Source of the DNA: Cymbomonas tetramitiformis | Lineage: Eukaryota > Chlorophyta > Pyramimonadophyceae > Pyramimonadales > Pyramimonadaceae | DNA length: 64,000 bases | Assembly: GCA_001247695.2 (NCBI GenBank) | Contig: LGRX02003698.1 | Span: 20,422 to 84,421, forward strand | Direction: 5' to 3' | Part shown: positions 1 through 64,000 of the stretch, in pieces | Layout of the letters: every line of letters begins with the position of its first letter | Position numbering within the stretch: the first letter of the stretch is position 1 | Notes under the pieces: generated by a model | The model's database searches: none | What the model saw: only the letters and a program-made list of their open reading frames with translations | What the model was told of the DNA's origin: nothing | Program-made: the position numbers and the translations under genes

Positions 1-387
1 AACTCTTTTTCGTCACGGTAGAACCCGGGAAAACAAACCGGATGCCTTTCGATAGGTTTGAAACGAAAAACATATCAGAATGTCAGATTTTTCTTTGAAA
101 ATTATTCAAGTGTTAACGAACCTTGATTTGTGCAAATGAGCCATGCTTCCAAAGTCGGACCGACCTCATATTAGCAAGTTTGCTTTACACGTCTCGAAGT
201 GCGACGCTCTCATCAGAGCGTCGCATGCCACGTGACGTAGAAGGATTCTTTCAAGTTCTACGACTTCAACGGCGTAGACTAGCCGGTATCTATTTGGGGC
301 TGTCTTGCTTGCGCGGATCCTACGAAACATAGCGCAAACGCGTGTTGTAAAGCTCCTCTCTCAGCGTTCACGAGATATGCCATGCAG

Positions 388-3300
388 GACAAGATGAACA
401 AAAGGCTCGCCTGAGAGCTGAAAGGCAGGTGAGTGAAATTGGCGGAAATCACTTATCCACGGTTATAGGGTCTCTTCGGCCGTTCAAACGTCAGTACGCC
501 TCGTGGTAAGACTCGTGCGAAGTGTAGATTCAAAATTTTCGTTATTTTTCGACAACCCCCAGAATCTCGAAATACATCAGTAAGAGAGAATTCGACAGCC
601 GACATACAAGATTCGTGTAGGAAATTCGTGCCTTTTGTTTGAAGAAGTTTTCGTAAGAATCCGCATCCTTCCCCGAAGTCTTCACTCCTGCCCCAAGGTC
701 GCGATGTCGAATTAATGTCAAGCGCCTACCGTTGAATGCTGGCCTGGCCAAACTTGCTAGCTCCCAGAATCTGACCGCGAGCTTCTTGGGGTCAACTTTC
801 CTGCGTCATGATGGACTTGCAAGCGCACTTTGCGCACGTTCATATTCCAAAGTGTTTCGGTACGCGCAGCTTGCGATGCACAAACGGGCTATGTACGGTT
901 TACAACTCGGTTCTGATCCGCGTCAACTCGCTGAGAGGACCATTTACCGTTGTTCATGGTGCACAAGTCTGCCGCCTCATCTCCTGCAATAGGTGTGGCG
1001 AGTGAGGTCTTCTGGACTAGCTTCTCGACTGGATAGGAGGTCGCTGAAACCACTGGGTTGGGATTTCTTGGGTATTCCATCCACTCCGCCCAGTACACCG
1101 TCCGCATTTCAATTTGTTTCCCTGTAGGCACAACCCGCCTGCCGGTCTTGATGCGCGGGTCACGCGCCGGTCGTTCCGCGTTTGCAGGCAGAGTACAACC
1201 GGTTCCTGGCGGAGCAGCAGCAGCGGCGCGGCGGGCGAGGCGGCGGTGAGCCCCAGAAGGGGGATGAGGTATACTTTCATGAGCACCAGGTACAAGCAGA
1301 TGATTCCAACCCCACGCCACGTTCCCATACCCTTAAATCGAGCGCTTGCGTGATCAAGTTTCGGCGCCACTCATACGGAACATATGAATAATCTTTTGAG
1401 GCTTAGGGTGAATTTAGCGCACACCGCCTCTAGAAAACTAGTCAAGCCGCTTGTGGCTTCCGCCGACCCTGAGCGACTGACTCAAGCTGACGAGCGGCGG
1501 GGGCGGCGCAGGAGGTTGCTCCGCGTCCCTTCGGAAAGCCGGTGGGGCAAGGCGACAACCTGCGGCATATGTACGACGGCCACGACCCTCGCGGAGCTTC
1601 AAAGGTGAGGCGCACCGCCGGCTTTCAATCAGTACGCATGCTCTGGTCGGAGTTCGCGAGGGCCCCGGAAAGAATCCTGTTTGCGAAGTGATTGGAGAAA
1701 TAAGGGGTCCTTCGCGTCGCGCCCTGATCACGGTTGCTGTGAAGTTCTTCCTGTGCCTACTCATCCCGAGAGAAATTTCTGGGAAGCAGGCCGAGCTGGA
1801 AGCCGATCGGAAGAGGCAGTACGGTATGGAGCTCGAACGTCAAATCCGCGAGAAAAAGGTAGCTTTGCAATTTTCAACCGGCGTGTTGCCGACCATACTG
1901 CGAGTTCTTTGGCACACACCTGGGAATGCCTTGTGGCATTGCTCAGGTTGAGCCGGCGATATCCTTGGAATGTGGGCCCTAGTTCAAGAGCTGACGTGCA
2001 AGAACCTCACTGAGCCAATCCGTGGTGTCCGCCACTCCTTAGGAGCGCGAGCGATCGGAGAAGGAGGAGGCCCGTGTCAAGTCTCGAGAGCTGGTGCGGC
2101 TACCTCCTCACACATATGCAGAAAGCATCGGGCCTCAAGGGGGATCGTGTTGTGCCGCTCACTGTTCGCGTGCTATTGGGCTTGCCGAGCGGCCTCAGAC
2201 GAACACGTGCACCTTCAGTGTGCTATGGGGCTTGCCGAGCGGCCTCAGACGAACACGTGCACCTACAGTGTGCTATGGGGCTTGCCGAGCGGCCTCAGAC
2301 GAACACGTGCACCTTCAGTGTGCTGTGGGGCTTGCCAGCGGCCTCAGACGAACACGTGCACCTTCAGTGTGCTATGGGGCTTGCCGAGCGGCCTCAGACG
2401 AACACGTGCACCTTCCAGTGTGCTATGGGGCTTGCCGAGCGGCCTCCGACGAACGTGTGCACCTTCAGTGTGCTATGGGGCTTGCCGAGCGGCCTCAGAC
2501 GAACACGTGCACCTTCAGTGTGCTATGGGGCTTGCCGAGCGGCCTCAGACGAACGCGTGCACCTTCAGTGTGCTATGGGGCTTGCCGAGCGGCCTCAGAC
2601 GAACGCGTGCACCTTCAGTGTGCTATGGGGCTTGCCGAGCGGCCTCAGACGAACGCGTGCACCTGTGAGGTGTTTGAAGCGAGAAGATACCCGGGATTTT
2701 GCCTGTATCATCTTTGTGGTTTATGCATTTTGAAAGCTCTAACTTTGCTCTTCAGTTTTTCGAGCGTGGCCAGCCAATGTGGAGTGAATGGCGGAGTTGC
2801 GCCCTCATGCCTGAAACGTGCTTTCGGGGCTGATGCTGTTGTTTGACGGAGTGGTGATGGTTGAAACTCGGCTGCAGCTGCAGCAACAGCAGCAGGGCGG
2901 AGACTTCCCACTGCCATTACAGCATGGTATGTACGATTTCAAACCAGGCAATGTGCACTTGACACTAGCGTGTGGAACGATCACCCTGCACTCTTTGGCC
3001 GCCTGCAGTGAAGTAGCCCATCTGCGATCAATAGCATTCCCGCTTATGCCTGTCACAGCGGCCTCGGGAGGTGCAGGCGCCTGAGTTCCGGGGCCCACTT
3101 TGCCGGCTTCAAGACGAACGCCCCATGGGGTGCGAGGTGCAGGCCCAGGCCCAGGCGCCGCGAATTGGCAGCAAGGCCAGTTCCAAGAGGTCTCTCCGAA
3201 AGGAGGAGGCTACGGCGGACCTTCCCAGCAGCCTCCTCTCCATCAACCTCCGCAGCAGTACCCATATCAGCAAGGGCCTGGCGGCTTCCAAGCACCTCTC

Positions 3301-6300
3301 GTGAGCCCCGCGCCCCGCTGTGGCGCCCCTTTAGGGAGTGAAGCGCCTATCGTGAGCCCCACGCTCCGCTGTGGTGCCTCTCCAGTGACCAACATGTGCA
3401 GCGCCTCACTAGGTTGGGATGGGACGCGGGTGTGGCGTTGGAGCAGCCACGGCAAGACATGCAGGGGGGTTACATGGGAGGGTACCCGCCTCAAGGTGAC
3501 CCATACGGTGGGGGTCATGGAGGCTACGGCCCTCTTCCTGGGGGGCTTCAATCCCCACCGCCTCAAGGACTACAAGGCGGTGGCTATGGCCAACAGTACG
3601 GAGGGAATCCCATTTCGCCCCACGGTCAAGACCACTACTACCCCCAGCAGCCGCAGGTGCGCGCACGGGTCAAGACCACTACTACCCCCAGCAGCTGCAG
3701 GTGCGCTCACGGGTCAAGACCACTATTACCCCCACCAGCCGTAGGTGCGCGCAGGGGGCTCGGAACTTCCTCCAATCAAGCAGAATTCACTGTGGATTCC
3801 AGCACCTGAGAAACGTTGCCAGGTTGTCTGCCGCCCCCTTCTTGGTGGACGCATTCCTGCCCAGCATAGTGTCACCCTGCCCAGTACAGGTGAGGATCGC
3901 AAGCTGCGGCAGACAGTGGGATGCCGCAACACAACTTGTTAGAGTATTTAGAGGCCGCGGAGAAGCAAGCGACATGAGGCTCGGGAGTCCAAGCCGCGTC
4001 AAATCATGGGATATGTGTTATGAACTGGCAGCAGGTGCATCAGCAGCAGCAGCCGCCATATGTTGCTGAGCCGGGTGGGAATCACAACCGAGGCCAGCTC
4101 CAGGTGGGACAGCGCTCGACGGCGCCGCGCACCACTCGGGTTGGAACGGCGCTCCACCGTTTTTTTGCCCTTCTCTGTCCACTATGTCGAGGCCCTCAGA
4201 GTGGCCACCATCTCGAGTGAAGATGGCGTTGTTGAACCGTTGATCAACTCGGATGTCGTGAGTGGATGGTGAGGTTGTTATTAGACTCTTACACTGGTCA
4301 CCATCTCGGATGGTGGCTTGGTTACTAAACCTTCAAACGGTTCCTCAACTCGTGATTGGGTGGTGGCAATTCTTGCATTTTTATTTTTCGCTTTTGTGTC
4401 ATCATGAATTCCTGGGGTCCGCGAAATGTATCCCCAGGTATAGGATACCACGGTCCAGGTTTTTCGATCGCGCGAGAAAATCGCGATAACGATTTCTTCC
4501 TTTCACAAACTGTTTCCTGCGTTAGTGGGAAATATTTCAGAACAGTTTTTTAAGCCTTCCGCTCGCTTTTTAACACTGTGGCAGCGGCAGGGATATATCA
4601 TAAAAGTGCATATGCATGTTAGGTACCGCATATATAAGGCTAGGATGAACTCATATTGGCGAGAGGAACAATTTGATATGCGGGGTTTCGCATTCTGCCC
4701 AGTAGAATGGAAGATGCCTCATCTTCGCGGACCTTTTCAATTTTTTCCAACTTCTTGGATCAGCGTGGATCAGTTAAAAGGACAGCGGAATCTTGTTCAG
4801 CAGGTTCAAAATTGCCTAAAACCGTCGAGCTTGTTCGGGGGCGAGATGGGGATTTAAGCGCTAGAATGCGATAATTCGCATTCACTATCCCGCACCGGTG
4901 AGGAAGCGTGAGTGCATGGCCGAAACCGCATGAAAGTGTGCTTGTGATTCCCCACGGGTATCACAAACACCTGAATAACTATGTAGGCTGTGTTTCCGTG
5001 CGTAGCAAAACGAAACACAGCAAATTTGCACTCACAAAGTAACGTTGCAAACGGTCACAAACTTCTAGCGAGCTCTACCCTATTGAAGACGCTCGCGGAT
5101 TGAGCCTTTTTCGCCTTGAGTGCACCAACACAAAGTTGGATATGCTTCACTTACCCAAGTGAAGCATATATATGTGCTCAAGAGCTCAATTGGCCTTGAA
5201 TAGATCGCAAAAGCAACAAGCATGTAACAATTTAACCTGACTGGCCAGTGAGACACCTTCCGTTGACCAACACTGGGCAACTTTGACCGTGATTTCCGGA
5301 GCCGTCCGATGTCCAAATTCACTTTTGAGACCGGATTTCAGCATGGCGCACCCCAGTTTATATCCATAGCCGCGAGGAAATTTTCATCCGAGAAAATTTT
5401 GTCTGACCGTATTATCCCATACCAGGTCTGGGGACCGCGTTCGATGTATTACGTAATATTTCTACGCAAATTTTAACGAGTGAAGAATAAAAATGCAAAG
5501 TTTGCGCGCGGACAAAATCCCTCGTCCAGAATCAGATTCTGGACGAGGAAAATAAAGATGCAAGAACTGTAATGCTGTTAGATCCTCATAGGGTTCGTTG
5601 TCCTGCATGGTACGAATTAGGTTTTATTCCTTTGCAGCCCAATGCTCACTCGTTCACGTTTTCTGAGCGCTGTGGTGGCGCTGTGGGGGGGGCTGCAGGG
5701 CATGTACGGCGGAGGGATCAGCCCAGGCCAGATGCAGCATGTGAGCACCGCGCTTGCCCCATTTCCTCTCTCGCCTCTGTCGCCGCACTCCGCGGGTGTG
5801 TGCCCTGGGAAGGACGCCTGCACCCGAGCTCCATCAGCAGCAAGCTGCTGCGCCTCTGCGAGGAACTGAATGGTCGAACAATGGGATTTTGTTGGGACCG
5901 GATGCCACGTGGCCCACACCTCTCACGGGCGTGTCCCAGAGAATCTGTGTGGTTGGGACTGGATGCCACGTGGCGCACCCTTCTCACGGGCGTGTCCCAG
6001 AGAATCTGTTTGGTTGGGACCGGATGCCACGTGGCGAACCCTTCTCACGGGCGTGTCCCAGAGAATCTGTTTGGTTGGGACCGGATGCCACGTGGCGCGC
6101 CCTTCTCATGGGCGTGTCCCAGAGAATCTGTGTCTATCGACCCCGCTCCAGGAGTTGACCACTGGCGATCCTTGAACACACGTAATCCTTCCCTTGGGCG
6201 AGTCACCAAGGCCAAGTCGGCAGGGCCGCAAGGGTGCTGAATTCCTACCCCCCCTCTCTCTCTCGGAACCCAGCTGCCTCGGCGTGGAGTGAGCTGGCAG

Positions 6301-9300
6301 CGTTTGGGCCGTACAGAACCACCACCAGAAGCAGAACTACGCTCACGCTCTCGAGCAGCAGATCCGTGAAAAGCAGGAGCGCAAGGTGCTGCTCTTGTCG
6401 ACCGCATCCCTTCACCCTTTCCCCTCGCGGCTCGTGCCTCTGCCTGTCCAGTCCCCACCGCGAGGCCGGCCTTGACTCTAGCAAAGGGCAGGCTGCATCG
6501 AGCGCTGCCCTTCGAGTTCACCCGGGACCGAGGCTCGTGAGACCCGGCAAGCATTGCATTGTCTGGAACCCCGGTCGAAGCAGAGAGAAGTGAGGTGCTG
6601 CGGCGGGGTGCCACGCGGGGCGATGCTCGCAGGAGCGGGAGTTGCAGCAGCGCAAGAAGCAGGACATGCTGGATGATGAGGCAATGGCCGCATACAACCC
6701 GTGGGGCAAGGGGGGAGCTGGCGCCCCTCTCAGGGACCAGAAGGGGGCCGTGGTGACAGACCTGAGCGCCATGCACCACCACAATGCGGCGATGCAGGAC
6801 GGCCTCCAGCAGGGTGGCCAAATGCAGCTCCAGGTGACCGGGGCACCCTCAGCACGGCCCTCAAATGTGGCTCCAAGCAGCCAATGGCAGCCTCAGCAAG
6901 ATGCCTCACTGTGGCTCCAGGTGACAGGGGAACCACTAGCAGGGCGTCCAAGTATGGCTGCAGGTGTGGGGGATGCTCCAGGCGTTCGAGGCACCTTCAG
7001 TAGGGTGCCTAGATGTGGCTCCAGGCGACAGGTGGCAGGGATGCCATGATGTGTGCCTGCAGATGACACGGACACTGGGGGAGGGCGCTGCAGGGCAACG
7101 TGCACCATGGCATGCCCGCCCCCAACCAGCAGGCGCCCCAAATGCCGCCCCAAGATCCGGTGCGCCCGGGCTCTCCCCTCACGCCACACTGGCTGAGGCA
7201 ACTTGTTGAGGCACGCCTGAGTAGCAAAATGGCGGTGTGGCGGTGTACGGGGCCGGAGGGGGTGTTGGAGTGATATGGTGCGAAGCGGGGGCATGGCCGC
7301 AGGCGGGAGGAGGGAATCTGGTCGGGCGGTTCAGGTCGGACAACGGCATGATGACGCACCACGAGGTCCAGCAGCGGCAGAATGCGCAGCGCGAGATGCA
7401 GGAGGCGCTGCAGCAGCAGATCGACGAGCGTAAGCGAATAAAGGATGCTGAGAAGGTGCGTTGTGTCGCATGTCCATAGCGTGAATGCTCACCCCTTAAC
7501 TATCCCTGAGATAAAGGGCACCGTATGTAAGCGCACGCCCTCACAAGCTGGCATGCCCGGTTTGTATGGAGATGAGAGCAACGTGTGGAGGGGGTGGAGG
7601 GGTTTGACGGCACGAATCGGGGAGGCTGGAGGAGTTTGGGCGATATGCAGGCGGCGCAGAAGGCAGAGGAGGCTCGTGAAAACGAGAGGCTGCAGCGCGA
7701 ACAGCAGCAGCTGGAGCAGGCGTTCCTCCAGGAAAGAAACGACAAGCAGCAGAAGCACAAGCAGATGATGCAGGATGCGGAGCAGGTGCGGCCGCATTAC
7801 TCGGGCCCTCTCAACCTTCTTCCAGGTGGTCACCGGGACCAGGGGCGTCGCATTTGCAGCGGCCCGAGCCACCAGCCAAGCAAACCGCCTTCGTTGCCGC
7901 GCATGGCAAGGGATGCAACAGCACAACGCATCACGGACCCCCCGAGGGGGTCATCCCGAGGCCCACGGTGGGCCAAGGCACGCTTCGTGGCCTAACGCTT
8001 ATCCTAAGAATATGGTGGGGGCTGGACACTAATTAAGCCATTGGTCAAAATAAGCCATGTATGTAAAATTAATTTCTTTACCTAATGACCCTACGATATT
8101 GGGGGAGGTCATATTAGATGAGAAATTGGCCGCCGATCTCGAATCTGCAGTCAGATTTTGCGAATTCTAAATATAAATATGGTATGAATGCGATGCAAGG
8201 GGGTGTAGAAGTGGAAATTCATATCAAATCCCATATCTTACATGGTCCTCCATCGTTCTGTGATACAGGATTCATTTCATTGGCCAGATCGTGAATGTGA
8301 CGTGTATTCGATTGGCCAAAACCAGTTCGGATTCAATTCGACATGCATCCAAATTTTGAAAGATCAGAGAACGCATTCTCCCGAGCACTCTGATTGGCCG
8401 ATGGAAAGCATCGAAACAAATCTTGGATAAATGCTTTCGTTTTCTTTACGTTTTGACCTAGTTTTGACCCTTGAAAAATGCTGAACTGCCTGCTGACTGC
8501 CGGTGATATGCGTGATAACCAGCGCTCAACAAAGCTATATATCACGGATATAGTCAGAGCCATGTTCACAGATAGTACATATGCTTGCTGGGAGAAAAGC
8601 ATGCGCACCATCACGTTTGGTTTTCCTGAGATTCGAATGCAACTAGGGTTCTCACCACATCCAACAAGCGGGAATGGACAGTTTACGTTTGTTCTCAGCA
8701 GAGCATAGGTCAACTGTCCATCTGAACCTTGTTGACACTCCTTAAAAGTGTGAACATGGCTTACCACTTGGGAGATGTGCGGAGTTCACGGAAGCAAACC
8801 GCTCACGAGCGATGCCGGCGTACTTTGATGCATTTCAACGAGCATGCAAGCGTGAAGTATGCACATATGAGTGAAGTATTTGCATATGCGTGTGCAAGCG
8901 TGAAGTATGCACATATGAGTGAAGTATTTGCATATGCGTGTGCAAGCGTGAAGTGTGCACATATGACTGAAGTATTGCATATGCGTGTGCAAGCGTGAAG
9001 TATGCACATATGAGTGAAGTATTTGCATATGCGTGAGGGTCATTTTCAGCTGTTTTCAACAATCTAGCACGTGCTTTGTGTTTTTCCCCCATTCCCCCAT
9101 TCTCAGAGATATTCAAATTTCACTTTCTCACGCTGTAGAGGCTTGCTGCGTGCGTACGACATAACAGAAGTTTTGGCAGCAGTCAGCGGACACGTTTTTC
9201 GTTGCGGAATTTTGTTTGGATCAAATGTGTCTCGATTGCCAGGCACGGCCGGAGTGAGCTAAAATCTTCAGCCATCTTTAAAACAGCAACGTAAATATTA

Positions 9301-12300
9301 GGAGTTGACGCCAATCTTGTGCAAATATACTCTTCACTGAGACAAAAACAAATACCACCTGAATAATTTTTTGCCAGAGCTTAACACTGCATTTGCCAGT
9401 GTTAAGGGCGAAATATTGTTTTCACAGCAGTCGAGTGATCCGCTTCGCCCCATCTGCATCTCGGAAATGACACCACTCTGACTCAGGTTCAAGGTTTTCG
9501 AGATCGGCGCGAAATTTACAGTGTTAACGTGGGCTCGGTCAGCGCTCGGCTGTGACAGTGTCCAGCCCCCACCATATAAGAAGCCTGGCCTCACGGTCGG
9601 TAAGCATGTCCCGGGGAACCTCGGCCTTTCACTCAGGACTTCGTTTGCGATGACCTCGTTTCTTGTCGGCGAGTGGCGGGGGTTCGGGGGCGCAGGCGGC
9701 AGCGTTGGCGCAGGCGGAGAAGGATCGTCAACGGGCAGAGAAGGAGCGGCTGGATCAGCTGGATGCGGAGCCAGCGCGTGGGGGTGGGCCGCCGGGGGTG
9801 CCACACGCGCACCAGCCGGGCAGTCGGGAGCGCACCCCGCCGTCACTGCGGGAGCGGCAGGAGGCGGGTGGGCGTGCAGAGCGCGTCGGGTGGGACGACG
9901 CCCAAAACGCCGCAGGGGTGGCACCTCGCCGCCCTCCCTCCGGCGACCGCGACAACCCCCCTCCGAGGGAGGGGCACTCTCGCCGGCAAGTCCCAGCTAC
10001 CCCTGCCAGTTCCGACCCTCGGATCTTCATGGGTCTCCCTCTCTCCCGATGGCCCCCGTGGTGTGGCACTCGGGGTCCTGCGCTCCGCGGTCACGGCGCT
10101 CCAGCCCCTGCAGGGGTGCACTGATGGGGAGAGGCCGGGGCTAGGTGCAGGGATCGGCCCGGTAGTGGAGACGGCTATCGACAATCCGACGTCACCAAGC
10201 TGCGCGAAGAGCTGCACCGCGAGCAGATCGGGTTGCGGGAGCAGATGGTGCGCCTTCCCACCAGTGCGCATGACCATGACCAGTGCCCACGACCATGACC
10301 AGTGCGCATGACCATGACCAGTGCCCACGACCATGACCAGTGCGCATGACCATGACCAGTGCCCACGACCATGACAAGTGCCCGCGAGCATGACCAGTGC
10401 CCACGACCATGACCAGTGCCCATGACCATGACCAGTGCCCATGACCATGTCCAGTGCCCACGACCATGACCAGTGCCCATGACCATGACCAGTGCGCATG
10501 ACCATGACCAGTGCCCACGAATTACGACCATGCCCACGACCATGACCAGTGCCCGCGACCATGTCCAGTGCCCATGAGACCATGACCAGTGCCCATGACC
10601 ATGACCAGTGCCCACGATTCATGACCAGTGCCCACGACCATGACCAGTGCCCACGACCATGACCAGTGCCCACGACTCATGACCTCGCGCCCATGACCGC
10701 ACCAGTGCGCATGACCATGTAACCAGTGCCCACGACCATGACCAGTGCCCATGATCAGTGACCAGTGCGCATGACCATGACCAGTGCGCATGACCATGAC
10801 CAGTGCCCACCTACCATGACCAGTGCCCACACCACGACCAGTGCCTATGATCATGACCTGTGCGCACGATCATGACCAGTGCCCACGACCATGTCCAGCC
10901 CATGACCCCATGACCAGTGCCCACCCACTGCACTGAGCTCTGGCGATCATGACTAATGCGCATGACCATGAATTAATGCCCACGAATTATGACCAGTGCC
11001 CACGACCATGACCAGTGCCCACCATGACCAGTGCCCACGACCATGACCAGTGCCCACGACCATGACCAGTGCCCATGAGTATGACCATTGCCCGAAACCA
11101 TGACCACTGCTCAGCGGTAAAGCTGCTGCACAGGAGGAAGGCTTTGGGCATCTGCACGCGACGCCACCAATTTCGATGTGGTCCGTTTACCCCCTGCTGG
11201 ATCTGGGGACGCCGAGGTGTTGCAGGTGAAGCAGGGTGAGGACTTGCTATCGCTGAGGGAGCGCGCGCGGCAGGCTGAGCTTGAGACAGAGCAGGCGCGC
11301 GCGGAGCTGCGGTGAGTTCCGGCGTTCCCCCGCTGCCGCGCTTCCCACCCCCTCGGCAGGCCGCGCCAGTGGTTACGTTGGGCTCAGTGGCCGCAGGGGC
11401 GTGGTGCTGCGCAGGGGGCTGCGGGAAGAAGTGGCACGGCGGCCTCCGCCCATGCCGGCAGTGGACGAGTATTCGGCGCCAGACATCCTGGAGATTCCGC
11501 CCGTGGTGGACTTCTCCCCACCCAGATCAAGAGGGCGCGAGCAGCCACATAAGAGGTGCGCGTCGCGCCTCGTCGAAGGTGTGCTGCGGGGCGCTTCGGT
11601 GGCGCCACGGCGTTCCGAGGGGAACTGATATCGCCCCCAGAGCGGGGACGCTTGGGCGCCCCGCTCAGTGGTCAGGGATGTCTGCTGATGGCACTGACAC
11701 CGAGGATGGCATTGTAGGATGCCCCTGGATATCCGAGAGAGTTTAGACCTGGCCGAGCCGTCATCTCCCCAGAGACCCATGTACCAGATTAAGCCACCTC
11801 AGACGGCCATGACAAACTACTCCGTGGACATGGGGGCCTCGATGGCCGGTGATAGGTGCGCCCCGTCCATCAGCAACCTCTGCCCGTTGCGCCTCCAGCG
11901 AATGCGCTCGCTGGGGGCGTGTGCTGAGTTTGAGTTCTGCCGGCGATGGATTGGGCAAAGTCGAGGGTCACTAGGCACCTCTGGATTTACCGCACTAGCC
12001 GCGCCATGATGGTGGAAGGACACATGCGCTGACCTCGCAAGGGCCGGGGCCGGGGCGTCCGATTGTGAGATTGAGAAGAGGGCCTGAGGGAGGCTGGTTT
12101 GCTGTCCCTGTTGGGGATTGGAGCTGATGGGAGCTCGGGGCACTGCTGCTACAGCACTTTCATTCCAATAGCCAACGGCCCCGCCCATCATCTAGGTAAA
12201 TCCCATGGCCATATGCACACCTCTCACATGGCACATCCGCCCCGGGCGAGCTGCGCACGGCTTGAACATGTGGTAGCAGCCGCCATGGGGAGTGGTGGAA

Positions 12301-15300
12301 TGCCGTGGTCTGCTAGCACAGGAAAATGCTGTGGAGGTTTCTGCCCGGATGCTCTTTCTCGCAACGTAGGCCAATGCTCCGGTGGTCCCTGCGTTTGCCA
12401 TCGACAACTTCCCACTCCGCCAGTTTAATGCTCAAAAGCGCAGCGCTCCTGAGCCGTGCACTGTGACGCGGGCTGAGCCTCGGTTGTGCTGATTTGCGAG
12501 CAGGATCGCTACCTCCCGAGCCAAGGGCCAAGCCCCCTATGCGCGGCCTTGATGCGGCCAGGCGGGCGGAAGGCTCGCGGCCGAGTTCGCGGCCGGGCTC
12601 TGGCCGCCCGCCGCCTGCTCCTTCAGGCCCTCGGCCGGGCTCCAGTGGAAGCAACCAGGGCCTCGACTCGAGGGCAATGACTCCAAGCACGATGAATTTA
12701 GACGCCCTCCTGCTACGAAATGAAAACAAGGTGATACCGGCGTGCGCTGAGCCTGCTGTTTCCCTCTTGTGGCATCCCCTTCCCCCAGGGTCCAGGCACA
12801 CAGATTGTCTTTTCGGATTTCTGCCACTTTTTCACAGCGGCAGTAACGTGGGTTTATACTGAAGGTTTGGCCCTGTTCACTTGTTGACGGGCTTGGGCTG
12901 GGAGGAGGATGAAGAGGGGTTTGATGTCCCTTGACGCGCTCCCTCTTTCGCCATTCCGTACCCTGCCCCTCCACCCTCTCCCCCGTGTCGGTTCCACCCC
13001 GGCATTTGGCCTAGGAGAAATGCCACATTCCTGTTAAAGCCGTGTAGCTCTCCCCCTCGGTGTCGGTTCCACCCCGGCATTTGGCCTAGGAGAAATGCCA
13101 CATTCCTGTTGTGCCGTATGCCCTCCCCCCGTGTCGGTTCCACCTGGCATTTGGCCTAGGAGAAATGCCACATTCCTGTTAAGCCGTGTAGCCCCCCCCC
13201 GTCGGTTCCACCCGCCCTAGGAGAAATACATTCCTGTTAAGCCGTGTAGCCCTCCCCGTGTCGGTTCCACCCCGGCATTTGGCCTAGAGAAATGCCACAT
13301 TCCTGTTAAAGCCGTAGCCCTCCCCCCGTGTCGGTTCCACCCCGGCATTTGGCCTAGGAGAAATGCCATTCACCTTTAAAGCCGTAGCCCTCCCCCGTTA
13401 AGTTCCACTCGGCATTTGGCCTAGGAGAAATGCCACATTCTGTTAGCCCTCCCCCCGTGTCGGTTCCACCCCGGCATTTGGCCTAGGCCACATTCCTGGT
13501 AATTGGGGGCGTGCCGTAGCCCTCCACCCCCGTGTCGGTTCCACCCCGGGCATTTGGCCTAGGAGAAATGCCACATTCCTGTTAAAGCCGCGTAGCTCTC
13601 CCCCCCCGTGTCGGTTCCACCCCGGCATTTGGCCTAGGAGAAATGCCACATTCCTTTTAAGCCGCGTTGGTGCTGAGATCATCGTTTCTCGTTTGCTCGA
13701 ATCCTCATTTGCCAAAGGCAGGCACTGCAATACATTTCATTAAAATGATTTTGTAAAGTGTTTAAAATGCATTTTGTGCGTTTTACATGCTTTCTAAATT
13801 CATGTTTTTGATGAGATGTCCAGACTGTCTGTGCACGTCACCAAAAGGAAAGAGTCCTCTGGGTCGGGAGCGGTGGGAAGAGCAAAAGGAACAGAGCTGA
13901 ACAGGCGTGTCGCTTCGTGGCTACTTGTACATCCTGTTTGTTTCACGGAGCTACATGTGTCATTCGGCTCTACTGCAGCAGGAGTCACGGATTCTGAAAG
14001 TCTGAAACCACAAAAATTCTGTTGCACTCCAATTTGAACATTTCTCTTTTGCTCGAATCCTCATTTGCCATGAAACCAAAGATGAAACTGTGAGGCACAC
14101 AAAAGAAATCTGATCTCTGTCACTGTGACCATGTTAACCAAGCGAAGTAGTAGTCCATGTCTGCGTCCCTCAGAGCTGTCGGGTCGATGTAGTGTTGCAC
14201 TGCCGAAGAGAACTGTGACCAGCCTCCCAGGAAGCACACTTTCTCCATTGTAACACCCACAGCTCGAGCACACGTCGTGGCACCCTTCCGGGTGCTGTGT
14301 GCAGAAAAGTGACCTCCTTCAGGAGGTCTGCAGTCCAGCTCGCCGAGAGCTAGACCAATCCAGTCATTTGCCACGGAAGCCTTGAAGTTCTTCGGGTCCT
14401 CGGGTAGCAGCCAGTAGGCGTCAGGTTGAGTCTTCTCAGAAATGCTCCAAGCAGTGTCACGGTAGAACTCCCAGTGCTCGATCAGCTCCTTCAACAGAGC
14501 TACCCCCTTCCAGGGGATTGTAAGGCGTCGCTTCACTCGATGGTGTCGCCGTCCCTTCTCCTTCAGTAGCACCACTGAGAACTCATCGTCGCCACAATGA
14601 ACGTGCTGCCGTGACAACGAGGTCCCCGTGTCCGGTCTGCCGAAGGTCACGAAGGCCACAACCACGTAGGTAAAGGCTCGCAGTAGCTGCAGCTCCTCAG
14701 GCGATCTCGGATTTAACTTCAGCGCTGCTTCGTGCACCCGTCGTACGTGTGCCGCTGGCAGCCACGTCCGCTGGGTCTCGATGTTCTCCTCCTGCACCGC
14801 CAGCTCCGCCTGGATGGTCGCCATCCCCTTCACAGCTCGGGTCACAGAGCGCCCCTTCGCTGGTCCAGAGAAACCAAGGTCCTCGTGGTAGTTGTTGATG
14901 GCGGACAGGTACGGCTGTAATGATGCCGACTGGATGTTCCCGTCCTCCAACAGAGAGGCGATGTACAGCAACACAGTCGCCTCCGACGCTGGCAGCCACG
15001 GCCGTTGGTGCAGCTCACAAAATAAAATGAATCGCCGCGCCTTCGGTCCGTCGTTGTCCTTCGTCGTGTCCAGCAGTGCCTTTTTCTGCATCGACACCGC
15101 CAGTTCGGTGAGCCGGGAAGGTCCCAACTCACCCCTCCACCGCTCACAAAGTGAGCGCGTGAGGAAATTTTGTACAGCACCACCGCGCTTGTACTCTTCG
15201 TAGTTGCCTCCGCTGCTCCGCTCGGTGTTCTCGCCGTCCGCGTCTGTTGCCTCGTCCGTGCTGTGGATGATTTTGAAGTTCTCTTCGGACAAGTCTAGCG

Positions 15301-18300
15301 TCTCCTCGTCGCCGTCGTCGTACAGCACGTGCGCCTTCCCGTCCTCGTTGAACTCCTTCACCACACCCGGGTAGAAGCAGTCATCGTCCGTCCAGAACAC
15401 CTCGATTCTTGTACCCACGGTCACCTTGCTTGCTGTCGTACTTCAGCAGCGTAGTAACTCACGGGCGCGCCTCGATGAAGAACATCACAGCGTCCCATTT
15501 CGAGGGCCCGAGCAGCTCGGACCCTCCCAGCCTGCTCGGAGTGAACAGGTCCCTGCGCCGTGGCATGATCACCACCTCGGTGGCCAGGGCTTCCAGCTCT
15601 CTGAACCAGGACTGTCCCGGCCAGTACGGAGCCACCACCGTAGCAGCGGCCCCCTCCTCCCGCAGCTTGTGCGCCACCTCGTCCAGCAGCGCCCACGGGG
15701 GGTTCACCCAATTGTTCTCCCCCCGCCAGTCGTACGTCAGAGAGTCCACACCTTCGCACTTCGGGTCCTTCCACGCAGCGTAGTACCGAGGAAGCTGCGC
15801 GGAGATCTCGGAAGCGAACCGGTCGACTGTGTAGGGCCCCCACTGCTTGTTGGCCCACACGAACCAGTCCCGATTCAGCCGCCAGTCGTCCAAATCCTCG
15901 CAACGCGAAAGGTTGTCGGCCCACACGTTGGCCTCGCTGCGGATGTACCGAGCCTGCAACTCGATGTCGTGCAGATCGAGTAGCAGCCAGAGTCTCCTCA
16001 TTCTCCTCATCAGGTCCGGGTTCCTGGAGGTGAAGTGTGACAGCATCGCCACCACCGCCTGGTTGTCGCAGTAGAGCCGTACGACCTTGCCCTCCAGCTC
16101 CTGCAGGAACGCCTGTACGGTCTTGTACACGGCCTCCAGCTCCAGGTGTGTAATGTGCCAGCAGCGCATCTCGTCTGGCCAGAAACCTCGCGCGGGGAAC
16201 TTCAGGTTCAGCACTCCTCCCCACGCTGTCATCGAAGAGTCCGTGTGCACCTTCGCTCTCGTCGGGGATCTCCAGATCTTGCGCCCGTTCCACCTGCTCA
16301 TCACAGGCAGCCTGGACCACCATTCTAAGTCCCCCCGAGCTGAACGCGAGATTTTTACCTTCGCTCCCCAGCTGCGTTTCTCCGCCAGCACGAAGTAGAG
16401 CTCCCGTAGGTAGAGCCGCGCCGCTGGTACTGCCAAGTACACGGATTGGCAGAGTCCCGTGAAGGACGCCAGTCTCCTGGCAGGAATCCACCTCCGATTT
16501 CTCGCTGCGTCGCACAGGATCTCCTTCGCCTTGGTGTGGATTTTGTGCACCCGTCGTTCTGTCACACGGAATTGTCCCAGCTTCAGGTCCACCTCCAGCC
16601 CGAGGTGCTCCACCACCTGCGTAGGCTCCCAGTGGCCCTTCTTCTCGTTCCGCCGTAGGCCAAGTCGATGAAGCACCAGTTGAACTTTTTCTCGACGCAG
16701 AAAGCCTTCTCGCTGAGAGTCGACCAGCACCAGAAAATCGTCCATGTACGGTAGTACTCGCATTCCGCTGTGACGGTTCGCGTCCCCGCCAGCACCACCG
16801 GTCCTGCGACGGACTGACCATCGCTGTCGTACTGCGGAACCGTCCCGCAGTCTCTTGATTTCTCTGCGATCCTCCGCTGCCTGTGGAGAACGCAAAGCCT
16901 CCACCATCACGCGTACAAACTTGCAGAAAACTCTCGGAGCGTCGCTCCATCCGAACGGCATCGCTGAACATTGAAGCAGGTCCCCTTGCAGGTCGAACTG
17001 CATGAACTTCTGGAAGTCCGGGTGGATCCCCAGCGCGTGAAAACCGTCCTGGAGGTCGAAGCTGAAGCACCAGTCGCCCGGTTTCGCCAGTCTCCTTAGT
17101 TTCTTCAGCGTCTCCATCTTCACACGATTTTTTACACACCACTGGTTCAGCCATCGGAAGTCCACCACCAGTCTCCACTTGTTCGTACCCGGTTTTGGCA
17201 CTAAAAAAGCGCGAGAAACGTGAGATCTTCTCGTCGCTCTCGTCCAGGCACCGTTCTCCAGCAGCCTCTCCTTCTCCGCGTCCAGCCACACCTGCTGCTG
17301 CCGCGTAGCATCCCTCAGTGACACCCCGTGGTCGAACGGAGGCGGAGGCTTGCGCTTCCACCTCAACTTCACCCCGTGAGTAATCCATTGCATCACCTCG
17401 GAACTGGCGCCCGCCGCGCGCCATGCTCCCCTCCGCTGTCTCACCTGCTGTTGCACGGTGAGTTTCCCCCGTCCAGCGCCCGGAGAGGGCTGTTGCGCTG
17501 GACGGGGTGGCGGCACGCACATCACGCATCGGCCGCGGGCTTTCCGCCCCGGCCCTTGCCGCCGCCTTTGTCGGTAGGCTGCTTGTTACCGTCCTTCTCT
17601 TTGTTCTTACGCTCCTTCCAGCGGTCGCGGTCCCGTGGATCTTTCACAACCCGCGTTTCCGCGCTCGCTGCGTTCTTCGACGTAAGGTTCAGCATCGCCC
17701 TGCCGCGGTTCTTGTCGAAGTCGTTCAGCCACTGCTGCAACACCTCGTCCGCCACCACGCCGTCTGCTGCCTGGTAGACCCTGTTCTCCACGAACTGCAG
17801 CTTTGCGCGTAGAGCGTCTGATCCTCCACGCTGCGAAGAACCAGGCTCCTGCTCCAGCTGCCCGCGCAGTTCCAGCATCGTCCAACGGTTGCAAAGCAAC
17901 GCGTACACGCCGTGGACCGAGTTGGTAACCTCGTGGCAGTGTTTCTGCCATTCTCTCAGCGTCAATCCGGAGTCTTCGTTCACGTCCAACGCCTGGTTGC
18001 ACGCGTTCACCACGTCGTGCAAGTAAGACAGCGCTGGAGCCAGAACCATGCACTCGTACTTCATCGAAGAGTTGGACTTCTTGGAGAGCGCGTCGTACGT
18101 CTTGCTGCCGTGCAGGTCGTACAACTGCGGCATCCTCGTTGTCAGTGTCGCCGGCCGCGGTGGGAACGGGTTGACGGAGGCTGCCGGCACGTAGTCCAGC
18201 TTCTTCCTTCTCTCCAGAAGTTGCTCGGCGGTCTTGGCTGCGGATTCCGGGTCAGAAGTCCCAGGCTTCGCTGCCACCTTCGCCTCCAGCTCAACGTTGA

Positions 18301-19392
18301 TTTGAGCCTGACGTTGAAGCTCAGCACGCAGCAGTCGATGATCCTCTGCCTGCTGCCTCTGCATCTCAAGCAGCTCCCCTTGCTGCTTTTGCATCGTCAG
18401 AATTTGTTGTAACAGCACGTCCTGAGTGGACGGTGCTGCCGGGGAAGGGGAAGCCTGCCCGATGTCCGGCTTCCCCGGGAGGGGAGGGAATTCCTCTGTA
18501 GACTTGCCCTTCGAAGAACCAGCCATTTTCTCTCCCTCAGAGGAGTAACAGTGAAGTCAATCGTACTGTCGTAGCCGCTGTGAAGCCGTCGTTTGAAGTC
18601 GTAACGCCGTCTCCGCGACTTCTCTGTCAGATCTCCTGTCGTCGTTCGATCGCCGTCGTACAACCAAGTGGTCTAGTCACTACCTACTCTACTGTTTTAC
18701 CGGTGAAACAGGTGAAGAAAATTACAAAATCGGATTTGCAGTGTGCCTCACAGAGTACCGTAGGTACCCGTGAAGTTCCTGTTTGCAAGAGCAAAAGGAA
18801 CAGAGCTGAACAGGCGTGTCGCTTCGTGGCTACTTGTACATCCTGTTTGTGTCACGGAGCTACATGTGTCATTCGGCTCTACTGCAGCAGGAGTCACGGA
18901 TTCTGAAAGTCTGAAACCACAAAAATTCTGTTGCACTCCAATTTGAACAAAACGGTCCATTGCCAGCATCTCTTCACCTTATCCAACAGCAGTGGGGTCA
19001 TTACGGTCGCCTGAGGTCCATCAGAGCCACCACAGGTTCTGAATTTCGCAGCCATTGAAGCCTGAGGCTTGGTATTCTTTTTAGTAGTGAGCGCTGGAGA
19101 TCTAGAAGCTGTAAACCCCTGGAGAAGTTCAAAAGGTTTAGCTTATGCTGGAAGAAGGTGTGCACAGCTGTGACCCGTGAAGGTTCGGCACGGAGTGGCG
19201 TGAGATGCACAGTTGAAAAAGCTCGACGAGCTTGACATGAAGATGGACTCCAAAGCCAAGACAGACGAACTGGACACCCTTTTGATGGAATTTCTGGACA
19301 AAACCAAGGAACCTCCTCCGAACTTGCTAGAGACCGGAAACAGTATGGCCCCCTCGGAAGTCTTTCCGCTAAGCCCTGAACCCCTTGCCAAG
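388..19392 (+). CDS. CSPP1-like centrosome/cilium coiled-coil protein, multi-exon (partial at 5' and possibly 3')
   Basis: Exons read from GT-AG borders: 388-428, 1188-1268, 1512-1604, 1790-1858, 2043-2093, 2878-2926, 3143-3300, 3465-3656, 4035-4103, 5699-5740, 6317-6385, 6633-6833, 7094-7234, 7303-7455, 7651-7785, 7860-7967, 9696 to about 10030, 10151-10247, 11226-11311, 11415-11555, 11718-11848, 12504-12730, 19213-19392. Most adjacent exons agree in phase, e.g. the split codons at 11311/11415, 11555/11718 and 11848/12504. Recurrent charged coiled-coil modules ([10 protein letters not shown] at 1790, [13 protein letters not shown] at 6317, [10 protein letters not shown] at 7303, LREELHREQ at 10151), an EYNRFL motif and an [14 protein letters not shown] block (6633 exon) recall CSPP1, a microtubule-associated protein of spindle poles and ciliary axonemes. 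Gln/Gly/Tyr/Pro-rich exons lie between 2.9 and 4.1 kb. The last intron hosts a retrotransposon. The start exon is not seen. CSPP1 assignment is from motif memory, not a search; the exon chain itself is more certain than the name. Confidence 0.72.
2173..2664. repeat. 50-bp minisatellite, about 10 copies
   Basis: Tandem units of 50 bp (starts of CTTGCCGAGC at 2181, 2231, 2281 and onward) with single-base variants. It lies in the intron after the exon ending at 2093. Because 50 is not a multiple of 3, all three + frames stay open, giving false ORFs of 219-250 aa. Confidence 0.93.
3624..3752. repeat. 44-bp tandem repeat of an exon end with its splice donor, 3 copies
   Basis: Copies start at 3624, 3668 and 3712 (GGTCAAGACCACTA). 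Each carries the coding end of the 3465-3656 exon (DHYYPQQPQ) and a following GGTGCGC-type or decayed donor. The duplication multiplies candidate 5' splice sites. Confidence 0.85.
5140..5169. repeat. 13-bp perfect inverted repeat (hairpin)
   Basis: TATGCTTCACTT and its reverse complement are separated by ACCC; the flanking A/T also pairs. It lies in the 1.6-kb intron 4104-5698, which otherwise holds no coding signal I can see. Confidence 0.8.
5520..5548. repeat. 14-bp perfect palindromic hairpin
   Basis: CCTCGTCCAGAATC followed after one base by its exact reverse complement. Same intron as the hairpin at 5140. Confidence 0.85.
5892..6137. repeat. 61-bp minisatellite, 4 copies
   Basis: TTGGGAC begins units at 5892, 5953, 6014 and 6075. 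It lies in an intron of the CSPP1-like gene; overlapping ORFs on both strands are not credible genes. Confidence 0.92.
8846..9036. repeat. 48-bp minisatellite, 4 copies
   Basis: GCAAGCGTGAAG recurs at 8846, 8894, 8942 and 8989 with CACATATGAGTGAAG inside each unit. Intronic (7968-9695). The rest of this 1.7-kb intron shows nothing recognisable. Confidence 0.92.
10255..11100. repeat. 19-bp minisatellite (GACCATGACCAGTGCCCAC), about 40 copies
   Basis: Near-perfect 19-bp units with CC/GC and C/T variants. The array fills the intron between the exon ending at 10247 and that starting near 11226. Long minus-strand frames rich in His/Trp/Ser are read-through of the array in all phases. Confidence 0.93.
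12940..13672. repeat. About 60-75-bp minisatellite, about 11 copies
   Basis: Units share GTCGGTTCCACC, GGCATTTGGCCTAGGAG and AAATGCCACATTCCTGTT, with variable length and poly-C linkers. The array is in the large intron 12731-19212, immediately left of the retrotransposon. Confidence 0.92.
13685..13714 (-). repeat. B2 terminal repeat of the DIRS/PAT element
   Basis: 30 bp identical to 14041-14070 except one base. Marks the distal end of the element. Confidence 0.75.
13878..14040 (-). repeat. A2 split direct repeat of the DIRS/PAT element
   Basis: 163 bp, matching 18787-18949 at all but one position; abuts B1 exactly at 14040/14041. Confidence 0.9.
14041..14070 (-). repeat. B1 internal repeat of the DIRS/PAT element
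   Basis: 30-bp copy of 13685-13714, directly joined to A2; predicted image of the circle junction. Confidence 0.75.
14120..15424 (-). CDS. Tyrosine recombinase with N-terminal Tudor-like domain
   Basis: 434-aa frame. Residues about 3-50 form a Tudor/PWWP-like chromatin-reader fold ([19 protein letters not shown], then [14 protein letters not shown]). The catalytic domain has Arg in FGRPDTGTS (about 261), HSTRKGATT (about 373), GGWS and the nucleophile Tyr in QHYIDP (about 411), so the R-H-R-Y set is complete. The role is integration of the circular cDNA by strand exchange. No ATG precedes the Tudor part: the frame opens after a TGA just upstream and begins with GTG-type codons, 34 nt past the end of the RT ORF. 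Expression may therefore need frameshifting, non-AUG initiation or splicing. Fusion of a chromatin reader to the recombinase suggests target-site choice (inference). Confidence 0.88.
   Translation of the reverse strand: MTVGTRIEVFWTDDDCFYPGVVKEFNEDGKAHVLYDDGDEETLDLSEENFKIIHSTDEATDADGENTERSSGGNYEEYKRGGAVQNFLTRSLCERWRGELGPSRLTELAVSMQKKALLDTTKDNDGPKARRFILFCELHQRPWLPASEATVLLYIASLLEDGNIQSASLQPYLSAINNYHEDLGFSGPAKGRSVTRAVKGMATIQAELAVQEENIETQRTWLPAAHVRRVHEAALKLNPRSPEELQLLRAFTYVVVAFVTFGRPDTGTSLSRQHVHCGDDEFSVVLLKEKGRRHHRVKRRLTIPWKGVALLKELIEHWEFYRDTAWSISEKTQPDAYWLLPEDPKNFKASVANDWIGLALGELDCRPPEGGHFSAHSTRKGATTCARAVGVTMEKVCFLGGWSQFSSAVQHYIDPTALRDADMDYYFAWLTWSQ
15459..17522 (-). CDS. DIRS-type reverse transcriptase / RNase H / methyltransferase-like polyprotein
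   Basis: About 687 aa. RT fingers and palm: [39 protein letters not shown], and the catalytic box [12 protein letters not shown] near residue 258. RNase H follows: [11 protein letters not shown] (about 427), a Glu in [20 protein letters not shown] and [10 protein letters not shown]. The C-terminal NWVNPPW (about 604) with a downstream hydrophobic core is the N6-adenine-methyltransferase-like domain typical of DIRS1 and PAT elements. The frame is intact. Its ATG overlaps the gag stop in a TGATG junction at 17520-17524, suggesting termination-reinitiation. Confidence 0.92.
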   Translation of the reverse strand: MCVPPPRPAQQPSPGAGRGKLTVQQQVRQRRGAWRAAGASSEVMQWITHGVKLRWKRKPPPPFDHGVSLRDATRQQQVWLDAEKERLLENGAWTRATRRSHVSRAFLVPKPGTNKWRLVVDFRWLNQWCVKNRVKMETLKKLRRLAKPGDWCFSFDLQDGFHALGIHPDFQKFMQFDLQGDLLQCSAMPFGWSDAPRVFCKFVRVMVEALRSPQAAEDRREIKRLRDGSAVRQRWSVRRRTGGAGGDANRHSGMRVLPYMDDFLVLVDSQREGFLRREKVQLVLHRLGLRRNEKKGHWEPTQVVEHLGLEVDLKLGQFRVTERRVHKIHTKAKEILCDAARNRRWIPARRLASFTGLCQSVYLAVPAARLYLRELYFVLAEKRSWGAKVKISRSARGDLEWWSRLPVMSRWNGRKIWRSPTRAKVHTDSSMTAWGGVLNLKFPARGFWPDEMRCWHITHLELEAVYKTVQAFLQELEGKVVRLYCDNQAVVAMLSHFTSRNPDLMRRMRRLWLLLDLHDIELQARYIRSEANVWADNLSRCEDLDDWRLNRDWFVWANKQWGPYTVDRFASEISAQLPRYYAAWKDPKCEGVDSLTYDWRGENNWVNPPWALLDEVAHKLREEGAAATVVAPYWPGQSWFRELEALATEVVIMPRRRDLFTPSRLGGSELLGPSKWDAVMFFIEARP
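17522..18526 (-). CDS. Gag-like protein of the DIRS/PAT element
   Basis: 334 aa beginning at an ATG (MAGSSKGKS). Low-complexity Pro/Ser start; Gln-rich coiled coil at about 45-90 ([20 protein letters not shown]); globular middle; Lys/Gly-rich basic tail (KDRD...GGGKGRGGK) that could bind nucleic acid. No CCHC zinc knuckle is present. Position upstream of and overlapping the RT ORF supports a Gag role; no direct family match is claimed. Confidence 0.75.
   Translation of the reverse strand: MAGSSKGKSTEEFPPLPGKPDIGQASPSPAAPSTQDVLLQQILTMQKQQGELLEMQRQQAEDHRLLRAELQRQAQINVELEAKVAAKPGTSDPESAAKTAEQLLERRKKLDYVPAASVNPFPPRPATLTTRMPQLYDLHGSKTYDALSKKSNSSMKYECMVLAPALSYLHDVVNACNQALDVNEDSGLTLREWQKHCHEVTNSVHGVYALLCNRWTMLELRGQLEQEPGSSQRGGSDALRAKLQFVENRVYQAADGVVADEVLQQWLNDFDKNRGRAMLNLTSKNAASAETRVVKDPRDRDRWKERKNKEKDGNKQPTDKGGGKGRGGKPAADA
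18787..18949 (-). repeat. A1 split direct repeat of the DIRS/PAT element
   Basis: 163-bp copy of 13878-14040; its outer edge at 18949 abuts host intron sequence. Nearby GTGTGCCTCACAG (about 18741) is the reverse complement of CTGTGAGGCACAC (about 14089), a short inverted repeat inside both ends. Confidence 0.88.
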
Positions 19393-21977
19393 GTGCCTCC
19401 GCTTTCACTTCCCAGATTCCTTCTGCTCCGGCCCGCACGCGTCCACACACTCCTGACCACCGCATGCGAGAATCCCCATGCGAGGCGTTCTTCACGCATC
19501 GCCCTCGTGTGTGCGATTGTGGTGAAGAGGTCGCTTTGCCAATGATTGACACAGCGTGCAGTTACATGCAGCACAGGTGTCCGAGGATCACGGATACATA
19601 GGTGCTATGATAACTGTTGTATGCCCCTTTCTCAAGAGACATAACGGCACCTTCGTTGTTTGCGGCGGGATATTACTGCTTACTCATGTACACTAAAAGG
19701 AGAAAGCAGCATTTAATGAAATGATTTTGAAGCGTCCGTAATCCAAAAGTCAGCTGATTTTGCTGGCACATGAATGCACAACGGTAGTTGACATGGCATA
19801 CGCTGTACCCCCCATTTAAGACAGGAAACCTCTGCCCGTTTCACGAGACTGCCCATTTTGTCCGTCGATCAGAATGCAGAAGCGAAATGAGAAGAGGTTT
19901 CTGGAGGCATCCATGGAACACGGTCCAATGCGCTACGGCAGAAATCTCATTTTGTCACCCAAAATGAGCAATGAAAACAATAGACCGCAAACTTGCAATG
20001 CGATTATAGTCAATGCTGTTGAGCTCGAGGATAGTAGCTTACATGGAAAGTGCAGCATGAGTATTATCTGATGCAAGTATTGATATGGTCATGATTCTGG
20101 GTATGTTGGTAATGTGTGCAGGTGAAACCCCGCATCAACAGAAGGAGTAGCAGGGAGCCAGATAGCAGGGCAGAGGAAAGTCTGGGTGGGGATACACAAT
20201 GGGTCCCGTGCAAATAATGTCGACTAACCGTGGCCTCATCGGATGCTGTAATCTGTGATATGGAGATGTATAGTGCAGTTGTATTTTGTGTCTGATTGTT
20301 ATTTTCTGATGTACTCGCTTGGATATTCACAATAGCACCATGGAAGGTATCCACATTCCAGCGACGCTTCATCGCTATACAAGCCGTCTAGACATATCCA
20401 TGAGACAAACCTTGTCATGAACGGTAGATCATGTACAGTGGTATGAAATGAATCGACAGCGATTCCAAATGGCGCATGTTATGTCCATGGGTATCTTTTC
20501 ATGCTAGGTGAACAAGAACGCTCAAACTTATTTGTGCGAGCTCGTCGTAGTCGATATGGACGATTCATGTTCCCTTCTACAGGCATTTATGGGACACGCG
20601 TAACGGGCAAATCGGTAACCTGGAGCCCCACTGACGAGATGCCTGTTTTAATTGGCATGGCACATTCCTGCGACGAAAAGAAATGCCCCGCATTTCTCTT
20701 CCCCACGGCATGGCAGATCATGCTACGTTCAGGGTGACCGGACAAGTATAATGGGCTCTGCCAACATGGGCCTGAGGTTTCACCTCGCGTATACATGTGA
20801 CACTGTCACTGTCACTTGCGGTCATATCAACTTATCATATCAAGGGTGCACATTGAGCTGGAATGGCCGTTGCTACCAAATACGATATCCGGCTTCGTTA
20901 AGCACTTATTCGGAAGTAGCCAGTCGGTTTATTGTCTCACAGATTTTGCGAGTCGCGCAACTGTAAACCTGACACCCATAGCTTGAAACATAGCTGCACG
21001 CAGCATTCACAGTAGTAGACCACGACGGCCCGTAACAAGCTGGGATGTTCACATAGCTAGGGCGCGTGATGATGGAGGCGCCGACGAGCCGGCCACGAGA
21101 CAGGTTAAAGTGGATATGCGTGATAGAGGTGCCAAGCCGTTTTGAGAAGTTGTGTGAGATTGCGAGGGGTGTCGTCGATGTCCGCGTACTGCGCGTACCG
21201 CCTCGGCGACTGCGGGTAGCTAATCTGGTCCGTCGTTCTTCCTCAGGGATTGATTTCTGAACGACGCGACGCCTCTCTCACTCACCCGGATGACTCCCGT
21301 AATGTGCGACTACGGCAACCTCTTCAGCGCGTTCCGCCCATCTCCTCGCCCCGCTTTGAGCGTTTAGCCAGCAACGTCTGGCAGTATAAATAAACCACCT
21401 TAGTCAGTGGTGGGCGCAGCAAAACATGCAAGATAATTCATAGTGGTGAAAGCACTATGCAAAATGGGCACTGTATGCAACACTCACGTCAACCATCAAC
21501 TGTGAAGCTATACACTCTGGTGTTATAGCTGCAGCTCGGGAAATGTCTGCGTTAGCTAATATCGAGCGTGCATGAGGCGGTAATCTAACAATCTGACAAT
21601 CTGATAACCGAAGTCGAAGGTATGTGGGAGCTGACGGCGATGACTACTGTGAAGCCGTCACAATAGTCGAACCATATTGGCGATGATCGTACGCTGCTTC
21701 TCGGTGATGGTGCACTATATCCCGCAGCAAGCATCAATACCATCACCAGGATGCGGGTCTTCGAAAATTGAGCACAAAAAGCCTTGGCAATACGATTTCT
21801 TGCGACGGCCAATGCATCTGCGGCACGCGATTCTTCTCAACGTATATGCCTCCGAAACTCTTGCAATTGATAACAGCCGCAGCGTGCGCACTAACTGACT
21901 GAGATAGCAACCCGTGTGTACCGTCCCTTAAAATGCACCCAACTCGAAAATGAGACTGCCATAGGGCAGAATTACGT
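19393..21977. other. No gene recognised
   Basis: About 2.6 kb after the last CSPP1-like exon. Base composition becomes AT-richer from about 19.55 kb. I see no frame with coding character, no tandem array and no RNA gene. A short GC-rich island at 21.06-21.27 kb is open on the + strand for 64 codons but resembles nothing I know. Further 3' exons of the CSPP1-like gene could hide here. Confidence 0.4.
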
Positions 21978-22366
21978 AACAAACCGTCACCCAGCAAGGC
22001 CTCCTACTTAGTGCCTAAGTTGGAACCACAAAGAGCGTAGTAGCTTCGCAGCCCCCTATCCGAAGGATAACTATTGCCAATTCCCACTACAACGGTCGGC
22101 ACTGAACAAGTGCAAGCCATAGCCTCCTCCACCTAGGATCACTATTGAGCCGACTGCCCCTCTGCGGGCTCAGCAAGCTGCACCACTCCCATCTCGGATC
22201 CCAGCTGCTCCAGATCCTGTTGCTGCTGCACAAAAAGCGGCCGTCTCCTCAACTGTACCTGAATAAACATAAGGGAGGGCGGGAAAGTCCACACAATCAC
22301 AGAACACGGAAATTGCCTTCTCAGCAACGAAGCTGGCCTCTTAGGCATCCGACTGATCAGAAAATT
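21978..22366 (-). mobile_element. Relic of a tyrosine-recombinase element related to the 42.9-47.5 kb copy
   Basis: On the minus strand this matches the A2 repeat and the following unrepeated segment of the second element (about 46.75-47.14 kb): TTTTCTGATCAGTCGG, AGAGGCCAGCT, GTGTGGACTTTCCC, then a conserved short reading frame ending AEGQSAQ-stop (AEGQSAH-stop in the other copy), then GGGGGCTGCGAAGCTAC. The frame and stop are conserved with in-frame indels, so this tail is probably coding. No ORFs of the element remain beside it. Confidence 0.75.
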
Positions 22367-22409
22367 TCGGGGTTATAGGGTATTGAATTTCAAAAGAATT
22401 GGGTTTGAC

Positions 22410-23130
22410 CCAAAGCCCAACCCCCTCCCCGCCTTCGCGGGAGCCAAAGGCCTAAAGCCCCCACCCCGCCTTCGCGGGAGCCAAAGGCCCAAAGCTTCCC
22501 CCCCAAACGTTTTCCAACTTTTTTTTGGGAAATTCAACACCCTGTTAGGGACCGGGGACCGGTTTTTAGGGACCGCAGGTCCCTGAAAATTTTGGGACCT
22601 TCCAAGGGTTGGGGACTGAAAGTGTCGAGTGACGAATAACGTCACCGTTTTAAACGACGGAAGGTGTTTTGTGGGTGAACTGCTATTATGGAGCTAAGTA
22701 CCGCGCACGCAACAATTAAAGAATGCCAACCGTATAGCATGCCCGTCGCCATATGCCGTGGCCTAGACCGAGACTCGGTATCAATAACTATGATAACTCG
22801 ATATATCAATATATCACGGATATCGTTGTATCTCGAAATTGATGTGACCCGCACTCTTAATTGTAGAGCCGAAGGTGGCTTGGCGTGACCACTACTCAGA
22901 ATTGCAGAGCCGCGGGTGGCGGCTTGGCGTGACCCCTCGGACTTATAGAGCCGCAGGTAGTGGCTTGGCGTGACATTAAAGGGACGCATGGCCCAAACGA
23001 TTTGGGCTTGGGGACCAATTCGCAGGGGACACTCGGTTCCTGGACTCTAGGGAGGCCGACGGTCCCTAAACTTTAGGGGGACTTTCAGTCCCCAACTCTT
23101 GGGGGGTCACTAAAGTACGAGTGCTCGTAC
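22410..23130. repeat. GC-hairpin and GGGACC-cluster repeats
   Basis: Two copies of CCGCCTTCGCGGGAGCCAA (about 22427 and 22467), runs of GGGACC/GGTCCC that fold on themselves (22540-22620, 23010-23105), and three copies of a unit with GAGCCG...GGCTTGGCGTGAC (22868-22975). They resemble dispersed palindromes seen in green-algal organelle DNA. No gene seen. Confidence 0.6.
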
Positions 23131-23359
23131 CTTAGTTTTCAGATCGACTCGGGGGAACGGTTATCCTGACCGTTCCCATCCACTGATCGGGAAAGGGTAC
23201 TACTACAGACGCTGGAATTCAGAATAGGAATTAATTACAGCGTCTGTCATCCCATGACATCTCGCGATATCGAACTGAAGGGTGATGATGTCCAGCAGTC
23301 ACTCACCGTGACACAAGCGACACTGTATCGCATGCGTTGACTTTCTAAGGAAGCAACTA

Positions 23360-24511
23360 AGTGCTGCGCACCAACAATCAGTGCTCATAAATTTCTCAAC
23401 GTTCCTTCGCCTTGTGGTGCGGTCGGTGCTGTGATTGTTGTAAAATAATATGCGCAGGGATTGTTTGAATGTTCGACTGCTTTTTATTTTTCAGTTTGTG
23501 CATGTTGATACTTAAGCTCACGATATTGGGTGTGCGCAGTGTGTGTCGCAGGTATTCCGATGGATGCCGAGGAGGGACGCGTTCTTTTGAGGTGTGGAAG
23601 TCTAGGGCAGCCTAGCTTGGGATGAAACCCAACCACATCGGACTCGTGGTCACGTGTTCATTATTTAGTCACCTTGCATATGTACGCAAAGTTTGAGGAG
23701 CATCAAGCTTCAGTAGTTATGCAAAGTTGCGTCTTATGATGTTAGGATTGTAGTCTTAGATTGAATTCGTTTTTGGGTTCATGGAAAGTTCATACACTCC
23801 AATCATCTTTGCTTACTTACATACCTTAATCTTTACGCAACCTGCGGCTTCGTCGTTGTGTGTATCAATAGAAGTATGTCCAAGCAATACCAAGTTTGAG
23901 GTGTATTGCGTGGCTTCAAGGCAATGGCTGAATTTCTTTTTGGGTTCGAAGATAACTTCAAACCCAAAAAAAGAAATCAGCCTAAGACCCAACAAAACAC
24001 ACGATGCATGGCAGTGAAGTTATAAAAGGAAAGTGTGAATGATATGAGTCCGATGTGGTTGGGTTTGAGCCCAAGCAAGGTTGGCATACACCAACCTCGA
24101 CTTCCACACCTCAAGAGGTCGCGAATTAGCCACAAACCCATACAAATAAAACAGCCGATGCCTTATCCTAGTCGATGCTCCTCAAACTTTGCGTACACAT
24201 GCAAGGTGACTAAATGAACAAGTGACCACGAGTCCGATGTGGTTGGGTTTCATCCCAAGCTAGGTTGCCCTAGACTTCCACACCTCAAAAGAACGCGTCC
24301 CTCCTCGGCATCCATCGGAATACCTGCGACACACACTGCGCACACCCAATATCGTGAGCTTAAGTATCAACATACACAAACTGAAAAAGAAAAAGCAATC
24401 GAACATCCAAACAATCCCTGCGCATATTTACAACAGTCGCAGCACCGGCCGCACCACAAGGCGAAGGAACGTTGAGAAAATTGTGAGTACTTGTGGTTGG
24501 TGCGCAACACT
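23360..24511. mobile_element. 1.15-kb foldback element (long-TIR MITE) with TA target duplication
   Basis: Two imperfect inverted arms of about 340 bp. The left arm runs from AGTGCTGCGCACCAAC through CTTAAGCTCACGATATTGGG to GATGCTCCTCAAACTTTGCG-type sequence; the right arm ends GGTGCGCAACACT. TA dinucleotides flank both ends (23358-23359 and 24512-24513). An extra partial arm copy lies at about 24040-24170. It encodes nothing recognisable. TA duplication suggests mobilisation by a Tc1/mariner-type transposase, though the terminal bases are not the classic ones. Confidence 0.8.
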
Positions 24512-24541
24512 TATGAGAGGTTCATGGTTTTTGGGTCAAAA

Positions 24542-24752
24542 CGTAAATGCATTTATGATCATAAATGCATTTACGAATTCGTAAATGCATCTATGATTTA
24601 TTCCCTGGAATATTCCGTCGCGTGGCAGATCAACTGCTTAGGATATGCTCGTCGCGTGGCGGACGAAATCGTAAATGCATTTATGATCACAAATGCATTT
24701 ACGAAATCAATTGCATTTATCATTTCGTAAATGCATTTATGATTTCGTAAAC
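24542..24752. repeat. AT-rich palindrome cluster (CGTAAATGCATTTATGA family)
   Basis: A 34-bp perfect palindrome at 24542-24575 is followed by a half copy. About 90 bp later come further full and half copies (24669-24752). All share GTAAATGCATTTATGAT. Can extrude as cruciforms; no coding. Confidence 0.85.
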
Positions 24753-25060
24753 ACGTTTTCGGGTGGGGGTGTCATCACCCTGTCAGCAAATGCCGAATCC
24801 AGAATTCAGTTTTGGGAAATCGGTCATCGCCTCGCGTCCCCACGGAAAAAGGTAGAATTTCTTTTGTCGTGTCGCTAGCTAGCGTTCTACAGCGTGTTCT
24901 ACTGTAAGCGCAACGTTACAACCCTTTCGTTCGAGGGCACTGGTTTTTTTTACAGCGTGTCGTTATGGATAATAATCGTGCTATGCTTTTGGTGTTATAT
25001 ATTATTTTGCGTTCGTGTAACGCTTTTACTTCATATGCGCCGCCGATAACGGACTACTCC

Positions 25061-26146
25061 CCCTACAAATTTAGGACGCCTGTACCCGACATGTACCCGG
25101 CATGTACTTGGACAAGGTACATATGTACCTACCCACTCCCAACTTGGGGCCCAAAACTCAGTGAAAATCCGAGTTGTAAAAAAGTGCAATATTTTCACAT
25201 ATATGTCAAGGCCATGAGTGACTAAGACATCCTTGACAAGTTTCGATGTAAACAAATGAGTTATTCCTTCAGAAATGGACATCCGGAAAACAGGACTGGC
25301 GTGTACCTACGTGTACCTACATGTACCCCGTCGACGGGTACACACTTCCAGAACGGTGCATGCGGGATGCATGTGTACGCAATCGAGTGCGTACACATGC
25401 ACCCAGCATGCACCGGGCGGGTACATGTAGGTACATGCCGGGTACATGGTTCCTCGCACACATGCACCCAACGTGTACCATGCAGTACATGCTGAGTACA
25501 TGGTGTCTCGTACACATGTACCAGCCATGTACCAAATGGCAGACTAGTGCATGTTGGGTACATGTGAACGCACCCCCTTAGTACGACGTGGGTACATAGT
25601 TACCCCACGCGTGTTATATATGGCGTGCACGTGTACCGACAATGTACCATGTGTGAATTTAACAATTCACCATAACAAAAACGATCATTATATACAATTA
25701 CATTTACCTATGTTTGTCTATCATGCCTCATCGTCACTGGGATTCTCATCTCGGACAATCTGCTCAAAGAAGTCGGCTAGCGGATCCAAGACCACCGAGG
25801 ATTCCATGCAAGGATGCTTTCGAATCACCACTTGAGAAGCAATCTCCTCGGCAAGCACAAACGGTGCTTTTCGATCGAATTCAGTGGCCGGATTCTCTGG
25901 GTCCAAGACGTAGAAACACTTTGAAACACTATCCGCTCCTATGATGGAATGCCTCGCACGCAAAGCGGCCGTTATAAAGCTTTAGTTGGCTTCTTGAGCC
26001 ACGAAACCTTGACAAACACGTGCGGTCTTCCTCCAAGCTCCACTCGATAGATGTCATCCACCCGGCCAAACCTGGAATACAAGCATCACCCCCTCCCGAC
26101 ATCAAGCGTATGCACCATCACATCGATATCAAATCAGTCTCGCACC
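25061..26146. repeat. Segmental duplication, copy 1 (about 1.09 kb)
   Basis: Collinear with 32722-33828, with scattered substitutions and small indels. It contains GTAC-rich palindromic sequence in its first half and the C-terminal part of a transposon gene (minus strand) in its second half. The two copies are direct repeats 7.66 kb apart. Confidence 0.92.
25721..26071 (-). pseudogene. C-terminal exon of a transposon-encoded protein (DUF4216-like), copy 1
   Basis: The minus-strand exon starts after CTTGTATTCCAG with FGRVDDIYRVELGG and HVFVKVSWLKKP, continues RARHSIIGADSVSKCFYVL, PFVLAEEIASQVV and ends FFEQIVRDENPSDDEA-stop. The G-V/I-x-D/E-I...V-x-V/F-x-W pattern, then a FYV...DP...FVLAE stretch, recalls the DUF4216/BAH-like region near the C-terminus of CACTA-type transposon proteins (from memory). 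A 2-bp insertion near 25975 relative to copy 2 breaks the frame, leaving 80 codons open. Confidence 0.55.
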
Positions 26147-26149
26147 CAG

Positions 26150-26330
26150 TGCCGACAACGGAGCCGGACCGTCCCCGTCGGAGCCTGGCGACTTGTGGCT
26201 CCAACGGAGCCGGAGCCTGGCTTCGCCAGGCTCCCTCGGAGACGGTACCCTTCGGAGCCTGGCGACTTGTGGCTCCAACGGAGCCGGAGCCTGGCTTCGC
26301 CAGGCTCCCTCGGAGACGGATACAAAACCC
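26150..26330. repeat. Hairpin repeats (GGAGCCTGGCTTCGCCAGGCTCC), 2 tandem units
   Basis: Two units of about 75 bp, each with GAGCCTGGCTTCGCCAGGCTC, a stem of about 9 bp with a short loop. Related hairpins recur at 31.97-32.22 kb. Confidence 0.8.
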
Positions 26331-26344
26331 GTTTTTTCGGAGCC

Positions 26345-26945
26345 AGCTCGCATATGTAGGCTGAAACTCGGTTCATACGTAGGCTGAAATTCAGTTCATA
26401 CGTAAGCCAAAAATTCGGCTCATGTGTAGGCTGAAATCCACCTCATACGTAGCCTGAAATTCAGCTCATACGTAGTCCGAAATTCAGCTCGTGTGCAAGC
26501 CCAAACTCAGCTCATATGTTAGTAGGCTGAAATTCAGCTCATACGTAGGCTGAAATTCAGTTCATACGTAGACTGAAATTCACCTCATGTGTAGGCTGAA
26601 ATTCGGCGTCATATGTAGGCTGAAATTCAGCTCATATATGTCGCTTGACATTTAGCTCATATGTAGGCTGAAATTCAACTCATATATATGCAGTCTGAAA
26701 CTTGGCTCATATGTAGGCTGAAATTCAGCTCATGTGTAGGCTGAAATTCAGTTCATACGTAGGCTGAAATTCAGCTTCGTAGGCTGAAATTCTGTTAATA
26801 TATGTCGCTTGATATTTAGCTCATAATATGTAGGCTGAAATTCAGTTCATACGTAGGCTGAAATTCACCTCATGTGTAGGCTAAAATCGGCGTCGTATGT
26901 AGCTTGAAATTCAGCTCATATATGTCGGTTGACATTCAGCTCATA
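26345..26945. repeat. About 24-bp minisatellite (GTAGGCTGAAATTCAGCTCATAC), about 25 copies
   Basis: Degenerate units with CATACG/CATATG/CATGTG junction variants. No unique spacers separate the units, so it is not a CRISPR array. Confidence 0.92.
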
Positions 26946-27049
26946 TATGGAACGTATCGTTCGCCCAAAACGCTGCAGAAGGCACGAAAGTGAGGGCTAC
27001 GACTGAGCGCGAAGTGTTTGAGGTCCAATATGACGAAAAGCACATACTC

Positions 27050-27247
27050 CACGTGCTTTTCCATAGCCTGCGCGCAACTCCAGGTCGATATCATTATCCA
27101 CAAATAAAATGATAAGGTGAGGAAATATGCGTGGGAGATCGACAGGTGTAACTACCTGGGTGAAGGAGTACAGTTCAGTGATGGTGTCATCAGCATCCAC
27201 ACGCAGTCGACTGTGAGAGGAAGCCAAGCGGGCCTTCGCGTGCTCAG
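27050..27247 (-). pseudogene. 3' part of a BED-finger gene severed by the 27.26-31.01 kb insertion
   Basis: On the minus strand the frame YHAAEHAKARLASSHS continues past RVDADDTITELYSFTQ to a GTAGTT donor near 27155. It rejoins in phase with the BED-finger exon at 31.0-31.2 kb when the insertion and one target duplication are removed. Confidence 0.6.
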
Positions 27248-27257
27248 CGGCGTGGTA

Positions 27258-27360
27258 GGTAGGCTATTTAATTTAGATTATTTCTTTATGATTTTAGATT
27301 AACCCATTTTCATGTTGATTTTAGATTAAATTTTTTTGATGTCATCCGGGTATTACCGGT
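27258..27360 (+). repeat. Left TIR of the MULE-like element
   Basis: About 100 bp complementary to 30901-31012: TTTAGATTATTTCTTT, GATTTTAGATTAAC, TTGATGTCATCCGG and TACCGGT blocks match with a few substitutions and a 10-bp gap. Confidence 0.85.
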
Positions 27361-27428
27361 GCATGCATCCATGACATCGAAATATTACACAAAAGAGTTG
27401 TCGCGTAGCCAAACGAGAGGAAAGTAAC

Positions 27429-28491
27429 ATGGCTGAGCCCGACGGCTGTGAGTTCACAAGCCCGGGTAAAAGTGTGGAGGATATATATCATTCAGATGAA
27501 GAGGAAGAAGAGGACTTCCTCGTTACACCAATGGGAAAGTCGAAACGTACCCGTGTCCCCTTAGTGTGGAGTACGGTCCTCAATGGTGTATCGTATGTAG
27601 AGTGCACAGAGAAGATGGAAACCTTGAGCCTCGAGGGTGTGACCAAGTCTGGCAAGGATTATAGGTCGAAAAAAAACGGTTCCGTGACTCAAAACTTCAG
27701 GTGTGCTTTACAGCATACACACGGTTGTCAAGTTTACTATAAAATTGTCAAGGGAACGACCTTATGCCCTACTATTACATGCAACTTGTACACCCGTGGG
27801 ACACACGACCATACTAATTTCACAGGAAAGGGTATGTCGAAAGATTTAAAGGACAAGTGTAAGGAGGCGATCAAGGAAAAGCTTCCGCCTAAAGCCATTT
27901 TTAAGAAGCTTAGTACCGCAGTCACCACAGCCATGGAAGCCGATGACGACGTTGATTACAAGGTCATAAAGAACTTTGTGTACAACAATCGCAAACAAAT
28001 CTTGGGGCTTAAAACCATAAAGACTTGCGGTCAGTTCATGGAGGTTTGCCAGACCTCCAACTTGTTGGCCATCCCCGTGACCGATCGCAAAACGGCGGGG
28101 ACGCTTTGCATGTTTGAAGGACAAGTACTCGAACCGAGCGGCTTCGAAACCGTGGAACATTACGTCGAGAATTCCGCGAACACCCTGCCTCATATTCCTT
28201 ATATATACAGGCGTTCCTTAGATATACGACGGGCAACACCCCATACCTACGACTCCAGTTATTACACACGCTATTTGGCGGGAGGCGCTACGCGGGGGTG
28301 AGCAAGCAATTAAAGAAGGTCAACTGGCTTTAGTTTTTTCCGCGTTAGCTTCAATCCGACCTACAGACAGCGGGCTCGAAGTATGCTGTGATAGGCATAA
28401 TACAATTGTAGCTTACGACGCATGGGTAGACGAAATGTTTTATTCAATACAGTCGCCAACACTCTCCGATAGATATATGCCAACCTACTGA
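27429..28491 (+). CDS. Zinc-finger (GCM/WRKY/FLYWCH-like) element protein, frame broken near 28.2 kb
   Basis: Begins ATGGCTGAGCCC just inside the left TIR. Acidic N-terminus (SDEEEEEDF, about 33-41), then Cys/His positions NFRCALQHTHGCQVYYK and CNLYTRGTHDHT, the C-C-H-x-H pattern of WRKY-GCM1/FLYWCH fingers that often precede MULE catalytic domains, then a helical GMSKDLKDKCKEAIKEKL. The main frame stops at 28299-28301. The next frame reads IYDGQHPIPTTP...EALRGGEQAIKEG to a TGA at 28489. The two join if about 19 nt near 28.21-28.23 kb (around TACAGGCGTTCCTTAG) is extra. This looks like a small insertion that disabled the gene, or an assembly error. A DDE triad was not found. Confidence 0.65.
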
Positions 28492-28510
28492 ACCCATAGG
28501 GCAAAACAAT

Positions 28511-28708
28511 GTGAACGCGGAGGTTGCGAGATGCGACGAGATTGAACCGTATGAAACAACGGAGCGCGTTGTGGACGACAATGCGAACGACAATGCAAAC
28601 GACGACAACGCGAGCAAGTTGTTTCCGAAACGAAAACGGAGTGCGTTGTCAACGAGGTGTGCTCCTCTGAAAAATTTACCATTTAAAATAACGATACCAA
28701 GGGTATGA
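28511..28708 (+). CDS. Small charged frame in the MULE-like element (uncertain)
   Basis: About 65 codons, Asn/Asp-rich (DDNANDNANDDNASKLF) then basic (PKRKRSAL, a possible nuclear localisation signal). It could be a linker exon of the following methyltransferase-like gene rather than a separate gene; a GTATGA donor-like sequence follows its end. Confidence 0.35.
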   Translation: MNAEVARCDEIEPYETTERVVDDNANDNANDDNASKLFPKRKRSALSTRCAPLKNLPFKITIPRV

Positions 28709-28709
28709 T

Positions 28710-29402
28710 TGTGATAAAGGCACTAGTTTTTATCCCACAATCGCACAACAATACACGCCTCTATTAGCAGTTATTGGCAATTTGTTTCACGGAAAAGAAA
28801 TTGGCGATTTTTGCTGCGGTAAGGGACCTCGCTACGTTTACAACAACCTAGTTCGGTTCAAACCGAAGACGATCTTTCTGAGCGATAAGCATCCTGCGAA
28901 AGGCATAAGACGCCTAGACTTAGAGAAAATCAAGTGGGAAGAATTCAACCCGCAAGTAGACATCATAATATCGTCCTTGCCATATGCAAGAGGGAAGTGC
29001 GAACCTTTGTTAGCTGCGTGTCTTCAATCCAACGCCACGATCGTGTGTTTGAAGCTATTGCATTCGTTCGAACGTCCTGTGGTGGGGGATAGTAGAGCTA
29101 GTGCGTTCCAAAGGCTTGGCTTAAAGATTTTGCTACCGCCTGCAAAGTATCCGGGGTTCGGCCGTAGTTTAGGAGAAGTTGAAGCCTGGTATATTTTTTT
29201 CAACTTAGCGACAACAAAAGATTTACTAAAGAAAAGTGTCAGTGAGTTTCACAACTTGTTGTACGAAGACAGAGGATACCCGGAAAGTGCTGGGAGCGTA
29301 CCTTTTATTTATTCTGGCGTAGAGCACAACGTTGCATCTTTCAAGGATCGAGGACTTATTTTGTGGGATTCGCGGAAACAGGCGGCCGGTGCTAATAATT
29401 GA
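28710..29402 (+). CDS. SAM-dependent methyltransferase-like protein (adenine-MTase-type motifs)
   Basis: Open from about 28.71 kb; no ATG near the start, so an upstream exon is likely. Motif I is GDFCCGKGP (28803-28829), following YTPLLAVIGNLFHGKE. A motif II-like acidic region is TIFLSDKHPAKG; motif IV is DIIISSLPYA with SLPY at 28974-28985, in place of the NPPY/SPPY of N6-adenine and N4-cytosine methyltransferases. After it come FQRLGLKILLPPAKYPGFG and EAWYIFFNLA, like the C-terminal strands of the Rossmann fold. It ends KQAAGANN-stop. Substrate unknown; DNA or RNA base methylation is inferred from the motif type only. Compact and intact. Confidence 0.55.
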   Translation, partial: CDKGTSFYPTIAQQYTPLLAVIGNLFHGKEIGDFCCGKGPRYVYNNLVRFKPKTIFLSDKHPAKGIRRLDLEKIKWEEFNPQVDIIISSLPYARGKCEPLLAACLQSNATIVCLKLLHSFERPVVGDSRASAFQRLGLKILLPPAKYPGFGRSLGEVEAWYIFFNLATTKDLLKKSVSEFHNLLYEDRGYPESAGSVPFIYSGVEHNVASFKDRGLILWDSRKQAAGANN

Positions 29403-29590
29403 TAACCAAAGGTTGAAGGTACTACTCACGGAATTTGAAGCAACTTTGCATGCACAAACGTGCAAGATAATAGAGCGTGGCTGCGCAAACGAGGCAAAAG
29501 GCAAGAAATGAGGGAAGGAGGGTTGGAATGTTGGGTGGTGGTTTAACATGGGGAGAACAGTGCAGCAAGAGGGGTTTTGTCCTAAGCTAG

Positions 29591-30088
29591 ATGGAACATG
29601 CATGTGCTTTCGGGACGCCCCACCCTTGGCACAAGAAAAAAGGTGTTTACATGGACGATCCGCTAACAAGTGCAAGCAAGCCGTATTGGAAGAAAGAACT
29701 TTACATCCTTGCAGGTCAAATCTTAGAAATAATAGACGCGGATTACAAGAGAGACGGCGATTGGTGCTTGTATGTGTCGTGCATGCTAGCCGGTAAGTGC
29801 GAGGTGAAGCGACACGAGGACAGAAAAGATGTGTCACATCAATACATCATCTTTCTTGGAAACTACAAGAACGCGGTTTTGGAGATGGAGTCGCCTAGAG
29901 AGGATAGCAAGGACACCCTTCTCCAATTCTCTGAAAGCCATAAGGTTTTAAAGTGCGATGCGCGGTGCAAACATAGAGTAGCATCTGAAGGTTTTGAGGG
30001 AGTGCGCTATTGCGTTACTTTATACAAAATGTATGACAGGCGTCTAACCAAACCAGCCCCGGTGTATTGGCCACCACATTATATTTAA
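29591..30088 (+). CDS. 2-oxoglutarate/Fe(II) dioxygenase-like protein (TET/JBP or AlkB-like)
   Basis: 165-aa frame (possible internal start at 29650). The end of a double-stranded beta-helix is readable: H-x-D in KRHEDRKD (about 74), strand HQYIIFLGNY, then LQFSESHKVLKCDARCKHRV with the distal His (about 126) and GVRYCVTLY with the 2OG-binding Arg (about 138). The HxD...H...R order and spacing suit small nucleic-acid dioxygenases of the TET/JBP and AlkB types. TET/JBP genes are known to travel with transposons in fungi and green algae. Which base or substrate it oxidises cannot be told. The frame converges with the Cys-rich minus-strand gene and overlaps it by 4 bp. Confidence 0.5.
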   Translation: MEHACAFGTPHPWHKKKGVYMDDPLTSASKPYWKKELYILAGQILEIIDADYKRDGDWCLYVSCMLAGKCEVKRHEDRKDVSHQYIIFLGNYKNAVLEMESPREDSKDTLLQFSESHKVLKCDARCKHRVASEGFEGVRYCVTLYKMYDRRLTKPAPVYWPPHYI

Positions 30089-30909
30089 TGTACAACAGTG
30101 GCAGGTGAGTACGCCTTTGCGAGATCACTAGAGTCAACCATAACGTGTTTGCATAGACTCACCCCCGTAATAACGTCTGAAGCACACCAATCCTGCCTTA
30201 AAACATACCCCCTATTGTGCACAGTTAGTAGTTCTGAAGCACAACTTGCACATAGTTTGCCAATAGTGTTTCCACATCGCCTAATTGTAAGCATAGCGCC
30301 CGCTGAGCAATGGTGGACGCTACGGTGCTCCCTAGTAGCTAATAGTGATAACCAATACAAGAATCGAGCCATGTATGACATGTTTTTTGCCCGGTTGTAT
30401 AACACCGATAAGAAAGGTTGCATAATATCGTCGAGTTGCCACCCTGCAACATGGTTAGTGTAGTGAAACAAGGGAAACGACCCAGAGAACAAGTGTCGCT
30501 GGCACGGTGAATATCCCCAGTTCCCACGTGAAGGTATAACCCCTCCCCAAGGCATACCCTCCGTGTATTCGAGATACACGTAGCGGTTATGAAAGTCCCA
30601 TATAGGGTTACCGTCACTATCGTCACTCTCCCATAGGTTCACAGTGTCTGTATACTTTAGCCGGAAGCCAGTTTCGACATACTCGTTGAATACAGTGCCT
30701 TTGAAAGCGGCGGGTTGATAGTGGGGGGCCTTATTTTCAAGCAGAACACGCCGTGAGTGTCTATTACAACGGCGCCCACCATTATCACACGCGAGACAAA
30801 CCTTCTTAAAGCTTTTTGGAGGCTTCCTCATGATGGCAAGCGGGAAATAGAGCGTTTGACCTGTGTGCACATTATTTGAACACGAGTCATGAAAAGGACC
30901 ACCGGTCAT
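30085..30909 (-). CDS. Cys-rich protein of unknown function
   Basis: 274 aa from an ATG inside the right TIR (MTGGPFHDSC). Cys pairs VCLACDNGG, RRCNRHSRR and KLCASCASE near both ends suggest zinc binding. Aromatic middle (WDFHNRYVYLEY, GGVIPSRGNWGY). No family recognised. Intact frame; the only minus-strand gene of the element. Confidence 0.55.
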   Translation of the reverse strand: MTGGPFHDSCSNNVHTGQTLYFPLAIMRKPPKSFKKVCLACDNGGRRCNRHSRRVLLENKAPHYQPAAFKGTVFNEYVETGFRLKYTDTVNLWESDDSDGNPIWDFHNRYVYLEYTEGMPWGGVIPSRGNWGYSPCQRHLFSGSFPLFHYTNHVAGWQLDDIMQPFLSVLYNRAKNMSYMARFLYWLSLLATREHRSVHHCSAGAMLTIRRCGNTIGKLCASCASELLTVHNRGYVLRQDWCASDVITGVSLCKHVMVDSSDLAKAYSPATVVH

Positions 30910-31012
30910 AGCCGGATGACATCAAGAAAACTTAATCTACATGCCACTAAAATCAACAAGAAAATGAGTTAATCTAAAATCACAAAGAAATAATCTAGAT
31001 TAAATATTTTCC
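30901..31012 (-). repeat. Right TIR of the MULE-like element
   Basis: Inverted partner of 27258-27360; the outer end abuts the target duplication at 31013-31022. Confidence 0.85.
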
Positions 31013-31725
31013 CGGCGTGGTATCGCTTGAGATGTTTAGATAAACCACCAGTTGAGCCCTCAAAGACCTTGAAGGACTTGGCCTTGCGTTCCCCACATAA
31101 CTTGCACTGCCACAACTGGCACTTGCTCGACTTGTATGTTCTTATTCTTTCCACGCAATAATGGGATGTGGGTCCCTTCACCTACATGGTCGAAATACAG
31201 GTATGTAAATCCTTTTGTGGTCCTAGGGGCAGGCACACAAGGGCCCTCAGATACTACGACTGCTGCGTCTGCGGTAGTGGCACGAATGTATCGAATTTCA
31301 GCGTCGCGGTTGTCCTTGAAGGTGTCGTGTCGAAAACGATTCCACTGGTCCAACCTAATCCAATAGCCTTCATGGTTGGGAGTTTCTGCTACATCCTCCT
31401 CAACCTGCACATGAGAGTTTTTTTTTATTTTAATACCAACGTCGCCTCTGCTCAAGGAACAAGCAAGAATCGCAAGATGTGAATTGAAAAGGTCTATGGG
31501 ACGAATATTCATACCTGAAACCGGATAGCTTCGGTTTTCGCGGAATTGCCAAATTGTCGACATTTTTGGTACTCAGCAGCCGTGGATGCGAATAATTTGG
31601 CCTTATCGACGGCATCCATGGCATTGAACCAATGCCCTGGAATGTTGATCCGCACATTAAGATCAACTTGTTCTTGACCAGGATACTTTTTCACAATCCC
31701 ACATTGTAATGAGGCTTGTTTGGTC
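31013..31725 (-). pseudogene. BED zinc-finger gene, 5' part, interrupted by the MULE-like insertion
   Basis: Minus-strand exons: one ending at 31515 (DLNVRINIPGHWFNAMDAV...TEAIRFQ, GTATGA donor); one from 31404 (VEEDVAETPNHEGYW...FTYLYFDH) to a GTAGGT donor; then, after a 55-nt intron, SSKCQLWQCKLCGE...STGGLSKHLKRYHA, a BED finger (C-x2-C...H-x4-H). Translation enters the insertion and ends in TIR sequence (FNLDYFFVILD). The remainder lies at 27050-27247. BED fingers occur in hAT and related transposases and in domesticated derivatives; no DDE core is visible here. Confidence 0.6.
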
Positions 31726-31959
31726 GTCTCGTCCCATCGCTGATTCTCATTGCCTTGAGATTGTTGTGCATGGAAATGAATCAATGAATGAGGCTCTCCA
31801 GCTTCACAATGTTTATACCCGTCCCCCGCCGCCCGAAATCGACACGATGGGTGACGACGTGACGTGGTCCCAAAGCCGTAACCATCCACGCACCGTGCCA
31901 AGGAGAAGGTGTGCCACGTCGAGGCCCACGAGAGTTGTGGCGATCTTCGATTCTGGCTG

Positions 31960-32225
31960 CAAACCCGACGGGTTGGGGAGACGGAGCCAGGCAACCCTAG
32001 GATCTGTCGGAGACGGGAAGCGTCGGAGCCTGGTCATGCGTGGCTCCATCGGAGACGGAGCCTGACTACCCAAGGCTCCGGTGGAGACGGGAAGCGTCGA
32101 AGCCTGGTCATGCGTGGCTCCATCGGAGACGGAGCCCGACTCCCTAAGGCTCCGATGGAGACGGGAAGCGTCGGAGCCTGGCCATGCGTGGCTCCATCGG
32201 AGACGGAGCCTGAGTGAAAACGTAT
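31960..32225. repeat. GGAGACGG/GGAGCCTG tandem hairpin repeats
   Basis: About 62-bp units built of GGAGACGGGAAGCGTCG, GAGCCTGGTCATGCGTGGCTC and CATCGGAGACGGAGCC, four degenerate copies, related to 26150-26330. Confidence 0.8.
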
Positions 32226-32297
32226 GTAACCCGGCACCCGGAGACGGGTTGGACCCAGCTCCGTTGTCGGCACTGCCTGTGGTAAAGGATGACCAAC

Positions 32298-32720
32298 AAG
32301 CCAGTGGATGAGGATTGTCCACCCACTTTGTGTGGTGGACCCCCACCATTTTATACATTGTTGGCCCATCAAGCCTGTTTTTGGATAGGGCTTAAGCACC
32401 TGTCCAGAGGCCCACCAGCGTTCTGTGGATGAGGAGGCCCACACGGCTTCCTGTGGTAAAGGATGACCAACAAGCCAGGCTTGGGGATAAAGATGGCCCA
32501 CTAACTATCCTGTGGATGAGGATAAGCCACTGTGTGGATGAGGATTGTCCACCCACTTTGTGTGGTGGACCCCCACCATTTTATACATTGTTGGCCCATC
32601 AAGCCTGTTTTTGGATAGGGCTTAAGCACCTGTCCAAAGGCCCACCAGCTTTCTGTGGATGAGGAGGCCCACACGTCTTCCTGTGGTAAAGGATGACCAA
32701 CAAGCCAGTCTTGGAGATAA
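32298..32720. repeat. About 230-bp tandem duplication (third copy at 38.75 kb)
   Basis: GTGGATGAGGATTGTCCACC...CATTTTATACATTGTTGGCCC...CTGTGGTAAAGGATGACC appears twice in tandem here, next to segmental copy 2, and again at 38750-38985. Confidence 0.88.
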
Positions 32721-32721
32721 A

Positions 32722-33828
32722 CCCTACAAATTTAGGACACCTGTACCCGACATGTACCCGGCATGTACCCGGCATGTACTTGGACAACGTACATATGTAC
32801 CTGTCCACTCCCCGCTTGGGGCCCAAAACTCAGTGAAAATCCGAGTTGTAAAAAAGTGCAATATTTTCACATATATGTCAAGGCCATAAGTGACTAAGAC
32901 ATCCTTGACAAGTTTCGATGTAAACAAATGAGTTATTCCTTCAGAAATGGACATCCGGAAAACAGGACTGGCGTGTACCTACGTGTACCTACGTGTACCC
33001 CGTCGACGGGCACACACTTCCAGAACGGTGCATGCGGGGTGCATGTGTACGCAATCGAGTGCGTACACATGCACCCGGCATGCACCGGGCGGGTACATGT
33101 AGATACATGCCGGGTACATGGTCCGCGTACACATGCACTCAACGTGTACCATGCAGTACATGCTGAGTACATGCTGGGTACATGGTGTCTCGTACACATG
33201 TACCGGTCATGTACCAAATGGCAGACTAGTGCATGTTGGGTACATGTGAACGCACCCCCTTAGTACGACGTGGGTGCATAGTAACCCCACGCGCGTTATA
33301 TATGGCGTGCACGTGTACCGACAATGTACCATGTGTGAATTTAACAATTCACCATAACAAAAACGATCATTATATACAATTACATTTACCTATGTTTATC
33401 TATCATGCCTCATCGTCACTGGGATTCTCATCTCGGACAATCTGCTCAAAGAAGTCGGCTAGCGGATCCAAGACCATCGAGGTTTCCATGCAAGGATGCT
33501 TTCGAATCACCACTTGAGAAGCAATCTCCTCGGCAAGCACAAACGGTTCTTTTCGATCGAATTCAGTGGCCAGATTCTCTGGGTCCAAGACGTAGAAACA
33601 CTTTGAAACACTTTCCGCTCCTATGATGGAATGCCTCGCACGCAAAGCGGCCGTTAAAGCTTTAGCTGGCTTCTTGAGCTACGAAACCTTGACAAACACG
33701 TACGGTCTTCCTCCAAGCTCCACTCGATAGATGTCATCCACCCGGCCAAACCTGGAATACAAGCATCACCCCCTCCCGACATCAAGCACGTATGCACCAT
33801 CACATCGATATCAAATCAGTCTCGCACC
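32722..33828. repeat. Segmental duplication, copy 2 (about 1.1 kb)
   Basis: Same content and orientation as 25061-26146; one extra CATGTACCCGG unit near the start. Homology ends at CTCGCACC on both sides. Confidence 0.92.
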
Positions 33829-34294
33829 GCTTGGCTCGTGCATGTTCGGCCCGCACACTACTGCACACGGGTACATGTGCACCCAAGACGTACCCGGTAT
33901 GAAGACATGACGGGTACACATGCACCCACGCGTTCCCATGTTAGGTGTGTATGTACCGAGGGTGCACGGGTACTGGTGGTACATGATTGTGCACTCACCG
34001 GTCTGTTTTTGCCTTTTCCTTTGTTCGCTCGCGACCTTTCGTCCTCATCCTCTCGACGTAAAAAGATCGGAAGTAACATTGCACTGTCTTGAACTTTTTG
34101 TCCATGGATGCGGTCCGGAACTTCATCGTACCCACTTGCACTCGATTGAACTTGCGGCATCGAGGAGGGCAACCTTCGAGTAGAGCGCGCTCATACTCTG
34201 TGTATTGTCTTCCCAACCATGGGGTGGGGTCCAGGTCGATGTGCATCTTGTACTTGGCGGTACCCGGTGCGCCTTTGACCTGAAGGTGCGCCGT
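33403..34294 (-). pseudogene. Transposon-encoded protein, DUF4216-like C-terminus, copy 2 with an upstream exon
   Basis: Exon 34294-33999 (after GTTGTTTGCAG) reads HLQVKGAPGTAKYKMHIDL, LGRQYTEYERALLEG, MKFRTASMDKKFKTVQ and FRSFYVERM, and ends at GGTGAGTGC. The next exon starts at 33751 with FGRVDDIYRVELGG. The order F-x-T...D...K-T-Q, then G-V-x-D-I, then V-x-W matches the plant CACTA C-terminal region as I remember it. A TAG replaces the Trp codon of copy 1 near 33680, so this copy is dead. The 247-bp intron between the exons is GTAC-palindrome rich. Confidence 0.55.
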
Positions 34295-34480
34295 CTGCAA
34301 ACAACACATGGCGCCTAAGCACTACGGAAATGCCGGGGACGTATGTACCGCGCGTGCACTGCATTACGGGTGCAGGCTAAATACACGTGTACCGGGCCAA
34401 CACTGGAAACGGTTGCGACCGGGTGCACACGTACTGACCTATGGTACATGGTGGGTACACGTGCACCCGCAATTTCCGAT

Positions 34481-35150
34481 TTTTTATTTTTACGTAGAGC
34501 ATTTTTAGGAATTCGCTTGTGGTCGAATGTTGGTAGTTTGCTCCAGTATTTTGTGTGTCCCTTTCTCCTTGCTCTCCAGAGCCATTCCCTGAAGTTTCCT
34601 AACGTCTTTCCCGTCATGTTGTGCCGTGCGCGTGCATTTGCGTCCCTCGTTGTTAGGGTTATTTTAGGGTTCGCCTTTGTACTACAGTAGTTCCGTTTTA
34701 AGTGGGTGGGTGGTAGTGCGTCATTTGGTTGGTTGGGGTGCTTATTTTGGGCCTGTCTTGTCCATCTCGGGTGTCGCTGTAGTGTTTTCGCTGTTGTCGA
34801 GTTTATGGTTACAACGTTACATTGCCCTAAATCCATATATGTAACGCCCTAATATCATTTCCTTGGCGGGCCTCATTTTTTGTATGTCGTCCCCTAGTTG
34901 TGCAAAACATTTGGGGTGTTTCGGTGTGTTTTCCAAAATTTTTTACTTTTACGTAGAGCATTTTTGGGAATTCGCTTGTGGTCGAGTGTCGGCAGTTCGC
35001 CCTCATACTTTGTGTAGCGTGTCTCCCTACCCTCCTGAGCCATTCCCTAAAGTTTTTTCATGTCCCTCTCTGTATATGGGGCTGTGTGAAGTCATTTGTG
35101 TCTTTAATTGGTAGGGTTTCGGTAGGGTTCGCCTGCATATCGTGGTAATG
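34481..35150. repeat. Degenerate about 210-bp direct duplication (offset about 463 bp)
   Basis: 34481-34690 and 34944-35150 share TTTACGTAGAGCATTTTTGGG, AATTCGCTTGTGGTCGA, GAGCCATTCCCTAAAGTTT-type and TAGGGTTCGCCT blocks with about 25% differences. No coding seen. Confidence 0.75.
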
Positions 35151-35552
35151 TCGTGCAAACTTGCCGAGTCGGAATGTAATCCTAATATTGCTATCAGTGT
35201 ACCATGTATTCTTTTGTTTAAGTATATATATGCAGCGGTTCATTGCTGCCGTCCTCTTCTGTCGTTCGTACATGCCATGGGAATTCAGTTTATGTTCATT
35301 AGTTTCGTGGTTGATTATAATCGGCTATATGGTTGATTGTAATAAAGCCGCGTCCACGTGAAGGCGGCGGCCACGTGCACGTGGTCCCCCCCGCCACGAC
35401 CCAGTGGTTTAGGTCGGATAGTTGAGGTACACGACGCTCGCCACGCACGTTCCTGCGAAGCACAGTCAGTCGGTACATTACCGGTACACATGCACCCGGG
35501 AATAATCACAATGGTACGACGTGGGTACATGTGTACCGCGCGTGTACGGTGA

Positions 35553-35667
35553 ATGCGGACACATTCTCCCACTAAGGCATTCCCACACGACGCGCCCACG
35601 CAAAATAAAATTTTGGCAGGGCCTCCGGCGCACATTGTGACCATAAGCAAGAATTTCCGGCATATTT
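35553..35667 (-). pseudogene. Probable exon of the minus-strand transposon gene
   Basis: VKRNMPEILAYGHNVRRR then RVVWECLSGRM follows an AG acceptor near 35668 and runs to a GTAC donor-like region. No family assigned; listed because it lies in line with the exons at 35798-35920 and 33403-34294. Confidence 0.35.
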
Positions 35668-35797
35668 CGTTTCACCTTCATGCGTAAGTGTCCGGTACGT
35701 ATGTACCGACGTCACACCGGCCATGTACCAACCGAAGAACGGTAAGGTGCACGCGTACCCGGGGTGCACGCATTACTTTATGAAGGGAAGAACGCAC

Positions 35798-35920
35798 CTT
35801 GCATCGACATCGTCGGTGTCGTGAACGGGTCGTTGTCGACCGTGTTGTCGCCATGCATGCGCCGGGGCCGGGCGAAGATACCGAGGGCGTCCCCGACGCT
35901 CCTGCCCATGTCGCATGGAT
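35798..35920 (-). pseudogene. Probable exon of the minus-strand transposon gene
   Basis: Between CGTATGCAG and GGTGCGTTC the frame reads PCDMGRSVGDALGIFARP then DNTVDNDPFTTPTMSMQ. Good splice borders and non-repetitive coding sequence within GTAC-rich flanks. Function unknown. Confidence 0.4.
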
Positions 35921-36221
35921 CTGCATACGGGAAGACATTGCGGGTACATACGTACCGAACATGTATTAGGCGGCATAAGGTACATACACGGACGCATGTA
36001 CCCGGCATGTACCCGGCGGCGAGTACATGCCGGGTACGCATGCCGCGCCGCGAGCAAGTACACGTTGGGTACAAGGTAAAGGTACACGTGTATCCGGCAT
36101 GTACGCATAGACGGTTACATGTGTACCGCATATGTACTATCACCGTACGTTTCCTGTACATAGGGACTTTATCAGTACGCAAATGATGTACTCTGCATGT
36201 ACCCGAACGTAAATTTTGGGT

Positions 36222-36390
36222 ACATATGTTATTTCTGCACCCCACTTAAACTTCATTCTTGTACTATTGTGTACTTGCTCGCGGCGGATGTTGGGTACAA
36301 TTAGGGTATACATGAACCATCCCGTTACTAAAATCCGCCGCGAGCAAGTACAAGAATGAAGCCAAAGTGGGGTGCAGAAATAACATATGT
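36222..36390. repeat. About 60-bp inverted repeat (foldback) with 45-50-bp loop
   Basis: CATATGTTATTTCTGCACCCC...TTCATTCTTGTAC...GCTCGCGGCGGAT on the left is matched inverted by ATCCGCCGCGAGCAAGTACA...CATATG on the right, with a 10-bp internal gap. Confidence 0.85.
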
Positions 36391-37209
36391 ACTCAGGTTT
36401 GGTATATGCAAGTGCAAGCGAGTACAATTTACACTTTTCCCGACAGCTTCAGGTACAACCCAGGCGCACGTGTACCCAAGCGAACATCACCAAAACGCAA
36501 AAAAAAAAAGTCACCAAACCCCCCAAAAACAAGTTGGCCTCATTTTAAAGCGCACGACGAGCGCAAAAAATAATCGAGTGCACGACGAGCCCGAAAAACA
36601 TTTTAGTTGCACGAAAAATGGGCAAACGTGTTGCACAAAAAAAAAGGAACAGAGAAAGAAAATCGTACCTCAATTAGGATGACCGCCCGAGTAGAGCGGT
36701 CGGGTGGAATAATCGATGACGATCGCGATCGATACGTACGTGACCTGCGTGCCTGCGATCCCCAACCCGCGAGCGCGAGCGTCATGCGGTGGATTATTCC
36801 ATCTCCAATCGTCCGATGGCATCGCATGGCATGGCACACGTTTCGCAGAATTCGTCATCGTCATCGTTATCGTCGATCGTGCTCGCGTGACGAGGACGTG
36901 CTGTGACTTCTCACGCCCCCCAACGCGCAACGGGAAGTCAAGGTGTCCACTCGACTGTACCGTAGGCATTTTTGCAGAATACTGTAAAAGTTCAAACTCA
37001 CCGGTACAGCCGTCAACGCTTCACATTTCACCGTCCAGCAGTGTGCAGCAGCGTGTGGTGGCCTCGCCAGCGGGTTGCATGTTATGATATTTCTCATTCT
37101 TGCTCGCTGCAATATGTCACAGGTTTGTAGTGCATGTTTTTTATATGTATATGTATTATTTTGTGTGTGCTTAGCGCGCTCATCCTTGGCATGCGCGGAA
37201 CTTTGACTT

Positions 37210-37278
37210 GGAGTGAACGGGAAGATTCCCGCGAGTCCTTTGCACTCGAAATAGTTGGTTCAAATCCAACTCACTCCA
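37210..37278 (+). tRNA. tRNA-like sequence (possible Lys UUU), atypical D arm
   Basis: Acceptor GGAGTGA pairs with TCACTCC (+A, then CC). T arm GTTGG-TTCAAAT-CCAAC with a perfect B box. Anticodon stem CGAGT/ACTCG with loop CCTTTGC. The D arm is only GGGA-AGAT-TCCC and position 33 is C, not U. The A box is poor. It may be a decayed or organelle-type tRNA or a tRNA-derived SINE fragment. Confidence 0.4.
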
Positions 37279-37559
37279 CCTCTCCTTTTCAGTTTCCCTC
37301 GTTAATTTCGTTTTTCACTTATATCATCTTTCATCTTTACTAAACGTTACTCGGTTGTTTTTGTTTTTCAGATCGCTGAAAATATTCGAGTGGTGAAATC
37401 AATTTTTCCACCATCATCTCGCGTTTACATTCGCGCTTCTTTGAGGTTCCTAGGTTGCTAGTTATGTTTTGCACAAGGGAATCTTTGATGCGTTTTCCGC
37501 TTTTTACTAAGTGTTGGTTCTTTGCTTTACTTTTCAGATCGGCTGTTTTGGAGAAACCC

Positions 37560-37650
37560 TAAATGGAGAAAATCGACCGCCTCGAGTACTTCATGAGCTT
37601 CAAGCTTCCCTTCGAGCGTGCTAGGTTGATAGATTGTTTACAATCGTAGT
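37560..37650 (+). other. Short frame after a polypyrimidine-AG, unassigned
   Basis: ATGGAGAAAATCGACCGCCT opens 28 codons (KIDRLEYFMSFKLPFERARL) to TAG. Two CTTTTCAGATCG-type acceptors precede it (37.37 and 37.54 kb). May be a stray exon. The remainder of 37.3-37.9 kb shows nothing. Confidence 0.2.
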
Positions 37651-38749
37651 GTTGGAACTAGAAATCGTACGAATAGAACGTTATTTTGCGTATTGGTAGG
37701 ATAGAGATGAGTAGTCCCAATTGTATCCCATCGTGCCTAGCTAGCTACACTATCGTATTAATATGATTGTATTAAACATGCTCGAGTGTTCCATGCGTAT
37801 GCGTGATGTGCTAGCCTTCGCATAGCATATGCATTGTGAACACACTTAGTGTAAGTAGCACACATTTTCGCAATCCTCTTGTGATATTGTGCATATAGAT
37901 AGGCCTCGTACACACCATTGCGTGCATGTGTACCCTTTTCGAGTACACATGCACCTATAGCGTACTAATGCATACGCACGTACATGTTGGGTACATATGT
38001 ATGGGAGGCTCGTACACGCTTGGTACATGTGTACTAATAATGCACCGATATACACGTGCATATGGGGTACGTATGCACCAGTCATGTTAATATCAATAAG
38101 TACATATGTACCTGGTCTGCGTACATGCGTACCCGGCATGTACCTCACTCAAATGTACATGCGGGGTGCATATGCACCAGTCATGTTAATATCAATAAGT
38201 ACATATGCACCTGGCTTACGTACATATGTACCTGACCTGCGTACACGCATACCCGGCATGTACCTGATGCGTGGGTACATGTTGGGTACGTGCGCACCAG
38301 GCATGTTTATATCAATAAGTACATATGTACCTGGCCTAAGTACATATGTACCCACCATGTACCCCGGGTGTCCCAACGGTAACATCCAACGGTAACATCC
38401 AACGGTAACCTGAGTACATATGCGGTACACATGTACCCGTACATGCGTACACGCCGGGTACATGCGCAGGCGGCAAAAGGTACATACACGGACGCATGCA
38501 CCCAGCATGTACCCTGTCGCGGGTACATGCCGGGTACATATGCCGCGCCGCGAGCAAGTACACGTAGGTACAAGGTAGAGTACACGTGTACCCAACATGT
38601 ACCAGACCCCGTTTTTTACTGTTTTCGTACACGTTGGGTACACGTTGGGTACACGTTGGGTACACGCTGGGTACACGCTGGGTACACGTTGGGTACACGT
38701 CCCCGGTACATGCCGGGTACATATGCACTGGGGTTTCCAAAATTTGTAG

Positions 38750-38985
38750 GGAAAGATGGCCCACTAACTATCCTGTGGATGAGGATAAGCCACTATGTGG
38801 ATGAGGAGTGTCCACCCACTTTGTGTGGTGGACCCCCACCATTTTATACATTGTTGGCCCATCAAGCCTGTTTTTGGATGAGGAGCTTAAGCACCTGTCC
38901 AGAGGCCCACCAGCGTTCCTGTGGATGAGGAAAGCCCACATGGTTTCCTGTGGTAAAGGATGGACAACAAGCTTGTCTTGTGATC
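38750..38985. repeat. Third copy of the 32.3-kb repeat unit
   Basis: GATGGCCCACTAACTATCC, GTGTCCACCCACTTTGTG and CATTTTATACATTGTTGGCC match 32298-32720, same orientation. Confidence 0.85.
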
Positions 38986-39015
38986 AGTAGGGCTCACCAA
39001 GCCCTACTAGATAAC

Positions 39016-42000
39016 ATGTCCTCGCTTATCGGGATCAACGATGGCGGAGATGATGACTTGCCGGTAAATTGCCGCAATTCATTCAATAATTTGAAGCCCA
39101 TTATCTTATAGGTGAGTGAATTCAACTAAATTACCATTAATATTATTACCGATATGTTCACTTGAATTTTATCATTTATTTACAACATTCTAATTTTGTC
39201 ATTGTGCTTTATGGTGTGCAGTATGTGCAGTATCCTTGTCAACGTTGAGTGCTGATACTGCCTGAGGAAACAGAGATACAAGCCCAAGCTTTAAATGTCT
39301 TAGACCCACTTTTGGTGACCAAGGCCAACGTACGTATCCAGGACTTCCACGCCCTTGGCGATCGAGCGACAATATCCACCAAAGTAAAGATAAAGAAGGG
39401 AGGTCCTTGTCTCGTCACCGAGTTCAGTCTCCTCAACGAATGGGTGAATGCATATCCTGTGTACATGTCCTCTACTCAAATTCTTGGGAAGAAACACAAA
39501 CTTGGTCTTTTAATAGCGCACAACGATACACCACCACGTCGAGGGTGGTCCAATATTACTCTTGATTCAAGGGTACTGCTACTTGGACTTGGCACATCTG
39601 GCCATTTAACCTACCAGCCAAATGTCGAGTACGCCATGAATAATGTATATCCATTTTACAACGCACAAGGTAATCCTTCAATCAGGTCCTTGATTTCAGT
39701 TTCAAGTTTGTCACTATCATCATCGCAATAAACTAATGTTTTGTATTGTTGTGTACAGATCCTGAAACCACCAGAGCTCTTTACAGTATCAATTTCGTAG
39801 ACGGCAGTGGGATTATTTGCTTCGCAAGCACCCGCGCCTCTGACACTCTTAATGTACGAATAAATGTACGAAAATTTGATGAAACATTAATTGTGCCATA
39901 CGAAAGTTGGCAGGAGCGCCCTCTCAAGGTGAGTTGTAGTTTAATAACTCAACACTCACCTCCTAACACAACCCACTGAGTCAGGTTGGTAGTCGTTTTG
40001 CACTCAAGCATGCCAGTCGATGTGCCCACCAATCATTCCACGTGTCTACACTAACCGTGTTCATTGTCATGCATTGACTGTTTTCATTCAGCTAGACCAA
40101 GCTGTGATATGCTCTAAGAGTATTAATATCGTAGGACCAAGATGTGTCATACTGTGTTCATTCCAGTTGTTGACCATGTTCCAATCAGCTTCCATATCCT
40201 ACTCGGCTTAATATAATCAAATAACAACTAATTTGCCACTCATTCAACAAGTTGACTTCACAGGTACATCTATGTGATAATGAGGCTAACCTGAGAATAT
40301 GGGACACCAAGGACAACCAGGAAGAGTGCACAGTAAAAAACCTCTGACCAGTTCGATTGGATCCACTCACAAGTCCAGTGGACCACGTGTGTATGCTAAT
40401 CGGACTTACTCAAACCGAGGACTCAACCATCTCATACGATGATACCTTTGCTGACATGACCTTGCTGGAACTACTTGGGCATGAGAAAACACTCAACAGA
40501 GCATTCCCTGGTAAGTTGTTTCAAGCTTGGCTTCAAATGCACTCCTGATTCATGTTCCTGCAATGTGAATAATTTCTCAAATCTCGTGATTGTTACATTG
40601 AACATCTATATTGACTAATACTCCATCCATACGGCCTGTTGTTTAATTTTGGTTGGGAGGGGTCGACAGGGGCTGGACCAAGGCATGCTATTGAGTGCTT
40701 AAACACGACATCTCGCGCTTGCAGAGCTGGTAACAACAGCACTCGGATGGCCAATGAAGTGTCTTCAGTAGATGTCCGTCTCCTTGCACTTGCTGCACAT
40801 CGACAACTCATTGCAACAGAACTGGCTATTGTCAGCGCGTCTATTGCTGATGGCAATCCGTTTGCACCTGAGGGTTTTAACAAGCCCTTTGCACGAAGCT
40901 CTGCAAGGACTAATACTTCGTATCGAGCTTTCGGGACTTTGGTGTTGGTAGATGGCTTAAAGGAGTAAAAAACGTGCACCTCATTCAACATCAATATCCA
41001 TCCTGACTTGCTGGGGGTGAAGCCACCAACCATTGCGGGCGAGGTATGCTCACTAACATATTATTCCAGATTGCCTTGTCTTTCATTTTCACATTGTTCA
41101 TCAAACTCAATCTTGACCATTTTTTGCTTTCAGGTGCTACCTCTTCCATATCATGAAAAACACGGCAGCGATCAACACCAGTTTGCTCTTCCGCTGCAAA
41201 AAATTGCAAATTCAGCAAAGAATAAGGAGAATCGAAGACTCGGCAAACCATCTATTCCTATGAGATTGGCCAAAAAACCTAGACCGATGTCATTATTCCT
41301 CAAGAAGGACATCGGCGTTGGACCCTTAAAGTAAATTTCTCTTAGCTATTATCATTCGCCTAGTTTTGTATTTATTAATATGCAATCACTTATCTCATTC
41401 ATCCATCAACAGGTACCATGCATCAAAAGAGATTGAAACTCTGCTTGCTCAACATCCTCACACTTCGCAAAACCCAGCCGGGCACCCAATTCCAGTCGGA
41501 TATGAAGGGCAAACGATTCGCATGTTTTTCTCTGAAGGTGAGTTTGGTATTTTCGATTTTGTGATTTGTTTCCATCTAATAATTCCCATCCTTGACATCA
41601 CATTAACCATGTTACCTTGATATCCTTCTATTTTGCTCCTTTGGCTTACAGGTGGCGCCAGAGACATTCCGGCTTTTGGTGTGGTCATACCGTTCTCTAA
41701 GCTTTCAACAATTCAGATCGCCAGAGCCCTGAGAGATAGTCTTGACCTCAAGCGTGTCGTCAACGAGCAATTGTATGCTGTAATATGGAGGGATGGCAAC
41801 CTCACTCACATCCTACAAGATCAGATTTTATCATACCGCTTGGCAGGTTCAAACATGTCAGCCACACCTAGCAGTGCACTGCCTTTTTTCAAATCGTTTT
41901 CAAATCGACAAACACAACAATCCTCTCTTTGGGCCTCACTTCGGAGGACATGCAATCGATCAAGACAACTTCCTGAAATCACTTCGTGTTGAAGAGCTGA

Positions 42001-42143
42001 GGGTCAGAAGACTTGCTATCACATCATTGGATGCAAAGATCCAGGAGTTCCCACATCTCCAAACAAACATTCCTCCCGCTCTCCAGAAGTTGCGAGAAAA
42101 GGGCGTTGTCAACAGAGGAATCGTCCTGCATTCGATATCTTAA
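39016..42143 (+). CDS. Spliced gene of unknown function (possible in-frame TGA)
   Basis: Exons with phase-consistent GT-AG borders: 39016-39063 (ATG, tentative), about 39245-39669, 39759-39928, 40264-40510, 40670 to about 40950, 41134-41330, 41413-41537, 41652 to about 41850, and a last exon ending LREKGVVNRGIVLHSIS-stop at 42141. An additional exon near 39.98-40.1 kb is likely. Readable blocks: FHALGDRATISTKVKIKKGG, PETTRALYSINFVDGSGI, LALAAHRQLIATELAIVSAS, RDIPAFGVVIPFSKLST. The exon 40264-40510 is open except for TGA at 40345. No domain recognised; introns are short and AT-rich. It may be a host gene or an expanded element gene. Confidence 0.5.
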
Positions 42144-42447
42144 TGACCTGTAGTAAATAGAGAACATTTTAGTTTTACTAGCTACATTGCCAACATCTCA
42201 AATCTCACCTGAGTATTTTCTTAATAAGGTAACCTTAATTTCCAAATCCTAGCCTTGACATTAAATATGCCAATTGGTGATTGCTTCAAATGTCTTCAAA
42301 TGTCCCAACTATTTATCTCGCTTGCTTGTTATTGTTAACGTGCCCTTAAATTTGAGATTACAACTATACTATTCCTTTATTCAGTACTTTGATTTAATTA
42401 ATAACATTACATTCCAATTATGCTTCCAAATTATATATAGAGACAGG

Positions 42448-42471
42448 CCCCCCCACTTTATAGTGGGGGGG
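42448..42471. repeat. Perfect hairpin CCCCCCCACT-TTAT-AGTGGGGGGG
   Basis: 10-bp perfect stem with 4-nt loop, about 300 bp downstream of the unknown gene's stop codon. The 42.15-42.9 kb interval holds nothing else I recognise. Confidence 0.85.
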
Positions 42472-42912
42472 TAAATCCGGGGTCTACCCGTGATCAACCT
42501 GACCTTTATATTAACAGTGTCAATATCGGTTGGACAACATAGCAATATCTTGATTATGTAAGTATCCCAATTAATATCCTTGTGTTCATTACATTTTAAT
42601 TGCCAATGCCACTTGCTTTTCTAAACTTTTGTTATTCAATACTTCACAACATTCCTTATTGCACCTCCGCGTTCACTCACAATTTGGTAACAATGCAAAA
42701 TTTAGAATTGAGGAATTTGGATTTTTCCCCACCTGTACGTTCACGTACCCCCTATATATAAAATCAGTTCGTTCACGAGTTCATGACTGACAGATGACGC
42801 TGACACAGTGTCGTCACAGTGTCATCATCCCGCTCTGCTATTCGCGGTTTGCTTGTTTAAGGTAATTTGCTTCGGTCCTCGAAAACATAAAAGAGCAGAG
42901 GTTTACCCATCG

Positions 42913-43069
42913 GAAAACTGATGGTTTTCTGATCAGTGTAGGATGACAGGCAGTATGACTGTCATCCGGAGCAGATCTGAAAACTGAGGTTTTCTGATCA
43001 GTCGGAGGCATAAGAGGCCAGCTACGGACTGAGAGGGCCTCTTGCCGTGTTACTGTGGACTTGTGTGGA
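42913..43069 (+). repeat. A1 terminal repeat with lox/FRT-like inverted arms
   Basis: 157 bp. Starts with the core GAAAAC, then GAAAACTGATGGTTTTC and GAAAACTGAGGTTTTC hairpins and GGATGACAG...CTGTCATCC: three inverted repeats that could be recombinase binding arms. Confidence 0.88.
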
Positions 43070-43197
43070 GTTTCATCGACTGTTTAACTTTTTGCAGTTT
43101 ACTGTCCGTTTTTGCAGTTTGTGTCCGTTTTTGCAGTTCTGTAACACCGTAAGCTTTTCAGTGCGCACATACTTTCAGTAGTATTCGTATATTGATT

Positions 43198-44049
43198 ATG
43201 GAGTGGTTCACCGACCCAATTTTGTGTCAAAGACGAATTGATGATTTGCAAGCGCAGCCAGCGTACGCGACCGCTTTTGCCGCTTTCCAAGATGGGGAGG
43301 ACCTCTCGCAACCGCAAATGAAGTTGATTCGACAAATGGAGAGAGCGACTGCCCGACTTGCTGAGCTTAAAGGACTGTCACAAGTAGCCTCAGGAGACCG
43401 TAAGCGTCCGTGGGAGGCAGCAGTAGATCTCACTCAGCTTCCAGGGTCCGATCGCCTTGAGTTGACTCGCAACGATGATGGCAAGGACAAGGGACTCCGC
43501 AAACAGTTTTTGGAGACCCAGCACCACTTCGTGGCACACTCAGCGTCACAGTTGGCGCTTAATGACGCCAAGAAGGAATTGGAAGGTGTGGAGCTGCCTG
43601 AGACTGTCACTCTTGCTTTAGAATTCTTGTCTGAGACTGCGGAAAAAGGTGTGGCACGCGCCAAGGCACGCGCTAAAATTTTGGCCTTGGTTTCGGACAA
43701 AGGCCCTGAAGTGGGCTGGAAAATCTGCGAGAAACTTGAGCGTAAATCGTACGCTGACGATGAAGAGGACGAAAAGTTAATGCGCAAAGCAGAGAAAGAA
43801 GTTAAGGCTGAAAAGATTCACGCTGCCCAAGCCGCGGCTGCCAAGGGGCGAAACAAGGGCCTAGGCAGGGGTGCCTTTTCAGCTTCTCGTCCTACTGCTC
43901 CTGGAGCACCTCCGCCACCGCCACCTGTTCAGGCAGGGCGTGGCAGTCACCTCCAATGCTGGAATTGTAACGAGTTTGGACACCACCAAAACCAATGCTC
44001 GCAGCCGCGCCCGGCTGGCAGAGGCCGTGGCAGAGGATCGGACCGTTGA
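43198..44049 (+). CDS. Gag-like protein with CCHC zinc knuckle
   Basis: 283 aa from ATG at 43198 (MEWFTDPILCQRRIDDLQ). Helical, charged middle with KARAKILALVSDKGPEVGW; Lys/Ala-rich stretch; Pro run (APPPPPPVQ); then CWNCNEFGHHQNQC, a canonical C-x2-C-x4-H-x4-C nucleic-acid-binding knuckle, and an RGRGRG tail. Frame intact. It would bind element RNA. Confidence 0.88.
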   Translation: MEWFTDPILCQRRIDDLQAQPAYATAFAAFQDGEDLSQPQMKLIRQMERATARLAELKGLSQVASGDRKRPWEAAVDLTQLPGSDRLELTRNDDGKDKGLRKQFLETQHHFVAHSASQLALNDAKKELEGVELPETVTLALEFLSETAEKGVARAKARAKILALVSDKGPEVGWKICEKLERKSYADDEEDEKLMRKAEKEVKAEKIHAAQAAAAKGRNKGLGRGAFSASRPTAPGAPPPPPPVQAGRGSHLQCWNCNEFGHHQNQCSQPRPAGRGRGRGSDR

Positions 44050-44143
44050 ATTGTTAAAAATGTAGAGCCACGAAGGCCAGTACTGTCAGCTTAAGCGGAA
44101 TGCTTAACAGTTGAGGTGGAATGCCCAACTTAAAATGTAAATT

Positions 44144-45463
44144 GTGGGGACGAACCCTAAATTTGTAATGAATCTTGGCCCGCGGGCTGTTGTTCCTTGT
44201 GTTCCAGGTTCTGAATTCTCTGTGGAAGAGCTTGGCGAGGCCATACCTTTGTGTGAACAGGGCGTTCCGGTGCCCCGTGTTGCGGGGAGACTTAGGGAAC
44301 GAGCACCCTTTTGGCGGACCTTTGTCCGCTCTTCGTATGTGATGTCTTGGATTGAGAGAGGGTTTAACTTGAAGTTTAAAGATGGCAGGGCTCCGCCCCG
44401 AGTACACTTGGCTAACCACGTGTCAGCTGTTAGGCACGCCACCTTCGTTACTGACGCTTGTGCAGGAGTGTGTCCTTATGGGCGCCCTGAGAGAGGTGCC
44501 CAGCAAGCCGCGGGTTGTACTGCCTTTAATGGTAGACGACTCTCGGGACAAGCTAAGGCTAATTTTCAACGGTAAGTGGCTCAATGCCTTTCTGATCTTT
44601 CCGAAGTTCAAGTATGAGCACCTGCAACCTTTTGTAGACCTGCTTAGGAGGGGTGACGGGCTGTTTTACTTTGACTATAAGTCAGGGTATTACCACGTAG
44701 ACCTCCACGAGATGTCTCGTACATATGTTGCTGTTGAGTGGCAGGGCAGGTTCTTTGAGTTCTGTGTGCTGCCGTTTGGTCTAGCCCCAGCTTGCTGGGT
44801 GTTTACGAAGATCAACAAGGAGCTCGTAGGGAGTTTGAGGCCCGGGCAGATGCCCTGTCCAAGATCAAGGACCATGATGACTGGATGGTCAACCCGGCAA
44901 TCTTTCAGTGGGCTGACCCATGGATTGCCGGGGGGTGGAGGCACACCCGGGACAGGTTTGCAACTGACAAGAATTGTCTTGTTTTTGACAGTGCAGGTGC
45001 CCCCTCCTTCAACAGTGCATGGCACTGTCCAGGTACGTCGGGGGTTGACACTTTCGGTCAGACGGACTGGCGGGAGCACGTCAACTGGTGCAACCCGCCT
45101 TTTCGGATGATCGGGAGGCTCCTGCTGTTTCTGCAGGCTGAGAGGGCTGCAGCCTCCATTGTGGCCCCGGTCTGGACTTTCCAGCCGTGGTGGGTCTTGC
45201 TGTGTCCCGACGGGGTTCACTTGGCAGACTGTGTGGTGCAGTGGACGGAGCTCCAGCCCTCTGCGGACACCTTCCTCCCTGGCCTCGGAAGGGCCAATGA
45301 AGGGGGTGTGGGCTTGCCTGACTTTCGGGTCCTCCTCTTGCGGGTCTCCTTCGATGAGAGGGAGCCTGCAGGCCCTGGTCCCCGCTGTACCTTGGGGGGT
45401 TGCATGGCTTGTGACTGGGGTAGGGGTATGAGATGGGGGCTGCCTTTCATGCAGGCATCATAG
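44144..45463 (+). pseudogene. RT / RNase H / methyltransferase-like ORF, frameshifted and internally deleted
   Basis: The first frame reads RERAPFWRTFVRSSYVMSWI...RHATFVTDA. A 1-nt shift near 44.47-44.49 kb moves to ALREVPSKPRVVLPLMV, DKLRLIFNGKWLNAFL, YFDYKSGYYHVDLHEM and LPFGLAPACWVFTKI. At about 44825 the sequence jumps to EFEARADALSK, the end of RNase H (ADxLSR-type), so the RT YxDD box, thumb and most of RNase H are deleted. Then VNWCNPPFRMIG, the methyltransferase-like NPPF motif. Non-functional. Confidence 0.88.
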
Positions 45464-46665
45464 GCACTGGGGAGCAGTGGGCTGGCCTGCAGTTCTCCGT
45501 GACGGACCCGCTGGAGATGCAGCTGCGGGCAGACATGCTGTTGGCGGTGTCTGGCACTCGTGAGGCTAGCACCATGCGGGGCTACTCTCGGGTGTTCGTA
45601 CGGTACCAGGCTTTCTGTCAGGACCGTGACCCACCTAGGGTGCCTGTTCCTGCTGACCCGGTCACGGTGGCTATGTACTTACAATACATAGCCAATGCGG
45701 CCAGGACCTTCTCTGTGGTGAAGACCGCTTCGGCTATGGTTTTCACTGCTCATGATTTGGCTCTGGTCCCGGCAAACCGGAACCCCACCTCTCATCGGCT
45801 GGTGGCCGCGGTGCGGGAGGCAACTCACAGGAGGCTGGGGGACAGGCGGCTCAACAGGAAGGAGCCGCTGGAGTTTGCATTTGTACAGAGTGGTGCTCGT
45901 TGCTGGTTGATGCTGGGAGGTGTCACTCGGCAGATGTTTGCTACACTGGGTTTGGACATGTGGACAGGCTTCTGGCGGTATGACTGTGCGGAGAAGGTGA
46001 GACTGCGGGATATGAAGTTCTGTGAGACCCACATGACCACCTTCCTCGAGAAGCGGAAGACGGACAAGTACAGGTATGGTCAGCTGGTGGAGGTTGCCCG
46101 GGCGGCGGAGGGGCAGCCTTTGTGCCCAGTGGAGGTCAGTCAGAGGTGGGTTGACACTCAGATTGCACGGGGAGTGCAGCCCGACGAGCCCCTGTTTCAG
46201 CAGATTGATGGCAGGCGGTTTCAGCGGGACCCGTCGGCTGACTGCCTGACGGGGAAGAGGCTGGACTACCCTCAGCCGAGGAGGTACCTGTTCAGGATGC
46301 TGGGTGAGGCTTCTGGCTTGGACCCCGATGCTCTGAGGCAGCTGTATGGGACCCAGTCCCTGCGGTCTGGTGGGGCTACGGCGGTGGCTGCGGCTGACCA
46401 GGTTACTGATTTCGAGTTCAATCAGTACGGTGGCTGGAGCTCGTCGGCGGCTGCGGCCACCTACAAAGCTACCAACCTCAACCGCAGGCTGGCGGTGTCC
46501 AGAAGCATGCCCCATGCTCAGCAGAGTAGGCGGCCTTTCTTGTCTGATTGCTTGTTGTTGTCATGCATTACATGTGCACTGCTTTGTGGTGATCTTTGTG
46601 TGCTTGCACCGGCCGGGTTCCATTCACATATGTGTCATATGTGTCATGCAAGCTGGGCTATGTAG
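45433..46665 (+). CDS. Tyrosine recombinase, possible catalytic His-to-Gln change
   Basis: 410 aa. SAM-like N-terminal core-binding region (TMRGYSRVFVRYQAFCQDR), first Arg in TGFWRYD (about 181), beta region FLEKRKTDKYRYG, box II as GTQSLRSGGATA (about 305-315), GGWSSSAAAATY with nucleophile Tyr (about 342). The HxxR His reads CAG (Gln) at about 46350, which could cripple cleavage. The frame is otherwise complete. The last about 20 codons run into B1. Confidence 0.88.
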   Translation: MGAAFHAGIIGTGEQWAGLQFSVTDPLEMQLRADMLLAVSGTREASTMRGYSRVFVRYQAFCQDRDPPRVPVPADPVTVAMYLQYIANAARTFSVVKTASAMVFTAHDLALVPANRNPTSHRLVAAVREATHRRLGDRRLNRKEPLEFAFVQSGARCWLMLGGVTRQMFATLGLDMWTGFWRYDCAEKVRLRDMKFCETHMTTFLEKRKTDKYRYGQLVEVARAAEGQPLCPVEVSQRWVDTQIARGVQPDEPLFQQIDGRRFQRDPSADCLTGKRLDYPQPRRYLFRMLGEASGLDPDALRQLYGTQSLRSGGATAVAAADQVTDFEFNQYGGWSSSAAAATYKATNLNRRLAVSRSMPHAQQSRRPFLSDCLLLSCITCALLCGDLCVLAPAGFHSHMCHMCHASWAM

Positions 46666-46684
46666 CCGCAGCTGATTAGAAAAC
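46605..46684 (+). repeat. B1 internal repeat
   Basis: 80 bp identical to 47420-47499, overlapping the first 6 bp (core) of A2. Confidence 0.9.
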
Positions 46685-46835
46685 TGATGGTTTTCTGATC
46701 AGTGTAGGATGACAGGCAGTATGACTGTCATCCGGAGCAGATCTGAAAACTGAGGTTTTCTGATCAGTCGGAGGCATAAGAGGCCAGCTACGGACTGAGA
46801 GGGCCTCTTGCCGTGTTACTGTGGACTTGTGTGGA
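46679..46835 (+). repeat. A2 internal repeat
   Basis: 157 bp identical to A1 (42913-43069). Confidence 0.92.
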
Positions 46836-46865
46836 CTTTCCCACCCGCCCTCCCTTGTGATTCAG

Positions 46866-46987
46866 GTACGGATGAGGAGAGGCCGCTTTCAGTGCAGGAG
46901 CTGCAGGACTTGGAGGACCTGGAGCAGCTGGGCTCTGAGCTGGAGGCCGTGCAGATCCGGCCCGCAGAGGGGCAGTCGGCTCATTAG
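46866..46987 (+). CDS. Conserved short 3' frame of the element (probable spliced exon)
   Basis: After CCTTGTGATTCAG (acceptor-like) the frame ERPLSVQELQDLEDLEQLG...PAEGQSAH-stop is open. The relic at 21978-22366 preserves the same frame, acceptor (TTTATTCAG) and stop with a 9-nt in-frame indel. An intron crossing B1-A2 would attach it to the recombinase ORF; untested. Confidence 0.5.
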
Positions 46988-47419
46988 AGTGTAGGTAGAG
47001 GAGACTAGGACCTGTGCCTGTTCAGTGCCGACCGCTGTGATGAGAGGTAGCTATAGTGATCCTTCGGTGGGGGGCTGCGAAGCTACCTCATGCTGCTTCT
47101 CATCTAGGCACTGTTCAGTAGGCTTTGCTAGGTGACGGCTTTGCTATTGCTGTCTTGCCTGACTCTGAGCTGGAGCGGGTAATTATGCTTTTTGAGGGTT
47201 TCAGCCCTAGCATAGCAGTTTAAGTCCATAGTCTGTACTCTTTAGGGTAATGATATTATTTGCAGGCCTCAGTCCTTTGGCACGAGGGGCGTGTGCCCGC
47301 ATGCAGAAGGCTGGGGTCAGCAGTCGGGTCGTGGGACCCTGATTCCTGTCTGGCGGGAGTCCCTGGTTGTGGCACTTCTGGATTTGTCGTATTATTATTT
47401 TTTGTAATTCCACACGCAG

Positions 47420-47499
47420 TGCACCGGCCGGGTTCCATTCACATATGTGTCATATGTGTCATGCAAGCTGGGCTATGTAGCCGCAGCTGATTAGAAAAC
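47420..47499 (+). repeat. B2 terminal repeat
   Basis: 80 bp, ends with core GAAAAC at 47494-47499, followed by flank CTCCAG. Confidence 0.92.
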
Positions 47500-50285
47500 C
47501 TCCAGTTATTTTTTCCCGATATGAAAATATGATTGTTGATTCGGGGAAAACATCGAAATTCATCGATTATTTTGCCATGTGGATACAGCCCTGTGACGCG
47601 AGGCCAATGGCTACGTTCGGCGCAGGATGCAGGAGCCGTGCGCCAGTGCTTCCAAAAAAATCGCAGAACCCAACAGAAGACGGTTTCAACAAATTTGGAA
47701 AAACATTGTTAAAACACGGGCGGGGTACAGCTAATATTTTTATGAGCCCACTTCGTCTCAAGTTTCTGCGATGGAAATCAGATTCCAAGATTTGAAAATG
47801 GATCCTCTACGCATTATTTATGTTTTGTAGCAAGCCGTGAGCCTGGCTTAATGCCAGACCTGGCGCTGCGTGTGAAGAGACAATTCCAGCGTTCGTGTAT
47901 ATATCCTCTTCCCCCCCCCAGGACTTGAAAAATAGAGTTTGAATAACAACATCGTATATCCGCCCACAATATAGCGGCAATGGACAACTTTGGGGATGAT
48001 GTCCCAGAGGACGGCAATTCCGAAGTGTCTCAGCGTCAAAAGGTAACTTTTTGGACCACAAAAAGTTTCTTATTTTCCTAGAAAACAGAGCGCACCGGTC
48101 CATTAGCTGCCCCGCACATGGCACTGAAAGGGTTGAACATAGTTTAAACTGCAACAAGGTCTTGCCGACTTTCGTGCGCCTGGACCCTGTGAGGGACCAT
48201 GGCAGCAGGGTTCTTGCACTGTGATAGCTGCTGGGATCCCCGTATGTGAGACAGCCTTGGCTACTCGTTTGATACAGACTCATCCGATCGCTTCCTCTTT
48301 ATCCGAATCATTACGGTTCAAATCTCTTTGCGCCGTGTTCAAGGATGGTTAGGCCCTTCTTCGGTACTTCACATCCGGAAAGTTCCAAATTTGGAAAGTC
48401 AAGATTCAAAATCTGGACAACCACGAACCGGTTTACCCATGCTTGTGAAAGCTCCAGGACACAATGATATATCCCAAAACTTACCGAGCACAACTGTGCA
48501 TCTTTGCTTTTTAAAGGAATTCACAATTTCTTAGGTTTTCCTTTCGGTCTTTCAAACCACCATGACGGCTCGCGAGTGTTGCGTTAAGGTAGAATTCCAG
48601 TCATGGCAGTAACTGCGCGGCCTCGCCAACATATAACACTAAGCGTATATGCTGCGTCCACCTAGATAGCCTTGTTATCAACATACGTTTCAGCAACTTC
48701 CTGCACCAAAGCGACCCTTATTTCAACTCATTGATGAGACCCGCAATCTCTGGCATTGTATTCTCATTCTGTTTACCGTCTATTTTCTGGCACCTTAGTG
48801 GGGAGTTGGACGCATTATCCCAGCTTAAGAGCTACCATAGATTCATGAAATATGCATGTAGGATGTCAATCAGGGGAGATAGCATCGTAACTCAGGGGCT
48901 GACCCCTACACGCTTTCTAAGGCGTGGTGGACACAAATCTCGACATCCGGGCCAAATGTAAGTTGGTGTGGCTCCAAATGGGGTTGACTCGGCCGTGCTA
49001 CGTGTGTTGACAGAAACGCTTGATCGATAGAGTTCTTCTTTATAATCGATTGGAAAGGTATGTCTGTTTCGATGCTTTCAGCGAGTTGTCCTCCAAGCTT
49101 TCGTCCCGTTCAACTTGTGGACTGTCCTCATGTGTGCTTATGCTACTACCGTGCATAAATCCTCGTTTTCAACCTCTATGGCTTCTTCGTTGAATGGCTC
49201 AGGGGCGACGTTTGAGTACAGAGTTGAAGGCACGTCGACGCATCTGGTGAACCTGCTGCTTTACGTTTGGGCTCAGGACGATTCTGGGAGAAGCTGCCCG
49301 TACATCCAAGTAGGCACGCGTGTGGCCTTGCGCCCCCGCACCGAGCGCTGGTTCTCCCATACACCTTGCGCGAGCGCAGTCTGGGTGACACGTGTCCCAT
49401 ATGACACAGGGAGTGCCAGTTTACCAAAAGCCTATGTGGCGCCGTCTTTCACTGGTTCCAACATTCGTATAACGATTTTCCGCTGAGTCATGCTTGGTAG
49501 CTGCGATGAACTGAAAACGAAATACGCAGACAAGCACCCTCGCCCGATTCTGCCTTCATAAGCGACGCGCTTGAGCCGCTTAGCTCACTCACTTTTCTTG
49601 GAGAAGTTCCGCACAGCTCCAGATTGCAGAAGAAGGAGTCCAGAGCAAGAGTCTGCACGATTGCTTGCCGGCTAGTACGCCCAACATGACTCCCTTCAAA
49701 ACAATAACTCCTCAGCAGTGCCGTATAATGTGTGCATCCGCGGGGACTGTTTACTTGGACAGATGCGAAATACCCTTCTAATCAGTAACGGTGTACCGCG
49801 GCACTGGCTCTTCACCGACAAACAGGTGCGACTAGTGCACACGTCATGGGCCCCTCGCTACGCACCTCTTCAGTCCCAAGAATAGATAGAGCTGAAGCAA
49901 CGTGCTTTGGGCCCCTTCACCGGTCTTGTCTGGTTTTGTCGGCTATCCCTGCTAACGTCGTCAAGCCTGTGGCCCTGCTCACGTAGTCTTACCTCCAATC
50001 CATCTTGGCACTTTCACACTTCATTTTTCTCTCTGCGGCGAAGAAGCGCGACAATCTTGGGAAAATCCTTTTATTACACTGGGCTTGACTTCGAGCCCTC
50101 CGGACCGATTAGAATTCAGAACGACGTTACAGACGGTTGCTGACGGTTAAAAGTTCGAAACGGTTTGATTGATTGACAGAGGTGATGGCTGGCATGAGCG
50201 GCTGTCTGGAGAGGACACGCGGCGGGGAGTCGAGTCTAGGCCGGGCTTTTGGCTCACTGCAAAAGGGGAACCGGGTGTTTCGCAG
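47500..50285. other. No gene recognised
   Basis: 2.8 kb of mixed composition. A 123-codon frame at 49115-49486 (+) has somewhat protein-like sequence (EYRVEGTSTHLVNLLLYVW) and might be an exon, without splice evidence I trust. No tandem array, RNA gene or element end seen apart from the right flank of the retrotransposon. Confidence 0.35.
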
Positions 50286-53200
50286 GGCCGACTGCGTAGG
50301 AAAAACTCATTGCGGCTCAAGGACAAAGAGGACATAGTCCGTCAGATCGCGCCGCCCTCCTGCCCCGGCCACCAGAAGAGCTGCATCCACATCACTCCGG
50401 ATGGCACGTAAGCTCACAATCTGGAAGGCAGCGGCATCGCGGCCAGAACGCCCTCCGTGCCACCCAAACTCTAGCGCGGCGCAGCAGGCCTGAGAGAGTT
50501 GCTGCATGCCTCAGTGTGTGATCAATGCCCCGCATACCAAGCTGAGGCGGCCGCTACGTCTTTCTGTACTTAATATGGTTGTTTGGGAATCAGGGGCAGG
50601 CTGTGTGATCTTTGGGAGAAGTGCAAGGGGATGGTGGGGGGAAGGAGGAACGGACAGAAAAAATGGGGCAACCGTGAAAGAGATGGATGCTAAAGATTTA
50701 AGGGAGCTGCTCAAGTGCGTTGGGGGGCTTTGCTCAGAAGTGTCTCAGCCCGCAATCTCCGAAGGCTTTGCAAAGAATCCTCATTTTGAGGAGTTTGTGT
50801 GTGTCAGTTCATCGCGAAGCACTCCCTGTCGCCTCGGGGAGCGGCGCCCTGTCATGCTTGCTGGGCTCTCTGCCTGACCTCCCCTGCCGGTCTCCTGAAA
50901 CCTCTACCCCGCAGCAGTTTGCACCCGATGGCAGATCGCGTGAGGCGAACGGGCGACGTTGCGTGTGGCGGGCAGTCGTGATGGTGCACTGCCGGATGGG
51001 CTGCTACAAACTTTTGTCCGATCGTTTTCAGACAACAGTGAGTTCATCACAGCCACCTGGTGAGCCTCAGTCCCCTGTCTCCAACACCCTAGGCCTTGGG
51101 GCGATTTCTAACCCCCTGTCTCCAACACCCTAGGCCTTGGGGCGATTTCGACCCCCCTGTCTCCAACACCCTAGGCCTTGGGGGCGATTTCTACCCCTGT
51201 CTCCAACACCCTAGGCCTTGGGGCGATTTCTACTCTGTCTCCAACACCCTAGGCCTTGGGGCGATTTCTGCCCCCCTGTGACACTCCGGGATTCGCTCCC
51301 ACGTGCGGCGAGCTGGAAGCACCTTCCAGGAAGCCGGCACGCAGAAGCCGAATGGTCCTAGGCTCAAGGGAGGCTCATTCCCCCCCCTTCCACACTTTGA
51401 ACTTATAGTAATGCCTCTTCCTCTTGGTGTACATCGCTCGGGCACGCTTTGGCGCCGGATGGAGGCTACGCCCTGATGGCGATGCGATGTGGGGCGAGAG
51501 GCCAGCGCCAGGCACAGGCGTAGGGCAAGGGCCACCCACTGAGCGCCGCAGCGGGGTGGCGGGCGCAGGTACCCCAACTTCTTCTATGTGGAGCGCTCGC
51601 AGATGAAGAATGGCAAGATGAAGCCGTGGGAGAAGCCACCCCCCGAAGGTGCCTCCCCCACCTGCATGCCCCTGCAGCAGCCCGCCCTTGCGGCTGCGGT
51701 CACCAGCGGCAGCGTGTTATACCACGTTGGCTGGTGGTCGCTGACGGCGGCGATGGGCCGCTTGGCAGTGGTGCAGAAGGTGAAGGCGGATCCCATGCAG
51801 CAGGCGTTCTTGCGCCCCTCCATGGATGGCGATGACCGGCGACTACTAACCAAGGTGATTCCCCACATCAGGCCTCAAATCATATGAGCGAGCAGGATGA
51901 CAGGGGGGTTAGTCTTGGGGATGAGCGGATGGGATCTTTCAGTACGCCGAGTCAGTTCAGTGCGCTCAGGAGGGCTGGCAGCCAATCAGTGCGCTCAGGA
52001 GGGCTGGCAGCCAATCAGTGCGCTCAGGAGGGCTGGCAGCCAATCAGTGCGCTCAGGAGGGCTGGCAGCCAATCAGTGCGCTCAGGAGGGCTGGCAGCCA
52101 ATCAGTGCGCTCAGGAGGGCTGGCAGCCAATCAGTGCGCTCAGGAGGGCTGGCAGCCAATCAGTGCGCTCAGGAGAGCTGGCAGCCAATCAGTGCGCTCA
52201 GGAGGGCTGGCAGCCAATCAGTGCGCTCAGGAGGGCTGGCAGCCAATCAGTGCGCTCAGGAGAGCTGGCAGCCAATCAGTGCGCTCAGGAGGGCTGGCAG
52301 CCAATCAGTGCGCTCAGGAGGGCTGGCAACCAACCAGTGCCTTCAGGAGGGCTGGCAGCCAATCAGTGCGCTCAGGAGGGCTGGCGGCCAATCAGTGCGC
52401 CAGGGAGGGCTGGCGTCAATCAGTGCGCTCGGAGGGCTGGCGGCCACCAAAGCCAGGAGAGCTGGCTGCGGCCAATCAGTGCTGCAGTGGCTGGCAGCCA
52501 ATCAGTGCGCTCAGGAGGGCTGGCGTCAATCAGTGCGCCAGGAGAGCGCGATGCCAACCAGGCGCTCAGGAGAGCTGAAGGCGGCCAATCAGTGCGCTTC
52601 AGGAGGGCTGGTAGCCAATCAGTGCGCCCAGGAGGGCTGGCAGCCACCTGGCAGCGCTCAGGAGGGCTGGCAGCCAATCAGTGTGGCCAGGAGGGCTGGC
52701 AGCCAATCAGCGCCGCCAGTAGGCTGGCAGCCTCAATCAGTGCGCCCAGGAGGGCTGGCAGCCAATCAGTGCGCCTCAGGTGGGCTGGCATAGTCAATCA
52801 GTGCGCCCAGAGGGTTTGGCGCAACTGTGCAGCCAGGGAGGGCTGAAGCGGCCACCTAGTGCGCTCAGGAGGGAGCTCAGAAGCCAATCAGTGCGCCAGG
52901 AGGGCTGGCGGCCAATCAGTGCGCTCAGGAAGGCTGGCGGCCAATCAGTGCGCTCAGGAGGGCTGGCAGCCAAGTCGCTCTAAGTCCATGAGTTATTGTT
53001 GGGGGGCGCCGATAGACGCGGCATGCAACACTGTGCTAGCGCACGGGGTGCAGCAAAATGGGGGCAGGGAGCAGGATGCTTCATGCCACGGGCGTGGGCA
53101 GTTTGATCAGGTGGGAATGTGGTGTTTGTGGGTGGGCGAGGGCGCAGAAGCTGATGACAGTGTGCAACGTGATATCTCGCCACGTCACCGCCGTGTCTCC

Positions 53201-54849
53201 GCAGAAATACGCAATCGCCTGCATGCGGCTACACTTCAAGGTTTGCTGCGCGTGGCCTGAATACGCAATCGCCTGGACCTTGCAGGTTGTGCCGCGTGTG
53301 ACACAAGCTTGCCCGCTTGCGGGTGGAGCACGTGACATTCCAGTGGATCGCGCAGGGTGTGCTGCATGCGATGCTCGCCTGGTGACTTGCAGGGGCGAGT
53401 GACATATGCGGCGCTTGTCCAGTCGCACGCAGCGTGTGCCGCATGTGACGCCCAACTGTGCGCCGCTCGTAGGGTATGCCAGTTGTGATACTCTTCTGAC
53501 TGCTCGCAGGGTGTGCTGCATGTAACGTGTCCCTGCCGGTAACATGCGGAAAGTTTGCGACCTGTTGCATGGAGTGTATACCCAACGGATACGGATGTGT
53601 GCCTGACACTTACGGCGGGGCGCGATTGGCCTCGGCAGCATGACACCGAGGGAAAGCTGTGGCTGATGTACTGCAGCTTTCTGGACCTGGTAAGTAAAGG
53701 GGCGCTCCTCCTTCCAATCCCTGCAGAACATCCGACGGTGTGGATAGTAAGCTGCCCTTTTGTCGTAACACTTCGTGCACCCCTCCAGCTCGATGCTCAG
53801 TTTCGAGAGAGGGCAATGGCCAAGCTTATCTCGGTATCCACGCTGTGATGCCGAGGTCGCGGTGAGATGAATGGATGGCGTGGACCCCCCGACGCACCCT
53901 GATTGACTGCTCAGCATTTGCTGACGCTGAGTTCATGTACGCGCCGGGATTGTTGTGGTCCACTAGCCATAGTACTGCATGCGTGTCCCGTCTCGCCCTG
54001 CTCAGGCGCGGGCCGCATACCCTGCTCAGGCGCGGGCCGCATACCCTGCTCAGGCGCGGGCCGAATACCCTGCTGGAATTGAAATGCTTCGGGCGGATTC
54101 TCTACCTTCGTTTCCCTTGCCAGCAACCTGGAGACCTACACCTACAGGACATTTCCCTGAATATCCCCCGACACCCCGTGGAGATCAACAATGTGCCAGC
54201 GCCAGCGCCTCCCAGGTAGTCATTCGAGCTGTGCGCGTTCTCCCAGAAGACGTACCCTCCCTCTCGTCGATAAGCGCATAGCCGCCCTTGCCTTGCCCGA
54301 CACCCGCGGCCTCCCGTGCAGATGCCGTTCGATGAATTTCCCCACATGCCTAACTCGTGTCGAATCTATAATTGCGGGACCGAAGAACGGTGTTGGTCTG
54401 AGGGCCTCGGTTGAGTCGAAGGACAGCGGGACGTGACCCAGCAGAGCCAAGCACTCCGACTTAGGGCCGCGCAACCGAACAGCACCGGGGCTAGGTCCCC
54501 AGTTGAGGCTGTGCGAAACAGTCTCGACTATGTGCGTGCATCGTCTGTACGACGGTTTTTGTTACTGTCTTTGCAATTTTATGCCTTTGATCCAGATTCC
54601 CCCAATGTATGGGAATCTGCATTTTGTGCATCGATGCATATCTAGCCATAAAGCACCCCGGAAGTGCGATGCATATCTAGCCATAAAGCACCCTGGAAGT
54701 GCGATGCCTGCTTACATACACATCCCGGCCAAAATTGGCCAGCAATCTTTCAACGTGCTTATTTGTCACTTCAGACAACTGACGATGCAGACTGGCAGAG
54801 CGCTCATGCCCGCCGGCTCTCCGAGTTGCTGACTTATGAATTTACCTGA
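50286..54849 (+). CDS. Multi-exon gene of unknown function
   Basis: Best exons: 50286-50407 (GRLRRKNSLRLKDKEDIVRQ...HITPDGT), about 50670-50715 (TVKEMDAKDLRELLK), 51569-51648 (YPNFFYVERSQMKNGKMKPW), 51769-51854 (VKADPMQQAFLRPSMDGDD), 53639-53689 (HDTEGKLWLMYCSFLDL), 54124-54216 (PGDLHLQDISLNIPRHPVE) and a terminal exon near 54776-54839 (TDDADWQSAHARRLSELL...-stop). Phases agree from 51569 through 54124; the last junction is uncertain. Introns contain the 39-bp and 29-bp minisatellites. No family recognised. Confidence 0.5.
51077..51279. repeat. 39-40-bp minisatellite, 5 copies
   Basis: CTGTCTCCAACACCCTAGGC followed by CTTGGGGCGATTTCT recurs five times with 1-3-bp length changes. Intronic. 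Confidence 0.92.
51959..52977. repeat. 29-bp minisatellite (CAATCAGTGCGCTCAGGAGGGCTGGCAGC), about 35 copies
   Basis: Units are near-identical in the first 450 bp and degenerate to the right, the usual sign of growth from one end. It lies in the intron 51855-53638. 29 is not a multiple of 3, so false 186-320-aa ORFs appear in each + frame. Confidence 0.94.
54000..54072. repeat. 24-bp tandem repeat, 3 copies
   Basis: CTCAGGCGCGGGCCG with CATACCCTG repeats three times; intronic to the unknown gene. Confidence 0.9.
54627..54706. repeat. About 38-bp direct duplication
   Basis: GATGCATATCTAGCCATAAAGCACC and GGAAGTGC repeat twice in tandem. Confidence 0.9.
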
Positions 54850-55722
54850 TCTGCTTTGAGCCCTCGAGGCTTGAATATGCTCCGGCTCATTCGCTGATTG
54901 GCCGACTCGACAGCTGAATGACTCACTATCTTCAGTGTTAAAGGGCTGTGTGCTTCTGCTGGCCTGGCTGACTTGCTGATTTGCCGTGGGTGTGGAACTG
55001 CTGAAGGCCGCAAACAACTCCTCTGATAGCCCGGGATGCCACGCGTGCCGCGGCTTCAAGGCCGTTGTCGCCGACTCACACAGCATTAGAAGCGACAACC
55101 AAGTAAGACTCCAACTCCGCAAACTTGACATGCGTACGTGATAGTGACAGTCACTCGGAGCATACGTAGGCACGCTGACGGGACAACTGGCAGGTGGGCA
55201 ACGGGGAGGCAGGCATGTGGTCCAGGGCCGGATAGGTAAGTGTTTGATGTGAGAACAGGTTGGCGGTCGATGGGGGGACAGATGGGCGGGCGATGGGGGA
55301 GGCAGGCGGTCGATAGGGGAGCAAGTAGGCGGTCGGTTGGGGGACAGGTGGATGAGAGATTGGGGGGCATGTCCCATGTTTTCATTGAGTTTGCGTATAC
55401 TTCACCTTTACACCCCCAGACATTGGTATCTGCCGTGCACAGAAAAAACGGCTTGTTTTGGTTCATGCCAATGCCATCGTGCATGCTGTGCCTTGGGGCA
55501 TTTTCATGCCGACCAACGAAACAAGCTGTAATCACCGGGCGGCGGGATTATGTGTCTGTGAAGCTAGCCGTGCAGCGGCAGCTAGCCTCTCAATTATCAG
55601 ATGCGATTATCTTAATTACCCGAGAGTATGGTCATTTCCCCATCGTCACAGGGGTGCTGTAAGCTCCGCTGTGACATGCGGACCACCTGGCGATAATTGT
55701 GCGGCGAGGGGGGGCTGCGCAG

Positions 55723-56212
55723 GTCGATGCAGCAGGGCAACACGCGGGCGGCGTCCAAAAAGATGGAGGGGAGCCAAAGTATGGCGGGAAGCAAAAGGGA
55801 CGCCTTCAAGAAGCCGAATCCCCCCGTCCCGGTGCAGCCCCAGCCAGCAATTCCTAAGTTGAAAACAATCCGCTTCTCCACAGATACAGAAGAGGACAAG
55901 GTGCCCATTAAACCGGCGAAAAAGGTGGCGGCGTCGGCCATGTTGATAGGCTTACGCAAAGAAGCCCCGATGACAGCTTCAGTCTTTATCCTCCAGCACA
56001 GCCTGCCCAAAGCGCCGATGATTCTGCCGTATTACTCAGAGACGATGCAGAATTTGCGGATCAAAATCCCGGAAGAGTGCACGCCGTCGCGGGGTGCGCC
56101 AATCGAGCACAACCTGTTCTTCCCAACTGACGAGGAGACGAGCGATGAGGATGAGGGGGTTCCATCTAGGAAGTCAAAACACAGGCACCCTAGCTACACA
56201 CAAGTCCCTAAG
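55723..56212 (+). CDS. Long exon of an unidentified gene
   Basis: 490-bp exon between GGGGGGCTGCGCAG and AAGGTGAGC, 163 codons without stop: basic start (SMQQGNTRAASKKMEGSQSM), Pro-rich PNPPVPVQPQPAIPK, then KKVAASAMLIGLRKEAPM, ILPYYSETMQNLRIKIPEE and acidic TDEETSDEDEG. A possible terminal exon follows at about 56579-56643 (ELGGDKERIGMLEELQYF-stop after CATTGCAG). It may belong to the 50.3-54.8 kb gene or be separate. Function not recognised. Confidence 0.55.
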
Positions 56213-56649
56213 GTGAGCATTGTGCCGCCCCTGCTTCTAGCCGCCCTGGATGGGCGGAACCGTCCACAACTTGCGGTAGGTAGGCTTGAAGGATGCCCCC
56301 GCCATGCACAGCATCGTGCTCCTGGACCGAGACGCCCTGCCAGTGATGCCCTGCCGGTGATGCCCTGCAATAATCTATAGGGAGGAGCCAGACTGCGTCG
56401 GTGCAGGAGCCCCTCGCCCCTCAGCGCAAAGTTCCATTGCGTATCCGCCTCATGGATGCTAAGCTGTGAAGACTTCGAATTGACCGACTGTCGGGGATCA
56501 GCCAAGTAGTAGTATGACTTCCGTGATATGCTCTGACAAAGCGAAAAAGCGGTGAGGGCATCTGGTTATTGTCATTGCAGACGGAACGAGCTTGGCGGCG
56601 ACAAGGAGAGAATAGGGATGCTGGAAGAGCTTCAATATTTTTAATAAAT

Positions 56650-58210
56650 GACCCGAGGCGCAAACATGAAGTGTTATCTACCTGGAGACAATGATGTATA
56701 TAGCTGATTTATTCAGGCCATGCCTCCATCTATGATATTTTGGCTGAACGAGCCACAATGTGATGACAAGTGCATGTCTTCGATCTTTGACAACTCTGCA
56801 GGAGCGACTCGTTAGGTCTGAATATGTCGACGGCACACTGCCTGGCTGCATGCAGAGTGATACGAGCGTATAAAGTAGTGCAAAATGATATAGCCGGTGT
56901 TTTGCGCGTCTTCTATATAGTACATATATACAGTGAACTTGAATTCCATCTCGGCTGCCTTCATACATGATGAATACATGCAACCAGCAGCACAACGGAT
57001 CAGAGACTTTGGCATAGAAAACCCAGAAAATAAAATGCGCGGCACTTGGGATTAGGATTTGCAATGTGAAAGGGGGCAACATGCATACACATCATAATGG
57101 TGCAAGCACCTACCAGATGTGGTATATATAATATTCACTGCTGGCAAGGGTATCGGATTCGTCGTTTTGTTATCACGAGACGAAACCACTCTTGAAACGA
57201 GCTTAGACACAATGGTATGATTGAGTTTACTTGCTAACCAGGTTCCACACAAATCGCGGGGTAAAATGCGTTCTCTACAAACCTGCATATTGCATAATGA
57301 ATGTTTGGGGGCTTTTTGAGAAAAGTGCCGGTGCTTCGTGTTGAGACAGAGTTGTTATCTAAACCGCTTATTTGGGTAAAAAACAAATCAGCGCCTCAAA
57401 TTATTGTGTGAATAGTGCGAGCAGAACAACGTCGACCAACGGGAGGAGAATGAGATTTTTGCTGCTTTGCATGCGACTCGTTTCTTATTGGTCGTAGATT
57501 ATCGCTGTGACCCGATGTGTCTGCCAAAGTCACTGCATTTCATGCAGCAGTGGACTTTAGTTGATTGATGATCATCGCTAATAGAACATCGCCATCGATA
57601 TAGTGAATTTCAGCAACTAGCTTTCACTTCCCAAGAACAAAAAACCCCGCATATATATATATATATATATATTGCTAACATGCATCGTTCCTATGCATAT
57701 CTAACCTTTCTCCCCGTGCATAACATACTACCTGAGGAAGTATAAATACTCAGCTACTCGCTATCTATCGCTGCAAGAATGTTGAATGCACAAACAACGA
57801 GGTTGGCGTGTGCATGTCTTGCTGAAGAGCAGTGCTGCGTGTATATCTTCCCACCTTCAACCAAACTCCCGTGTCTGCATGGCTTCATACAGTGGTCCCG
57901 CCTCGACATTCGTCTGGATTGAATATGAGCAATGACCTCTGCTCGCATGCAGAGAGCCGGTACCAGCCAGAAAATCCGTGACCAACTTTCCAGATGAATC
58001 GAGCCGGCGTGCCGTGCAGTTTGGCGAAACAGAAGGTGCATAATTATCCTGTGCATCCATGCATCTTCTGGCATATACTGGCAAATGCTCCCAGCGCACT
58101 CTCTTATTTAATGGCTCGAGGCAGCTACTGGTAATTTGACTGTGGCGACACGGTGGGGATCAGTGCCTGTCCATGTCCAAAGCCCGCACATGTATACCAC
58201 ATCACTGACC
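56650..58210. other. No gene recognised; AT-rich spacer with (AT)n
   Basis: Between the + strand gene end and the minus-strand PNPase 3' end. Contains an (AT)11 run at 57652-57672 and no credible frame. Confidence 0.5.
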
Positions 58211-58214
58211 ATAG

Positions 58215-58400
58215 AAAACTAGCATGTGAGGCTAGCATCAAGAACGAGCATGGGCAGCTTGCATGGGGGGCTAGCATTGGTGGGTAGCTTGCACGGGGGC
58301 TAGCTTGGGGCAGTTTGCACGGGGCTAGCATGGGCAGTTTGCACGGGGGGCTAGCATGGGCAGTTTGCACGGGGGGCTAGCATGGGTAGCTTGCACGGGG
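58215..58400. repeat. About 29-bp minisatellite (GGGCTAGCATGGGCAGTTTGCACGG)
   Basis: Six or seven degenerate units of GCTAGCATGGGCAG with TTGCACGGGG, just downstream of the last recognised PNPase exon. Confidence 0.88.
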
Positions 58401-58520
58401 GGCGTTATGAGCGACAACTCCGCAAAGAGAAAAGTAAGCTGATGCCACATGCTGCCGTGCTGCTCCTAAAGCTTTGGACGCGCTGAGCAGATACGAGAGG
58501 CGGCAGGCGCTGGTGCGCAC

Positions 58521-61500
58521 CTTGCGTGAGAGCTTGACGTTCCCCCTGAGGTCACGCCCAATGCATTGTACCTCGATGTGCTGCCCCACCTGCGCGCGCC
58601 CCATCGTCCAGGCTGGCCTTTTGTCATCTCCATCCCGGGTATCCTAGCCAAGGCATTGCGGGAACTGACATGCCGAAATGCAGTGTGGAAATGCACAAGA
58701 CGATCCAAGGGCTGGGCATGCTGGAGGCTCCTGTCATTCCCATGGTACTATGGCATTGTCCCGGAGTACCCGAGGCAGGAGATAGGGCCAGCTGTGGGAG
58801 TGCTAGAGGTTGCTGTGACCTTCGAGTTACTAGGATAGATGGAAGAACCGGAACAACTTGGATAGTCCTTTATCTTGTGGTTATTGCTGACATTGCCGGA
58901 TTAGATACCCAATTCAGCCATCAATGGCAACCGCTCTTTTATGAGCTCGCCTCAATGAATAATTTCCGATGAAAAGTTTAGGCGCACGGCGGTCTCCACT
59001 TCGTGTCTAATGCACCTCGTCGGAGCAGCAGAGGTTTGGCGGCCATGCAATCCGCATCAAGCCAGGAGGGGATTTATACGTTATTTTCTTCACTCAGGAG
59101 TTATGGATCAGCCATTAGACCTTCTGTCGGGGAGCGATCAGCGATCAGATCTTATGCCGAATTCTCAATGCCGCAGATGCACACACACACCCCTCTATAG
59201 CCTAGTACCAACACTACACAGACCTGCAATCTCAACCATCGTGCGCACGATACTGCTGCTGCTTTCTCAATGCCACCCATAGCTCACCAAAACACATATC
59301 CGAGGGCGAGGGCGAGGGTGAGGGCAAGGGCAAAGATACTACACTTCAGAGGAATGCAGGAGACGGATTGGTTGGAGGTATCACAGCTCCGCACCTGCAG
59401 AATATCTTCCATCTTTTCTTGGCGGTTGTCAGACAACTCGGAGATGTGCAGCAGCCCCATTTCTTCGGTATGCAGCTGAACGACTGCCCCAAAGTCCTGT
59501 CCTCTCCCTCGCCCCAACCCGGCTCCCCTCCGTTCGCGAAATTTCCCTTCTCAAATGCAAGCCGATTTCTTTCAGCGCCTGAGCCCCCATTGCATTAAGA
59601 TTTCCGGGCCCACGACATCTGCGATGGGCATGCACTTCTTCTGCCTGTTCTGGGTCACCGCCCATGTTCAGTGCCCCTCAGCCCTCGCCCACCACGAGCC
59701 ACCGAGAGCCGGCCTTGACCACAGCCCAACATGATATAGCAAATGCCAGTTACCTCAATCCCAGCCCAACGTGCGGTTATATGTGGCACCTACCTCCACC
59801 CTAGCTTGGCATGATGAGCCTCGACACTAGCCCCCGAGATGGCGCGGAAGGCGGCAATTACCTCGATTTCAGGTTAATTAATGACCCGCAATGGAGCATT
59901 CAGGCCGTGTATGGGGGGAGCCTGACGGAGCAGGGAGGTCCTGTGCGGGCCAGACCTTCAACGAGAGCACCTCAACTACTTGCCGGCTTCCTACCGCAAT
60001 CTCTTCCCGGCCACATATCTGTGACATGGGCGGCCCGGCCCGTCCGGCAACCCCTCACCAAGGTGCATGCCACGCACGCCTCTCTGCTGCTGACCTTGAT
60101 CGAGCAAACAGGGGGTGCCGGGTGTGTACACGAGTGTTATGTTGTTTCTAAGGTCCGAGGAAAAGCAAGCGGAGGAGGCTGGCATACGAGGAGGAGCTTG
60201 CGTGGGGAGACGCTGCGTTGAGAAGGGGCCTGCAGCGGCTTTGCGGGCTATGGTGCGAGGAGAGGGGGTGTCGGTGTGCTCACATCAATGAGATCAGTGG
60301 CCTCCTGGAAGCTCTGCTTGTTCGGGGCAAAGACGTGGACCTGGTGCAACGTCCCAGCCCTCCCTCAACCGTCTCTCACCGCAGGAGCGCTCATTCTGAC
60401 ACACGAGGGCAGCGCTGTCTCTTAGATTGGATTCATTCTTTATGATGCCTACAACTGACCTCCATTTCACAAGCTCCGGAGCGCGTCCGGCCTTGAGGCC
60501 AGTCTGAGCTAGAATGGCGTTCTTCTATGCACAGCATTCAGGCAAAGCGTCTATGCATCATCATTGAGGTGTTCACAGCCACCTTCAGGACGGAGGTGTT
60601 CACAGCCACCTTCAGGACGGTGGTGAGGCGCACACTGCGCAGATGATCTGGGGGATGGATGGGGACTGGCGTGATCGGAGTGGCTGACGAGCGCTCTGAG
60701 CGACACGTGGCAAAAAGAAGCATCCCGATGTGATTGCGAGCTCGTTTGGCACAAATAGTGATGATGTTTGCGTAATATGCGAGAGGGCGTGAGCTCGAGT
60801 TTTGCGCCATTCGATCAGGTGAGCCTTGCATCGACGGTGCGGCTATCTCCAACGGCTCTGACGGGATGATAACCTAACGTCGTTACCTAACGCCAACCTA
60901 AGCTAACTTGGAATAGCCAAGATATTCCAAGTGCTCGGGTGAGCAACTATTTATAGCAACTAAGATATTCCAAGTGCTCGGGGGAGCAACTATTTATAGC
61001 AACTTCGTACTCAATTGCGGACATGGTGTGCGATTCTGCCCTCGGCTGTGCAGCATCCTCACAACCTACCCCATCAGACTAATGCCCACTGAGAAAAGGA
61101 CGAAATCCAAACCACATGTGGCAGCACTGTCGCCACTGCGGAAGAGGCGCGAGAAAGCAGACTGGTCGTGGCGGGGGCGGAGCGGTGCTGGCAGACTGGT
61201 CGTGGGGGGCGGAGTGCTGGCAGACTGGTCGTGGGGGGAGAGACTGGTCGTGGGGGCGGAGCAGTGCTGGCAGACTGGCGTGGGGAGGGCGGGGCGGTGC
61301 TGGCAGACCGGTCGTGGGGGGCGGAGCAGTGCTGGCAGACTGGTCGTGGGGGGCGGAGCGGTGCTGGCAGACTGGTCGTGGTGGGGCGGAGCGGTGCTGG
61401 CAGACTGGGCAGACTGGTGGGGGCGGAGCGGTGCTGGCACCTCGCCAGTGTCCGCGTTCACCGACAAACGCGCGCCACTCTTGCGCTCCAGCTCTCGCTT

Positions 61501-63454
61501 GTGTGTCCCGTTCAGGCCAATCAGCACTCGCACCAACTCGGTTGGTATCAGCACCTGCCATGCCACAAGCTTAGGGCACCGCTCACCACCCGCTGCCCAC
61601 ATGGCCAATTCCGGCGTATGCACGGCCCACTCAGAGAGGCTGCATGCGGATGGCCGAGTGCAAGATGCAAGGCGCAAAAGAGTGTCCAGGCGGCGGTCAT
61701 CCTCTAACCCTCAGACAGTCATTCGTCGACGGTAGAACAAAAGCGCGCCATTGTGGTTTTGGCCACCGCAGCATGCTTCAAAAACCCGTTTTTACGCCAT
61801 CAAATACGCCACACGCTTTGAGCTGATATCGCATGCACCTCAGCCCACGTAACCTGCCAAGCGCGCGATGGGCGCAGCTCCATGCGGGGCGCGGAGAGGC
61901 ATCAGGGCATCTGGCATGTGCATCCGAAACTTTACAAGGGGTGCCGGGAGGCGCCAGCTGTGCGCCGTGTCAGCTCCATTTCACGTCCGGAGTGAAGAAG
62001 CTGGCAAGATGCCAACATCGTTGCGGGAAATTTTACCGTGCCGTATCGCGGTGCATAGTCCTTCATCTCACTTCTGCATCCCCCTCATCTCCCCTAAGGC
62101 CCCCTTGCTCGGAGTCCTACTCCCCATCAAAACACTCTCCCCCACCGCCTCATAGACAGCCTGCGCCTCAGCGCTATAAAACCATATAAAACCCCCTTAT
62201 CGCCGCCCACCGCAGCCCCGTATCACCACTCGACTATTCGCCCTCACCCTCCTCGCTGAACATCTAATACCCCCTTCACCTCATCGCCGCCCACCACAGC
62301 CCCTACCACCATTTGAGCCCTCGTCCTCACCCCCCTCGCTGAACATTTCGCTATCGTCACATGACTACCCTATCCTCATACGGCCACCCTATCCTCTCCT
62401 TTCCATGCTGCACTTCATCACTTGCTCCCATTCACCCGCTGCCCACCCCTGCCATGCACCCCTGTCATACACCCCTGCCATACAGCGCCCCAACCTCATT
62501 TGGAGTGCTTTACTCCCGGAAGGGATCAGCAACAGCAGGCTTGACATCGGAGGCTTGGGGTGCGGGCCTGCGAACCTCGGCGCCTCTATGGTTTCTTCAA
62601 ACAGGTCCAGCAGCTGCAAGCGCGCCTGCAGCGCCGGCTCCAGGGCGTCGAGCAGCACCTGCCACGTGCCCCGTCATCTCTTCAGTCAGCCTGCCTCAGC
62701 AGTTGTCAGGTAACCCGAAGGGCTCGCAGCCTCTCTCCTCTACCCTCAGGCCTCTGCGAGGGTCCTGTGAAACAGAGATGGAGCAATTCTACCGCCCTGG
62801 CGAGCCGAACGGTGCTCCGACGGAGTGACCCTCTTGGGGGGGAGTCTGAGAGAGGGGGGTGGGCTCGCAGAAGATGAAGCGGAGGGAGCGACCTGCAGCG
62901 GGATGCCTGCGGGTTTGATATCGAGCTGCACCGCTGTGATTCCGTCACGTGTGCCAGCCACCTTGAAGTCCATCTCCCCGTGGTGGTCCTCCAGTCCCTG
63001 CGCCAGCCCTGCAGTTCGCATCAGCAGCAGTACACCCCAACTAGCGCCGTCCCTCAGCTACTCCTGGATGTCCGTGACTGACTCCTGACCAAACCGTGGC
63101 TGCCCCCTGGCAGGAAGCATCCTCCAATCTGCATGCTATTCATATGCTGGCCAGTCTTCAGGCAGAAAAGAAGAACGAGTCTCTCAAATGCCGACGTGGC
63201 TCGACCGCGGTCAGTTCAGGCAGCAAGCCCGAGTGCGGTTGGTATCAGTCATCTTCAGCACTCGGGTTAACTGCCACTGTTTTACTCAACCTCTGATGAT
63301 TACGCCAACCCCAATTTGCGCATGTCCACGTGGCAGAAGTATTCGCACGGTGGGACTCCCCACCACATCCGCCCTGTCCCTGTGCCGCGAGCAGGTGTCA
63401 AAGGAGAAATAACCAGGAGCGCACCTGGATGTCCGTCAGCAGCAGGTAGTCATC
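58521..63454 (-). CDS. PNP: Polyribonucleotide nucleotidyltransferase (PNPase), C-terminal exons
   Basis: Minus-strand exons in transcript order: 63454-63425 ([10 protein letters not shown]), 62997-62893 ([20 protein letters not shown]...), 62658-62576 ([19 protein letters not shown]...IEAPR), 61554-61441 (KH domain: [20 protein letters not shown] then SGARLSV), 59496-59395 (S1 domain: [20 protein letters not shown]), 58589-58521 (end of S1: VGQHIEVQC...NVKLSRK). The [21 protein letters not shown] signature is the second RNase PH core of PNPase, and KH then S1 follow in the family order. The enzyme degrades RNA 3'-5' by phosphorolysis and can add tails; in algae it works in chloroplast or mitochondrion. 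N-terminal exons and targeting peptide lie upstream or outside. One junction (62576/61554) does not match in phase, so a small exon or different donor is missing. Introns hold minisatellites. Confidence 0.9.
60919..61004. repeat. 43-bp direct duplication
   Basis: AAGATATTCCAAGTGCTCGG and GAGCAACTATTTATAGCAACT occur at 60919 and 60962. In a PNPase intron. Confidence 0.92.
61160..61440. repeat. About 32-bp minisatellite (GCAGACTGGTCGTGGGGGGC)
   Basis: About nine units with GGAGCGGTGCTGGCAGACTGG, abutting the KH exon border at 61441. Intronic. Confidence 0.92.
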
Positions 63455-64000
63455 CTGCACAATGACACCAGGGGTGGGTGGGAAGCAAGATGGGGTGGAG
63501 GGGTGAGGGGGGGGGAGGGGTCAAGGCTATGTGTTGTTCTAATGTAGCTGCTGAATACCACTCTGATCCACCCCTTCATGCATGTCAGAGTCACCAAGCA
63601 TATCCGTCATTTCCCCAGTGCATGGCGAAGCGGTGGCATGGTTTGGCGGTGACAGAGCCTGGTGGAAAAAAGGAGGCGGTGTGGAGTTGAAGTGCACTGA
63701 TCAGTCCACCAGATTAAGTTAACTGAAACAAGCAGGGAGGGGTACCCATGTGTGCCGGGGAGTCGGATTCATGGTCCCCGCAGCTGGCAGGGCCCCGCGC
63801 CTTGTGGCGGAAACCTGAAGGCTCCACGGCAGCCACCTGCCCTACCACCTGCTCTAAGACCTCCTCGAGCCGCGGCCGTTCCCCAGTCCTCACTCCAATT
63901 CCACTTGCCCCGGTCCAGGTCCCTCCCCCTCAGAACCCTCTCGCCCAAACCTCTCCCTTGCTCCCGGCATCTTCTGTGCGCGATCCACTCCCCTGCCCCG

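Follow-up and report, generated by a model that had tools for sequence, protein, structure and literature searches.

The locus at positions 27258 to 31013 of the window (the whole 64,000-nucleotide stretch analysed here, from the 852-Mb genome of Cymbomonas tetramitiformis) raises the question of whether a Mutator-like DNA transposon carries genes of its own for a methyltransferase-like (MTase-like) and a 2OG-dioxygenase-like enzyme, and what such genes might do for it. The initial annotation, made from the letters alone, located the element correctly, with a right end one base short, at 31012. The features of this copy are as follows.

27249..27257, no strand: left target-site duplication, 9 bp, GGCGTGGTA
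27258..27361, plus: left terminal inverted repeat (TIR), start GGTAGGCTATTTAATTTAG, resting on inverted-repeat arms and 40 scored genomic matches
27429..28200, plus: N-terminal transposase stump with a GCM/FLYWCH-like Cys/His finger
28201..28220, plus: unmatched bases at the first-deletion junction (positions 1019-2063 of the full-length copy L039 absent here)
28221..28291, plus: transposase gene remnant, 71 bp (L039 2064-2134)
28294..29402, plus: MTase-like gene with two 4-nt insertions, its start removed by the second deletion
28692-29402, plus: open part of the MTase-like gene with TSFYPT, DFCCGKG, SDKHP and SSLPY
29390..30088, plus: 2OG-dioxygenase-like gene (2OG-A), start approximate, its frame interrupted in this copy by a stop and a 4-nt insertion
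29591-30088, plus: open part of 2OG-A with HxD...H...R
30085..30909, minus: Cys-rich antisense gene (ORF4), whose sister-conserved part begins MRKPPKSF
30900..31013, minus: right TIR, end TTTTCCC
31014..31022, no strand: right target-site duplication, 9 bp, GGCGTGGTA

The annotated TIRs of about 100 bp were borne out by two pairs of arms, 27265-27324 with 30947-31006 (93% complementary) and 27322-27361 with 30900-30939 (90%). The left end gave 40 scored genomic matches (the window copy counted) of 1519 candidates, at 92-100% identity, and thus the ends are not a product of chance. Other TIR-bounded copies, for which the annotation had proposed a search, do exist, and exact 9-bp duplications precede GGTAGGC in six of them (L010, L012, L025, L028, L019 and L024); that of L021 has one mismatch. 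A target duplication is also present at the window copy, but the length of 10 bp first given for it had to be rejected: judged by the ends of this and the other copies it measures 9 bp, the tenth base being part of the element's CCC end. Since right ends vary among copies between CC and CCC, a shifted register would also allow a length of 10 bp for the duplications of L024 and L039. MULE/MuDR elements are recognized by duplications of 8-11 bp and long TIRs, and the window copy and six others show 9 bp, with TIRs of about 100 bp.

Full-length copies with a DDE transposase were found, among them L039, of 8.8 kb. It encodes a transposase of 872 aa (GCM/FLYWCH-like finger, DDE, SWIM-like motif and PHD finger), an MTase-like protein of 440 aa, an HxD...H...R dioxygenase-like protein and, both antisense, a possible second dioxygenase-like frame and the Cys-rich gene. 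In this and the other intact copies, the start of 2OG-A overlaps the end of the MTase-like gene in the +1 frame. A 173-aa plus-strand frame or a 139-aa minus-strand frame may also be coding, few differences being seen between the copies compared. Positions 27258-28200 of the window align with L039 70-1018 at 94.8% identity. The first deletion takes out all three DDE residues; the second (L039 2135-6169) removes the transposase C-terminus with the PHD finger, the middle frames and the MTase start. These two deletions have taken away the catalytic core of the transposase and the beginning of the MTase gene, and small insertions disrupt the reading frames of the MTase and of the dioxygenase. The window thus holds a dead, non-autonomous copy, derived by deletion from an approximately 8.8-kb Mutator-like (MULE) family and unable to encode the whole MTase-like and dioxygenase-like enzymes by itself. 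The motifs annotated in four frames are all there, and the Cys-rich frame is present on the minus strand; comparison with full-length copies, however, rejects the finger, MTase and dioxygenase frames as separate intact genes of this copy, the finger frame being only the stump of the transposase, the MTase frame lacking its start, and both enzyme frames being broken. The transposase core, the PHD finger and further frames had gone unlisted because they are deleted here.

The family is young, numerous and recently multiplied in C. tetramitiformis. The transposase was scored at 52 places of 3344 candidates, 51 of them free of stops, and the MTase at 96 of 723, of which 40 were full length and 37 of those 40 stop-free. 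For 22 of the 52 scored transposases, an MTase match in the same orientation was scored no more than 6 kb downstream, and 11 copies among these 52 combine a stop-free transposase with a full-length, stop-free MTase.

Assignment to a transposon group proved less direct. Judged by eye against known motifs, the transposase shows a DDE triad, D375/D441/E573, with C483xxH486 between the second D and the E; a CxxH at this place is a signature of MULE transposases. The blocks DDTYKTNW, LDHS.AF, CWSHC and STQNSPE..N align in relatives (six sequences, P0012 without part of the core), one of which, P0008, is annotated as 'SWIM-type domain-containing'. A PHD finger (PF00628, E=5.3e-12) was detected in the transposase protein of L021, and two relatives sharing 49% identity have one as well. 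The DDE core matched no profile at its cut-off and no PDB sequence, and the Pfam MULE/DDE profiles matched neither the family's transposase nor the six relatives; therefore, the name 'Mutator-like', as first proposed, is upheld by the ends, the duplication and the transposase motifs, and the family is filed under that name only. The DDE part evolves under constraint (dN/dS 0.35, with out-of-frame controls at 1.18-1.19; 0.68 for the whole transposase).

In the MTase-like protein, residues D243FCCG247, SD269, D280, D294 and SSLPY302 are invariant in four sequences (52-57% identity to the first). They include what appear to be the motifs of class I SAM methyltransferases of the amino-MTase type: motif I, an acidic motif II and motif IV, (N/S)xPY. 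Amino-methyltransferases carry NPPY or NLPY where this protein has SLPY. Motif I, preceded by a TSFYPT block, reads GxG in the main family and GxA in relatives. Within the family, dN/dS of the MTase was 0.45-0.54, reaching 0.74 in a four-copy set and 1.28 in the second half of the L042 and L039 pair. Nine of the 96 scored places show one TGA and four TAG codons, as counted with positions not compared. Amplification has thus also involved subfamilies whose MTase is broken, so that the gene is dispensable in cis and may be dispensable for amplification altogether.

The dioxygenase-like protein presents a different pattern of selection. Its H139, D141, H192 and R203, readable as an HxD...H iron triad with a downstream arginine, are invariant in four sequences, and 2OG-A is under strong purifying selection, with dN/dS of 0.18 in pairs of nine copies (0.05 before the first ATG) and 0.08 in another copy set. 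No clear constraint within the family was seen for the possible second dioxygenase frame (dN/dS 0.83) or for the C-terminal 120 codons of ORF4 (1.15). The difference between the two enzymes could mean that the MTase-like protein is catalytically dead and acts as a scaffold that binds DNA or SAM, the dioxygenase being the sole active enzyme. Such a role would fit the weaker constraint on the MTase (0.45-0.74, versus 0.08-0.18 for 2OG-A), the GxA of the relatives and the amplification of broken-MTase subfamilies; nevertheless, we consider it unlikely, as SSLPY, DFCCG and the acidic residues of motifs II/III stay invariant among sequences sharing 52-57% identity with the first.

Both enzyme classes rest on conserved motifs. 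Neither the MTase nor the dioxygenase matched a Pfam or NCBIfam profile at its curated cut-off or a PDB entry by sequence, so that the annotated gene pair is supported in the family by its motifs and by selection, but not by these collections. Apart from PHD, Pfam and NCBIfam gave only matches below curated cut-offs for the enzymes and the transposase; PHROGs gave a single match (E=0.32), and the best match in the PDB, by sequence and by profile, had E=0.12. For the dioxygenase-like protein there was no TET/JBP match in Pfam-A. The AlphaFold models of both proteins are too unreliable to speak for or against a Rossmann-like fold in the one or a double-stranded beta-helix in the other: that of the MTase-like P0002 (pLDDT 41.7, pTM 0.39) shows alternating helices and strands with a late strand pair, and that of the dioxygenase-like P0005 (pLDDT 42.6, pTM 0.49) a strand order compatible with the latter fold. 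The viral contigs searched held no confirmed relative of MTase or 2OG-A, and the phages searched yielded none for MTase and one chance match (E=6) for 2OG-A; in these collections there is no sign of a viral origin.

One might suppose that the enzyme genes are passive cargo, pieces of host genes picked up in the manner of Pack-MULEs, with no role for the element. MULEs are noted for such uptake (PMC6446971), and the genes are broken in several copies, that of the window included. We hold this to be very improbable, given the strong purifying selection on 2OG-A, the 37 of 96 scored MTase places that are full-length and stop-free, and a second family in which the genes, their order and their overlap are kept. 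In this sister family, the MTase, dioxygenase and Cys-rich genes show 52-61% protein identity to those of the main family, and silent sites between the two are saturated (pS 0.74-0.80, pN 0.26-0.33). Because of the shared order and the saturation, the three genes look long-selected rather than passenger fragments. P0008 was considered as the transposase of the sister family and rejected, since none of its 54 scored places (of 839 candidates, positions compared by eye) adjoins a sister MTase locus; two of these places are close to P0008 (100 and 91%) and the rest belong to the main family and its kin (55-56%).

What, then, could the enzymes do? Our favoured reading, to which we give about an even chance, is that this MULE family employs MTase-like and 2OG-type enzymes to alter marks on its own copies, aiding escape from silencing. 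The transposase would bind the TIRs through its GCM/FLYWCH-like finger, cut the target with a 9-bp stagger and dock on histone tails through the PHD finger. The MTase-like protein might methylate an exocyclic amino group, with N6 of adenine in DNA as the likeliest target, and the Fe(II)/2OG-type protein oxidise the methyl mark, the two possibly writing and erasing base marks to counter silencing. Between them they would change the chromatin or the bases of element copies in such a way that transcription or transposition of these copies remains possible; if they act in trans, deleted copies such as that in the window may benefit as well.

The substrates could also be proteins or RNA (histones, the transposase, tRNA or rRNA, for example), with chromatin or translation tuned instead of base marks. 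We regard this as possible, if rather doubtful. SLPY resembles the NLPY of rRNA-adenine dimethylases and many classes of 2OG enzymes hydroxylate proteins, and the transposase bears a PHD finger of the histone-reading type. Some Phytophthora MuDR families carry SET histone methyltransferases, yet the transposon-borne dioxygenases described in the same source are TET/JBP enzymes, thought to act on bases (PMC12730594). Moreover, nothing in these results singles out any particular protein or RNA as a substrate.

The overlap of the two genes leaves room for a further arrangement, in which +1 ribosomal frameshifting or splicing would join MTase and dioxygenase into one bifunctional polypeptide making a private base mark. 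It would work in tandem, like phage hypermodification enzymes, a methyl group being added to element DNA and oxidised at once; the resulting mark would be unreadable to the host silencing machinery and exploited by the PHD-bearing transposase. We consider this quite unlikely. A fused single MTase-2OG frame in the sister family was rejected, as the DNA shows two overlapping frames.

Returning to self-directed marking, parts of it have parallels in known elements. MULE/MuDR groups of oomycetes and flatworms with FLYWCH/SWIM transposases (PMC6446971) share with our family long TIRs, 9-bp duplications, extra ORFs and a DDE transposase with CxxH and FLYWCH-like and SWIM-like fingers; the Cymbomonas family differs in its C-terminal PHD beside the FLYWCH/SWIM-like motifs and in its MTase-like and 2OG-like genes, and the words 'methyltransferase' and 'dioxygenase' are absent from the main text of that paper. 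Rehavkus, given there as an outgroup to MULEs, resembles the Cymbomonas family in its transposase PHD finger and 9-bp duplication, but is described from arthropods and annelids, with one ORF and with a minisatellite preceding its 3' TIR, in contrast to several genes in a green alga. Fungal TET/JBP-encoding transposons (Dileera, Kyakuja, Zisupton, hAT, IS3EU, EnSpm, Harbinger, Helitron, Plavaka and ESTA; MuDR is absent from the lineages listed in the abstract) likewise join a DNA transposon to a dioxygenase, mostly undisrupted and thought to lift silencing marks (PMC12730594). The Cymbomonas dioxygenase, in contrast, matches no profile and is accompanied by an MTase-like gene. VANDAL elements, MULEs with their own silencing countermeasure, may work alike, although their VANCs are sequence-specific anti-silencing binding proteins and not an enzyme pair (PMC10398659). 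Certain Tc1/mariner elements also bear a methyltransferase, but belong to a different superfamily and pair it with an endonuclease; 'dioxygenase' is absent from the text of the paper on them. In the transposon literature examined, we found no element combining MTase-like and dioxygenase-like genes.

So far, in that literature, the dioxygenases reported from transposons are fungal, and the methyltransferases belong to a few mariner elements or to families with SET genes. With a young, high-copy algal MULE bearing both kinds of enzyme and a PHD transposase, self-rewriting of epigenetic marks would become open to direct test in a single sequenced alga, for which Oxford Nanopore long reads are reported (PMC10675990), and the family would also show selection maintaining such gene sets over long times.

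The window element begins with GGTAGGC and ends with CCC, and its inverted ends of about 100 bp, proposed in the initial annotation, were recovered by mechanical inverted-repeat detection. The accompanying target duplication, previously taken to be 10 bp, proved to be 9 bp long.

Window 27258 (GGTAGGC) to 31013 (CCC): Mutator-like (MULE) element, with GGCGTGGTA flanking both sides

Further copies bounded by such ends, expected to bear duplications of 9-11 bp, do exist. In the 852-Mb assembly (25,745 contigs), 40 left-end matches were scored among 1519 candidates (92-100% identity, the window's own counted), and exact 9-bp duplications precede GGTAGGC in six further copies (L010, L012, L019, L024, L025 and L028); that of copy L021 has one mismatch. 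On the right, some copies end in CC and others in CCC, which allows an alternative 10-bp reading of the duplications of L024 and of the full-length copy L039. Interspersed repeats are reported to make up 68.3% of the genome of the green alga Cymbomonas tetramitiformis (PMC10675990), and the main text of that paper contains none of the words methyl-, Mutator and MULE. A short way left of the element lies a satellite-like short array of GCTGAAATTCAGCTCATAT-type units, often spaced by 23 nt (window 26503-26971). By eye, two clusters of frames (14120-18526, minus strand; 43192-46665, plus strand) resemble DIRS-type elements, with gag-like, reverse transcriptase/RNase H and tyrosine recombinase-like frames.

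A full-length copy with a DDE transposase was sought, and L039, which measures 8.8 kb between its ends, encodes one (D375, D441, E573).

L039 247-2862, plus strand: transposase
L039, plus strand: 173-aa frame
L039 2982-3398, minus strand: 139-aa frame
L039 4147-5397, minus strand: 417-aa frame
L039 5948-7267, plus strand: methyltransferase-like (MTase) gene
L039 7191-7949, plus strand: 2OG-dioxygenase-like (2OG-A) frame
L039, minus strand: Cys-rich gene (ORF4), frameshifted in this copy

The transposase also contains C483xxH486, a GCM/FLYWCH-like finger read by eye (C92/C100...H126/H128), a SWIM-like CxC...CxC block at residue 729 and, at residue 824, a PHD finger; the last was detected by a profile scan of the L021 protein (PF00628, E=5.3e-12) and is kept in two relatives at 49% identity. 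PMC6446971 uses the term 'PHD finger' in two places, each of them about Rehavkus, and records SET for a Phytophthora MULE group. By eye, a frame resembling a retroelement polyprotein tail, followed by a PHD finger, was seen at L047 3134-3709 (minus strand), mostly past the end of this sister-family element; PHD capture by mobile elements may thus be common in the Cymbomonas genome. The 417-aa frame has a Cys-rich N-terminus and, by eye, a WHLD...VHQG...PRIVF pattern, possibly a second iron/2OG triad; the frame may be a second 2OG dioxygenase in the element, but it is little constrained (dN/dS 0.83, six copies).

Comparison with L039 demonstrates that the window copy is defective. It retains L039 positions 70-1018, 2064-2134 and 6170-8862; the transposase has lost its DDE core and its PHD finger, the frames in the middle of the element are gone, and the MTase gene is without its start. 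Two 4-nt insertions interrupt what is left of the MTase gene, and the dioxygenase frame bears one 4-nt insertion and one stop. The Cys-rich antisense frame is open along its whole length. The motif-bearing MTase and dioxygenase frames and the Cys-rich frame described initially are present, but the first two are not intact genes. In the copies compared with L039, short insertions (12 nt or less) numbered 37, of which 22 were of 3-5 nt (seven of them tandem-duplication-like) and only five were single-base; small elements that left footprints on excision, or a habit of the repair machinery, may account for this pattern.

Profile searches with the MTase and dioxygenase gave no match up to the cut-off, and PDB sequence searches found none. 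TSFYPT, DFCCG, SD, D280, D294 and SSLPY are invariant in four MTase sequences (L039's and three others at 52-57% identity to it), as are H139, D141, H192 and R203 in four 2OG-A sequences (L039's and others at 60, 60 and 94%). AlphaFold models of the relatives P0005 (2OG-A-like; four input sequences, pLDDT 42.6) and P0002 (MTase-like; three input sequences, pLDDT 41.7) have a secondary-structure order that would agree with a beta-helix core and a Rossmann MTase, respectively, an agreement that is weak at such low confidence. Relatives P0002, P0003, P0005, P0006, P0009 and P0010 (49-94% identity) lie on contigs of 1.3-7.1 kb (P0006 from NCBI, the other five from ENA), which suggests related elements outside the C. 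tetramitiformis assembly.

Pairs of nine copies gave dN/dS of 0.18 for 2OG-A, and 0.05 for the stretch preceding its first ATG; another copy set gave 0.08. For the MTase, the values were 0.54 and 0.45 for its two halves (single pairs up to 1.28) and 0.74 in four copies. The transposase gave 0.68 as a whole, 0.35 for the DDE part and 0.31 for the PHD part; two control frames, for comparison, gave 1.19 and 1.18. The C-terminal 120 codons of ORF4 gave 1.15, and the 173-aa and 139-aa frames, with very few changes, 0.30 and 0.39.

A family of the P0004 type, sister to the main one (1265 candidates, 105 of them scored), shares with it 52% (MTase), 61% (2OG-A) and 53% (ORF4) identity, with silent sites saturated. 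Its copies L046, L047 and L048 each carry these three genes in the same order and orientation as the main family, and look mobile, judging from a common end, ...TTATGCTACC, and differing flanks; neither a transposase nor a left end was observed for them. In both families 2OG-A starts in the +1 frame, within the final 41-80 nt of the MTase gene's reading frame, with no ATG ahead of its conserved N-terminal block, which is strongly constrained in the main family. A +1 frameshift, splicing or re-initiation could join or couple the two proteins; removal of a 19-nt GT...AG segment within the overlap would restore the frame, and this is unusually short for splicing.

Transposases were scored at 52 places among 3344 candidates, 51 of them stop-free, and MTases at 96 among 723 (40 full length, 37 of these stop-free). 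A scored MTase match lies downstream on the same strand, within 6 kb, of 22 of the 52 transposases, full length and stop-free in 11 cases; the lack of one beside the other 30 is no evidence of absence, since most candidates are unscored. Nine of the 96 MTase places contain one TGA and four TAG codons, one of them with an extra TAA, and in eight others the match ends at residue 391 with one TAA. Judged by their stop counts and match ends, these places (examples from the two groups are C14214, C16878 and C4622) probably belong to subfamilies that multiplied with a broken MTase. Such apparent multiplication in 9 of the 96 places counts against a need for the MTase.

No element combining an MTase with a 2OG dioxygenase, and no Mutator-type element carrying a dioxygenase, was found in the open-access papers searched. 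In its anatomy the family is consistent with an autonomous MULE that has helper enzymes and is accompanied by non-autonomous derivatives, the window copy included; the MTase-like and dioxygenase-like helpers would act in trans, serving deleted copies. By analogy with TET-bearing fungal transposons (PMC12730594) and with VANC, these two enzymes may counter silencing of the Cymbomonas element.
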